A stretch of DNA of 64,000 bases from Ilex aquifolium. Its lineage: Eukaryota; Streptophyta; Magnoliopsida; Aquifoliales; Aquifoliaceae. This document shows positions 1 through 64,000 of this stretch, one piece after another (the stretch's first letter is position 1; every line of letters begins with the position of its first letter). The notes beneath the pieces were generated by a model that saw only the letters and a program-made list of their open reading frames with translations, was not told the DNA's origin and did not search any database. Made by a program: the position numbers and the translations under genes. The stretch covers positions 24,012,744 to 24,076,743 of the forward strand of contig OX637393.1 of the NCBI GenBank assembly GCA_951799425.1. Reading direction: 5' to 3'.

Positions 1-1016
1 GTGACAGTGACCACTATTGTTCACGGATACCGGGGAAAAGGGTTAGTATACTAGACACCTTGGGAGGATCTCGTCAATGCCGTATGAGACGGTACACGCC
101 CTTCCTAAATTGGTCTGTGATTGTTAGTGGAAATGGGTGAACGAGGTAGAATCGTCGGGTAGATTCATGAGAAGCGACAACCTACTTGAGTGGTACCAAA
201 TAGAAATTATTGTTCATTGTACCAAATATTATTTCTCCAAGAGTTTCGGGTAGTATGGGGTGCCGCGATAACTTGTGGAAATGATGTATGGTGGAGTGGA
301 TTATGTTGGAAATTGTTTGTCAATTAAACGTGGTTTTATTCTCTTTCAATTCCTTATTATTGTACAAACTTGAGATCTCCTTTAAAATGTCCTTATTTTA
401 TTTTAGAAATTTATTTATATGTATGTGCGAAATGTGACCTACCTGTTTTACTTGATTTCAAAACCTTGAATGGGTTTGGAAGGATCCTCCTACAGAGCCT
501 TGTGCTCACCCCCCCCCCCCTTACTTTCCCACCTTTCAGATTTTGCCTTTGACAAGGAGCTGGGAGTCGAGGGGCCGACACATTGGGAGACTCCGACAGA
601 AGAGAGCGTGGATCCCGAGGTGGATGCGTAGAGCGACCCCTCCCCCCCCCCCCTTTTCTTTTGTTATAGACTTGGATAATCTTTTGGTAGAATTGTATAG
701 CCTAGTTTTATTTTGTAAATTCCGCTGTGTATTATAGTACTTTTGTGGGGATGTAAAGGCCCTAGCTTGGCCTATTCTTTTGGGATAACATGTAAATTTG
801 ATGTATTGATTTTATGGTAGTTAAATGGACCCGGTGTGGTCATTACAATAGAATTGCACAGGTTGTGTTTTGGGTAGAGCTTCCCGAACAAATGAGACTC
901 TGCCCGAATTTTGTTAAATTAAGGACCCCCGGTTATTTATGGATTTATTAGTTGCTCTCATGATATGAATGGTTATTGAATGTAATGCCGTCCAGGGTGG
1001 TATTTGGGGCGTTACA
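1..1016 (+). repeat. Family B LTR, right-hand part
   Basis: This is the 3' portion of an LTR of chromovirus family B. It ends in GGCGTTACA, and the last 40 bases match the reverse complement of the start of the complete family B solo LTR at 52602. Its first 200 bases resemble 8440-8640 inside the other family B LTR (shared 'CACTATTGTTCACG' and 'GAGACGRTAYACRCCCTTCC'). The left end lies outside the window. Two long C runs occur near 511 and 643. The bases just after 1016 do not form a clear primer site, so I cannot tell whether this is a 5' LTR, a 3' LTR or a solo LTR. Confidence 0.7.
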
Positions 1017-2660
1017 ACAGTTGATAGCTTGTGATGTGAGCTTAGATTGATAACTAGTTTACTTTAAATGAAATGCGTAGATAAGCTTGTTAATGACAAT
1101 AATATAAAAGATGCCCTTCAATTTAGAGGATCCCATATGCTTTATATCGGTTAAATATTGTAAATGCTACCTTACCACAATTAACTTCCATGTTACTGGT
1201 AAGTCAACCGGTAGGTCTGATGTATATAAACTATCACACATCAACTTCTTAGGTTAGCTGGTGGTATTCATGACAATTGATTAATCCAAGCACACTAGAA
1301 GGACAAGCCATTCATGAGGAATACTTGAATTATTTAATTGTCTCGTGATAGTAAGTGCATACATAATAAACCATAATACAACAACTTCTTAGGTTAGCTA
1401 GTGGTATTAGTCATAACACAACAACTTCTTAAGTTAGTTGGTTATAGATGTGCCAATTGACTAATTCGAGTGAACCAGAAGGACAAGCCATTCATGAGGA
1501 ATACTTGAATTACTCAATAGGTCATTTGTGATATATATATATACTAGTTAAACATCCTTAGCGTTCCGGTGGAGGACAAGCCATACCGATAGGAACACTG
1601 TGGTTGTTAGACTGGCAATGTAGTTATATATAGTAATTAAACAACCCTAATAACCCTGAAGGACAAGCCATTATGAGGATTATTTAGGTTCTGTACCATG
1701 CATCAGTAGAACATCCTCAGCTTTCCGGTGGAGGACAAGTCATACCGGTAGGAACACCGTGGTTGTTTAATTGGCAGGTTGATGTTGCACTGATGACATA
1801 ATTTCAGGCACAGCACCGAAACTACGTACATCGCTGTATCATGCATGAAGCGTATAGTACATATATAGATAAATATATGAATAAAACATCAGCATTTCCA
1901 TAATCTAACCGATAATATACATATGTTCACCCTTCACCGAAGGGTATAAACGACTACTCACACCCCATTGCTACTGACAAGCAAAGAGTGCGGGTATTCG
2001 TCATTATAACTGAAATTAAAACACAAACTCTAAAACTTCTTTCACAAGGAACACTTGAAACACAACCACTTTTATTATTAATCAAAATAAAAAAGTGGCG
2101 ATAGTTCAACTATTTGAATAGAAAGACTAAACAGAAATGTAGAAATACAGAGTATCGGTGTAGAACATACCGGCTTTGACTCTCCCTTTTTCTTTCTTTA
2201 TTTCTCTCTTTGGAGCTCTCTCTTGGCTTTTAGATGGCCGGCCTTGTTGAAATGAAGAAGGGGAGGAATATTTATAGGCAAAGGAAGAAGCACGAGGTGG
2301 ATGGATCAAGACAAACCACCAAGGTGGCCGTCCGGAACCCCCCATCACCATCCGGATGGTGGTGCCTTGCAGTAGGTATACGTGTTGCATGCTGGAGCTT
2401 CCATGTGTCGTGTTCTTGTTGTTCCATGTGTTGCTTTACACTTTGGTCCTTTGTTGTTTCCAGTTTTGCAAGTTTACCTCATATTCTTCGGTATTTCCGT
2501 ATTAAACCCTGAAATTCAAACATAAAGTATTTAAAACTTTAATTTACGCACAAACCCTAATTCATAATGTTTAATTATTTTTATCTTACAAAGTTGATTA
2601 CTTAGTCATTTTAATTTACATACTAGTTAGGGTTAATCAATGCTAAAATTGAATTATAAC
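1017..2660 (-). repeat. Old LTR-like region with minus-strand promoter and degenerate tandem repeats
   Basis: No gene is seen. A plant-type TATA box (minus strand TATAAATA) lies at about 2269-2276, with pyrimidine-rich leader sequence beyond it, as in retrotransposon LTRs. Downstream on the minus strand (1250-1780) are degenerate direct repeats: two copies of an approximately 36-base unit containing GAAGGACAAGCCATTCATGA (about 1299 and 1478), a shorter relative near 1661, and two copies of a unit containing CATACCGRTAGGAACAC (about 1580 and 1740). I read the stretch as the remains of a minus-strand LTR whose ends I could not fix, because no target duplication was found. Confidence 0.4.
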
Positions 2661-4583
2661 AATCAAAACACTCAGGCCTTCAATGACTTCAAAGCCCAAA
2701 CTACACAATCTTTTGATGATTTAAAGACTCACATGCATAAGTTGACCCAGTCAATGACCACACAATAAAAGGGAAAATTTCTTGCAAAACAACCACATAG
2801 TCAATTTCAGGTAGGCAGGCAACTTTCCCACCATGAATCTTACACAGGAATGTATTCGGTAGTCACCACTCTTACAAATGGGAAGGTTGTAGATTAGGCT
2901 ATACCACCACACACACAATCTTTGCCCATGGTTGAGCCTGCACAAGTCTGCCCAGATGAGACGACTAAAGAAGCCCTAGAAGCTAAACAATTATGCCGAC
3001 ATTTACGAGCTTTTTAAGATAGTAAAGATCAATATTTCACTTTTAGGTTAGAAAAGAATATTCTTACTTTGAAACTTGTTACATATAATGGAGATAAATC
3101 ATAGAATGTCCTTTGTGAGTTTTGAGCCAATTCTTTTTTGGAGTGACATTGACATTTACTCAATAAGAATAGATTCATTCAACTATTTTTCTTGAATAAT
3201 CTCAGTATATTTGTTCTAGTCAATACTGATATTATGGGAGACTGCTTGACTCTAATCTACATGCATCGGAAGTGTGTTACCAAGAACTCTTAAGATATTA
3301 TTTTAGGCCATTGTTGATATAATTTGAGCCTTAGCCTTATTCTTTGTATGGTTTTTTTATCCCTAGAAGCCGTGATTTAGAATTTTTGAATAAAATTTCG
3401 ATTCTCAAACCTCATACAATAACCAAGCCAAGAATATGATATAATATTCCTTACCTTGGTTATCCTGAGATTGAGCTAAAATTATTTATGAAAATAGTGT
3501 GATGTTGGTTGAGGAATATTGAAGAAAAAGGTGAAATTTTCATACTTATGAATATATACATGTGTTGACTTGCCGAGTTTTTTTTTAAAAAAATAAAAGA
3601 GAAAAGAAAGAAAAAGAAACAGATTGAAAAAGAGAAAAGAAAAGAAAAGAAAGGAATATCAAGCATGAATGTGAAAAGAAAAAAAGAGAGAGAAAGTTAT
3701 GAGAAAGTGTTATGAAGTGTGCTTCTAAAGGTGGGAGAGTGAAAGGCTATCAAGGAATATAGTTGTGTAATGTATTATTTTCTTAGGATGACATTTTGAA
3801 CTCCTGAATACCTTTCATTTCAAAACCCTTATCCCAAGGCCCTATTACAACCATAAAAAAGACCTATTTAATCTCAAGAGTACATTGGTTGATGTATGAC
3901 TTGTGTGAGTGGGGAGGGGAATGGTGATTGTTTTGCTAATTATGCATGATTTCTTTTCATGAGACTATGCCAAGTCATTTTTATTAATATAGTGGTTATT
4001 GGTTATAAGACATACGTGAGTTAATTATTGCTTTGATTTTTATTAACTCTGCTCACATATGATATTATAAGGGTGAATAGTCACTACAATCATAGTAAAT
4101 TTATTGTTGGGTATATCTTGGTGAGGATTACATCAAAACTAGCCGTAGATAGTGGAAGGGGTTATGTGTTATTGATTGATTATCTAATAATGCATAGTCA
4201 TTTGCACACTACACATGAGTTTTCAATGGGAGTTCAATATATGAATACTACTGTATAACCTTTAATTCTATGATTTGGCTTGCTATGAACTTATTCTTGC
4301 TTCTATTAGGTATTTTCCTGCTTTACATACAGTTAAAGTTATATGTTAAATTCGAGTGATCAATGAATTAATGTAAATTTGTAGGTATTTTCACTGAAAA
4401 TATTCACGAGGCTATAACTCGTCCACTAGGGGTAACCTAGAGGTTTAAAGCTTGTTGCATATGCAAAATGCAATCTTAAGACCTATGAAAGTGGATTTGT
4501 GTTTTCATTTTATCAGAGTATTTGTTTTTTTTAATTTGGATCTAGGTATTACTAGGGACTAGTAATATTTTGGTTGGAGGGTG
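2661..4583 (+). mobile_element. Tat/Athila-like element remnant (gag end, spacer, polypurine tract)
   Basis: A heavily broken Tat/Athila-like fossil. Frames at 2665-3010 show the familiar low-complexity end of Tat-type gag (…SFDDLKTHMHKLTQSM… and a TTLTNGKVV-like stretch). A non-coding spacer follows, including a block at 3290-3480 also found at 25460-25690 and, on the other strand, at 63060-63240. The piece ends at a purine-rich tract (GGTTGGAGGGTG) directly before the LTR at 4584, which is the expected place for the polypurine tract. Reverse transcriptase and integrase are absent. Confidence 0.5.
3419..3463 (+). other. Conserved hairpin in Tat-like spacer, copy 1
   Basis: ATAACCAAG at 3419-3427 can pair with CTTGGTTAT at 3455-3463 (9 bp, loop of 27). 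The same stem occurs in the spacers of two other Tat-like pieces in the window. Function is unknown. Confidence 0.45.
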
Positions 4584-5686
4584 TGATTAGCCATCAAAAG
4601 TGGTGCTTTATTATATTTAATTAATGGCTAATTGCATAATACTTGAGTTTATATGTGATGAATTCTTGGGTTTTCTATTTTGACTCTTATTTTTAGTGTT
4701 TGATCTATTTACCAGGTTAAATAGTTGATTTAAAGCATTATTCATCACACTTGGTAAAATGGATGATTGAGGAAGAACCAAAGTAGACCCAAGAAGGTTA
4801 AAAAGGCACATTGGAGCAATGGGTCATGATTTGGAGTGAATCGGGTACCAATTGAAGACCAATGCTCATCCCAAGCTGTTGGAACACAAGATTTGAGGAG
4901 GTACAAATAAATAGCACTGTCCAGACGTAGCTTACACCATCTGGATGCAATGATTGCTAATGATTGGATGAGTATTTGACGACGACGGTGTTGGAATCTC
5001 GAAGTACGAGAAGACCGCCCAGACAGAGCTATCATCGTCTAGACGTGAGTGATGAATTATGAATTCCAGAGAATTAATGGTGTTCGAACACTTTAGAGGT
5101 CATTCGGATGGAAATTGACGATATGTAAAGGCACCGTCTGGACGCAGCCTCCACTGTTTGCAGTGACCATCCAAATATGAAGATCTTCTTCGTACGTCGA
5201 CCTAAAGTGGATTCCAAATTGCCTAATCCTTCCTGTACACCAATACTTAGGAATCTAGTACAAATACTACCTTTCAGTCATTGAGAGGGGATCTTCATTC
5301 TGGCTTTTACATCTATTTTCAGACTTACCATGTTTAGTGAGTAACTATTCTTGTCTTTAGTTAGGGTATGGATCTAGGATTGAGATCTTCTAGTTGACTA
5401 AACTAATGTTGAAATTCAACTAACATAATTATAATTCCATAAACATAAGTATTCAGTGAGCATGAGTAGATCCATATCTCGAAACTAAAAAGTCACTTTT
5501 CCAACTGATAATTCACTTTAGCTTTTCTGCACTTATTTTACAAGCAGTTCAAACCTTCAAACCAATTTTACCTATTATTCCTTTTCCTATTTATAAATTT
5601 CTTTGATCTCTGTGGTATGACCTCGGACTTCACTAAGTATTTACTACTTCTTGACCACCTGCACGTGGGTGTATCGATTTTGGATC
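4584..5686 (+). repeat. Tat-like LTR with degenerate GTCCGGAC-type palindromes
   Basis: Starts TGATTAGCC right after a purine tract, matching the TGATTAG/TGATGAG start of the other Tat-like LTRs. The end is placed near 5686 from the 'TATGACCTCGGACTTCAC' and 'GACCACCTGCACGTGGG' sequences typical of this group's R/U5, but that end is approximate. Positions 4915-5180 hold repeated, decayed copies of a GTCYGGACG word. A paralogous, less decayed fragment lies at 45909-46287. Probably a 3' LTR, because a polypurine tract precedes it. Confidence 0.5.
4915..5180. repeat. Palindrome array, word GTCCGGAC (decayed)
   Basis: Several imperfect copies (GTCCAGACG, CATCTGGATG, GTCTAGACG, CGTCTGGACG) are spread through the LTR. 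The related fragment at 45914-45927 keeps the perfect 14-bp form TGCGTCCGGACGCA. Confidence 0.45.
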
Positions 5687-7144
5687 AACCAGTCATAAAG
5701 CTTGAAAGATCAAGATCTGTAAGCGACAAGGAAGGGAATGAGATGAAGCTACAATGCCACACCACATTAAGATCACTCCGATGCACCTTTAAGCTTAGGA
5801 CAAAGGTAATGATCGTAGAGATCTATGAAACCCTTGGTTTAATTCAATAGACTTAGGATGATTAGAGAAATGAAATTGAGAAAATCCCAAAAATGATTCC
5901 TAGGTTTTTCAAAGAAAAGTTTTTCTAAACCTTAATTTTATTTTGAAAACATAGGTTGAATCATTCATTGGATCTCACTTGAGCAACACCCTTTAGTTCT
6001 CAAGGGAACAAGTTTTTGCATGGTTTTCGGCTTAAAAATCACTAGGGATCGCCCTTTGCTCACCTGTCTTTGACTAGAGTGGCATCTGAACACTTAGGGA
6101 TAAAATCGAGAAAAACTGACGAGTTAAGCAGTATAGACCGCCCTCTAGGTCGCTCTAGGTTTATGCATTGTACATATTTTGTTTGTTTGTTTTAAGATTA
6201 TTTTCTTATATGAAAAACACAAAAATAATAGAAATTGAGAAATTCAAAAAGATTTTTGATGTCTAGTTGGAGATTCCCTTAGGATTTATGATAGTTGCTT
6301 TATTTTTCCTCGTTAATTCATATTTGTGAATGGTTTTCTATTTTTATGCCATTAAGAAAAGCCAAAAGCATTGAAAAAAGAAAAAGAAAAAGAAAAAATA
6401 TTTTATTTTATTTATTTTTTGTTGGTTACCATGGTAATCACACTTTGATTTTTTGTTGTTGTTGTAATGTATCCATCTTTAATTCAAGGTTAAGTGTATT
6501 GATATGAGATATATTAGAGAATAAAGAACCTAGTGGTTAGCGCATGATCCTTGAACCAATTCTCTTTTTTCCTTAGCTTGCTTGCATAATGTCTTCTTTG
6601 TGAAAATTCAAAAACCAAGGGCACTCCAACTATTCACCTTCATGCTTATGGGTCTAGCTAGCTTTATTGATTAATGACCTACATGACTCTAAGTATTGGC
6701 AAATCCCCAAATCCCTTAAAAGATGGCAACGAGCCAATTGTGAAAAAAGAGTCCAATGTGGCCAAATATAAATTAATGCATAAAAATTGAATGGCTAGTA
6801 TCAATTGCATTTGAATTGTTGAGAGTATTCAATGCTTCTTGTCATTGCTCATATGTAAAGCTCCAAGAGCTAAGTTTCTCATGTTTAGAAGTATACATTA
6901 TAAAGTACATCGTGTTAATTGAAGCCATTATGAGTAGAAGGGATGTAAAAAATAGGGAGAATGCCTAAAAAGAAAAAGGAAAAGAAATATGCATATAGGA
7001 CACATACTAAGCGGTTATGTATTCATTTAGATGATGCATTAGGAATTCATTTTAAGCTTTATTAATCTTTTAATCTAGATGGATTCCTGATGGTGTTAGA
7101 GTTTGGTTTCACACACGTTACACTTGAATTTATTAGGAGTAGAT
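5687..7144. other. Unassigned AT-rich sequence
   Basis: No coding potential. Parts read like Tat-type spacer (A-rich blocks near 6350-6410, and phrases resembling the spacer at 3290), but I cannot place element ends or a family with confidence. Confidence 0.35.
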
Positions 7145-9243
7145 TGTAAACCCCCATGTAATTATATTAAGCTCCATGTGCTACTTACAAAATAAATAAA
7201 TTATTAATAGGTTATATTAATTGTATTAGAAGATATTAGATAGTTGGGATCATATCGTCATTATAAAGAGAAGTTAGGCAGTGAATAAATACATATTGTC
7301 CTAGTAATTTTAAGTCTAAATTTTTAATTTGACATTATATTGATATGATATTTGTATAGTAGAAACTAGATCCCAAGAGCTACAAAAGTGTATTTCACAA
7401 AGATTTCACGAATCGACTTCCAAGTAGGACAAAACTGGATTAAAAGTTGAAGTAGGAAGCTAGGTTCACATTCGAATGCAAATCATGTTCGAATGCTAGT
7501 TAATCATAGTACTTTGGTGTCTAATAGAAAGTTTGATAGAAACTGAGATATTGGGAGCTTGAGACTTTCAAACGCCAAGTCACGTTCAGATGCCAAACTT
7601 ATGTTCAAACGCCAGTATAATTTTAGTAGCGATCAGAATCGCGATATTTGTTTAGATGTTGACCCTATAAATACCTAATGACACTTCCTTTAGCCATATT
7701 TCAGTAATTTTCAACCCTAGGCACCTCTAGAGAGTGAAAAAGAAGGAGAAAACACAAGAGTCGGAGGGATTCACACGGTGGGAATGAATTAAACACGCTA
7801 AGGTTCGCATCAAAAGTTGGATTGAAGGTAGGGGATTCTTCTTTATTTTTTTTATTGAGACTTTGGGTATATATATGTACGTTTTAAATCTTCTTGATAG
7901 TTATATGTTAAATAATTATGAGTTCTTGATTTCTTTTCAATTGAAACGTAGTTTTGAATAGAATACATATTTGATATTCAAGAAATTCTTATTCTTGGTT
8001 TCCAAAATCCTAGTTTTGCTAAATACATGTTTTACTGTGAAAAATACATGGATTCTTAATTTTTAAATTCCTATTCTTGATTAAATTATGTTTCAATCAA
8101 ACACTTGTTCTTGTTCCAAGAAGTTGAGAGTTTTGGCAAAATCCTAGATTTGTGATATCAAAATTGTAAAGACTTTTTTGGTATTATCTCTTGCATATTT
8201 TAATTCCATTATTATTATTGTATATCTAGAATTGTGAACTTGTGATACATGGATTTGATGGAACTTGTGGTTGGTTGAGTATATGGTTTTCGAATAATGT
8301 TGTGGTTTTTCATCTCTGTATAGTTTGGGTGTGACGGACTTGGATTACCTTCGCAAGCTGTCATAGAGTGTTAGAGGTTAGTCTATCCTAATGGGGGTTA
8401 GATTGTTCCCTAACACTTGTAATGAGTTGTTTCCTTGAGAGTTCAATCACTATTGTTCACGTAGGTTCAAGACTGAGGGATGATATACCTTTTCTGGGAA
8501 GGATTCGTTAATGCTGTGTGAGACGATATACACCCTTCCTAAAGTGGTTTGTGATGTGACCATATGGGGTAATGATTGAGATTGTTTGTGTTTGTAGTGG
8601 GTGAACGGGTTAGGTTCGTTATGTAGATTCCTAAGAAACAACTAAAATACACGAGAGCAATGAGATGATGTTATTGAATTATTCGTTGACTGCTTTGATC
8701 TTTAAATGTTATTTCTGTCATTAATTTATTGTATTACGTACACTTAAGATCAATACAACTGTCCTTGCTTTATTTTCAAAAAGGTATTTATGTTATTTTT
8801 CAAAAGAGACTTCCTTTCTTTATATTATTTTAAAACCTTGTCTGGATTTGAGAGGAATTTTCTACGGGCATTTGCTCACTCCCTCCATTTATAGATTTTA
8901 GTATAGAGAATAATGTCAAGATAGATGAGTAGTGTGACTACAAGGCGGTGGAGAATCAGGATGTGGACCCCATCTTAGAGGAGTAGAGTTGTCTTATTAT
9001 TGGTTCAGAGTTTGAGAGGTTTTTATGAAACAATGTTTTCGTTAGATTTAGTTATTTCGTTGCTAGTTATAGTTTGGTTTTGAATTGTAAGTTTGGAGAA
9101 GTTACAATGTTTTATTGTCTTAGTATCTGATGTTTATTGGATGGATGAATAGTTTATTATTTAAATGGTTACTTTTAGTTGTTCTAATAATTAGATGGTT
9201 TGTAGATATTAATGTCTTCCAAGGTGGATTTTGGGGTGTTATA
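7145..9243 (+). repeat. Chromovirus B 5' LTR
   Basis: Begins TGTAAACCCCCATG and ends GGGGTGTTATA, followed by a primer site (TGGTATCAAAAC at 9248-9259) matching initiator tRNA-Met. The end sequence matches the family B LTR end at 1016 and the start (other strand) of the solo LTR at 52602. A TATA box (TATAAATA) lies at 7666-7673, preceded by TTCGAA-type palindromes at 7465-7620. No duplication of the left flank is visible after the element, since its 3' end is missing. Confidence 0.75.
7465..7620. repeat. Palindrome array, word ATTCGAAT
   Basis: CATTCGAATG (perfect, 7469-7478), then TGTTCGAATGC, then decayed relatives (TTCAAACGCC, TTCAGATGCC) up to about 7620, some 50-200 bp upstream of the TATA box of this LTR. 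It occupies the promoter-side position also used by the arrays in the Tat-like LTRs. Confidence 0.6.
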
Positions 9244-9442
9244 GGTTTGGTATCAAAACTTAGGCTTTAGGCCTTACATAGGAGCTGTAGGTTGTGGAAT
9301 ACCACTGGACTGTTAGGATAGGGGGAAAGAAAGTAGGCTTGAGTTGTATATAAATTATATGTGTATGCCTTAAGTGTAAATTGATATTGATGGTTGTGCA
9401 AGGAAACTAAAACTGTGTTTGGTTTGCAGAATGGACGGTAGA

Positions 9443-10187
9443 TGATGCGAACCCTTAAACGAATTCAAGAACCCACGGGCACATTGATTGAAGACTCCCC
9501 AAGAAAGATCACAAATCAGATTATAAGAACCAAGAACCCTAGACCCAATGTTTGCAAGAAACAAGAACCCAAGGTTAAAAGTTCAAGAGAAGGACGCCAC
9601 ACTCAAGATTGAGCGATAAGTCGATGAACGCCACAAGAAAGATTAATTCTTGATAAGTTCTTGAAATAGTTCTTGGAAGAACAATAAGGTAGAAACCTCA
9701 CAATACACACCAAAATATTCTGTCTTTTACAATGCTTTGAATGCCTATTTATAGGCTAGTTATTACAAAGAAAACTTCCTAAAATAGCTTATCCTATTTA
9801 AGAAATATCTCTTACTTGCTGGTGAAGAAATATCTCTTACTTGTGGGTAAAGAAATATCTCTTACTTGCTGGTAAAGAAATAGCTTACTTTCCTAAACTC
9901 TTACTTTCCTAAAAGGAATAACTCACATGCCTAAATAGCTAAGGAAAGTCTTACAATCAGACCAATTTTAAACATGCCAATTTAAAGCTTAGCCTTTGCC
10001 GGAATCTTCTAGAACTTGAATTATGTTGATGGATCTTTGCCCAAGTGGATCATGCTCCTTGCTTGAACTTCCACAATCAGCCCATATGTCTTGAATCAGC
10101 CCGTTCAATGCTTCCTTCATCCTTTTTACTCTTGCCCGAGTCATAGGACCTCCATTTATGCTCAACGGATCAGATTGTATTGCATCA
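9443..10187 (-). repeat. Solo LTR with a polyprotein tail encoded inside it
   Basis: Bounded by TGATGC and GCATCA (inverted ends) and a 5-bp duplication GTAGA at 9438-9442 and 10188-10192, so it is a complete solo LTR of 745 bp in the leader/gag start of element B. On the minus strand the first 200 bases read as protein (GPMTRARVKRMKEALNG-like, about 10000-10150), which resembles the end of some plant gypsy polyproteins. A TATA box on the minus strand is at 9746-9753. Four tandem copies of a roughly 24-base unit (AAGAAATATCTCTTACTTG…) lie at 9795-9880. The family is otherwise unknown to me. Confidence 0.8.
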
Positions 10188-10208
10188 GTAGATGTGGACG
10201 AGGACGTG

Positions 10209-11899
10209 TGATGAGCACGTAGCTTTAAAGTGAAATAAACCAAGTAGGTAGTGGTATTTGGTATCATAGGCACCGGTATCTAAGCCTACTTGAATTTTGG
10301 TACCGGCACCCGCACCATTCGGTATTGGTACCTCTGTTTTCCACATTTTTGACCATGATCCACTTCGAATATGAAAACATTCAAAACATGAAAGTTGTAT
10401 ATCTGGATGTTCTCTGTATTGTGTCAAAATTGAGGCTCCATCCAACGGTTGGATCAAAAGTTATGACAAATCTACGAAATCTGGTCTTGAGCTAGCATCC
10501 CCCTTACAACCTACCGGTAGAAGACAACAAAAACCTACTAGTAGGTTTTGCCTACTGGACAAAAACCTACCGGTAGGTTTTGCTAAAAAATGCCATATTC
10601 TGCAACTCGTCCTCCACTTGCTTGGGGGGCCCACCATTGCTTCTCCCACACATTTCCTAACATTGTCTACATACAACCATGCCTACAAGACCCTAGTTGC
10701 TGAATTTTGAGGATAGATGATGGGAAATGAAGAGAGAGAAGGAGAGAGGCATGGTGGGTTCAGGCTATGCTTGCCTTAGCTTGCCAAAAGCATCACCTCA
10801 CCTCCCATTAATGGGAGGTCTGCACACACAGGCAAAGGAAAGAGGGATAGACGAAATTCACCAAGCTTTACACCATATATTCAGCATTCATACAAGCTTT
10901 GGAAGGGAGAGAGGCTACCTAAGCTTAGGAGTAGTTTTTAGAGAGAGAAGCTCCAAGGAAGAAGACATAGTTAGAGAGAGAAAGCTTAGATTTTTATATT
11001 TCTTCCATGCATTTCACTTGTAGTCTCTTGTAAGCTTCATTTATTGTCTTTAATGTCATTTATTTCAAGTACATTGCAAGTTTAAATACACCATTTACAT
11101 TCTACCATTGTTGTATGGATTTTCACTCTTCTCAAGCTTTTAAAATGGGTATTTAATGCATTTCTTCTTAGTTAACTTTTCTTGCATTAACTCAAGTTCC
11201 AATCTTCCTTTCTTTACAATGTCCCTTTACTTCATTAATGTTCTTGCATTAAATATGAGTAGCTAAGCCTTAAGTTGGCTAATCCAAGGGAGAACTCCTT
11301 TTGGGTATGCGAAATCAACTCTTTTTCATTCTTCCTCGTAGTGTACATTTATTTGGTTTGACTATGTTGAGTGTGGACATGGTTGTGAGTTCTTGATACA
11401 CCGTAGACTTGTCACGGTGTATGCTTGAATTCTCACCTCCATTTTAGTCCCGCCCTTCCTATGAATCAATCAAACATCTAGACACCATTGGAGGAAGGTC
11501 TTGAGTTAATTTGGCATTCCCATTGGAATGACCTCTTCGGATTAGCCAACACTTGTTTCCATTACATTTCTATAACCAATCTTCACTCACCAAACTCAAA
11601 CATCAAAGATTTTATACTTTTCCTTTTTCAACAAAATCATCTTTAAAACAATTCATCTCCTTCCCTGAGGAGACGACCTTGCAATACGAATTCCAAGTAA
11701 AACACGACACTCGAAAGTCTTTCTGCGCTTGGGGAGCACTTTAGTTCACACACACACACACATACATTTCATTCCACACACCCATTTTCCCATCTCTTGC
11801 ATCGAGCCCGAGTGAGAGTGACACTCACCTACACACATAAGCCTTATACACATTGACAATTCATGTTCGGAGATTAGGCACGACGGAATCAGTTAAGCA
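10209..11899 (+). repeat. Tat-like solo LTR 1 (CTACCGGTAG array)
   Basis: Starts TGATGAGCAC and ends AGTTAAGCA, with the duplication ACGTG at 10204-10208 and 11900-11904. It is 1,691 bp, a solo LTR inserted in element B gag. Much of its body (about 10700-11890) aligns along its length with solo LTR 2 and, on the other strand, with the LTR at 58272-59925: shared 'GAGAGAGAAGCTCCAAGGAAGAAGA', 'CCTGAGGAGACGACCTTG' and a (CA)n tract near 11745. The palindrome array at 10511-10581 lies in the U3 side. Carries no gene. Confidence 0.85.
10511..10581. repeat. Palindrome array, word CCTACYRGTAGG
   Basis: CTACCGGTAG (10511-10520), a perfect 20-bp palindrome centred on CTAG (10530-10549) and a perfect 20-bp palindrome centred on CCGG (10562-10581). 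The last two share A4CCTAC/GTAGGT4 arms and start 32 bp apart. Between them lies GCCTACTGGA, a half-site that reappears as a linker in other arrays. Confidence 0.85.
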
Positions 11900-12173
11900 A
11901 CGTGGAGGTTTAGCAACCCACCACCACCACTGATTAGCACAAAACATTGCATATATTGTATGTTGTTATGCCCTTTTATACTTGCTTTTGTCGTGAATTT
12001 GGGGAGAAATGCGTTTAATTTTCTCTTTAATGAAGTTTTATGTGAATGTAGGTGAAAAGTTGTAAATGGCTTGAGTAAGCTCCCATCGTAATGTTTAAAG
12101 TCAGTGAAGATGAGGGGATAGCTTAAAAGAAGGATTGGAGGGTGAAGAAACCAAGAAAAATGCAATTTGGATG

Positions 12174-12217
12174 AAAACCTTCCGGAAAGTTTGGCTATAA
12201 ACCTTCCGGAAGGTTTT
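12174..12217. repeat. Palindrome array, word TTCCGGAA (first part)
   Basis: Two copies of the A3CCTTCCGGAAGGT3-type palindrome, one slightly decayed, cut off from the rest of the array at 13905-14018 by the insertion of a copia solo LTR. Confidence 0.8.
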
Positions 12218-13884
12218 TGTTAGTAGTATGCTCTAAGACCAATCATGTAGATGATGCTTTAGGGTTGTACTAGCAACATTCATTACTTAATTAAATAAAA
12301 GGGAAAGTTTATTTATCATGTTTCTACTTTATTTCATTTTAATATACATGATATAGTCCATAGAGTATAAGTTAAGAAGATAGTTTTTCAAGGTGTTGAG
12401 AAGAGAAGACCTATACTTCTTTGTACTTAACTCTTAAATGGTCCTAGTCATAGGATTATTATTTGGGCATTACGTAATCCGGATAGACTAGCACACACTA
12501 TGTTTACTCATATTTGATATGAGGTGACTCGTCCAAGTCACTAGTGTTGGGACACTAAAGCAGGTGTGTGGGTGCTTGTTAGAGAACAAGTACACTGAAC
12601 GTGACCATTGACTAATTTAGGATTTTTCATATGGATTTTTACATGTTTGTCAATGTTAAATCTTAAAGTTATAGTTATGCAACTGATACTTAGACTTGAG
12701 ACACCATGGTTGTCTTGTGCATGGACTTCTATGCTTTAACTATACAACATATTCATATACTAACCATGTAACTTGGATATGTATTGTTGGACATAGTTAG
12801 GCATGCATGAAGACTTATGAGTGTACAAAATAGAATCTATTATCCTTAGTAATTAAAGGGAGAATGTCCTATATGATCTTCTGGGATATGACTCAAAGAG
12901 TCCTTGGCCAAGGCAGAATGACAATTAGAAAAGACTTTCTAATTGATCATTAAGAGTTATAGTCCTAAGATCGAACACATAAGATTGAATTAGGGGTTTG
13001 ACAGTAATTTCATACCCTAGTAATTCAATTGGGGCATTATGTGATAGAAGGATTGAATTGCATGGCAACTATAGACTGAATGGGTTCTTTACCAACTTCG
13101 TGCTATCCGGAGGTTGATCATGATATGTTGCTAGGTGTCACTCATGATTAGTAGAAGCACGAAGAATGAAATTAATATAAATATATTAATTGTTCTTCAT
13201 AAAGGGAGAATTAGAAGAGTTCTAATTCAAGCTAAATTAGAAAGAGTTCTAATTTGAGATACTACTTGTAGTTAGTATCGAATGCCTACAACTGGGTATG
13301 CTTGAACCTATAGGGTCACACACAATATAATTGATTGGAAACTAAAGGATAAAAGAGAGACAACCAATTAAGAGTTAATTGGGGTGAAAACCTAATTAAG
13401 AGTTAATTAGGGACTTTATTACAATTAATGTTAATAAATGGGTTATATGTAATTATGAGATAATTGCAACTTGACCCAAATTAGGATTAGAGCCTTTAAA
13501 GCTCTATAAATACCTTTATGTAGGGTGTGGATATTAGATATAACAACTCTCTTGCTAGCACAAGAAGAACCACCCCTCATTCTCTCTCTCTCTCTACTAG
13601 TTTTATCAATGGCTAAAGTAGATCCTTCAAGTTTGGCAATTCGTGTGGATACCGATAGAGGCCAAACGTTTGCGAGGCTTGGGGTAAAGATCAAATTTAG
13701 ATTTGAAGATTTAAAGTTTTTGAGAATGCTTGAAGATTGGTAAAGGCACGCTTCAAAAGGTAACCCTTAATCTTCTCTATAGATCTAAAGTTTCTCAGTT
13801 TGTATTAAACATGAATAGATCTTGGTATGAGGAATCAAATTATTTTTTTTAAATTTCGCTGCGTTTATTATATGATTCCTGTCA
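12218..13884 (+). repeat. Ty1/copia solo LTR nested in Tat-like solo LTR 2
   Basis: Starts TGTTAGTAGTATG and ends CCTGTCA, with the duplication GTTTT at 12213-12217 and 13885-13889. It has a TATA box (TATAAATA, 13505-13512), a (CT)n leader near 13580 and the 'AAATTTCGCTGCGTTTATTATATGA'-like end seen in many plant copia LTRs. It is 1,667 bp and solo. It split the palindrome array of its host LTR. Confidence 0.8.
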
Positions 13885-13904
13885 GTTTTGCCTACTGGAA
13901 TGAA

Positions 13905-14018
13905 GTTTCCGGAAGGTTTGCATCGACCTTTTGGAAGGTTTTGTTCACTGAATTGCTGTTTTAACTGTTCCTGCACAAACCTTCCGGAAGGTTTGCATCG
14001 ACCTTCCGGAAGGTTTTG
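13905..14018. repeat. Palindrome array, word TTCCGGAA (second part)
   Basis: Four units in two pairs, the partners of each pair 22 bp apart and joined by GGTTTGCATCGACC. It begins after the linker CCTACTGGAAT. The CATCGACC linker is also found in the family A LTR array at 26236-26301. Confidence 0.85.
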
Positions 14019-14549
14019 TCCAGAATGCCCAAACAGCCTGCAACTCAAGCTCTGCCATTTGGGGGTGCCACCTATGCTTCTCCCACTTGTCCCTTGACAT
14101 CCCTTACACATCTACATGCCTCCCCACACCCATGCTTGGACTTTGGAGGCTCAAGCATTAATGAGGAGGAGAGAGAAGAGGCAAGCCAGGGAAGATGCAG
14201 GCTAGGCTTGTCCTAGCCTGCCCAAGCCATCAAGTCAGCCTCCTATGGATGGGAAGCTTGTTACACACCTAGAGGGAGCTCCATGGACGAAAATGCAAGC
14301 ATCCTTGGACAAGTATTCAACATTGTAGAGATATAGAGAAAGAAGCTCCAAGGAAGAAGACAGTTTAGAGAGAGAAAGCTTAGATTTTTGCATTTATTCC
14401 ATCTATTTTTACTTGTAATCTTCTGTAAGACGTTTGTAAGCTTCATTTATTACCTTTACTGTCATTTATTACAAGTGCATTGCAAGTTTAGTTACACATT
14501 TAAGATTCTACCATTGTTGTATTGAATTCTCTTCATTTCAAGTTTTTGA

Positions 14550-14987
14550 TGTAACACCCCCCCTCCACATGGCACGATATTGTCCGCTTTGGGCCCCACC
14601 GGCCCTCACGGTTTTGTTCCTCCCACTTTACCGCGGGAAAAGGCCTCGTACCAATTAAGGACCTGGGGCTTACTTATAAAGCCCAGCAACTCCCTCTCCC
14701 TCACCGATGTGGGAACCAGGATCTCACAATCCACCCCCCTTAGGGCTGCACGTCCCCGTGCAGGGCCCCACCCTCGGCTAACCGGGGAGAGTCGGCTCTG
14801 ATACCAAGCTGTAACACCCCCCTCCACATGGCACAATATTGTCCGCTTTGGGCCCCACCGGCCCTCACGGTTTTGTTCCTCCCACTTTACCGCGGGAAAA
14901 GGCCTCGTACCAATTAAGGACCTGGGGCTTACTTATAAAGCCCAGCAACTCCCTCTCCCTCACCGATGTGGGAACCAGGATCTCACA
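14550..14987 (-). mobile_element. TRIM (terminal-repeat retrotransposon in miniature), complete
   Basis: Two nearly identical LTRs, 14550-14728 (179 bp) and 14810-14987 (178 bp), enclose an internal stretch of only 81 bp. The internal part has a minus-strand primer site TGGTATCAGAGCC (complement of 14794-14806, initiator tRNA-Met) next to the right LTR and a purine tract next to the left one. On the minus strand each LTR reads TGTGAGATCC…GGTGTTACA. The duplication TTTGA lies at 14545-14549 and 14988-14992. It sits inside Tat-like solo LTR 2, and the paralogous solo LTR 1 shows the unfilled site near 11140. It encodes nothing, as TRIMs do, and needs proteins from other elements. Confidence 0.93.
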
Positions 14988-15753
14988 TTTGAAATGGGTA
15001 TTAAATGCATTTCTTCATAGTTTAAGTTTTCTTGCATTAATTTAAGTTCCAATCTTCATTTCTTCACAATGTCTCTTTATTTTATTTATGTTCTTGCATT
15101 AAATATAAGTAGCTAAACTTTAAGTTGGCTAATCCAAGGGAGAATTCCTATTGAGTATGCTAAATCAACTTTTTTTCATTCCTCCGCGTAGCGTACAACG
15201 GTTTGGTTTGACTAGGTTAAGTGTGGACGTGATTGTGAGTTCTTGATACACCATAGACTTGTCACGGGGTATGCTTGAATCATCACCTCTATTTTAGTCC
15301 CGCGCTTCCTACGAATCAATCGAACGTCTAGGCACCATTGAAAGAACGTCTTGAGTTGATTTGGCATTCACATTGGAATGACCCATTTGGATTAGCAACA
15401 CTTGTTTCCATTTTATTTTCATCAAGAACACAACTCACCAAAACTCAAACATCAAAGATTTTTACACTTTTCCTTTTTCACCAAAATCACCTTCAAAACA
15501 ATTCACCTCCTTCCCTGAGGAGACGACCTTGAAATACGAATTCCAAGTAAAACACGACACTCGAAAGTCTCTCTGCGCTTAGGGAGCACTTTTGTTCACA
15601 CACACACACACACACACATATTTCATTCACACACCCGTTTTTCCCATTTCTTGCATCGAACCCGAGTGAGAGTGACACTCACCTACACATATAAGCCATA
15701 TACACATTGAGGGTTCATGTTCGAAAATTAGGAACGACGGAATAACTCAAGCA

Positions 15754-16831
15754 ACCACCTCCTCTAGATGCTATGAATGGTATCTGCCAATGTCTATGGG
15801 AGTTGGCCATTCTAGTCCAAAATCAGAATGAAAACCACAATCAAAATGGTGTTGCACAAACCATTGTCGGTGGGATCAGGAGATGTCAATGAGAACCGTA
15901 GGATGACGGTGTTGAGAGAATTTATGCAATAGCGTCCACCCACTTTTCAAGGAAGTTCTAATCCAATGGAGGCAAATAAGTGGATTAGAAGAATTAGGAA
16001 GCTGTGTGATAGTATGGGGAATGATGCTGATATCAGGGTGGGGCTAACTACCTATTTGTTCAAAGGAGATCACTGGTGGGACTCAGTGAAGCGGATGCAT
16101 GTAGTGGATACAATGACTTGGGAGGTGTTTGATCAGATCTTCCAAGATAAATACTTTCATGAGTTTGTAAAGGATAGGATGAGTGCGGACTTCTTGGCTT
16201 TGAAGCAAGGGAATATGATGGTGACTAAGTACAAAGTGAAGTTTGATTAATTGTCCCGATATGCAACAGAGTTTATGTTTACGGATGCAAGGAGGGCCAA
16301 ACGGTTTGACCAACGGTTGAGGCCTGCTATTCGTGAGAAGTTGGTTGCACTTAAGATCTGAGAGTACAAGAATCTAGTGGAACGGACGAATTTGGTCTAG
16401 AGAGACACATACGAGGCTAGACAGAGACAGGTATTTGCTAGAGGCAGTAGTAGTGGAACTATATAGGGGGCGGCTTCGTATCGCCGACCTGATCAGACTT
16501 CGAGGCCTAGCAATCATCTAGTTAGAGGAACTGGGGGTCCACATGACAGAACAATTGCGAACCCTCATCAATTCTTTACTTGTGGAGGTTTTGGACATTT
16601 CAAAAATAATTGTCCATCCTTTTCCCCAAAGAACAACCAAGCTGTAGTACAATAGAATGTGAAAAAGCCCCCGCCTCAGAAACAACTACCGTATAAGAAC
16701 CCAGGTGCAATGATACCAGCTGACAACAATCAGGGTTGAGTCTTTGCAATGACCCAATTGGAGGATGACATCACAAATGCTATGGTTAAAGGTATCATTT
16801 TACTTTATAATTCTTGGGCACACATTATTTG
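15754..16831 (+). pseudogene. Chromovirus B gag remnant and start of protease
   Basis: Frames show a Retrotrans_gag-type core (motifs KWIRRIRKL, DHWWDS, FKDR/FVKDR-like at about 15966-16250) and a CCHC zinc knuckle (CGGFGHFKNNC, around 16580-16612), then the approach to the protease. Broken. The retroviral-type aspartic protease active-site region is the target of the family A solo LTR that starts at 16832. Confidence 0.75.
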
Positions 16832-19010
16832 TGTGACGCCCCAAAAATCGGGGGTCCTTAATTTAACAAAATTCGGGCAGAGTCTCCTTTGTACGGGGAG
16901 CTCTACCCAAAACTCAACTTGTGCCATATACAATCACATGATCCATCCGAGGTCTAATATACAACATTGACCACACCGGGTCCATTTATTCATACTCATA
17001 TAACAACATTTAATCACATGACCAATCCGAGGTCCAATATACATCCATTTATACTCCCACATCATGAATTTATGCATTAAACATAGTTAATACGAGTTCA
17101 AAATTACAATTCTTTTACATACATTACATGCCCAAAATGAATTTACATGAAGTTTTACAAAAATAAGATTTAAAAGCCACATATCGGCTTTTCTTCGTCA
17201 CTGGGGCCCCGAATAAGCACCGTCCAACGGCGTGTATCCCCCACCTGAAATGTTTTCCCGTATAGGGTGAGCTACGCTCAATAGAATATCTCCTACAGAG
17301 GCTACTCCCCAACCTAGATGCATATGAAATGTACACATGTAACAATCAACAACCATTATCTATTCCAAACAAGAACATGTAATTCAAGATGGAAATTCTA
17401 CCATGTCATGTCATAGTATGAGATGATACTCACTCATGCACTTTAACCCGAGTCCTCACCGACTCCCACAACACAATGCTATGCACGTGTGTAATACTTT
17501 TGTCATTGATGAAATACATCTAATGATTGCTTGAAATAAAAGTCATGTGTTTATAAAACCAAATCATTGTTGGATGTTACCCATCGAATGAGTATTTTAT
17601 AAACAAAATCATGTGTATTTATTGGGTATCGGATTTTGGAATCACACCGCTGGCTCCGTACGCCATTACACTTTTCTGGAATTTCACCACAGGAGAGTGT
17701 ATGAATCAAGTGGCCGGGTTTTTCACCCGAGGGAGAATCTATCCCTTCTTGCTATACCCAACACAGGTTTTTTTCATGCAACCATGTGACTCAACGGGAT
17801 CTTCGATCCAACCTTCCCGAGTCCACTTATCAACCACCAAGTATGGTGTTTGATCAACCATTCACACACACCTACACTCATGCCTAATGCCCATGAATGT
17901 GATGTCAACATCATGCCCACTATGTAATGAATGCCAAATGAGCCATTTAATCGCATTTCATCATATTTCATGGCGACTTACATCATATGCATATAATCAC
18001 CAAAATTTATCACACTGTCAATATATCACTAAGCATATATCAACAACAATATCACAAGTATGTTATTACATAATCTATGTCACTAACACATTTCATTCAC
18101 AAATGTACAATATAAACACATAGCATGCCCATGTAATACCAAATTCCAAGAAATTACACAAGTAACTTCCACACCTCAAATTCAAGCTAGAAATTGATTC
18201 AAGTCATTTCTATACCTATTTCCTCATTTCCCTAATAATAGGCAACTTCTATACACCTAACCATTCCCTATGGACACCATAGGTTAGAAATAAACCAAAG
18301 TAAGAGGGCACCCTACCTCTTGACGCGTAAAATGAAGGGTAAAACCTTCAAGAACACCAACCACAACTCTAAACTTTTGATTTCCCAAAATCTCTTCTTT
18401 GGATCTTCGGTGAAATCATTTGTTCTTGGTATGGTTGCGTAGCCCTCGTCGAGGAGATCGACTTTGATTCTTGGCCCGAAGAATTCCGACTGGCAGAACT
18501 CCGTAGATTTGAGAAACAAGTCTTGAAATTTCTTTTTTTTCCTCTCCTCCTCTCTCCAACGTTTACACACTGGTTTCAACAGAATATTCTGCTAGAAAAT
18601 CATATTTTTATGGATATTTATAACCCTTGATGCTTGGTGCACGTCACGCCACACGCCCCCTTGTCCGGGTCCGTTTTCACCCCGAAACGATTAATTTCAT
18701 ACCGGTTTAAGTTCAAATTATTTTTATTTGAACTCTCCTTCAATTATAAATAAATTTTATAAATTTTATTTGTGGGGACGTTCGTGAGGTCACCTGACAC
18801 CCTGTTGTCTCGTAAAAAGTGAAAAATCCGATTATCTCGGAATTCCACGAAAATTTTCTGCGCAACTCGGTTTCGCGATACAAATCCAACAGTGAAGTCC
18901 GTTGCGTCATCTGAGCTCTAGATAAATACGTATTTTAAATCCGCATTATAGTGGCAAATTACCATTTTGCCCTTTTTTAGAAAAAAATTCAAATTTATCC
19001 GGGTTTTACA
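16832..19010 (-). repeat. Family A solo LTR in the protease of element B
   Basis: Reads TGTGACGCCCC…GGTTTTACA on the plus strand, which is the reverse complement of the LTR of the complete element at 27097. It is 2,179 bp with the duplication ATTTG at 16827-16831 and 19011-19015, so a clean solo LTR. The minus-strand TATA box is at 18615-18622. Unlike three other family A LTRs in this window it has no palindrome array at the position about 300 bp from this end. Confidence 0.9.
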
Positions 19011-19015
19011 ATTTG

Positions 19016-20690
19016 ATCCCGGTGCCACTTAATTTTTTATACGTATTTCATATGTTAAAACACTGGGATTGAAATGTGAAAACTTAGATTAGGGATTGAA
19101 TGTGGACCTACTTATTAGAGAATCATTAGAAACCCTCAGGGTGTGTAGGGATTGTATACTTCAGATAGGGGAACAAGAGCTGAGGGTAGATTTGGTGGTG
19201 TTGGACATGCAAGAGTATGATGTGATCTTTGGAATGGACTTGTTGTCAGCATATCTTGCGGTGATGGATTACTTCCGAAAAAGGGTAGTATTCTAGTCAC
19301 CACGAGGAGTAATATTCAGCTTCACAAATGAGTGAAATTCTTCTCACCCTTTTTCCATGACGGGAAGATGGTTCTTACAGGCTAAGGCAGGAAGTAGTAT
19401 GAGTTTCCTAGCTAGCATAATGGGAGAGAAACAAGTTGACTCCCAACGAGAGGTGATATTAGTGGTGTTGGACTTTTCAGATGTATTTTCGGATGAGTTG
19501 CCCAGCTTACCAGCCCAGAGAGAGATTGAGTTTACCATCGATTTGTATGCTATGACAAAACCCATTTCTATTCCTCATTGGATGACACTTTTGGAGTTAA
19601 AGGAGTTAAGGAAGCAACTAGATCAGTTAGTAGCAATTGGGTTTGTTCGCCTAAGCACTGCACCTTGGGAGCTCTAGTCCTCTTTGTGAAGAAGGATGAT
19701 GAAACACTCCAGTTGTGCACGAATTACCGAAGGTTGAACTGAGTGACAGTGAAGAATAAATACCCATTACCTCATATTGACGATTTGTTCGATCAGCTAA
19801 AAGGTTCTAAGTATTACTCCAAGATTGATTTTCGCATAGGATATCATCAACTGAGGATTAAGGAAGAGATAATTTTTTGTACAAGGTATGTTCATTTCAA
19901 ATATACTGCAATGTCGTTCGGATTGACTAATGCTCCAACAAATTTTATGAATTTGATGCATAAAGTATTTAGATCGTATCTAGATTAGTTTGTTATTGTA
20001 TTTATTGATGACATATTCATCTATTTGCGAACACAAGAGGAACATGAACAACATATTCGGGTGGTGCTACAAACCTTAAGGGAGCACAAGTGTTTTTCCA
20101 AGAAGAGTAAATGTGAGTTCTAGATGAAGGAAGCGAAGTTCCTTGGACATGTGGTGTCAGAACATGGAGTAATTGTCAACCTCGAAAAGATAGAAGCAGT
20201 AATGAAGTGGGAACCACCCCAGAATGTAATAGAAATCTGTAGTTTCCTGAGCTTAGCAGGTTATACCGGAGATTTGTTGAAGGTTTCTCAAAGTTGGTTA
20301 TGCCAATGACCCGTCTTACGAAGAAGGGTGAGAAATTCGTGTGGACTGAAGAGTGTGAACTTGCCTTCACTACTTTGAAGGAAAGATTGACTACTGGCCA
20401 ATCCTTATTATTCTGAACATTAGTGTGGCATATGATCCTAGGATGTGTAATAATGCTGGAAGGTAAGGTAGTGACTTATGGTTCTATACAGCTGAAGATA
20501 CATGAGCATAACTGTCCCACCCATGATTTGGAATTACAACAGTGGTGTTTGCTATGAAATTATGGAGGTGTTGTGGATTGAGTATTAGGAAGATTATGAT
20601 TTCACACTCAACTATTATCTGGGAAGGCTAATGTAGTAGTAGATGCTCTTAACAAAAAGTCTCGAGTGAAATCAATGTTCTCGTCGTTAG
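19016..20690 (+). pseudogene. Chromovirus B protease, reverse transcriptase and RNase H remnants
   Basis: The end of the protease (EYDVIFGMDLL, about 19190-19240) is followed by reverse transcriptase ([29 protein letters not shown] and SFGLTNAP motifs, 19740-20000; a FIDD active-site motif just after) and decayed RNase H. Many breaks; a fossil only. Codon use and decay are like the gag of the same element. Confidence 0.8.
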
Positions 20691-20899
20691 CAGATGGAAG
20701 ATGATGGAGACTTTGGAGGAATTTTTCTTAATGGTGGATAAACAAAAGGATCGACCATGTTTATTTAATATTGTAGCTCAACTAATTCTTCGACAAAGGG
20801 TGGTGGAGTTACAACAATTAGATCCATATTGGGAAACTATCTGGGGCAAATTGGAGAGAAGTGAGATCGTTGAGAACTGGTCAGTATGTCAGGATGAGC

Positions 20900-22103
20900 T
20901 ATAGTTTCGGGGAAGACTATGTGTACCGAGCAACGACCAAGTAAAGGAAGAAGTGTTGGAGGAGAGCCATCGTTCCAAATTTTCCATATATCCTGGTAGT
21001 ACCAAGATGTTCAAAGACATGAAGCATCAATACTGGTGGAAGGGAATGAAAGGAGATATGGCTAAGTACATTGTGAAGTGTGTAGTATGTCAACAAGTGA
21101 AAATTGAGCATCAAAGACCAGGAGGATCATTACATTCTTTACCTATTCTCAAGTGTAAGTGGGATCATGTTACTATGGATTTTGTGTCAGGGCTACCCAT
21201 GAACATTAGGGGACATAATGCCATTTCGGTAATTGTTGATAGATTGACAAAGACTGCCCACTTTATACATATCAAGACCACGAACAATTTAGTAAATTTA
21301 AGTCAGTTGTACATCCGGAAGATAGTGAGGTTACATGGGGTACCACTATCGATCGTGTCCGATCGAGATAGCCAATTTGTGGCTAAATTTTTGCAGAGCT
21401 TACAGAAGGCATTAGGGATAAAGTTGTGTTTTAGTACTGTCTTTCATCCTCAAATGGATCATCAATCGGAGAGGGTGATTCAAACTGTGGAAGATATGCT
21501 AAAAGCGTGTGTTCTTGATCTTATGGGTAGCTAGAGTGAACATCTAGCGTTGGTGGAATTTACCTATAACAACAGTTACCAGGCTAGTATCAGAATGGCT
21601 CCGTACGAGGCATTGTATGGGAGACCTTGTAGGTCGCCGACTTGTCGATTAGAGGCAGGAGAGAGTAGCTTATTTGGATCGGAGATTGTTCAAGAGACTA
21701 CTGATAAAATTCAGCTAATTTGGGAAAGACTACGCATAGCTCAGAGTAGACAAAAAAGCTATGCTGATAGAAGGAGGAAACCTTTGGAATTTCATATGAG
21801 AGACTATGCATTTCTCAAGGTGTCACCTAAGAAGGGTGTGTTCAGATTTGGCAAGAAGGGGAAGTTAGCCCTAAGGTACACTAGGTCATTTGAAGTGATA
21901 AAATTTGTATGTAAAGTGGCCTATCAACTTAGGTTACCAGCTTAGTTATCAGCAGTACGCGACGTGTTCCATGTATCAATGTTAAGAAAGTGCAAATCCG
22001 ATAAAAAGCCTGCAGTGGATTTGGAAGAAATTGAAATTCAAGACGGAGCAAAATATGAAAAACAACCAGTGAGAATTCTTGACACCAATGAGAAGGTGCT
22101 TTG
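20900..22103 (+). pseudogene. Chromovirus B integrase remnant
   Basis: HHCC zinc region (MKHQYWWKGMKGDM…CVVCQQVKIEHQRP, 21020-21120), catalytic core with WDHVTMDFVSGLP, IVSDRDSQF and the glutamate in HQSERVIQTVEDML (21160-21510), and a C-terminal part with FHVSMLRK (about 21965) typical of Tekay/Del chromoviruses. Broken in a few places, better kept than the gag. The Tat-like LTR at 22104 cuts off its end. Confidence 0.82.
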
Positions 22104-23699
22104 TGATGAGTACATAATATTTCATTATTTTATATCTCATATCATTCATCTTAGCTTTGTTTATTAGTTATATGTTTTGTTTTAGTGTAGTTTTGTCTTT
22201 TATGGATAATATTTGTGTTTGCAGGAAAATGAAGTTAAGAGCAAGGTTTTATACTCATTTTAATGCTATGGAGGACTTGGAGGATGATTTAGGAGATCTA
22301 GGAGTCAAACCAAGAGCATTGCAAGCATAAAAGACCAGTTCTACCGGTTCATCAGCAAGCGAAATTGAGTTCTACCAGTAGTAGTTGATTCCTATCGGTC
22401 GGTAGAAGTAAAACAAAGACCTGTTCTACCTAAAGGTTGGAAATAGAAAATTGTTCTACTAGTAGAAGAGAAGAGCTACCAGTTCGTGCAAGACAGTGAG
22501 CAGTTATATCGGTAGGTTGAATTATGCTTTCTACCGATAGGTCAGGGTTAAAATTCAGCAATGGCTCTTTCTCCTATGCGTTGACTGACTGAATATTCAA
22601 TTATATCTTCCATGATTTTCAAGGCTTATTTGGAGGAGAAAGGGACAAGATAGGGAAGGGATTTTGACTGGCCATATCTTAGAGATATTCTTGGAGATAT
22701 TGTCGGAGATTTTTTAACAATAAGAGATAGACGTAAAAGGAAAGATGGTCTCTAGAAAATCAGTTGTATCTCTCTCTCTCTCTCTCCCCTTATTTTTCCT
22801 ATAAATACCAACCCATAGGGGACCTCTAGACATCGGTTTTCTCATGGGAAATTTTCCAAGGGGCTGCTCCTCCTCCTTCTTCTTCATTGTTCTTTACTTA
22901 GGTTTAGATTGCAAGCAAGGTTCTTCATTATTTTATTTATAGTTTTCAATTTTGCTGAACACTACGGTATTTCTATTTCTTTTATTGTAATTACTTTCAA
23001 TTCTAGTTTCAATACGAAGTGTTCTTTAAATTCCAATTTCAATACAAGTTTTATTTATTTGCATTAAATTACCATGTCTTCTTTAATTGCTTTTGATTTT
23101 CTCTTTCATTATGTTTGAGTAATACTTTCGGTATAATCAGATAAGGGATTCTTATTCGTGAATGGGGATTTTGAATTAACTAGGGCTTTTCCAAATATTA
23201 AGTTATGTTGTTGATTGAATAATTACAGTTGAAAACATGGGTAATATGTATATCTTCTTGCTTATTCGTAGACAATTTAGACTTAACATGTATAGTTCTT
23301 GGAATTATTGAAATCAACATGAATGCAATGCTTTCAAAATTAATTCAATCAATTTAAATACACATTAGTTGTTTTCTTGATTTAAGTGTAATATTTTCCG
23401 TTCAATGGCGTTTGATTACAATCTTGAATGAATTATAAATTAGGTCAATTTTCTTATATTCACGGTGAGATGAACTCTAAAGATTAACCTGTTTCTTTTA
23501 ATATTATCTTTTAGTTTTTCAATCAGTCATACAATTTTCCAAAACCCAAAATTTTTTTTATTTTTTGTTTTAAGTTTGTCACCTTTTGAATTTGTCCTTC
23601 GTTTTCCCTGAAGATACGACATCGGTAATCGACTGAGTTACTAAACGATACATTCTTGCGCTTTAGAACCACTTTATTATCTACCAACTTTTAAGGTCA
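22104..23699 (+). repeat. Tat-like element D, 5' LTR
   Basis: Starts TGATGAGTAC, like solo LTR 1, and ends TTAAGGTCA, eight bases before a tRNA-Asp type primer site. TATA box TATAAATA at 22800-22807, a (CT)n leader just before it, and the 'CCCTGAAGATACGACATCGG…GCGCTTTAGAACCAC' R/U5 sequence near 23610-23670. Palindrome array at 22336-22560, upstream of the TATA box. About 1.6 kb, inserted in the integrase end of element B. Confidence 0.8.
22336..22560. repeat. Palindrome array, words TTCTACCGGT / TTCTACTAGTAGAA
   Basis: A perfect 14-bp palindrome at 22454-22467 plus several partial copies (CTACCGGTTC, CTACCAGTAG, CTACCGATAGG). The words overlap those of solo LTR 1. The whole set lies between LTR start and TATA box. 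Confidence 0.65.
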
Positions 23700-23707
23700 A
23701 GTATTTT

Positions 23708-23725
23708 TGGCTCCGTTGCCGAGGA
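23708..23725 (+). other. Primer binding site, tRNA-Asp type
   Basis: TGGCTCCGTTGCCGAGGA differs by two bases from the TGGCGCCGTTGCCGGGGA primer site of Tat/Athila elements (known family trait), and lies right after the LTR end. Confidence 0.85.
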
Positions 23726-25914
23726 AAGCAAGCGTACAAATTTGAAAGGCGATTCGGATCAACGACGGATGAGTCTTTTGATTTTCATCGCAAGCCTAGG
23801 TACGTTTTTCCGTTGTGAATAATTTCTTTTATTTTACATTTTCTATAGAATTTTTTATTTTGATTTTTCTATTTAATTTAATAAGGTGTTAAATACTCTC
23901 TTATGGAGTATATTTGTGGGATTTGTTCTAAGTATGTGCATATTACTGAAGATTGTCCAAGAATTCCAATTGGTCGACATTTTTGTCGGATTAGTTTAAT
24001 GCTATTCTAGATTTCCAACAACCTTACTCCGACCATGATTATGAACCTTGTTATCATAATTATGGTTAGTGCGACGAATATTATACACCAGATAATCCTA
24101 CATAACTGTCTGAACCATTTTATTCTTCATCAGATTATCATCTTGAGAACACTCTTCATGAATTCATGCAAACCCAAAAGACTTTTAATGCTCAGACTAA
24201 CCAATATCTGCAAGATATTAAAGATAGTCTCAATGAATTGACTGTGGCCTTAGATCTACTCCTATCTAATCTAACCCCTGCTAATCTAACATCTAACCTA
24301 ACTTTTGACCTAACTAGAGAAGACAATACATTGAGAATAATTCCATTCCTACTACTGATAATGTTGAGAATATTAATTTTCCTATCAGTCAACAAGCTCA
24401 AGAGCCTAAAAATGCTTCATTATCAAGAGGTAGCAATGAGATAGACGAGATGAAAGTTGATTTTAAAGTTGTACTTGAACAAAAATCATCTCAAGCCTTA
24501 TTTTTGGACTTGCCTAAATCTATATATGTTTTATTTTTATTAAATTCTTTAAAAGTGTTCTGGAATGATGAATGGGTAGATAGAATGAGAATTGTAGTGG
24601 AGCACCAAAATTTTAAATTTTCAAAATTTAAAAATAGAAAATATATATCCGAGTTAAAACCGGATTGATAGTTGATTTTTTTTTTCCTTTTCTTGTACAT
24701 AGTGGTTAGATTTATTTGATTTGATTTTTATTTGATTTATTTTTCATTTTTCTAAATTTTCACACACCTTTTTACTTTGTATCCATTATTATTTGGAGTT
24801 TCATGTTAATATATTTCATTAACCATAGTGTTGGGTCTAAGTTGGGGGGGGGGGGGGGTGTGAGCATATCTTTGAGTTTTTATTTTTATTTTTTTATGTT
24901 TATTTTCTAAGAATTTTTTTATTAGTTGTTATGCTTATTTCTTTTTGTATAGTTTATTATTTTTATTTTCTCATTACATTCCTATGTTTTGCATTGAGGA
25001 CAATGAATGATTTAAGTTAAGGCGTAAGGGTTACACCACTATTTACAACCACCACGTACATACTTTTAATAAAAAAAAATTTTAAAAAAAACATCCGATT
25101 TGGACTGTATTATTGTCTCTTAATTGGGATGAGATTTTGGATTATTCAACTTGAATCTTGAGTTATTTGAGTATTAGCACTCTGTAGGAGTTTATTCTAT
25201 GTTTGAGTATCATGTTCCTATTTTCATTCGAAACAAAATTTTATATACACCATGATCGTGTTATTTTTGTGATTTATTGAATGAGATGCACATCTTAAAA
25301 AACTTGATATTTATATTAAAGATGAATGTATAACCTATGTGAGTTTTGTGTCATTCTTTATTGGAGGGTTACAATTCATTTACTCAAAAAACTATTCTTT
25401 TAATTTCAACCTCTTTCAATAATCTCATTATTTTTGTTTTGGTCAGAGTATGTGACGTAGTTAGTTGATTATACCTCAATGCTAGAAGTACCTTGCCATT
25501 TATTTCTAAGAGATGATTTTAGACCATCTTTGAATTAAATTGAGCCTTAAGCATATTTCTTTGTTCTCATTATCCTTAGAAGTCGTGTTTGATCCAAAAG
25601 AAAAAAAATGAAATATGGTTTCTTTGCCACAAACAATAACCAAGCTAATTATAAAAGATTTATACCTTACCTTGGTTATCCTAGGAATTGTTATGTACTT
25701 GTCATGATTTAAAGAGAGAAAAAATAAGAAGAAAATTGTGTTGAATTGTGAAAACTATTGGAAAAGTCAAAGGCAATAAAGAGGAAGAGGAAAAGAAAAA
25801 AGATGAAGTATCTTTGAAAAAAAGTGTTGGAAAGGGAAAGATAGCAAGAAATACATGTCTTGAGCTATTATTTCCAAAGAAAGAGATTTGGGTGGAAAAA
25901 TTGTATTTTTGAGA
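23726..25914 (+). mobile_element. Tat-like element D, internal remnant
   Basis: A short gag-like stretch (FMQTQKTFNAQTNQYLQDIKDSL-like, around 24160-24240), then AT-rich spacer. A purine/G tract lies near 24835-24860, the CATTGAGGACAATG motif common in Athila/Tat 3' regions at 24992-25005, and the conserved spacer block with hairpin at 25460-25690. No pol domains, so either a non-autonomous or a strongly reduced copy. Cut at 25915 by a family A element. Confidence 0.6.
25636..25679 (+). other. Conserved hairpin in Tat-like spacer, copy 2
   Basis: ATAACCAAG (25636-25644) pairs with CTTGGTTAT (25671-25679), loop of 26, with the same surrounding phrases as the copies at 3419 and 63067. Confidence 0.45.
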
Positions 25915-27096
25915 TGTGACGCCCCTAAAACCGGGGGGGTCCTTTATTAACCATTGATCACCCATCAACCCGCGAAAATACCCATGATTGTCGCAGAACC
26001 CGACATCACTTTAATAGCATCCCCTTAACCGGGATCACAAAACCCAAAATTTGGGTAGAGTCTCCCTTGTACCGGAACTCCCAATGCATAACCTGTGTAC
26101 ACGGCGTTCACGTGACCCATCTGAGGTCCAATATACAACAATTTATCCTCATTTAATGTTCATTTATATCATTGGAACAAAAGGGCTCAAGGCCCGGAAG
26201 CGTAGGAAGTCATTCTTAAAATTTCAGATTTTTGGAAAACCTTCCGGAAGGTTTTTGGTCGACCTTCCAAAAGGTTTTCATCGACCTCCCGGAAGGTTTT
26301 GCCTGTTTTCCTAGGATTCCTTCCTCTTTCAATTCAAATCCATTCCAAATCAATCCAACACATGTATAATGAAAATTTTCATATAAAACATGGTTCATAC
26401 AAGTTCTATTACATCATATCCATACAATTACATGTTCAAAACAAATTTGCATGAAGTTTTACAAAAATAAGATTGAAAAGCCACATGTCGGCTTTTCTTC
26501 AACCATGGGGGCCCGATTGAGAGTCGTTCGTCAGCATATATCCCGCACCTGAAATGTTGTCCCATAAAGGGTGAGCCACACTCAATAGGGTATCTCCTAA
26601 ATAGGCTACTCCCCAACCTAAGTTCATATGAAATGTTCACATGCAACATTCAACAAGCAACAACCATCCCAAACAAGAATATACAATTCAATGTTGGAAT
26701 TCTACCATGTCATGCCATGAAATGAGATGAGACTCACTCATGCACTTTAACCCGAGCCCTCTCTGGCTCCCACAACACAATGCATATGCCATGTGTATAA
26801 AACTGGGCATTCCAAGCCCCCGCCAGTGATGTTGCACATCCAATGACATTTAAAACTCTCCGGGTCTTTCTTGGGGTGGGGTATTTATGGGCTTACACTA
26901 AGGGTTACCAAACCCACACGGAATTCATAGGCTTACACCAAGGGTTCCGGATACACCCACACACTTTATGGACTAAACCAAGGGAGTGCATATCCCAAGT
27001 AACCGGGTCTTGCACCTGAGGGATCGTCTAGCCCTTCTTGCTAACCCTGACCCAATTTTCAAAGCAAACCATGCGACTCATTCGAACCATCGGCCC
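25915..27096 (-). repeat. A-2 3' LTR, outer piece
   Basis: Plus-strand start TGTGACGCCCC, equivalent to the family A LTR end. It continues beyond the nested element at 38392-39035. TTCCGGAA palindrome array at 26236-26301. Confidence 0.85.
26236..26301. repeat. Palindrome array in family A LTR, word TTCCGGAA
   Basis: Three units, 22-23 bp apart, joined by linkers ending in TCGACC. The flanks after it (CCTGTTTTCCTA… CAATCCAACACATGTATAATG) are those of the arrays at 43765 and 49816. The word and CATCGACC linker match the array in the Tat-like LTR at 13905. Confidence 0.85.
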
Positions 27097-29483
27097 TGTA
27101 AAACCCGGGTAAATTTGAACTTTTTCTGAAAAAGGGCAAAATGGTAATTTGTCACTATGCGAGATAGTTAGATTTTTCACGTTTTACGAGACGACAGTGT
27201 GTCGAATGACCTCACAAGGGTCCCCAAAAAAGGAAATTATAAAATTTCCTTATAATTGAATTAAAATTCAAATAAAATTAATTTGAACTTAAACCGAGAT
27301 GAAATTAATCGTTTTGGGGCGAAAACGGACCCGGACAAGGGGGCGTGTGGTGCGACGTGGACCAAGTGTTAAGGGTTATAAATATGAGCAAATATATGAT
27401 TTTGGAGCAGAATACTCCCCATTTCTCTGCTGGTTCACGTTGGAAGAGGGAAGAGAGGAGAAAAGTGAGAAATCCAATTTTTCTCCCTTCGATTCACGGA
27501 GTTCCGTCTCTCGAATCAACTCAAACCAAGAATCAAAGTTGATCTCCTCGACGAGAGCTACACAACCATACCAAGAACAAAGGATTTCACCAAAGATCCA
27601 AGAGGAGACTTTGGGAAAATCAAGAGTTTTGGGGCTTGGGAGGTGTTCTTGAAGTTCTCCACACTTCATCTCACGCTCCAAGAGGGAGGGTTCCCTCCTA
27701 CTTTGGTTTACTTCTAACCTATGGTTCTATATGAAATGGGTAGGTATATGGAACTATACATGTCACTTGCCTCTTGTTATGGAAGTGAGGAATTGGGTAT
27801 AAAAAGTGGCTTAGACCAACTTCTAGCTTAAATTTGATATGTGGAAGCTATTGGTGTAAACTCTTGAAAATTGGGTTTATGTGGGCTGTTTTGTGTATTT
27901 TAAAACTTTCCTATTATAGTTGGTTTAAATGGAAATGGGTAGGTATATGGAACTATGTATTTCCCTTGCCTATGGTTATGAAGTAGGTGTAGAAATGATT
28001 TAATCAATTTCTAATTTGAAATTGATATGTGAAGTTTCATGTGAAAATTCTTGGAGATTGGTATTGTGTGGGCATGCTATGTGTTATATTGTGCCTTGTG
28101 AAAGAAATGAGTTATTACATAGGTTATGTGATAACATGATTGGTGCCTTGAAGGTATTTTGCTAAATGTCTATGTGAGAATTAAGCTTGTTATGGCATAA
28201 TTTATGTGTGACTTGCTTGAGAAAAAGGTAATTGATATATGTTGTTAATATATTAGCATCATGATGAATTGTGGTAATTATGTGCATTAGATATAAATTA
28301 CCGTGGCATATGTTGAAGTATGTGGTTAAATTGATCCATATGACATTCATTACATATGGGACTTGACATTGACATGCAATGGTTCATTACATTGCATTTG
28401 CACGGAGACATCACATTAGGTGGGTGTGTGTGCATGGTGTGATCAAACACCACACTTGGTGATTGATGGGTGGGCTCGGGAAAGTTGGGTTGAAAATCCA
28501 ACTGAGTCGCATGGTTGCATGAATATGGAGTCGGGGTTAGCAAGAAGGGCTAGAAAATCCCTCAGGTGAGAGACCCGGTGACTTGGATACGCACTCCAGT
28601 GGTATAAGAGTCCATAAAGTGTGTTGGTGTACGCGGAACCGTTGGTGGAAGTCCATGAATTCCATTTCGGTTGGGTGCCGTTGGTGTAAGTCCATAAACA
28701 CTCACCCCACGAAAGACCCGGAGATTTTAAAAGGATCATTGGATGAAATTCATTAATGACAGATTTTTTACACATTGGCATTGCATTGTGTTGCGGGAGT
28801 TGGTGAGGGCTCGGGTTAAAGTGCGTGAGTGAGTTTCATCTCATTTCATGGCATGACATGGTAAAAGAATTCCAACATTGAATTGCATGTTCTTGTTTAG
28901 AATGGTTGTTGATTGTTACATGTGCACATTCATATGCATCTATGGTGGGGAGTAGTCTCTGTAGGAGATACTCTATTGAGCGTTGCTCACCCTATACGGG
29001 AAAATATTTCAGGTACGAGATACACACAGGTGGACAGCTCTCATTTGGAGCTTCAAGGGTGAAGAGAGGCCGAATTGTGGCCTTAACCTTGGTTTTTGTA
29101 AAACTTTTGTTAAAACTATGTTTTGGGCATGTAATATATGTAAAAGAATTGTAATCGAACTTATATGGACTACTTTTAATATAACCTTGCATGTTTTTAT
29201 ATAAGTATGGATAAATGGACCCGGTGTGGTCAATGTTTATTCATAAATGGACCTGGTGCGGTCAATGTTGTGTATTGGACCTTGGATGGGTCACGTGATT
29301 GTATATTGCATAGGTTATATTTTGGGTAGAGCTTCCCGTACAAAGGAGACTCTGCCCGAATTTCGTTAAATTATGGACCCCGATAAATAGGGCATAATGG
29401 CTTGATGTCAAGTTACATGATATCCACGGGTATTCCGCGGGTTGACGGGTTGACAAAGTACCCCCGATTTTTGGGGCTTCACA
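27097..29483 (+). repeat. A-1 5' LTR
   Basis: TGTAAAACCCGGG…GGGGCTTCACA, 2,387 bp. TATA box TATAAATA at 27377-27384. No palindrome array. Confidence 0.95.
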
Positions 29484-29486
29484 GTT

Positions 29487-29499
29487 TGGTATCAGAGCC
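29487..29499 (+). other. Primer binding site, initiator tRNA-Met
   Basis: TGGTATCAGAGCC, three bases after the LTR end; the standard site for plant gypsy and copia elements. Confidence 0.95.
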
Positions 29500-29602
29500 T
29501 AGGTATACGATTTACCTAGGGCTTGATGGGGCTTGGGTCTAGACCATTGCATTCATTGTGCATTTCATGTTACGTGCTTTAAATGCTATATATTATGTGA
29601 AG

Positions 29603-30947
29603 TGTTGTCTAAATTTGGTATTGACAATTTACGTACAAGTATACACGATCAACAAGTAATAAAGTGATAAGTAGAGTATCGTTCCCACGGAGAATTATTG
29701 CTAATAACTTTCAAGTACTAACTTTATATCAATTCGATTTTATTTAAACAATAGGAATCAACTATGAATTCTCTAATTGAAAACTAAATCTAAACTTAAA
29801 AATCAAGGGTTGAATTTACCGGATCAAAGAATTTAAGATCACAACTTCCCCTAATGTTTCGTATAAATCTTTTCATTCTCCTTCCAGTTAATTGATCAAA
29901 TTAAGTTGTTAACTAATACTTCAAAATTATTTATCAAACCTCTTCCGATAGTAAGATAAGCATATCTATCCCAATTAAATTGCTATATTCCTATGCAAAA
30001 TAAGTTGGAATAGATTCACTAAGTTCAAACTCTCATAAAAGTTACACACGGCATATAGGTATATTCCTATCCTATACACAAAACCAGCAATTCAATCCTA
30101 AGAAGAATTAACCAAACACATGTCATCATATTCCGATCTAAACCTAGAATTCATCTCCCAATTTCATCTAGGTTATCAAATTGATTGTTGACCACACAAT
30201 CATATATTAAGTACAAAATATGACAAACAACTCATATATGATCAAGAAAACTAGAATCGAGAGTAGATCAATTTAACTAGACATTAGGTTCCGTTGCAAT
30301 CTTAATAAAAATTTAGTTCATAATGTAATTGAAAAACATCATTCTCAAATTAAACAACATCTCAAAAAATCAAGAAGTAAAAGTAAGAGAACGAATGAAA
30401 ACTTAGTTGCAATCTTCAACTCCTCTCTAGCCTTCAAGTCCGATTTTCTTCGTGTCAGTTTCTTCGATTATTGCCTTCCATTTTCTATCAATCATTGGTC
30501 TTCCTCTTCCTCTTTTCAGCCCCCAAAATCAGTATTTATATATTCCCCTCAAACTCTAGCACATAAGAGGCATTAGAGTCCAATTTCGGGTCAAAAACAA
30601 GTCGTAATTCGCGTCCAAAGCCACACACGCGCGCAGCTGCGCCAAAATCAGTGCAGGGGCATTGATTTACTGCCCTTGTGGCGTAGGGGTGCTGGTTTTG
30701 GCGCAGGGGCGCTGATCCCTTTTAAGCCTAGCATCTTCCCTTGTTGCTTAGCCATAAAAAATTCAACACTTAGGCTCCAAATTGACCTTGTTTCCTTCCA
30801 AATCATCTTGTTTCCTTCTAAATGATGATTCCTACAAAATAACATTAAAACACACAAAACAAATAAAAAGGAATATAAAATAATTGAAAACTTGCAATTT
30901 CATCAAACCGAAAGTACTCAATTCGTAGGTATAAAATCCACTCATCA
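29603..30947 (-). repeat. Tat-like solo LTR in the A-1 leader (GCAGCTGC array)
   Basis: Minus strand reads TGATGAGTGG…AGACAACA, the same start as Tat-like LTR 1 and D. Duplication TGAAG at 29598-29602 and 30948-30952. 1,345 bp. The minus-strand TATA box is at 30533-30540, and the 'GTGGGAACGATACTCTACTTATCAC' U5 phrase lies at about 29665-29690. The palindrome array at 30628-30720 is upstream of that TATA box. The pre-insertion sequence is confirmed by the A-2 leader near 43330. Confidence 0.9.
30628..30720. repeat. Palindrome array, word GCGCAGCTGCGC
   Basis: A perfect 12-bp palindrome at 30631-30642, followed by half-sites GGCGYAGGGGYGCTG in two copies. GC-rich inside an AT-rich LTR. Confidence 0.6.
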
Positions 30948-31175
30948 TGAAGTATATGCATGGTGAAATGTATATGGAAAAGAGACACTAAGGTTAGAGA
31001 ACATAACTTTGGGGGTTGGAAAAACAAATGAACGGGGTGGTTCAGGATGTAGATGTCTACTAGTTGGTGACACATGCTCTACTAGTGAGACAAGGAGAGA
31101 AATCTTAAAGTTTAAACTTGATCCCTATTTTGGGATACTATGTAAGTGTTTTATTGCTATTTGACATATGTGTAG

Positions 31176-32390
31176 ATGGCATATAAAGGAAGAGGACGTC
31201 GAGGCGGTGGGTGGAACAACCAACCACCACCAGCCTTTAACCAACAAGCCTTCGTGGAGGCTATTGGTGCTGCGGCCGCTACTATTGCACAGGCTAGTGC
31301 TACAGCTGCTACTATTGCATAGACTAGTGCAAATATGGGCCAAGGAGGCCCAAGTAACCTCCAGAAGTTCAAGGCACACCAGCCTCCGACCTTCATAGGA
31401 GGGGCGGATCCGATGGTGGCTGACCATTGGTTCCGGCAAGTTGACAAGATCTTAGGGGCTATGGAGATCACCTCCGATGCCACTAAGATAATGCTAGCTA
31501 TATTCCAGCTAGAGGGAGAATCCCAATTATGGTGGGATTGGGTAAAGGACTCCAAGAACTTGGAGGTGACGACATAGGGAGAGTTCCGAGAGCTCTTCAT
31601 GGGCAAATATTTTCCTGCGTCTATCCGGCAAGCTAAGGCTCAGGAGTTCCTTTATTTGAGGCAAGGAACTATGACAGTATTAGAATACGTGGCTAAGTTC
31701 ACGAAATTAGCCCGTTTCGCTGATGATTATGTGGCCACAGACATGCCAAGGTGAGGAAGTTTGAGGATGACTTGAAATTGTCCATCCGAGGTAAAATTGT
31801 GGGTCTCTACCTACAAGACTTGGACTCGATGGTCGAGGCATCTATGGCCATTGAGAAAGAGATATAAGATGCACGGAACATCCGGGAAGCGGGTGTTAAA
31901 GACAAGAAGAAAGAGGGCCAATCCTTTTCTTCTAGCTCGGGAAAGAGTCAGAAGACTTTCACTCCGCAATGACAGCCAGGACAGGGCCGTGGCTATCAAG
32001 GCCAAGGCCCAGGTCGATCCTCCCAAGGCGGGGGAAACATAAGGACAACATATCAGGCAGGTCAGATGACTTGTTTCCATTGTCACCAGCCGGGTCACAT
32101 GAAGCGGGATTGTCCTTAGAGGCAGGGATCCCAGAGTTGTGGGGCGTCTCAGACGCAGAACATCGGTGGGGCACTCACAGACTCACTTTATTCCTACCGA
32201 CCCCACCTTGGGCCAGGGAAGCCAGTACCAATTTCAGGGTGCTGCACAGGGCCCTACTACTTCACGTGCAGGGATCCCGCAATCAGGCCAGATGGGCCAG
32301 AGCATAGGTCGAGGTCGAGGCCAAGGTTCTCAAGCCGGGACTTCAGGGACCCAGGAGCGTGTCTACGCCATTATGCCTCAGACTGAGCCA
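31176..32390 (+). pseudogene. A-1 gag region
   Basis: Starts with a Gly/Arg-rich stretch and a Pro run (NQPPPAFNQQAF), then a Retrotrans_gag core (LEGESQLWWDW, FRELFMGKYFP, TVLEYVAKFTKLARFADDY) and a CCHC knuckle (CFHCHQPGHMKRDC at 32072-32113). Gag is the capsid/nucleocapsid precursor of the virus-like particle. Broken. Confidence 0.85.
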
Positions 32391-34310
32391 GCAGATCAGT
32401 CGGTTATCCAGGGTACATTTCTACTCTCTCGCTTATGGGCAAGGGTATTATTTGACTCTGGTGCATCTCATTCTTTTATTGCTGCATCATGTGCAAAAGA
32501 TTTGGGCTTAGAGGTTGAAACTTTGGAAGAGCAGTTGCATGTGAGTTCTCCCCTAAGAGCTAGGGTGAGCGTTGATCAAATATTTCGGGATTGTGAGCTA
32601 GAGATCTCGGGGATTCTACTCACCGTGGACCTTAGGGTCATGGACATGTCGGAGTTTGATGTCATCCTTGGGATGGACTGGTTGGCGGCACACCGAGTCG
32701 TCATTGATTATGATCGTAAGAGGGTCACTGCCTACACACCGAAGGGTGTTTGTTTCAAGTTCCAGGGGGAAAAGCATAACACTTTACCCCAAGTAGTGTA
32801 TGACTCCCGTTGGCACAGTTAATTGGTGGGTTGGCTAGCAAGCCTTACCCTAGAGGACGAGGCGAGACAGGAGTTGGGTTTACCTCGGGTGGTTTGTAAG
32901 TATGAGGATGTTTTTTCGGATGAACTACCGAGATTACCTCCACATAGGGATGTAGACTTCACCATTGAGTTACACCCCGGTACATCGCCCATTTCTATGA
33001 CTCCACATAGGATGGCACCTGCTGAGTTGCAAGAGCTCAAGGTCCAATTGCAAGAATTGATGGACAAGGGGTTCATTAGGCCGAGCAACTCACCTTGGGG
33101 CGTTCCGTTATTGTTTGCCAAGAAGAAAGATAAGACTCTTCGGCTATACATAGATTACCGGCAGTTGAATCGGATTACTATCAAGAATAGATATCCTTTG
33201 CCGAGGATTGATGATTTATTTGATCAACTGAGAGGGGCGCGGGTCTACTCCAAGATAGACCTACGCACAGGTTACCATCAGCTGAGGGTTAGGGAGGAAG
33301 ATATCCCTAAGATGGCGTTCAGAACACGGTATGGGCATTTTGAGTTCACCGTGATGTCCTTTGGATTGACGAATGCCCCCGCGGCATTCATGGATCTCAT
33401 GCATAGAGTGTTCCAACCCTACTTAGATCAATTCGTCGTAGTCTTTGTTGACGACATTTTGATCTACTCCAAGTCTGAGGAGGAGCATGAGGGTCACTTG
33501 AGGGTTGTTCTCCAGACCTTGAGAGACCACCAGTTGTACGCCAAGTTCAACAAGTGTGAATTTTGGCTTACGGAGGTAAAGATTTTGCGACACGTGGTAT
33601 CGGCTTCGGGGGTGTCGGTTGACCCGCAGAAGGTTGAGGCAGTTATGAGTTGGGAGAGGCCGAAGTCAGTCTTCGAGATACGCAGTTTCTTGGGATTGGT
33701 AGGGTACTACCGGAGGTTCATCGAGGACTTCTCCCGACTAGCCGCACCTATGAAGAGATTAACCCGGAAGGAGGTCAAGTTTGAGTGGAATGATTCGTGT
33801 GAGAAGGCATTTCTGGAGTTGAAGAGGAGGCTTACTTCAGCTCCTATTTTGATTGTTCCGGAGAGGGGATTGAGGTACACAATGTATTGTGATGCCTCCA
33901 AGGACGGACTTGGTTGTGTCTTGATGCAGTCCGGGAGAGTGGTAGCTTATGGTTCTCGGCAGTTAAAGAACCACGAGCAGAATTACCCTACACATGACAT
34001 GGAGTTGGCGGCCATAGTCTTTGCCTTGAAGGCTTGGCGCCACTATCTATATGGTGAGCAGTTCGAGGTGTTTTCAGACCACAAAATTCTGAAGTACATC
34101 TTTACACAGCAGGACCTCAACATGAGGCAATGCATATGGATGGAGTATCTAGAGGACTATGACTTCACTTTGCATTACCATCCCGGTAAGGCAAATGTGG
34201 TGGCTGATGCACTCAGCCGGAAGTCACGGAGAGTCTTGACTAGTGTGGCTTCCCGGGAGTGGCAGATACTCGAGACTGTGGGACATTTCGGGCTACACTA
34301 CATAAGTCAG
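32391..34310 (+). pseudogene. A-1 protease, reverse transcriptase, RNase H
   Basis: Aspartic protease with [10 protein letters not shown] (about 32450) and GMDWL. RT has [51 protein letters not shown] and the FVDDILIYS catalytic motif (near 33440). RNase H has [35 protein letters not shown] and [14 protein letters not shown] (about 33880-34220). These copy the RNA into DNA. The best-preserved part of the element, mostly in long open frames. Confidence 0.92.
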
Positions 34311-34319
34311 GCTTAGGGT

Positions 34320-35735
34320 ACTTTGGGGAGTTTGGTGGCTACGCCTTCCCTACTGAGCAGAGTGATCAAGTCCCAGGGGCAGGACACGAAGATGTTGTCC
34401 ATCAGGGACCGAGTACGGTTAGGTACAGGTGACGAGGGCTGGGCCATTCACACGGATGGTAGTCTTCGGTATAGGGGAAGGGTTGTGGTTCCCCATTCTG
34501 TGGATCTGAGAGAGGAGATCCTTAGAGAGTTCCATTGCTCCCGTTTTGCTGTGCATCCAGGTGGCACGAAGATGTACCATGATCTTCGTCACCAGTATTA
34601 TTGGAGCGGAATGAAGAAACACGTTGGGGATTTTGTTAGCCGATGTCTCACGTGTCAGCAGGTGAAGGCTGAACACCAGAGACCAGCAGGGTTACTCCAG
34701 CCTTTGGAGGTAGCGGAGTGGAAGTGGGAGCATGTCACGACGGATTTTGTCACTCACTTGCCACGAACATCGCGAGGGCATGATACGATATGGGTGATAA
34801 TGGACCGGCTTACGAAGTCGGCACACTTTTTGGCGATGCGGATGACCTTCACACTAGAGGAATTCTGCAGGTTATATATACGGGAGATTGTCCGGTTGCA
34901 TGGGGTGCCCGTATCTATAGTATTGGATCGGGATCCCAGGTTTACGGCTCATTTTTGGGAGAGTTTACAGCGAGCCATGGGGACACAGTTGATGATGAGC
35001 ACTATTTTTCATCCTCAGACAGACGGTCAGTCGGAGAGGACCATCCAGATTTTAGAGGACATGCTACGGGCATGCGTCCTAGATCCCAAGGGTAGTTGGG
35101 AAGAGCACTTACCCTTAGTGGAGTTCGCCTACAACAATAGTTATCAAGCGAGCATACAGATGGCACCCTATAAGGCACTATATGGGAGGCCATGTCGTTC
35201 TCCGGTTTGTTGGACGGAGGTAGGAGAGAGACCCTCTATGAGTCTGAAATTGGTTAGAGACACCTCGGAGAAGGTGGACTTGATATGGAAGCGTCTTCTC
35301 ACGGTTCAGAGCCGACAGAAGAGCTACGCCGACAGACGGCGGCGACCTCTGGAGTTTGAGGTAGGAGATCATGTCTTCTTGAAGGTGATGCCTAAAAAAG
35401 GAGTGGTCATGTTCGGCAAGCGGGGAAAGTTGTCGCCGCGGTATATCGAGCCCTTCGAAGTACTTGAGAGGGTTGGTACAGTTGCTTATCGGTTGGCGTT
35501 ACCGCCAAATCTATCAGGGGTTCATGCGGTGTTCCATGTCTCCATGCTCCGGAAATACACCCCAGATCCGACTCATGTGGTGGATTGGAGCGAGCTTGTT
35601 GTTGATGTGGATGAGACCTTCGATGAGGGACCGGTGCGTATCATGGATAGCCGGAATCAGGTTTTACGAGGCAAGACAGTGAGGCTAGTGAAGGTGTTGT
35701 GGCAGCACCGAGGAGTGGAGGAGGCAATATAGGAG
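34320..35735 (+). pseudogene. A-1 integrase with chromodomain-like tail
   Basis: HHCC domain ([18 protein letters not shown]…CLTCQQVK, 34530-34680), DDE core ([34 protein letters not shown], about 34740-35080), GPY/F-like part and a tail with FHVSMLRKYTPDPTHVVDW and VRLVKVLWQHRGVEEA, as in Tekay/Del chromoviruses, whose tail steers integration. Long open frame. Confidence 0.92.
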
Positions 35736-35873
35736 CGTGAGAACACAATATGTACCAGCTATCCTTTCTTATTCGAGGATGGAGGTACATTATTATAGTC
35801 ATCTAGTATTATATGACTGTTGCATATGCATGTGGTTGACTATGCATGTGTGTGTGAATTTTGGGGGCAAAAT

Positions 35874-35892
35874 TCTTTTAAGGGGGGAAAAA
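35874..35892 (+). other. A-1 polypurine tract
   Basis: TTTTAAGGGGGGAAAAA directly before the 3' LTR; it primes plus-strand DNA. The same motif, reversed, lies at 51986-52002 in element A-3. Confidence 0.9.
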
Positions 35893-38386
35893 TGTAAAAC
35901 CCGGGTAAATTTGAACTTTTCTTAAAAAGGGTAAAATTGTAATTTATCACTATAATACGGATTTAAAATACCTATTTCTCTAGAGATCGGATGACAAAAC
36001 AGACCTCACCGTTGTATTCGTCTCGCGAAATCTGGTTGCCCTGTCAATTTTCGTCGAATTCTGAGATAGTTAGATTTTTCACGTTTTAAGAGACGACTGT
36101 GTGTCGAATGACCTCACAAGGGTCCCCAAAAACATAAATTATAAAATTTCCTTATAATTAAATTAAAGTTCAAATAAAATTAATTTGAACTTAAACTGTG
36201 ATGAAATTAATCGTTTCGGGGCGAAAACGGACCCGGACATGGGGGGTGTGTGACGCGACGTGGACCAACTCTTAAGGGTTATAAATATGAGCAAATATCT
36301 GATTTTGGAGCACAATACTCCCCATTTCTCTGCTGGTTCACGTTGGAAGAGGGAAGAGAGTAGAAAAGTGAGAAATCCAATTTTTCTCCCTTCGATTCAC
36401 GGAGTTCCGTCCCTCGAATCAACTCGAACCAAGAATCAAATTTGATCTCATCGACGAGAGCTACGCAACCATACCAAGAATGAAAGATTTCATCAAAGAT
36501 CCAAGAGGAGACTTTGGGGAAATCAAGAGTTTTGGGGCTTGGGAGGTGTTCTTGAGGTTCTCCACACTTCATCTCACACTCCAAGAGGGAGGGTTCCCTC
36601 CTACTTTGGTTTACTTCTAACCTATGGTTCTATATGAAATGGGTAGGTATATGGAACTATACATGTCACTTGCCTCTTGTTATGGAAGTGAGGAATTGGG
36701 TATAAAAAGTGGCTTAGACCAACTTCTAGCTTAAATTTGATATGTGGAAGCTATTGGTGTAAACTCTTGAAAATTGGGTTTATGTGGGCTGTTTTGTGTA
36801 TTTTAAAACTTTCCTATTATAGTTGGTTTAAATGGAAATGGGTAGGTATATGGAACTATGTATTTCCCTTGCCTATGGTTATGAAGTAGGTGTAGAAATG
36901 ATTTAATCAATTTCTAATTTGAAATTGATATGTGAAGTTTCATGTGAAAATTCTTGGAGATTGGTATTGTGTGGGCATGCTATGTGTTATATTGTGCCTT
37001 GCGAAAGAAATGAGTTATTACATAGGTTATGTGATAACATGATTGGTGCCTTGAAGGTATTTTGCTAAATGTCTATGTGAGAATTAAGCTTGTTATGGCA
37101 TAATTTATGTGTGACTTGCTTGAGAAAAAGGTAATTAATATATATTGTTAATATATTAGCATCATGATGAATTGTGGTAATTATGTGCATTAGATATAAA
37201 TTACTGTGACATATGTTGAAGTATGTGGTTAAATTGATCCATATGACATTCATTACATATGGGACTTGACATTGACATGCAAAAGTTCATTACATTGCAT
37301 TTGCACGGAGACATCACATTAGGTGGGTGTGTGTGCATGGTGTGATCAAACACCACACTTGGTGATTGATGGGTGGGCTCGAGAAAGTTGGGTTGAAAAT
37401 CCAACTGAGTCGCATGGTTGCATGAATATGGAGTCGGGGTTAGCAAGAAGGGCTAGAAAATCCCTCAGGTGAGAGACCCGGTGACTTGGATACGCACTCC
37501 AGTGGTATAAGAGTCCATAAAGTATGTCGGTGTATGCGGAACCGTTGGTGGAAGTCCATGAATTCCGTGTCGGTTGGGTGCCGTTGGTGTAAGTCCATAA
37601 ACACTCACCCCACGAAAGACCCGGAGATTTTAAAAGGATCATTGGATGAAATTCTTCAATGACAAATTTTCTACACATTGGCATTGCATTGTGTTGCGGG
37701 AGTTGGTGAGGGCTCGGGTTAAAGTGCGTGAGTGAGTTTCATCTCATTTCATGGCATGACATGGTAAAAGAATTCCAACATTGAATTGCATGTTCTTGTT
37801 TAGAATGGTTATTGATTGTTACATGTGCACATTCATATGCATCTAGGGTGGGGAGTAGCCTCTGTAGGAGATACTCTATTAAGCGTTGCTCACCCTATAC
37901 GGGAAAATATTTCAGGTGCGGGATACACACCGGTGGACGGCTATCATTTGGAGCCTCAAGGGTGACGAGAGGCCGAATTGTGGCCTTAACCTTGGTTTTT
38001 GTAAAACTTTTGTTAAAACTATGTTTTGGGCATGTAATATATGTAAAAGAATTGCAATCGAACTTATATGGACTACTTTTAATATAACCTTGCATGTTTT
38101 TATATGAGTATGGATAAATGGACCCGGTGTGGTCAATGTTTACTCATAAATGGACCCGGTGCGGTCAATGTTGTGTATTGGACCTTGGATGGGTCACGTG
38201 ATTGTATATTGCACAGGTTGTATTTTGGGTAGAGCTTCCCGTACAAAGGAGACTCTGCCCGAATTTCGTGAAATTATGGACCCCGATAAATGGGGCATAA
38301 TGGCTTGATGTCGAGTTACATGATATCCATGGGTATTCCGCGGGTTGAAGGGTTGACAAAGGACCCCCGGTTTTTGGGGCGTCATA
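35893..38386 (+). repeat. A-1 3' LTR
   Basis: TGTAAAACCCGGG…GGGGCGTCATA, 2,494 bp, TATA box at 36280-36287. Slightly longer than the 5' LTR but the same along almost all its length. Confidence 0.95.
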
Positions 38387-38391
38387 GGCCC

Positions 38392-39035
38392 GACCATCCC
38401 GAGCCCACACATCATCCACCAAGAATGGTGTTTGATCAAACCATGCACAGACGCACCCACACTCAAGCCTTATGCCCATGAATGCGATGTCTCCGTGTAA
38501 ATGCAATGAAATGTCCAATTGCAAAATCAATATCATACCCATATGTAATGAATGTCATATGAACTACTTCAACACATTCTATGGCCAATTATATCAAAAG
38601 CATATAATTTTCATAATTTATCACAATGTCAATATATCAACAAACATATATCAACATTTTCTACAACACAATTTCCAAGCATGTTATCACATAATCATGC
38701 AATTTACACCCATAATTCTCCAAGGCATAATGTAAACACATAGCATGCCCACATATCAAAATTTTCAAGAAATCACAAGCTACAATTTCTAACTACCAAT
38801 TTACTCTAGAATTGATCTCTACTCTTTTTCAATACTCATTTCATCACAATAATCACAATAGGCATGTGTTAAAAATTTCTAACAACCTACCAATTCCATA
38901 TCTTCACTCTAGGTTGGAAATAAACCTAAGTAGGATGAAACCCTACCTCGTGAAGCGTAAAGAACAACCGTAGGAAGCTCCAAGAGCCCGCTTCTAGCCC
39001 TAAGCCCTAGCTTCCAAAAATCCCGTTCCTTGAAC
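38392..39035 (-). repeat. A-2 3' LTR, inner piece
   Basis: Continuation of the LTR interrupted at 27096. It aligns with 44660-45280 of the A-2 5' LTR and does not reach a complete LTR end before the integrase region begins. Confidence 0.8.
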
Positions 39036-41990
39036 TTCGATCTCCCACCTCAAACTCCAGAGGTCGCTGCCGTCTGTCGGCGCAGCTCTTCTGCCGACTC
39101 TGAGCCATGAGAAGACTCTTCCGTATCAAGTCCACCTTCTCCGAGGTGTCCCTAACCAAGTCCGGACCCGTAGAGGGTCTCTCTCCAACCTCCGTCCAAC
39201 AAACCCGAGAACGGCACGGCCTCCTATAAAGTGCCTCATAGGGCGCCATCTATATACTCGCCTGATAATTGTTGTTGTAGGCAAACTCCACTAAGGGTAA
39301 ATGTTCTTCCCAACTACCCTTGAGATCTAGGACGCATTCCCGTAGCATATCCTCTAAAGTCTGGATGGTCCTCTCCGATTGACCGTCCGTCTGGGGATGA
39401 AAGTTGTGCTCATCATCAACTGTGTCCCCATAGCCTGCTAGAAACTCTCCCAAAAATGAGTCGTAAACTTGGGATCCCGATCCGATACTATAGATACGGG
39501 CACCCCATGCAACCGGACAATCTCCCGTATGTACAATCGGCAGAATTCCTCCAGTGTGAAGGTCATCCGCACGGCCAAGAAGTGTGCCGACTTCGTAAGT
39601 CGGTCCACTATCACCCACACTGCGTCATGTCCCCGAGATGTCCGTGGCAAGTGGGTCACAAAATCCATTGTGATGTGCTCCCACTTCCACTCAGCCACGT
39701 CCAAAGGATGGAGCAACCCTGCCGGTCTTTGGTGTTCAGCCTTGACCTGCTGACAAGTGAGACATCTACTAACGAAATCTCCGACGTGCCTCTTCATCCC
39801 ACTCCAGTAGTACTGGCAACGAAGATCATGGTACATCTTCGTGCCACCTGGATGCACAGCAAAACGGGAGCAATGAAACTCCCTGAGGATCTCCTCTCTC
39901 AGATCCGCAGATTGGGGAACCACAGCCCTTCCCCTGAACCGAAGACTACCATCCGTATGAATGGCCCAGCCCTCGTCACATGTACCCGTCTGTACCCGTT
40001 CCCTGATGGACAATATCTCAGTGTCCTACCCCTCGGACTCAATCACCTTGCTCAGTAGGGAAGGCGTAGCCACCAAACTCCCCAAAGTGCCCTGAGCCTG
40101 ACCCTTATAATGTAACCCGAACTGTCCTACAGTCTCAAGCATCTGCCACTCTCGGGAAGCCACACTAGCCAAGACTCCCCGTGACTTCCGGCTGAGTGCA
40201 TCAACCTCCACATTTGCTTTATCGGGATGGTAATGCAAAGTGAAGTCATAGTCCTCTAAATACTCCATCCACCTGCGTTGCCTCATGTTGAGGTTCCGCT
40301 GTGTGAAGATGTACTTCAGACTCTTATGATCCGAAAGCACCTCAAATTGCTCACCGTATAAATAGTGGCTCCAAGCCTTCAAGGCAAAGATAATGGCCGC
40401 CAACTCCATATCATGCGTAGGGTAATTCTGCTCGTGGTTCTTTAACTGCCAAGAACTATAAGCTACCACTTTCCCGGACTGCATCAAAACACACCGAAGT
40501 CCGTCCTTGGAGGCATCACAGTACACTGTGTACCTCTTTCCCCTCTCTGGAACTATGAGAATAGGAGCTGAAGTAAGCCTCCCCTTCAACTCTTGGAATG
40601 CCCTCTCACAAGAGTCATTCCACTCAAACTTGACCTTTTTCCGGGTCAACCTCGTCATGGGTGCAGCTAGTCGGGAGAAGTCCTTAATGAACCTCCTATA
40701 ATACCCTGCCAATCCCAAGAAACTGCGTATCTCGAAGATTAACTTCGGCCTCTTCCAACTCATAACCGCCTCAACCTTCTCCGGGTCCACGGATACACCC
40801 GAAGCCGACACAACGTGTCCCAAAAATTTCACCTCTGTCAGCCAAAAATCACATTTGCTGAACTTGGCGTACAACTGATGGTCCCTCAAAGTCTGGAGAA
40901 CAACCCTCAAGTGACCCTCATGCTCCTCCTCAGACTTGGAGTAGATATAGATGTCGTCAACAAAGACTACGACAAACTGATCTAGGTAGGGTTAGAACAT
41001 CCTATGCATGAGATCCATGAATGCCGTCGGGCATTCGTCAATCTGAAAAGCATGACGGTAAACTCGAAATGCCCATACCGCATCCTAAACGCCGTCTTAG
41101 GGATGTCCACCTCCCTAACCCTCAACTGATGGTAACCCGTGTGTAGATCTATCTTGGAGTAGACCCGCGCCCCTCTCAGTTGATCAAATAAATCATCAAT
41201 CCTCGGCAAAAGATATATATTCTTGATAGTAACCCTATTCAACTTCCAATAATCTATGGATAGCCGAAGGGTCTTGTCCTTCTTCTTGGCAAACAACACC
41301 GGAGTGCCCCAAGGTGAAGTGCTCGGTCTAATAAAGCCCTTGTCCAACAATTCTTGCAATTGGACCTTGAGTTCTTGCAACTCAGCTGGTACCATTCTAT
41401 GCGGAGTCATAGAAATGGGCGATGCACCGGGGTGCAACTCAATAGTGAACTCTACATCCCTATGTGGAGGTAATCCCGGTAGTTCGTCCGAAAAAATGTC
41501 CTCATACTCACACACCACCCGAGGTAGACCCAACTCTTGTCTCGCCTCGTCCTCTAGGGTAAGGCTTGCTAGCCAACCCATCAACTGCCCGTGCCATCGA
41601 GAGTCATACACGGCTTGGGGTAAAGCACCATGTTTTTCCCCCTAGAACTTAAAACAAACACCATCTGGTGTGTAAGCGGTGACCCTCTTCCGATCACAAT
41701 CAATGACGACTCGGTGTGCCATTAACCAATCCATCCCAAGGATGACATCAAACTCTGACATGTCCATGACCCTAAGGTCCACGGTGAGTAGAATCCCCGA
41801 GATCTCTAACTCACAACCCCGACATATCTGATCAATACTCACCCTAGCTCCTAGGGGAGAACTCACATGCATTGGCTCTTCTAAGGTCTTAACCTCTAAG
41901 CCCAAATCTCTTACACATGATGCAGAAATGAATGAATGAGATGAACCAGAGTCAAATAATACCCTTGCCCATAAGCGAGAGAGTAGGAAT
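39036..41990 (-). pseudogene. A-2 protease, RT, RNase H and integrase remnants
   Basis: In minus-strand order: protease about 41990-41650 ([19 protein letters not shown]), RT about 41600-40950 ([15 protein letters not shown]), RNase H about 40550-40180 ([18 protein letters not shown]) and integrase 40010-39036 ([50 protein letters not shown]). Closely related to A-1 throughout. Broken. Confidence 0.9.
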
Positions 41991-41999
41991 GTATCCTGA

Positions 42000-43111
42000 A
42001 TAACCGACTGATCCGCTGGCTCCGTCTGAGGTGTGATGGCTTAAACATGCCCTTGGGTCCCCGAAGTCCCGGCCTGTGAGCCTTGTCCTCGGCCTCGACC
42101 CATGCCCTGGCCCATCTGCCCTGATTACGGAGTCCCCGCTCGTGAAGTGGTAGGGGCCTGAGTAGCGCCCTGTAACTGGAACTGACTTTCTTGGCCCATG
42201 GTAGGGTAGGGAGGAATGAAGTGAGTCTGTGATTAGCCCACTGATGACTGGGACTGAGGTGTCCCATAACCCTGGGGTCCTTGTCTCTGAGGGCAATCCT
42301 GTTTCACGTGTCCGCCTTGGCCTTGATAGCCGCGGCCCTGTCCCTATGGAGTAGAAGTCCTCTACTTCTTCCTCTAACTTGAAGAAGAGGATTGGCCCTC
42401 CTTCTTCTTGTCCTTAGCTCCCGCCTCCCGGATGCTCCTTGCATCGTCCACCTCTCGCTCAATGGCCATTGCTGTCTCGACCATCGAGTCCAAATCCTGT
42501 AGGCGGTGGCCCACAATTTTCCCTCGGATGGATAATTTCAAACCATCCTCGAACCTCCTCACTTTGGCCATGTCTGTGGCCACGTAATCATCGGCGAAAC
42601 GGGCTAGTTCCGTGAACTTAGCCACGTATTACATCACCGTCATTGTCCCTTGCTTTAAATCTAAGAACTCCCTGGCCTTCGCATGTCGAACAGCCGCTGG
42701 GAAGTACTTGCCCATAAAGAGCTACCGGAACTCTCCCTATGGCATTGCCTCTAAGTTCTTCGAGGCCTTTGCCCAATCCCACCACAATTGGGCTTCTCCT
42801 TCTAGCTGGAATGCAGCTAGCCTTATCTTAGTGGCATCGGAGGTGATCTCCATAGCCTCTAAGATCTTTTCAACTTGCCGTAACCAGTGGTCGGCCACCA
42901 TCGAATCCGCCCCTCCCTTAAAAATCGGAGGCTTGTGTGTTTTGAACTTTTGGAGGTTACTCGTGCCTCCTTGGCCTGCATTGGCACTAGCTTGCGCAAT
43001 GGTAGCCACGACCATGCCCATAGCCTCTGTAAAGGCTTGTTGGTCGAAGGCCGGTGGTGGTTGATTATTGTTCCGCCCACTGCCTCGGCATCCTCTTCCT
43101 CTATTTGCCAT
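42000..43111 (-). pseudogene. A-2 gag remnant
   Basis: The start codon region is at 43111 (MANRGRGCRGSGR), then NQPPPAFDQQAF, LEGEAQLWWDWAKAS, ELARFADDYVATDMAKVRRFEDGLK. It ends in a Gln/Gly/Arg-rich stretch with the remains of a zinc knuckle. Broken. Confidence 0.85.
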
Positions 43112-43464
43112 CTACACATATATCAATAACAATAAAGTACTAACTTAGTATCCCAAGATAGGGATCAAGTTCAAACTTTGAGATTTCTCTTCTTGTCTCA
43201 CTAGTAGAACATGTGTCATGACTAGTAGACATTTACACGCTGAAACGTCCCGTTCATTTTTTTTCCAACCCCCAAGGTTATGTTTTCTAACCCTGGTGTC
43301 TCTTTTTCCATATACATTTCACCATGCATATAATTCACATAACATATAACACATAACATGTAGCATTTAAAGCACAAAACATGTAATGGACAATGAATGC
43401 AATTGTCTAAACCCATGCCCCACAAGCCTTAGGTAAATCGTATACCTAGGCTTTGATACCAAGC
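43112..43464 (-). other. A-2 leader and primer site
   Basis: The primer site lies next to the LTR (complement of GGCTTTGATACCA at 43449-43461, initiator tRNA-Met type). The leader carries two CTAGTAGA-type words at about 43200-43230, also present in A-1 at 31055-31085. It shows the uninterrupted form of the site that holds the solo LTR 29603-30947 in A-1. Confidence 0.8.
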
Positions 43465-45908
43465 TGTGACACCCCTAAAATCGGGGGTCCTTTGTCAAAC
43501 CTTTGATCATCCATCAACCTGTGAAAATACCAGTGAATGTCGCATAAACCGACACCACGGCACAAAAATAAATGTTTTGGACAAGGTCTCCCTTGTACCG
43601 GGAACTCCCAAACGCCGAACTTGTGTATATTTAAACCACGTGACCCATCCGAGGTCCAATATACATCAATGTATACTCCATTATTGTCCATTTACATCAT
43701 TTGTATAAAAGGACTCCAAGCCCAGAAGCATAGGAAAGCATTCTTAAAATTTCAGATTTTTGAAAAACCTTTCGGAAGGTTTTTGTCTACCTTCCGGAAG
43801 GTTTTGCCAACTACAAAAGTTCTTCTGGAAGGTTTGCCTTCTATGAAATTTCTTCCGGAAGGTTTTCTCTGTTTTCCTACGGCTCCTTCCTTTTGCAATT
43901 CCAATCCATTCCAAACTCATTCAAAACCACCCAACACATGTATAATGAAGTTTTTCATATAAAACATGGTCCATAAGGTCTATTACAATCATTTTCAAAT
44001 ATTTACATGCCCCAAAATCAAATTTCACAAAGTTTTACAAAAACTCTAAGTTAAAGCTACATTTCGGTTTTTCTTCATCATTGAGGCCCCGAGTGCGAGC
44101 CATCCATCGGTGTGTAACCCGCACCTGAAATATTTTTCCCATATAGGGTGAGCCACGCTCAATAGAGTATCTCCTACAGATGTTACTCCCCAACCTAAGT
44201 GCATATGAAATGTTCACATGCAACAACCATCCCAAACAAGAACATGCAATTCAATGTTGGAATTATAATGTTATGCCATGAAATAAGATGAGACTCACTC
44301 ATGCAACTCAATTCGAGCCCCTTACCAACTCCCACAACACATGCAATGCCAATGTATATAAAATCGGGCATTCCAAGCCCCGCTAAAGGTGTTATACATC
44401 CAATGAATTTTTTAAAATTCAGGGTCTTTCTTGGGGTGGATATTCATGGACTTACACCAACGGTTACCCAACCGACATGGAATTCTTGGACTTTCACCAA
44501 CGGTTCCGCGTACACCGACACACTTTATGGACTAAACCAACGGAGTGCGTATCCGAAGTAACCGGGTCTTGCACCCAAGGGATAGTCTAGCCCTGTTTGC
44601 TAACCCCGACCCAATTTTCAATGCAAACCATGCGACTCAGCCAGATCTTCGATCCAACTTTTTTTCGAGCTCATCCATCACCCACCAAGTGTGGTGTTTG
44701 ATGTCAACCATGCACACACACCCACAATTGCGATGTCTCCGTGCATATGCAATGTAATGCACAATTGCGATACAACAAATATGTCCAATGTGCTATGAAT
44801 GCCATATGGACCAATTAACCACGCATTTCAACATATATCATGACCAATTATATCATATGCATATATAATCACCAAAATTCATCACCATGTCAACACATCA
44901 ATAAACATATATCAACATTTTATACCCAACAACCAATCACAAACATGTTATTACATAAATTATGTCAATAACACACTTCCTTCACAAAGGCACAATATAA
45001 ACATATAGTATGCCCATATAATATCCAATTCCAAGAAATTACACAAGTAACTTCCACATATCAATTCAAACTAGAGATTGATTTTAGACCATTTCTATAC
45101 CCATTTCCATATTCAACCACAATAGGCAATTGTTAATGTTTCTAACAACCTACCCACCTCATATAAACACCCTAGGTTGGAACTAAGTCTATGTAGGAGG
45201 GAACCCTACCTCTTGAAGCGTACAACAAAATGTAGAGAACTTCAAGAACACAACCCCAACTCCAAACCCTTGATTTCTCAAAATCTCCTCTTTGGATCTT
45301 CGGTGAAATCTTTCGTTCTTGGTATAGTTGTGTAGCTCTCATCAAGGTGATCGACTTTAACTCTTGGTCCGAGTCGATTCGACCAACGGAGCTTCGTGGA
45401 TTGTAGAGGGAAGGTGGAGCTTTTGATTTTTTTTCTTCTCTTTTCCCTCTCTTCTCTTCCAACGTGAGAACCCAGCTGATGTGTGGGGAGAAATCAGATA
45501 TTTCTCCCCTATTTATACCCTTTAATTCCGCGGTCCACGTCGCGTCACATGTTCCCTATTTCTCGGGTCTGTTTTCGCCCCGAAACGATTAAATTTCATC
45601 CCGGTTTACATTCAAAATATTTTTATATGAACTTTCTTTAAATTATAAGTAAATTTTATAAATTTTATTTTTTGGGTCGTTTTTGAGGTCACCCGACACT
45701 TGGTCGCCTCGTAAAACGCGTAAAATCTAACTATCTCAGAATTCGACGAAAATTATCTAGGTAACTAGAATTCGCAAAACGAATCCAACGGGGAGGTCCA
45801 TTTCATCATCCGAGCTCTAGAGAAATATGGGTTCTCAACCCGCACTATAGTGGCATTTTACCGTTTTATCCCTTCTCATAAAAAGTTTAAATTTACCCGA
45901 GTTTTACA
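43465..45908 (-). repeat. A-2 5' LTR
   Basis: Plus-strand reading TGTGACACCCC…GAGTTTTACA, 2,444 bp; minus-strand TATA box at 45510-45517. TTCCGGAA array at 43765-43875, about 300 bp from the LTR's 3' end, in the transcribed part. Confidence 0.92.
43765..43875. repeat. Palindrome array in A-2 5' LTR, word TTCCGGAA
   Basis: Four units (one perfect in CTACCTTCCGGAAGG, others one base off) at steps of about 22, 31 and 30 bp. Flanks are the same as at 26236 and 49816. Confidence 0.82.
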
Positions 45909-46287
45909 ACAGCTGCGTCCGGACGCACCTGCTGAGTATGGAACTTCGGAGAATTCAAGGTGTTAGGACATGGAGACGCATGCGGACTAGGATTTGACGA
46001 TACGATGTATCTTCGTTAGGACGGGACAATCTGTTTTGACTTAATTGGTTGACTGAAGTGAAGACCTCAGGTTTCAAGGCTTGCGTCCGAGTGCAAATCT
46101 TGCCTCCAGACGCATCTATTGGAATATGTGCCATACATATTACCCTAGCATGCCTTAGTTAGTGATTTTAATTAGTTTTTTGGTTATTTTATTGAAAAAT
46201 ATAAATAGAAAAAGGGTCAGTTGTATTGGGGGATCCATTCTTTAGTTCTTCTTTGGCTAATATTCTTTTTTCCATTACATCTGCAGT
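45909..46287 (+). repeat. Tat-like LTR fragment with TGCGTCCGGACGCA palindrome
   Basis: Aligns with the LTR at 4584-5686 (shared GAGAATTMAWGGTGTT and TTGACGATA phrases). Perfect 14-bp palindrome at 45914-45927, with half-sites GCGTCCGAGTGC and GCCTCCAGACGC following. An ATAAATA box is near 46200. The left end is cut by A-2. Confidence 0.6.
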
Positions 46288-46296
46288 TATTATTTA

Positions 46297-46841
46297 GGGT
46301 TAATTGCACTAGAGGTCCTTAAAATATGGGGTTTGTCTCATTTTAGTCCCTAATGTTTCAATTGCATCATTTTTGTCCCTGAAGTATTGAATATGTTTCT
46401 ATATGGTCCCTCAAGCAGATAGTGTTCAGATTGCTAACGATTTTTTATTATAAACTTGTCACATAATACCTAAATATAGACAAAAAAATAATTTTAATAG
46501 CTCTTAAACAAAATTTGGGTAGCTCTTGACAAAAAAAATGTATAATATGAGTAGTTTTTGACCAAAATTTAGATAGCTCATGATCAAAACTATATAATTT
46601 AGGTAGCTATTTAACAAAATTTGAGTAGAAATTTGAGCTATCCAAATTATTTTTTTGTCCATATTTAAGTATTATGTGACAAGTTTATAATAAAAAATCG
46701 TTAGTAATCTGGACGCTGTCTGCTTAAGGGACCATATAGAAACATATTTAATACTTCAGGGACCAAAATGATGCAATTGAAATATTGGGGACCAAAATGA
46801 GACAAACTCCATACTTTGGGGACCTCTAGTGCAATTAACCC
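46297..46841. mobile_element. Mutator-like MITE with long terminal inverted repeats
   Basis: GGGTTAATTGCACTAGAGG… at the left and its reverse complement …GTGCAATTAACCC at the right. The inverted repeats run for roughly 190 bp each with scattered mismatches, around a 150-bp AT-rich middle that itself repeats 'GTAGCT' phrases. The 9-bp target duplication TATTATTTA (46288-46296 and 46842-46850) is the Mutator superfamily signature. No transposase, so it is non-autonomous (545 bp). A few inverted-repeat differences suggest moderate age. Confidence 0.9.
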
Positions 46842-46850
46842 TATTATTTA

Positions 46851-47438
46851 TCAAGCAAACTTTATGGAATGTACAGCTAATGTGCGTCATTCTATGTGTA
46901 CATACAAATCAATAGGGACCAATAAAATTCGTTTTTTGGTACAAAGGAACTATAAAATTCTTTTTTTGGCACATTGGAACTATAAAATTCTATTAAATTA
47001 GTTATAGGGGCCTTACCTTAGTTAAAGAACCTCATTTTCACACGATCATATATTCAAAACCCAAGGTAGCTTATTGGAGATAGGGATGAGCTATAAATCT
47101 AGACATCATAATTTCAAAAGTTGGCAACTCCCTTGGGGCCACGCATGAAGGATTTATTCTCATGAATTATCTAGTCCTGGTGTGGATGATCTGCTTTTGA
47201 CCAGACCGAAGAAAAGATTAGGTCAAGATGCACATAAGTTGACCCGAACATCCTTGACCATAATACCAAAAAAAAACATCATTTTCACAACCCTGTTTTG
47301 CTAGAAATAAGTGGCCCACAGACCATGGCAGTTTAGCATCCCATGCTATAGTCACATGCAAAGCCAGAATTTCCATTCAACTTAATACTACTTTATGCTA
47401 CTTTACAAGACAAATTTATTTTAAAATAATCCATCTTT
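46851..47438. other. Unassigned sequence
   Basis: No gene or element end recognised. One small direct repeat (GGAACTATAAAATTCT, twice, about 46946-46990). Confidence 0.4.
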
Positions 47439-48113
47439 GTTGATGAAAACAACTAGTGGTAGCTTAATTCAATGAAACGACGCTGTTCGACAAAGAAAAT
47501 CTAGCACCGGAGTGAGTCGTTGTTGGTGCCAATGTGGTCTGCCAGTGGGCTAAGCTATAGGCAAGCATATCTATGTCAGATCTGCACCGAAGACAATGAC
47601 TCGTTGCATCCACATGTGCCCAAAAATGGAGATTCGTCTTCTGCGGAGAAGTTTTCAGGAAGGAGGAATAAGACAATCCCCTTGAGAAATTTGAATTTTT
47701 GCTTCCAAAAGAATCACCTTGGGGTTGACAATACTTACGAAAATGCCATGGTCTTCATGCCTATAAATAGGCTTGCACTGTAGCTTCTTGGCATCCGAAG
47801 TTCACTCTGGAATTTAGTAAGTGTACAAGAGTGCAAAAATAAACTCTCTTCTTTGTATTGAGTGGGTAAATTGGGTGGTGGTTTACAGGGGGTTAAAAGT
47901 TGAGGTTTGGGATATCAAATTCGAGTGCTGAGACTTATACCATTATACTCAATTTTGCTTAATAGTGAAGAATGTGACTGGATCAGGCCTCGTGAACATA
48001 GGCAGGAATTTTGTCAAACCACGTAAATATTGGCTTTGTCTTTTCCTGTGTGCTTTGATTTATTTATTTTCTCGTCATCGTATTAACTTAATTGCTATGA
48101 GTATTTCCCAACA
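47439..48113 (+). repeat. Ty1/copia 5' LTR
   Basis: Ends TGTTG…CAACA (5-bp inverted ends), 675 bp, TATA box TATAAATA at 47762-47769, then a primer site TGGTATCAAAGCC at 48116-48128 (initiator tRNA-Met type). Confidence 0.85.
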
Positions 48114-48431
48114 AGTGGTATCAAAGCCTCCAAGGTGGGCACATAAGGTTGGAATTAAGAATAAGGTGCACTATTCTTAATTATCGGTACTCAATACGAT
48201 GGCAGAAAATGGAATCTCAAAGCATGTGGCAAAGCATGATTAAAAACATTTTGGTGCAAAGGGTTTGTCCAAAGCACTTTATGGCATAGAAAAGAAACTA
48301 AAATCTAGAAAAAAGAAGATTGAGATTAACTTAATGAGAAGGTTATGAGCACAATCCGTTTATGTCTTGCACCGAAGGTAAAATATAGTTTTCTAAGTGA
48401 ACCATCTGCTCCGTATTTGTGAATAAAGTTA

Positions 48432-48477
<46 letters not shown>

Positions 48478-49040
48478 CTCACAAATAAATTGTTCCTAAA
48501 AAAGTAATAATATCAATTATGGATGGAAGAAGGAACAAATTTATTAGATCATCTCAATGTTTTAAATATAGTTTTTACTCAAGTGTCAAATGTTGATGTG
48601 AAAGTTGTATAGAAGGATAAGGTCATTCTTCTATTAGTTTCTCTTCCACATTCTTATGATACACTTATGACTACACTTTTGATTGAAAAAGACACTCTCA
48701 AGGTTGATGAGGTGGTAGCCGTTCTTTTGGAGATTGAGGAACTCAAAAAACCAGGTAATAGTTCTTAGGTAGAAGGGTTGGTGGTCAAAAGTGAATTAAG
48801 TCAACAATGCGGAAGGAGTAACCATAGAGACTCTGGAAATGGAGAGAGGTCACGCTCCAAATCAAGAGGGTAGAGTAGTACAAAATACAAGTGTCACTAT
48901 TACCACAAAGAGGGACACTTCAAAAGGGGCTGCAATCAACAAAAGCGAGATCTGGAAGGAAAAGTAAAATCTCCTAATTTAGATCAAGCAAGCATGGCAC
49001 AAGATAGTCTGAATGGAAACACGATTTATTAATAGTCACC
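48114..49040 (+). pseudogene. Ty1/copia gag remnant
   Basis: Reads like the UBN2-type gag of plant copia elements: LLDHLNVLN, LLVSLPHSYDTLMTTLL, VDEVVAVLLEIEE (about 48540-48750), then a Ser/Arg-rich stretch and a CCHC-type knuckle region (KCHYYHKEGHFKRGC, near 48888-48932). Broken in several places. Protease and later domains are missing. Confidence 0.8.
48433..48475. repeat. (TA)n microsatellite
   Basis: About 43 bases of uninterrupted TA in the copia leader/gag. Confidence 0.95.
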
Positions 49041-49386
49041 ACATGTACAAATTATCTTGCTGACAAATGAATTTTCAATTTTGGATGTTCTTATCACATG
49101 TGTTCTTATTGGGAATGGTTTAACACTTATAAACCCTGTAATGGAGGAACATTTATTGATGTTTTTTATCACTGTTATAGTAACTATTTTTATTATTTTT
49201 TAGGGTACCATAACAGTGGTAAAGACACACGTAAATATGATAAAAACAACCATAAATATGATAAAGAGAGGTAAAATATCAAAAAAAAAAATTCCTTAAC
49301 GTAATCAACTCCCCTGAATTTATGTAAAAGAGCATATGGGACATGTGACATAATTTGACAATTGTAATTTGATAAGTGGATCACTC

Positions 49387-49508
49387 GGGGTAGTAAGCAT
49401 ACCATTATATCCGTACTAAATCCCATTAAAACTTCTGTATTAGGCGTGCTTAAACGAGTAGTACGAGAATTTGTGCCTTCTAGGAAACTATTCGCATTGT
49501 ACCTTTTT
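49387..49508 (+). pseudogene. 5S rRNA-like pseudogene
   Basis: Compared with plant 5S rRNA from memory, the order of blocks is kept: GCATACCA, ATCCCATTAAAACTTCTG, GGCGTGCTTAAACGAGTAGTACGAGAA and TTGTACC, with about two thirds of bases matching over some 116 positions. The internal Pol III promoter region (box C, GGCGTGCTT…GTAGTAC) is recognisable. A T5 run at 49504-49508 could be the terminator, and an A12 run follows within 20 bases. It could be a 5S-derived SINE or a Cassandra-type TRIM relic; I see no LTR pair, so I prefer the first. Confidence 0.65.
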
Positions 49509-49542
49509 AGAAAGAAGTTCAAAAAAAAAAAATCACTAGTAG

Positions 49543-51985
49543 TGTGACGCCCCAAAAATCCAGGGGTCCGTTGATCAACCCATCAACCCGCGGAATACCC
49601 GTGAATGCCGGTTAACCCGACACCGCGGCACCACATTCCCTTTATCGGGATTTATAAAAAAAATAAAAGTCCAGTTAATTTAGGTTTATCGACCCATCCG
49701 AGGTCCAATATACCACCATTGGTATCATATTATTTTCCATTTATAACATTGGAAAGAAGGAAGACATAGTCCAAAGACTTGGCAAAAGAATAAAAAAAAT
49801 TCTGAGTTTTTGGAAAGTGTACCGGTACGGTTAACTCTCTGGACTGAACCGTACCGGTACGCCCAGTCCTCTGGACAGCAGTGTACCGATACGCGTACCA
49901 GTACGGTCTGCCCAGTTTTGTTCGTTTCACCTGTTTTCCAATTCCAATCGACTCCAAGCCTCACCAAATCCATCCCAAACTTATACAACATGTATTTACA
50001 CGTTAAAACATGATTGATACAAGTTATATTATAATTATTGACATAAATTTACATACCCACACTAAGTTTTCATAAATGTCTTTACAAAAACTTCAAGTAA
50101 AGCCACATTCCGGTTTTCTTCCTCCTCAAGTGCCCGAGTGAGTGCCGTCCGTCGGCGTAAAACCCGCACCTGAAATGTTTTCCCGTATAGGGTGAGCCAC
50201 GCTCAATAGAATATCCGCTACAGAGGCTACTCCCCACCTAGATGCATATGGAGTGTACACATGCAACAATCAACATCCATAACATTCCAAGCAAGAATAT
50301 GCATTCAATGTTGGAATTTCTCATGTCATGCCATGAAATGAGATGAGACTCACTCATGTGACTCAACCCGAGTCTTTACCGACTCCCACAACACAATGCA
50401 ATGCACTTGTAACTTAAAATCTTTCCTTTACGAAAATCCATCCAATGATCGTTTTAACAAAATCATGTATTTATAAAACCAACCATCATTGGATAACACT
50501 CATTGAATGAGTATTTTATAAAACAAAACCATGTGTCTTTTTGGGTATCGAATTCTCGAATTCGCACCGCTGGCTCCGCACGCCATTTACACTTTTCCGG
50601 AATTTCACCATAGGGGAGTGTATGAACCAAGTAACCGGGATTCGCACCCGAGGGAGTGTCTAGCCCTTCTTGCTATACCCGACACAAGTTTTCCATGCAA
50701 CCATGCGACTCAAGGGGATCTTCGATCCAACCTTTCCGAGACCACATACCAACCACCAAATGAGGTGATCAACCATGCATACACACACTCACACTCATGA
50801 CTAATGCTCATGAATGTGATGCCTACATCATGCCCAATATGCTATGCATGCCCAATGAGCAATTTTCACATATCATCATGTACCATAGCAATTTATATCA
50901 TATGCATATAAATTTCTATGAACTATCACAATGCTAATCATATCATGAAGCATATGTCCACATGTCAACAACAATGCTCAAACATGTTACTGCAATTTCA
51001 TCAAAACAACATTTTCAAATCACTCAAGGCATTTTATCAAACACCTTCAAGGCAAACATATCATGTTATCACCAATTGTTCTCACATAACATTAAGTATC
51101 AAGAAAATTACCTAAGTAACTTTCACATCTCAAATTCAAGCTAGGATTTGTTTTAAGTCGTTTCTAGGCTCTTTTCCTCATGACCATAACCATATAAACA
51201 TATGGGTTCATCTATACATCTCCACACCCAACCCTTGTCCTACGGACACCATAGGATCGGAATATACCAAAGTAGGAAGAAACCCTACCTCTTGAAGCGT
51301 AAATCACCCGAAGGAAGCTTCAAGAACACTTCCCAAGCCCAAAAGTTGATTTCTCCCAAATCTCCTCCTTTGGATCTTCGGTGAAATCTCTCGTCTTTGG
51401 TGTGGTTGCGTAGGTCTCGTCGAGGAGATGAACTTTAGCTCTTGGCTCGACGAATTCCGACCGACGGAACTCCGGGAATTGAAGAGGAAAGTTTTGTTTT
51501 CTCTCTTTCTCTCCCTCTTTCTCTCCAACGTTGAAGACCAGCTGAATATCAGAGATTTTTGTGCAAAATATCTAATTTTTAACCCTATTTATAATTTCCA
51601 AGACTTGGTTCACATAGTGCCACACGCCCCCCACTTGTCCGGGTCCGTTTCCGCCCCGAAACAATTTATTTGATCCCGGTTTAATTCCAAATTAATTTTA
51701 TTTGAAATTTAATCCAATTCTAAGGAAATTTTATAAAATTTATTTTGTGGAGACCTTTGTGAGATCAGCCGCCACCCAGTCGCCTCGCATTACGTGCAAA
51801 ATTCGACTATCTCGGAATTCGACGAAATTAGCCTGGGTGACTCGGTTTCGCGATACGAATCAAATGGCGAAGTCCGTTGTGTCATACGGGCTCTAAAGAG
51901 TACGTATTTTAATTCCGAATTACAGTGACAAAATGACCTTTTTGCCCCTTTTTAAGAAAAATTTCAAATTTACCCGGGTTGTACA
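49543..51985 (-). repeat. A-3 3' LTR
   Basis: Plus-strand reading TGTGACGCCCC…CCGGGTTGTACA, 2,443 bp, minus-strand TATA box at 51586-51593. GTACCGGTAC-type array at 49816-49915 in the slot where A-2 has TTCCGGAA. Confidence 0.92.
49816..49915. repeat. Palindrome array in A-3 LTR, word GTACCGGTAC
   Basis: Perfect copies at about 49818 and 49851, and relatives GTACCGATACG and CGTACCAGTACG. It is followed by CCCAGTTTTG… CCTGTTTTCCAATTCCAATC, flanks shared with the family B solo LTR array at 54082. Confidence 0.85.
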
Positions 51986-53279
51986 TTCTTCCCCCTTTAA
52001 AAGAATTTCGTCCCCGAAATTCACACACCCATGCACATTTAACCACATGCATATGCTATAAGTATATCATACTCATAACTACAAAAATGTACCTCCATCC
52101 TCGAATAAGAATGGATAATTGGTACGTATAGTGTCCTCACGCTCCCATGTCGCCTCCTCCACTCCCCGGTGCTGCCACAACACCTCACTAGCCTCACGGT
52201 CTTGCCTCGCAAAACCTGATCCCAGCTATCCATGATACATACCGGTCCCTCCTCGAAGGTCTCATCCGCATCAACAATCAACTCCCCCCAATCCACCACA
52301 TGTGTCGGATCTGGAGTATACTTCCGGAGCATAGAGACATGGAATACCGCATGAACACCCGATAGATTTGGCGGTAATGCCAACCGGTAAGCGACTGTAC
52401 CTACCCTCTCGACTACCTCGAAGGGCCCGATATACCTCGGCGACAGCTTTCCCCGCTTGCCGAACCTGACCACTCCTCTCTTAGGCATCACCTTCAAGAA
52501 GACATGATCTCCCACCTCAAACTCTAAAGGTCGTCGCCGTCTGTCGGCGTAGCTCTTCTGCCGGCTCTGAGCCGTGAGAAGACGTTTTCGTATCAAGTCC
52601 ATGTAACAACCCAAGTACCACCCTGGACGGCATTACATTCTAAAACATTCACATCATGAGAGCACTAAAATAATCCATCAATAAATAAGACTTCATAAAG
52701 TCATCCATAAAATTTACAAGATCATCCCCAAAAGAATAGGCCCATTTTGGCCTTTACATTCCAAAATTTATTTAAAGTTGCACAGCGGAATAAACAAAAG
52801 AAAACTAGGCTATACAAGGTTCAAAATAAATATCCTAGTCTAGAACAAAAGAAAGTGTCGCTCTAGGCGTCCACCTCGGGATCCACATTCCCGTCCAGTG
52901 GAGTCTCCCAAGTAGCGGGCTCCTCGACCCCTACGTCCTCCTCTTGTAGGAAATCTGAAAAATGTTAGCGGTAGGGGGTGAGCACAAAGCTCTGTAGAAC
53001 AATTCTCTCAAACCCATACAAGGTTTAGAAAAGCATTCAAAACGGTCGGTCTCATTTCACAAATATCATACATAACTTTTGAAGTAAAGCAGTGGCATTT
53101 AATAGATCTCAAGTTTACGGAACAACAATAATTGAATGAGTAAATGAAACCACTATACATTTAGCAAAACATTTCCAATATAATCCAGTCCTCCATTCAC
53201 AATTTCGAACGATTCTTTCGGTAAGTGGCATACTTTAGGGTAACCTCCACCTCCCGTTTAGGTCATCTTTGATTCTCAA

Positions 53280-53450
53280 GCATCCTTACAAGGAACCTCT
53301 TGAGAATGAGTGAGCATCCTTACAAGGAACCTCTTGGGAAGGGGGTGAGCATCCTTACAAGGAACCTCTCACAAATCACTTCATGGCTTCCCAAGCATCC
53401 TTACAAGGAACCTCTTGGAAAGGGGTGAGCATCCTTACAAGGAACCTCTC
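53280..53450. repeat. Five direct repeats of a 21-base unit
   Basis: GCATCCTTACAAGGAACCTCT occurs five times, at spacings of about 33-46 bases, with two alternating spacer types (TTGRGAA… and CACAA…). Not seen in the other family B LTRs here. Confidence 0.9.
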
Positions 53451-54081
53451 ACAATTGGGTATCACAAGCAACCCAACCAAGAATACAATCCCAACATTTA
53501 TCTCCATTTACAATCATTTATCCAAAATCTCCAAATTTATGCATGTGACATTTTCCATAACAACCAAGAAATTACATGAGATCACAATAACATTATTTTG
53601 CTATTCAATATCAAACACTAAAGTGGTGATGGTTAGAACAAGGAAAATGTAAAGAGGAAAGATTCATTTTTCTTAAAACTAGGGTTTGAGAATGAGAAAT
53701 GGACCTTTAATGGTTACCCAACTACTACAATGTTTAAAACATGGTAATAAATGCAAGAGGAGCAAGAATCAAGTAAATAATAGCAAGTGTATATGATTTT
53801 TAACCAAAAGAATACATATAATTTAACCCTAGTCTCAATGTAAGTGAGTGAGAGAAAACCCCTACCTTAGTGTTCTTGAGCTCTAAGGCTTGAATCTTGA
53901 CTCACTCTTAATCTTGTGTTCTTCCCTTGGGTCTTGAGTCTCTCTCTTCCTCTCTTTCTCTCCTAGGGTTCTAAGGTGTTTAGTGTGAGAGTGGAAACGA
54001 AAAAATGGGACAAATGAGGCTAAAAGGGGTGTTTTAAAACACCAAAATCCCGACTTTTACTGTTCGGCGGGCGTCAGACAG

Positions 54082-54182
54082 ATGGTACCGGTACCCAGTA
54101 CCGGTACCAGAAACCTTCTGGAATCGGGGGTACCGGTAATCAGTACCGGTACCATTCAGTACCGGTACCCAGTACCGGTACC
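54082..54182. repeat. Palindrome array in family B solo LTR, word GTACCGGTAC
   Basis: A pair (13 bp apart), the linker GAAACCTTCTGGAATCG, then four units at 13, 16 and 13 bp. About 320 bp from the LTR's 5' end. The flanks after it are homologous to those of the family A arrays. Confidence 0.92.
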
Positions 54183-55489
54183 AATTACCCAGTTTTGCCT
54201 ATTTCTTTTGTTTTCCATTTCCAATCCATTCCAAAACTAACCAAATCCATCACAAACCTTTCCAACACATATTTATACACCAAACCTATCTAATACAAGT
54301 TATAGGACCTAACATTTTATATTTTCACTCACTAAACTAAATTTCCACTATGATTTTCCATAACATTTTAAATCTTTTACTTTTCAATTTTTTTTACAAA
54401 GTTCAACCCACTTCAATTCCCCTATCCACATCTTTACAACCATTATTTGCTATATCTATATATCCATATGCATATATAAAAGAAAATGTGGGGTGTTACA
54501 GTCCACCTTCTCAGAGGTGTCCCTAACCAAATCCGGACCCGTAGAGGGTCTCTCTCCTACCTCCGTCCAACAAACCGGAGATCGACAAGGCCTCCCATAT
54601 AGTGCCTCGTAAGGTGTCATCTGTATACTCGCCTGATAACTGTTGTTGTAGGCGAACTCCACCAAGGGTAAGTGCTCTTCCCAGCTACCCTTGAGATCTA
54701 GGATGCATGCCCGTAGCATGTCTTCTAAAGTCTGAATGGTACGCTCTGACTGGCCGTCAGTCTGGGGATGAAAAGCAGTGCTCATCATCAACTGTGTCCC
54801 CATGGCTCGTTGGAAACTCTCCCAAAAATGAGCCGTAAACTTGGGATCCCGATCTGATACTATAGATATGGGCACCCCATGCAACCGGACAATCTCCCGT
54901 ACATACAACCTGCAAAATTCCTCCAGTGTGAAGGTCATCCGCACTGTCAAAAAGTGTGCCGACTTTGTAAGCCGGTCCACTATCACCCACACCGCGTCAT
55001 GTCCCCGCGATGTCCGTGGCAAGTGAGTCACAAAGTCCATCGTGACATGCTCCCACTTCCACTCTGCTACCTCCAAAGGCTGGAGTAACCCCACTGGCCT
55101 TTCGTGCTCAGCCTTGACCTGTTGACACGTGAGACATCGGCTAACAAAATCCCCGACGTGTCTCTTCATCCCGCTCCAATAATACTGGCGACGAAGATCA
55201 TGATACATCTTCGTGCCACCTGGATGCACTGTAAAACGAGAGCAATGGAACTCCCTGAGGATCTCCTCTCTCAGCTCCGTCGATTGGGGAACCACAATCC
55301 TTCCCCTAAACCGAAGACTACCATCCGTGTGAATGGCCCAGCCTTCGTCACCTGTACCTGACTGTACTCGGTCTTTAATGGACAATATCTCTGGGTCTTG
55401 CCTCTGGGACTCAATCACCCTGTTCAGTAGGGAAGGCGTAGCCACCAAACTCCCCAAAGTGCCCTGAGCCTGACCCGCGTAGCGTAGTC

Positions 55490-57400
55490 CAAACTATCCC
55501 ACAGTCTCGAGCATCTGCCACTCCTGGGAAGCCACATTAGCCAAAACTCCCCGTGACTTCCGGCTAAATGCATCAGCCACCACATTTACCTTACCGGGAT
55601 GGTAATGCAAAGTGAAGTCATAGTCTTCCAGATACTCCATCCACCTGCGTTGCCTCATGTTGAGGTCCCGCTGTGTAAAAATGTACTTCAGACTCTTGTG
55701 GTCCGAAAACACCTCGAACTGCTCACCGTATAGATAGTGGCGCCAAGCCTTCAAGGCAAGGACAATGGCCGCCAACTCCATGTCATGCGTAGGGTAATTC
55801 TGCTCATGATTCTTTAACTGCCGAGAACCATAAGTCACTACCCTTCCGGACTGCATCAAAACGCAACCAAGTCCGTCCTTCGAGGAATCACAAAACACCG
55901 TGTACCTCTGTCCCCTTTCTGGGACTATCAGAATAGGAGCTGAAGTAAGCCTCCTCTTCAACTCCTGGAATGCCTTCTCACACGAGTCATTCCACTCAAA
56001 CTTGACCTCTTTCCGGGTCAACTTGGTCATAGGTGCGGCTAGTCGACAGAAGTCCTCGATGAACCTCCGGTAGTACCCTGCTAATCCCAAGAAACTACGT
56101 ATCTCGAAGACTGACTTCGGCCTCTCCCAATTCATGACTGCCTCAACCTTCTCCAGATCCACGGATACACCCGAAACCGACACCACATGTCCCAAAAACT
56201 TCACCTCCGTAAGCCAAAATTCACACTTGCTGAATTTGGCGTACAACTGGTAGTCTCTCAAGGTCTGGAGAACAATCCTCAAGTGACCTTCATGCTCCTC
56301 CTCAGACTTGGAGTAGATCAAGATGTCGTCAACGAAGACCACAACGAACTTATCTAGGTAGGGTTGGAACACCCTATGCATGAGATCCATGAATGCCGCT
56401 AGAGCATTCGTCAATCCGAAAGGCATCACTGTGAACTCAAAATGTCCATATCGCGTCCTAAACGCCGTCTTAGGGATATCTGCTTCCCTAACCCTCAACT
56501 GATGGTAACCGGTGTGGAGATCTATCTTGGAGTAGACCCGCGCCCCTCTCAGTTGATCAAACAAATCATCAATCCTCGGCAAATGGTACCTATTCTTGAT
56601 AGTAACCCTATTTAATTGTCGGTAGTCTATGCATAGTCGATGGGTCTTGTCCTTCTTCTTGGCAAACAATACCGGAGCGCCCCAAGGTGAAGTGCTCGGT
56701 CTAATAAAATCCTTGTCCAATAATTCCTGTAATTGGACCTTGAGTTCTTGCAACTCAGCAGGTGCCATTCTATGTGGAGTCATAGAAATAGGCGATGTAC
56801 CGAGGTGTAACTCAATGGTGAAGTCTACATCCCTAAGTGGAGGTAATCCCGGTAGTTCATCCGAAAAAACATCCTCATACTCACACACCACCCGAGGTAG
56901 CCCAAACTCCTGTCTCGCCTCGTCCTCCAGGGTGAGGCTCGCAAGCCAACCCATCAACTGCCCGTGACATCGAGAGTCATACACGGCTTGGGGTAAAACA
57001 CCATGCTTTTCCCCTTGGAATTTGAAACAAACACCATCCGGCGTATAAGCAGTAACCCTCTTACGATCACAATCAATGACGACTCGGTGTGCCGTCAACC
57101 AGTCCATGCCAAGGATAACATCAAACTCTGACATGTCCATGACCCTAAGGTCCATGGTGAGTAGAATCCCCGAGATCTCTAACTCACAACCCCAACATAT
57201 CTGATCAATACTCACCCTAGTTCCTAGGGGAGAACTCACATGCAATGGCTCTTCCAAGGTTTCAACCTCTAAGCCCAAATCTTTAACACATGATGCAGCA
57301 ATAAAAGAATGAGATGCACCAGAGTCAAATAACACCCTTGCCCATAAGCGAGAGAGTAGAAATGTACCCTGAATGACTGACTGATCCATGGGCTCAGTCT
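55490..57400 (-). pseudogene. A-3 protease, reverse transcriptase, RNase H
   Basis: One long open stretch with protease [14 protein letters not shown] (about 57330) and [54 protein letters not shown] (near 56310); RNase [30 protein letters not shown] and [17 protein letters not shown] (near 55570). The best-kept pol of the window besides A-1. Confidence 0.92.
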
Positions 57401-58271
57401 GAGGTGTAATGGCGTAGACACGCCCCTGGGTCCCTGAAGTCCCGGCTTGTGAGCCCTGGCCTCGACCTCGACCCATGCCCTGGCCCATCTGGCCTGATTG
57501 CGGGATTCCCGCTCGTGAAGTAGTAGGGGCCTGAGTAGCGCCCTGAGACTGGAAATGACTTCCCTGGCCCATGGGGGGGTAGGGAGGAATGTAATGAGTC
57601 TGTGGCTGCCCTACTGAAGACTGAGACTAGGATGTCCCAAAGCCCTAGGATCCCTGTCGCTACGGACAATCCCGCTTCATGTGCCCAGGTTGGTGGCAAT
57701 GATAGCAAGTCTTTTGGCCTGCCTGGGAGGAAGGCCTCTAATTTCTCCCGCCTTGGGAGGATTGACCCTGGCCTTGGCCTTGATAGCCACGGCCCTGTGG
57801 AGTCGAAGTCCTTTGCTTCTTCCCCGAACTTGAAGAAAAAGATTGACCCTCCTTATTCTTATCTTTACCACCCGCTTCTCGGATGTTCCGAGCGTCGTCC
57901 ATCTCTCTCTCAATGGCCATAGATGTCTCGACCATCGAGTCCAAGTCTTGCAGGAGAAGTCCCACAATTTTACCCCGGATGGACAATTTCAAACCATCCT
58001 TAAACTTTCTCACCTTGGCCATATCTGTGGCCACATAATCGTCGGCGAAACGTGCTAATTCCGTGAACTTAGCCACGTATTCCAACACTGTCATTGTCCC
58101 TTGTTTCAAATCTAGGAATTCTCGAGCTTTAGCTTGCCGGACAGACGCCGGAAAGTATTTGCCCATGAAAAACTCTTTGAACTCCTCCCATGTCATCACC
58201 TCCAAATTCTTAGAGGCCTTTGCCCAATCCCACCATACTTGGAATTCTCCTTCCAGCTGAAAAGTAGCTAG
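57401..58271 (-). pseudogene. A-3 gag remnant
   Basis: FMGKYFPASVRQAKAREFL, VLEYVAKFTELARFADDY, the DDARNIREAGGKDKNKEGQS charged stretch, a Gln/Gly-rich region and a knuckle region near 57660-57710. The N-terminal part is cut off by the Tat-like LTR at 58272. Broken. Confidence 0.85.
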
Positions 58272-59925
58272 TGATTGAGCAAAAACAAGCCTATTCCTAA
58301 CCCCTAATTACTATCCCTCAAATGATGCAATGTATGAGCGGAAGGAAGGATTTCTCCCCCTTTAGGATAGTGTGAAAAGAAAGGGCAATAGGGAAGGATA
58401 TAAGTCAGTGGGAATGTGATAGTTGCATGCACAAAAATGCTCCCCAATCGCAAGGAGACTTTCGTGGGTCGTCTTTTACTTGGTGGTAGTCCAAGGTCGT
58501 TTCCACGGGGAAGGAAGTAAACCAATTTGAAAGTGATTTGGGAAAAGAAAGTGTAAAATTCTTGTTGTTGGAAATTGTTTGGTGAAGTGTGTGTTGGTGA
58601 AATTAGAATGAGAAAACAAGTGTTGGCAATTCCAAGAGATCCCTCCAATGGGTATACTATCTCAACTCAAAACACTCCTCCGATTGAGCAAGAATGAACG
58701 GTTGATTCACGGAAAGCCGAGGATGATGATGGTGAGTGCCTAAGCATAAACCGTGACTAGGCCTACGGGTTATCAAAGACTCACCAAATCATCCACCTTC
58801 AATCCGGTCAAACCGAACCATGGGACTCTAAAGGGAAGGTGTAGAAAGAGTTGAAATGGTATACCCCAAATGAGGATTCCCCTTGGTCTTGCCAACAAAA
58901 AGTGCTTAGCTACTCATACTTGAACTAGACATGATAATGTAAAGGTAATGCATTCTAAGGCTATGGAGTTTTGAAGTACCTAAGCACAAGAAATCATAGA
59001 CTAGAAGTGAATGGCATGAAAATCTATTTTATAGCTATGAACATGAATAACTTTTGAAGCATTAATGGTAGAACTTAAATGGGAGCATTAAACTAGCAAT
59101 CACATAAGGGAAAATGACATTAATGGCATTCATTCATGATATAAAGGTTCCTACCATTGATTACAAGACAATGCAGCAAAAGAAATGCAAAAATCACCAC
59201 TTTCTCTCTCTAAAACTACTATTCATTGTCTTCCTCGCCAGAGCTTCTCTCTCTAAAAAACTATCTAATGTAATGCATGCCCCCATTTCTTGCAGGAGAC
59301 TCTTCCTTTTCCAAAAACGTGCCTGGAGAGAGAAGTGGGTCTACAGATGTGATTTTCCTTCATAGGGATGCAGCAGCCAGGGAAAGACATGGGGTGGCAG
59401 AGAATGTCTGCACACCCAGCACATCTCATCCTCTCACTCTTCATTCAATGCCTTAACTCCACAAGTCTAGAAGGGAGTGTGAATCATGATGAACAGTAAG
59501 GTGGGCGTATCAGAGAAAAGCATGGAGGGGTCCACAAGACAGCTGAGCAGATCTGCAGAATTTGAGCACTTCAGGAAATCAGTACCGGTACTGGGTACCG
59601 GTACTGCGATTCCAGTAGGTTTTCAGTACCGGTACTGGGTACCGGTACCATTTGGTACCGGTACCGAGTACCGGTACTGTTATGCATCCTTTTCTGAATT
59701 TCTTGATTTCTTTGCTCCCGATCTATCCTCAAACTATCATTTCAACTCCTTTCATCCCAAGTGGTATGGGAGGGTCTTTAAAGGCCATATTTAGCTTCAT
59801 TCAACTACAATACAACAAATTGATGTTAAGACTTCAATCATCATAACTTAGATTATTTAAAGCTCAAAAGCAAGTGAAATGAGTTGATTAGCATCTTAAA
59901 AATATACAAAGTTGTGTGCTAATCA
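58272..59925 (-). repeat. C-3 3' LTR
   Basis: Minus strand reads TGATTAGCAC…TTGCTCAATCA, 1,654 bp. Aligned to solo LTRs 1 and 2 on the opposite strand, with shared blocks around 58440-58520 (AGTCTCCTTGCG…CAAGGTCGTTTCC). Array at 59581-59686 in the U3 side. This copy, next to an internal region, identifies solo LTRs 1 and 2 as Tat-like. Confidence 0.88.
59581..59686. repeat. Palindrome array in C-3 LTR, word GTACCGGTAC
   Basis: A pair at 13 bp, the linker CGATTCCAGTAGGTTTT, then four units at 13, 16 and 13 bp: the same plan and linker as the family B solo LTR array at 54082, although the two LTRs are otherwise unrelated. Confidence 0.93.
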
Positions 59926-59938
59926 CACCCCCCAACTT
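59926..59938 (-). other. C-3 polypurine tract
   Basis: Minus-strand AAGTTGGGGGGTG directly before the LTR start TGATTAG. Confidence 0.8.
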
Positions 59939-60244
59939 AAGTTTTGCTAGTCCCTTAGCAAAATGTTCATTTCCCAGCACAACCAAAGCAACCATAAATC
60001 ACACAATCAATCAATTTAAACAACCATTCAGTCAAATGAAAAGTAAAAATCAAAATGCAATTAACAACATAAATAATGAGCAAAAAAGGAATAACTGTGG
60101 ATTCATAAATTGTGAACAAAGTTGGAGTACAAAACGGAGTAGGACATTGAAAAGAACAATCAAAAGAAAAGCCTAATCTCCCCTCCCCAACTTCACCTAA
60201 TCCCAAAACAAAAAAGAAACAAAGCACAAGAATCCCAAACACAA

Positions 60245-61441
60245 CTACTCTCCATCACTCTCATCATCACCCTCAAATTCATCCCCCTCCTCATCTTCTT
60301 CATCATCTTCAGCCTCAGAATCTTCCTCCTCCACATCCATTCTAGAGGTTGAAGGAGCAGCAGGAACTTCTGGGACAGCTTTCTCAGGAAATGTGTGTAC
60401 ATACATCTCCTTCAACATTGTTGCCATTTCCTGAACTGAGGTCTTGATTTCATGCGCTGTCTTTTCCAGGGCACCAAGTCTCTGATGGGTTGAGCATTTC
60501 ACAACAGGCTTGAATGGCATGGTGGGCACAGCAGGTGCAACATCCTCTTCAGAGTCAGATTGAGCCCGATCCCCACGGCTCATGGCCTTCCTTTTCTGAC
60601 TGCTGGCCTTCCCAATAGCTCCAAACTCAGGGGGGGTCAGTTTTTCCAGTCCATAGCCCTTAACCTTAGCATGGTCACAAAGTCGGGTAACCAAGCTTCC
60701 GTATGGTAGGTTGGCCATCGGCTTCTCAGTGGTGGCAAAGTCCTTCATCACATCCCAAATGATAAGGGCAAAATCCATTGTTTTGCCCGACACGACGGTA
60801 TCCAGGAGGTTCAACTTTTCCACATTTGGTTTCTTCTCTGCGAATTTTGGGTAAAGATTATAGTGAAGGAGTTTGTTAAGAAGCCCATAAACATGCTTCA
60901 ACCCCCCACTCTGAAAGGTTCCCCTGAACGTAGCAGGATCCTCATACATCAACTCGACAAGATCCTCTTTAGTCTTCGGCTTACCCATTTTGCGAGGATA
61001 AACGGGTGGTCTGGATGGGGGTCTCTGGTAATCCCCAAGGCATGTGGCTATGACATCAGGGGTCACCACAATAATCTTACCCCTAACATTTGCTCTCAAC
61101 ACTCCCTCATCATCATTCTCGATGAAATTTAGTGAACGGTAAAACTCCCTCACCATGGCCAAATTGTATCCCACAACCTCCTTAAACCAGAATTGCATCC
61201 CATGCCCCTCAATGATTTTCACAGCAGGATGAATGGGGGAAAGGGAAAGCCTATCCAAAAACCGTTCACAGGTCACATTCTTACCGTCAATCAACTGGCG
61301 TCGAGCATCCCTCTTGTCCTTCTTTCTCTGCTTCTCAAGGTCCCCACTCGATCCTTCTCCACTTCTTTTGCGGCTGGCAGAACCCATGGCAGGAGGAGAA
61401 CTGGGCTCTGGTCCTGATCCGACCATCTTGGTGCGAGGCAT
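60245..61441 (-). CDS. Extra ORF (aORF) of Tat-like element, nuclear-type protein, 398 aa, intact
   Basis: Intact frame from ATG at 61441 to the stop at 60245. Residues 1-50 are Ser/Pro-rich, then strongly basic (RKRS, KQRKKDKRDARRQ). Residues 55-260 resemble the 'putative plant transposon protein' domain (Pfam PF20167, from memory): FLDRLSLSPIHP, VREFYRSL, RGKIIVVTPDVIATCLG. A second basic patch SQKRKAMSRG lies near 281-290, a heptad-like helix (LGALEKTAHEIKTSVQEM) at 322-339, and a very acidic tail at 369-398. There is no signal peptide or membrane segment, so this is not envelope-like; basic patches plus acidic tail suggest a nuclear protein, perhaps DNA- or chromatin-binding (inference). 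It sits between spacer and polypurine tract, the place of aORFs or env-like ORFs in Tat/Athila elements, and has its own upstream TATA box and palindrome array. Function unknown. A host gene is unlikely given this setting. Confidence 0.85.
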   Translation of the reverse strand: MPRTKMVGSGPEPSSPPAMGSASRKRSGEGSSGDLEKQRKKDKRDARRQLIDGKNVTCERFLDRLSLSPIHPAVKIIEGHGMQFWFKEVVGYNLAMVREFYRSLNFIENDDEGVLRANVRGKIIVVTPDVIATCLGDYQRPPSRPPVYPRKMGKPKTKEDLVELMYEDPATFRGTFQSGGLKHVYGLLNKLLHYNLYPKFAEKKPNVEKLNLLDTVVSGKTMDFALIIWDVMKDFATTEKPMANLPYGSLVTRLCDHAKVKGYGLEKLTPPEFGAIGKASSQKRKAMSRGDRAQSDSEEDVAPAVPTMPFKPVVKCSTHQRLGALEKTAHEIKTSVQEMATMLKEMYVHTFPEKAVPEVPAAPSTSRMDVEEEDSEAEDDEEDEEGDEFEGDDESDGE

Positions 61442-61539
61442 TGTGTAATGAATGGAGAGAATAGGAGGAACTTGAGATTCGGCTATAAGGGTAGGGTAAA
61501 ATGGAGGAGGACTGTGGAAAATAATCTAGCTCAAGGGGA

Positions 61540-61546
61540 TTTTATA
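61540..61546 (-). promoter_or_regulatory. TATA box of a candidate internal promoter for the aORF
   Basis: Minus strand TATAAAA (in AGTCTATAAAATCCCC) ends 98 bases upstream of the ATG at 61441, giving a predicted leader of about 70 nt. It is preceded by the tandem duplication (61551-61724) and the palindrome array (61776-61912). This is a sequence-based prediction. Confidence 0.6.
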
Positions 61547-61550
61547 GACT

Positions 61551-61724
61551 GAGGGGGAAGAAAAAGGGTTTTGGACCCTTGGAGTTCCATCGGGTAGGGG
61601 GGAAGGAGATAGGGGAGGAGTAAATGGGGAGAGTGAAGAGGGAAAGAGAAAGGGTTCTTGACCCTTGGAGTGCCGTCGGGTAGGGGGGAAGGAGATAGGG
61701 AAGGAGTAAATGAGGGAAATGAAA
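61551..61724. repeat. 87-bp tandem duplication upstream of the aORF TATA box
   Basis: Two units, 61551-61637 and 61638-61724, about 85-90 percent alike, both containing GACCCTTGGAGT and GGGTAGGGGGGAAGGAGATA. Purine-rich on the plus strand. Confidence 0.9.
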
Positions 61725-61775
61725 GGTAGAACTTAGGTTTTGAAATTAAAAGCCCTAAAAAATTTTTCCGTCAGG

Positions 61776-61912
61776 CAAACGGTACCGGTACTCGATACCG
61801 GTACCATTTGGTACCGGTACTGGGTACCGGTACTGCGATTCCAGTAGGTTTTTGGTACCGGTACCTAGTACCGGTACCAAATGGTACCGGTACCAAGTAC
61901 CGGTACTGTTCT
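61776..61912. repeat. Palindrome array upstream of the aORF, word GTACCGGTAC
   Basis: Eight units: four at 13, 16 and 13 bp, the linker CGATTCCAGTAGGTTTT, then four more at 13, 16 and 13 bp. One unit has a single base change (ATACCGGTAC). This is the fullest and most regular array in the window. It is not in an LTR: no TGATTAG start lies upstream at the expected distance. Confidence 0.93.
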
Positions 61913-64000
61913 GCTTTTGTCCGCCAAACTACTGCTGAAACATTCCTTCAATCAAATTCAACTTAGGACCTTCCTAGACACTTCATCACATTACTTCTAA
62001 CTCCAACTCCATTCGAAAAGATATATTCCAATTATAAACCACAACTCGAACCATCATGCTCACTTTATGATTGAAATTGCAAGGTGATTTAAACCTATGA
62101 ACATTCATCATACAAAAAAAAAAAAAAAAAATCAAAATCTGTTCTCAACTATCAAAATGAGCACCCAAAATAAACATCATAAGGCTCAGAATCAAAGCAT
62201 TCCTAAAATATGTCAATATCAATAACTTGAGAGATATTCCCTCACTCTTGCAAGCATGGAACTTTTAACAAATTTCTCAATTGAATGAACTAGATGTACA
62301 TGAGCAAAACCATAGTCCTCAATGCTAGTCAGAAATATGCACCTACAAATTAATTTTCAACTCGTGTGCATGTGAATTTAAACAAGTAATTTGGGCATTT
62401 ACGAAACAGAATTCACATTCGAAAGGCTAGACAAACTCAGTTTCAATGTAAAACTCACCGGGGGACACTCTTAAGCAAAAAACGCACTCACGTTATACTG
62501 GTATGCACTCCATGTGTACATGTGATATAGAATCTTGTATTCAAAACAAAGTGCTCACATGTAATCCAAAAATGAAGTTCATATGTGACAATGAGGCAAC
62601 CTTGGCATAGTCTCATGAATAGGATGTTAGTGCATTAGGTAGTAAGACTAAACTTTATCATTTCTTTAACAAATATGCATCTCCCATGCTTCCCTAGATC
62701 ACTTAGGGCTTTAAGGGTTGTAATGAGGCCCTGGGGTGATATCTGGGTAAAAGAAATGAAGGAAAAAAGGCAACAAAGAGGGTTGTTCCGAGTGAGCGAC
62801 TTTAATATTGGAAAAACGCTTCCTTTTTCATGGGATTTTGATTTTCTCCCCATCACCACACCCCTTGTTTATTTTCTTTACTCTTCTTAACATCTTCCTT
62901 TTTTCTATGATCGTTCTTTCTTCTTTCACCCCTTTCTCTTCCTTTTCTTGAGTTTTCATTCTTTTTCATTCAACATTTAAACTCCACAACATCCATCCCT
63001 TTTGTTTGAATTTTCACACCATACTTCCTTCGCTTTAACGATCACTCAAATTTAGCTCTAGGAACAACCAAGGTAAGGTAAGTATTTATCATTTTGCATT
63101 GGCTTGGTCAAATGTATGGCATAGAAACGAATTCAAGTAAGGCTCAATCATGGCACTAGGGATAAATTTTTCCAAGAAAAAAGGCTAAGGCTCAAAGTTT
63201 TCAAAAATGGCCTAAGATCACTTCCAGGTCCACATGGGGAGAGCATTACATGATCAAGACAAATCAGTCTAATAACCAAATGCAACTAACCAAAGCAAGC
63301 ATAATGAGACTATTGAACAAACTTGATATCAAAAATTGTTCTTTGAGTAAACGTAAGTTCCCTCCAAAAAGGTTTGGCACTAAAACTCTCATGGGTCCTT
63401 ACTCATCTCCACTACTTATGTCAAGCTTAAAACATGAATCCAACCCGTAAATCACTGAAATTACAAATTCAGAAATCACATACATATGAGTTTGAAAATC
63501 AATACATATGTGATATTTATGCATAGGATCCATTTCTATAGTAAGCTCATGTGCACAAGGTTCACAACAACAATCAACATATCATCTAGTTCATACTCGC
63601 TTCATAAGGGAATACAGATCAACTTAAAGGTATCTTTCATCAAAAAATTTCAAGAAAATTTCACCTATTTTTCACAATTGCAAGCAAAAATCAAAAGAAA
63701 ATCAAATAACCTTGGTGTATCATACAAATGGTGCACCTCACCCCCCAACTAGAACCATGCATTGTCCTCAATGCAACAAAAAGATATAATATGCAATGGG
63801 AGACAATAAAAAGATAAATAGGGTAAGAGAACACCTCGCAATTTCGCTTTCGACAAAAGCACCAAGATCTGGATTCAAAAGAAAACAAAGCTATACACCA
63901 ACACACAAGTAAGTGACATGAAATAAAAACATGACATAATTAAAATAAAAGAAACTGTACATGCGAACAAGGGACCAATTGTTATTCCTCAATCACTTCC
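61913..64000 (-). other. C-3 spacer, non-coding
   Basis: No gene. AT-rich; an A19-type run at about 62114-62132, the conserved block 63060-63240 with hairpin, and the CATTGTCCTCAATG motif (63760-63773) next to a C/G run, as in other Tat-type spacers. Confidence 0.6.
63067..63108 (-). other. Conserved hairpin in Tat-like spacer, copy 3
   Basis: ACCAAG (63067-63072) pairs with CTTGGT (63103-63108), loop of 30. It is the opposite-strand counterpart of the hairpins at 3419 and 25636, with a shorter stem; TTACCTTACCTTGGT is shared by all three when read on the element's sense strand. Confidence 0.4.

Follow-up and report, generated by a model that had tools for sequence, protein, structure and literature searches.

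In the window (the whole 64-kb stretch of apparently plant DNA analysed), CCGG-centred palindromes form the same ordered arrays in chromovirus-type and in Tat-like retrotransposons. These are probably enhancer-type control arrays, whose units are predicted to seat a dimeric DNA-binding factor that would switch the element on. Such arrays have likely been exchanged between families.

Palindrome units, spacing and linkers

Exact copies of GTACCGGTAC number 20 in the window; 100 shuffles gave 0.02 on average and never more than 1, and chance clustering was therefore rejected. Eighteen of these copies fall within three arrays, where an earlier note on this DNA had located one common palindrome array; the remaining two, at 49819 and 49851, belong to a fourth, irregular array that the note had missed, together with two further unit types and the switching of types in both lineages. 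The three regular arrays are composed as follows.

54085..54181, minus strand: GTACCGGTAC array of the chrB LTR, 2 + linker + 4 as read on the plus strand, starting about 318 bp into the LTR; unit starts 54085, 54098, linker, 54130, 54143, 54159, 54172
54111..54126, plus strand: chrB linker core AAACCTTCTGGAATCG, which resembles a decayed CTTCCGGAAG unit
59582..59677, minus strand: GTACCGGTAC array of the TatC LTR, 2 + linker + 4, beginning about 250 bp inside this Tat-like 3'LTR; unit starts 59582, 59595, linker, 59626, 59639, 59655, 59668
61782..61906, minus strand: internal GTACCGGTAC array, 4 + linker + 4, in the same element as TatC and upstream of an extra ORF; unit starts 61782, 61795, 61811, 61824, linker, 61855, 61868, 61884, 61897

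The 13/16/13-bp spacing that the note had described as constant is present in all four groups of four, provided that the one-base variants at 54130 (GTACCGGTAA) and 61795 (ATACCGGTAC) are counted; with exact GTACCGGTAC only, the chrB, TatC and internal arrays hold 5, 6 and 7 units, respectively. A linker said to be the same throughout proved identical in the two Tat-like arrays (core AAACCTACTGGAATCG) and matching at 15 of 16 bases in chrB, where its orientation is reversed relative to LTR sense. In a scan of the window, none of the 63,826 22-mer positions outside the three linkers reaches an equal score, and the next-best match lies in another Tat-like array.

These arrays are part of a broader set. 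Perfect CCGG-centred 10-bp palindromes number 30 in the window (mean 2.2, maximum 5 in 20 shuffles), and an unbiased scan for any 12-bp palindrome containing four or more G/C, which also covered other LTR-like sequences (e.g. 1-1016, ~7200-9242 and 12218-13884), returned 14 clusters compared with 0-2 in eight shuffles. Ten of the 14 are of CCGG type and are located in eight LTRs and ahead of the one extra ORF, with 3-8 units per array and with unit number and spacing differing between families. Each unit was typed by the nearest of three consensus words, GTACCGGTAC, CTTCCGGAAG and CTACCGGTAG, whose differences are symmetric and come in pairs, G/C at the outer positions 1 and 10 and A/T at positions 3 and 8. 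The first two types are both used by both lineages. All exact copies of GTACCGGTAC lie inside LTRs or the Tat-like element, and a simple scattered repeat was rejected within the window on this basis.

Host elements, array placement and the internal copy

LTR ends, primer-binding sites (PBS) and polypurine tracts (PPT) were placed by eye. The chromovirus-type features are as follows.

49543..58271, minus strand: chromovirus-type element (gag, protease, RT, RNase H, integrase), interrupted by the chrB LTR
52602..54500, minus strand: chrB solo LTR, TGTAAC...GTTACA, with target-site duplication (TSD) GTCCA at 52597-52601 and 54501-54505
~51985-49543, minus strand: chrA1, the 3'LTR of the chromovirus-type element
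49819..49904, minus strand: irregular chrA1 array of GTACCGGTAC type, four units (two exact), about 275-360 bp before the LTR 3' end
43769..43861, minus strand: chrA2 array of CTTCCGGAAG, four units, in the LTR chrA2 (~43465-45908)
26241..26295, minus strand: chrA3 array of CTTCCGGAAG, three units, in the truncated LTR chrA3

Pol genes of gypsy order were found in the elements at 49543-58271 and 27096-38387. The former gives Pfam matches to RVT_1 (1.8e-35) and Integrase_H2C2 (4.2e-19), and its pol homology resumes across the chrB solo LTR. We take these elements to be chromoviruses from familiar sequence features; no Pfam chromodomain was found at E 0.1 in 34323-35732. The chrB LTR, attributed by the note to a chromovirus family, is confirmed as an LTR with its TSD, and its lineage label is indirect, resting on partial similarity to LTRs that adjoin such pol, as its own pol is absent.

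On the Tat-like side, the following features were read, together with those of the internal region.

58272..59927 (end approximate), minus strand: TatC, a Tat-like 3'LTR with homology to TatA and TatB
10511..10576, plus strand: TatA array of CTACCGGTAG (with CTACTAGTAG), about 303 bp into a Tat-like LTR starting at ~10207
10270..10331, plus strand: decayed GTACCGGTAC-type cluster of TatA, three imperfect units
12179..14012, plus strand: TatB array of CTTCCGGAAG, six units and one linker-like unit, both flanks read jointly
22341..22540, plus strand: CTACCGGTAG-type array, six units (all imperfect), 230-430 bp from the start (~22111) of a Tat/Athila-like LTR
61540..61548, minus strand: TATA-like TCTATAAAA, between the internal array (about 235 bp upstream of it) and the ATG (about 100 bp downstream)
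60245..61441, minus strand: 398-aa ORF with Pfam Transposase_32 (PF20167), in element sense and located between the internal array and the 3'LTR

The element at 58272-64000 is presumably Tat-like, judging from the look of its LTR, PBS and PPT and from the position of its ORF; its pol lies beyond the window. A G-rich tract, AAGTTGGGGGG, precedes the TatC LTR and was read by eye as the PPT. The TatB array is split by a solo copia-like LTR (12218-13884, TSD GTTTT), and the spacer word CATCGA of the chrA3 array recurs in TatB. Assignment of the array at 22340 to a chromovirus LTR was dropped after closer sequence reading pointed to a Tat/Athila-like LTR; TATAAATA lies about 258 bp downstream of it.

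Placement gives a mixed picture for an enhancer function. Five of the eight LTRs with arrays have the main array beginning 230-318 bp from the LTR start, inside the 200-400 bp range given for Sirevirus motifs. In chrA1 and chrA2 it lies ~2.05-2.16 kb into the LTR and, by eye, ~1.7 kb downstream of the first TATA-like site, and chrA3 is truncated; the note had missed that in this LTR group the array sits near the LTR 3' end rather than ahead of the first TATA-like site. A simple upstream enhancer would not be expected at this position unless a second TATA-like site, at 49745 in chrA1, is used. Also unfavourable is that TATAWAW occurs within 300 bp downstream of only four of nine arrays (five motifs in sense, with 1.4 expected, and two in antisense); none was found in this interval for TatA, TatB, TatC, chrA2 or chrB, the last having TTTTAAAA only.

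The internal array places eight units before the 398-aa ORF, the nearest about 340 bp upstream, and the promoter-like setting that the note had ascribed to this copy is borne out by TATAAAA about 100 bp before the ATG. The ORF matches PF20167 at E 3.9e-24 and has a basic N-terminus and an acidic tail, with a net charge of -21 over the last 38 residues. Its single-sequence fold is poor (mean pLDDT 40.4), and a search of solved structures gave seven matches, the best at only E 0.75.

Origin and function of the arrays

Over the 300 bp on either side, the check that the note had proposed, none of 96 cross-lineage comparisons rises above z 4 (z-scores from 100 single-base shuffles; eight of the 96 are void, as what lies "upstream" of the 13905 piece is sequence of the inserted copia-like LTR), and extended homology between lineages around the array was rejected. 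Within lineages, chrA1 (GTACCGGTAC) differs in type from chrA2 and chrA3 (CTTCCGGAAG) although both flanks are homologous (z 26-58), and TatC, TatA and TatB each have a different one of the three types, their downstream flanks being homologous (z 14-32). That the arrays of these Tat-like LTRs occupy matching positions is judged only by distance and by those downstream flanks; upstream, TatC and TatA gave nothing above z 4. An array is present in three of six aligned chrA-group LTRs, with a gap in the other three, two of which belong to one element. This absence counts against an enhancer role, while presence and absence in related LTRs, together with the lack of cross-lineage flank homology, agree with the modular cassette that the note had described. 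Its further claim of a regulatory cassette shared across lineages is supported by the linker match and the identical 13/16/13 spacing, which make the cassette look common by descent rather than a product of convergence alone; movement between families, or else local gene conversion, may have brought this about.

Convergence imposed by a host factor, in which each family evolved its arrays independently under common rules of site and spacing, is an unlikely origin. The symmetric differences between types, the similar placement in LTRs whose flanks show no homology and the same plan in Ty1/copia Sireviruses (PMC2829016) would all be expected of it, but a linker with 15 of 16 bases in common that is unequalled elsewhere in the window, its next-best match lying in another Tat-like array, would not. 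Local gene conversion, a rival account of origin rather than function, is similarly improbable; here the chrB array would have been overwritten by its Tat-like neighbour ~5 kb away, with no transfer between families. The chrB LTR and Tat-like element copies are nested in one element, the exact cassette with its linker occurs in the window only in these two, and chrA and chrB share ~190 bp upstream of the array (z 7-15), so an array may have pre-existed there. However, chrB is identical to the inverted Tat internal array at 81 of 96 positions and to the inverted Tat LTR array at 59 of 67, whereas the two Tat arrays are closer to each other (88/96), which indicates that any conversion event was not very recent. 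Moreover, units of GTACCGGTAC type are present in chrA1 too (and in decayed form in TatA), and both lineages have arrays of CTTCCGGAAG type elsewhere. A very unlikely view is that a small independent element inserted to give the arrays, or that they grew by slippage as functionless repeats: the presence/absence polymorphism and variable unit number would suit it, but no target duplication was seen by eye at array edges, exact units are confined as described above, and palindromy is maintained across three types.

For function, the alternative given most weight, still a rather doubtful one, is that transcribed arrays (in the 3' U3 and internal RNA) form long hairpins that feed or resist small-RNA silencing, an idea put forward for the palindromes of maize Sireviruses. 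All six tested arrays outfold dinucleotide shuffles (z -4.3 to -14.4), maize Sirevirus palindrome clusters are reported to be enriched in mapped small RNAs (Bousios 2016, as reported in PMC10760457 and PMC5311732), and C to T or G to A accounts for 22 of the 30 changes seen in imperfect units, which would fit methylated, silenced DNA. When units were held fixed and spacers shuffled, z was negative in seven of nine arrays, reaching -3.0 in TatA, and TatB was equalled or beaten by 9 of 200 shuffles; yet eight of the nine arrays stayed above z -2, which means that the unit palindromes themselves produce most of the folding. Families also vary in spacing and unit number. Selection for whole-array hairpins was accordingly rejected as the main cause, with TatA as an exception and a general negative lean, and the finding that units, more than whole-array hairpins, account for the fold favours an enhancer function.

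Under the preferred explanation, enhancer-type arrays, each unit would seat a symmetric, dimeric factor, host or element-encoded, that reads the half-site NTWCC and switches the element on. Families may swap or borrow arrays to evade silencing or to remain under a factor that is effective, and the internal copy could place LTR and extra ORF under single control. LBD- and SBP-type plant factors are candidate readers of CCGG and GTAC palindromes. A more elaborate and quite improbable variant is that the Tat-like element encodes its own activator or anti-silencer in the PF20167 ORF: arrays in the LTR and before the gene would then form a positive loop, chromoviruses would have captured arrays to hitchhike, and the types would represent successive or competing specificities.

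Comparison with known systems

Titles and abstract openings yielded no report of such arrays in gypsy LTRs. Among IMG/VR viral contigs, a paired-unit search returned one contig with a different tandem repeat and two other patterns gave no matches; a genome-contig scan returned 18 bacterial records, judged by title to be chance.

The Arabidopsis VANDAL/VANC anti-silencing system (Hosaka et al. 2017) likewise has short motif arrays in non-coding element DNA. Its arrays are reported to diverge between related elements, and VANC6 motifs are found also in the unrelated AT9TSD1, an element hypomethylated in VANC6 lines (PMC5735166). It differs in being a DNA transposon system with non-palindromic motifs (e.g. 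YAGTATTAY) and a demonstrated binding protein, where the present arrays have a predicted factor. Retand and Grande carry an extra gene between pol and the 3'LTR, that of Grande being transcribed from its own upstream promoter (PMC7264820, PMC11963269). Those ORFs are described as mostly antisense and typically Transposase_28 (PF04195), and no sense ORF with a known domain is reported for them. The antisense PF04195 ORF expected of Tat/Retand was not found in this element: its ORF is in sense, matches PF20167 and has an upstream region that repeats the LTR array.

The closest known system is the repeated motif of Sireviruses (Ty1/copia), as the note had proposed, and the likeness is closer than it had stated. 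According to the report (PMC2829016), that motif comprises family-specific palindromes with a CGG-CCG signature in 12 of 13 motifs, present in at least eight copies per element. Its arrays are located 200-400 bp from the LTR start, with a TATA box a short way downstream; the units form CpG islands, and further copies precede env, a gene lying between pol and the 3'LTR. In both systems palindrome arrays lie in the LTR, with extra copies before an additional gene, and the signature is present here as an overlapping CCGG. Here, unlike in Sireviruses, the LTRs are chromovirus-type and Tat-like instead of copia, arrays have 3-8 units (14 seen in the Tat-like element, six in the LTR and eight internal; six in the chrB solo LTR; 3-4 in chrA LTRs), one cassette with its linker is common to two lineages, and types differ at matching sites. 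That publication regards the motif as specific to Sireviruses and as lacking in classic retrotransposons, the elements compared being Ty1/copia. The present arrays would work like that motif but are not classed with it, a judgement resting on chrA1, which adjoins pol of gypsy order (RT and RNase H, then integrase) and thus does not belong to a Ty1/copia Sirevirus. The same plan is now seen in apparent Ty3/gypsy elements, with evidence suggesting exchange. If this reading is true genome-wide, palindrome arrays would not be peculiar to Sireviruses: they would amount to a general control module for LTR retrotransposons of plants, passed between distant lineages and changing type in parallel. A factor reading NTWCC-GGWAN half-sites, host protein or element-encoded, would then offer a direct handle on element awakening, and one could ask whether a single activator is used jointly, stolen or competed for by unrelated transposons.

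GTACCGGTAC arrays and the elements that carry them

The 64-kb window contains 20 copies of the palindrome GTACCGGTAC (0.02 expected), and the three arrays described in an earlier note are borne out. The arrays and their host features are as follows.

54085-54181, first array, in chrB, a minus-sense chromovirus-type solo LTR
52602-54500, chrB solo LTR, with a 5-bp GTCCA duplication on both sides
59582-59677, second array, in TatC, the minus-sense 3'LTR of a Tat-like element
near 59927, minus sense, start of the TatC 3'LTR, after a G-rich tract
61782-61906, third array, in the internal part of TatC's element
60245-61441, element sense, 398-aa ORF with a Pfam Transposase_32 match (E 3.9e-24)

The chrB LTR is nested within a gypsy-type element whose pol runs on at either side. 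The internal array lies about 340 bp upstream of the 398-aa ORF of the same element; a TATAAAA between them lies about 235 bp past the array and about 100 bp ahead of the ATG. The 13/16/13 spacing reported earlier for groups of four units holds in every group, provided that the one-base variants at 54130 and 61795 are counted. Across the linker, the units on either side are 31-32 bp apart, unit to unit; the claim that it is the same throughout stands for both Tat-like arrays (core AAACCTACTGGAATCG), while that of chrB differs slightly (AAACCTTCTGGAATCG). When all 22-mers of the window were scored against the Tat linker, none of 63,826 positions, with the three linkers set aside, reached the chrB score, and the best remaining score, at 13880, fell within another Tat-like array.

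The types of element suggest that the DNA comes from a plant. The chromovirus label derives from pol domains of neighbouring elements, together with general sequence features. A Pfam search of 34323-35732 found no chromodomain at E 0.1, and chrB is tied to this lineage by partial LTR similarity only. The Tat-like label follows from the look of the LTR, PBS and PPT and from the ORF, the element's pol lying outside the window. A plus-strand chromovirus-type element occupies 27096-38387; its two LTR copies are 96.8 % identical, and no palindrome array was found in either. A word containing AGCATCCTTACAAGGAACCTCT has five direct copies at 53277-53437 in the chrB LTR, and the Tat-like LTR TatB holds a 179-bp direct repeat (14550-14728 and 14810-14987, 98.9 % identical) starting TGTAACACCC. 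A foldback-like stretch at 46295-46843 (549 bp) is 81 % self-complementary.

Palindrome types across the window

The palindrome pattern is wider than the earlier note saw. CCGG-centred perfect 10-bp palindromes number 30, against a mean of 2.2 and a maximum of 5 in 20 shuffles. When every 12-bp palindrome with four or more G or C was searched for, with up to 2 mismatches allowed and 3 copies required within 200 bp, 14 clusters emerged, and 8 locally shuffled controls gave 0-2. Three types make up 10 of the 14.

Type GTACCGGTAC: 61781, 54084, 59581, 49818 and, decayed, 10269
Type CTTCCGGAAG: 13905, 43768, 26240
Type CTACCGGTAG: 22340 (every unit imperfect), 10510
Other words: 53277, 5829, 7944, 9801

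The consensus words of the three types show symmetric paired differences at positions 1/10 and 3/8, and CTACCGGTAG is intermediate between GTACCGGTAC and CTTCCGGAAG. Elsewhere, 45914-46120 holds TGCGTCCGGACGCA followed by degenerate GCGTCC/GGACGC words, with TATAAATAG near 46187, possibly a further type ahead of a TATA box. CACCATCCGGATGGTG at 2325-2361 and minus-strand TATAAATA about 70 bp off, near 2265-2275, are possibly another. Looser repeats of CATCTGGATG/CGTCTAGACG-like words occur at 4920-5170, and of CATTCGAATG-like words at 7469-7620, directly ahead of CTATAAATACC near 7670. Tandem repeats containing GTACCGGTAC are also present in an unrelated IMG/VR contig (L001, 4222-4416).

Six arrays fold at z -4.3 to -14.4 relative to dinucleotide shuffles. 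With units fixed and spacers shuffled, the z-scores of all but one of 9 arrays exceed -2, the exception being the Tat-like TatA (-3.0), and 7 of the 9 are negative. The units thus hold most of the signal, and there may be a weaker array-wide contribution.

Flanks and kinship of the cassette

The 300-bp flanks of 6 arrays on the Tat side were compared with those of 4 on the chromovirus side, taking two sides and two orientations. None of the 96 comparisons exceeded z 4; 8 of them are void, since a copia-like LTR forms the upstream flank of the 13905 piece. Over these flanks the claimed lack of homology between lineages outside the array is upheld. The chromovirus-type LTRs chrA1, chrA2 and chrA3 (arrays near 49819, 43769 and 26241) have homologous flanks on both sides (z 26-72) but differ in palindrome type, with GTACCGGTAC in chrA1 and CTTCCGGAAG in chrA2 and chrA3. 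Downstream flanks of TatC, TatA and TatB are likewise homologous (z 14-32), with a different palindrome type in each. On the upstream side, the comparison of TatC with TatA stayed within z 4 over 300 bp, and that of TatC with the 22340 LTR reached z 6.2. Upstream flanks of chrB and chrA match at z 7-15, with no match over 300 bp downstream. Among six aligned chrA-group LTRs, three contain the array and its neighbourhood and three a gap, two of the latter being the LTR pair of one element.

The Tat LTR and internal arrays are identical at 88/96 positions, and the chrB array matches the inverted internal array at 81/96 and the inverted Tat LTR array at 59/67. The chrB copy of the cassette (units and linker) therefore runs in the opposite direction and has diverged somewhat further, evidence against very recent copying at this locus. 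Since the linker word CCTACTGGAA recurs in TatB (13890s) and partly in TatA, transfer may have run from Tat-like elements to the chromovirus. Perfect units number 28 of 49; in the imperfect ones, C to T or G to A accounts for 22 of the 30 changes, a pattern that would fit methylated sites.

Placement, possible function and known relatives

Array starts, with LTR starts placed by eye to within a few bases, are as follows.

chrB: 318 bp into the LTR
TatC: 248 bp
TatA, main array: 303 bp
TatB: 247 bp
Tat/Athila-like LTR at 22111: 230 bp

The chrA1 and chrA2 arrays lie about 2.05-2.16 kb into the LTR, and the chrA3 LTR is truncated. A solo copia-like LTR at 12218-13884 (12213-13889 with its GTTTT duplication) splits the TatB array at a palindrome-unit edge. 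In the simplest reading, the arrayed symmetric units would be orientation-tolerant binding sites that drive the LTR as well as the Tat-like element's extra ORF. Against this reading, TATAWAW lies within 300 bp downstream of only 4 of 9 arrays, and the chrA arrays are distant from the first TATA-like site.

Several known systems offer parallels. VANC systems show that element-encoded factors can target motif arrays in non-coding element DNA, and that such arrays can be common to an unrelated element (PMC5735166); in Grande, the extra gene is described as having a promoter of its own (PMC7264820). The Sirevirus paper describes repeated palindromes particular to each family, with a CGG-CCG signature in all but one, that begin 200-400 bp into the LTR upstream of a TATA box and reappear ahead of env, where 77 of 79 linker-domain copies lie; it terms them Sirevirus-specific (PMC2829016). 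In maize Sireviruses, small RNAs are in excess at palindrome clusters, as reported in PMC10760457. The array plan is common to Sireviruses and the present arrays, although the present elements apparently belong to another superfamily; the likeness is therefore one of working, not of membership.
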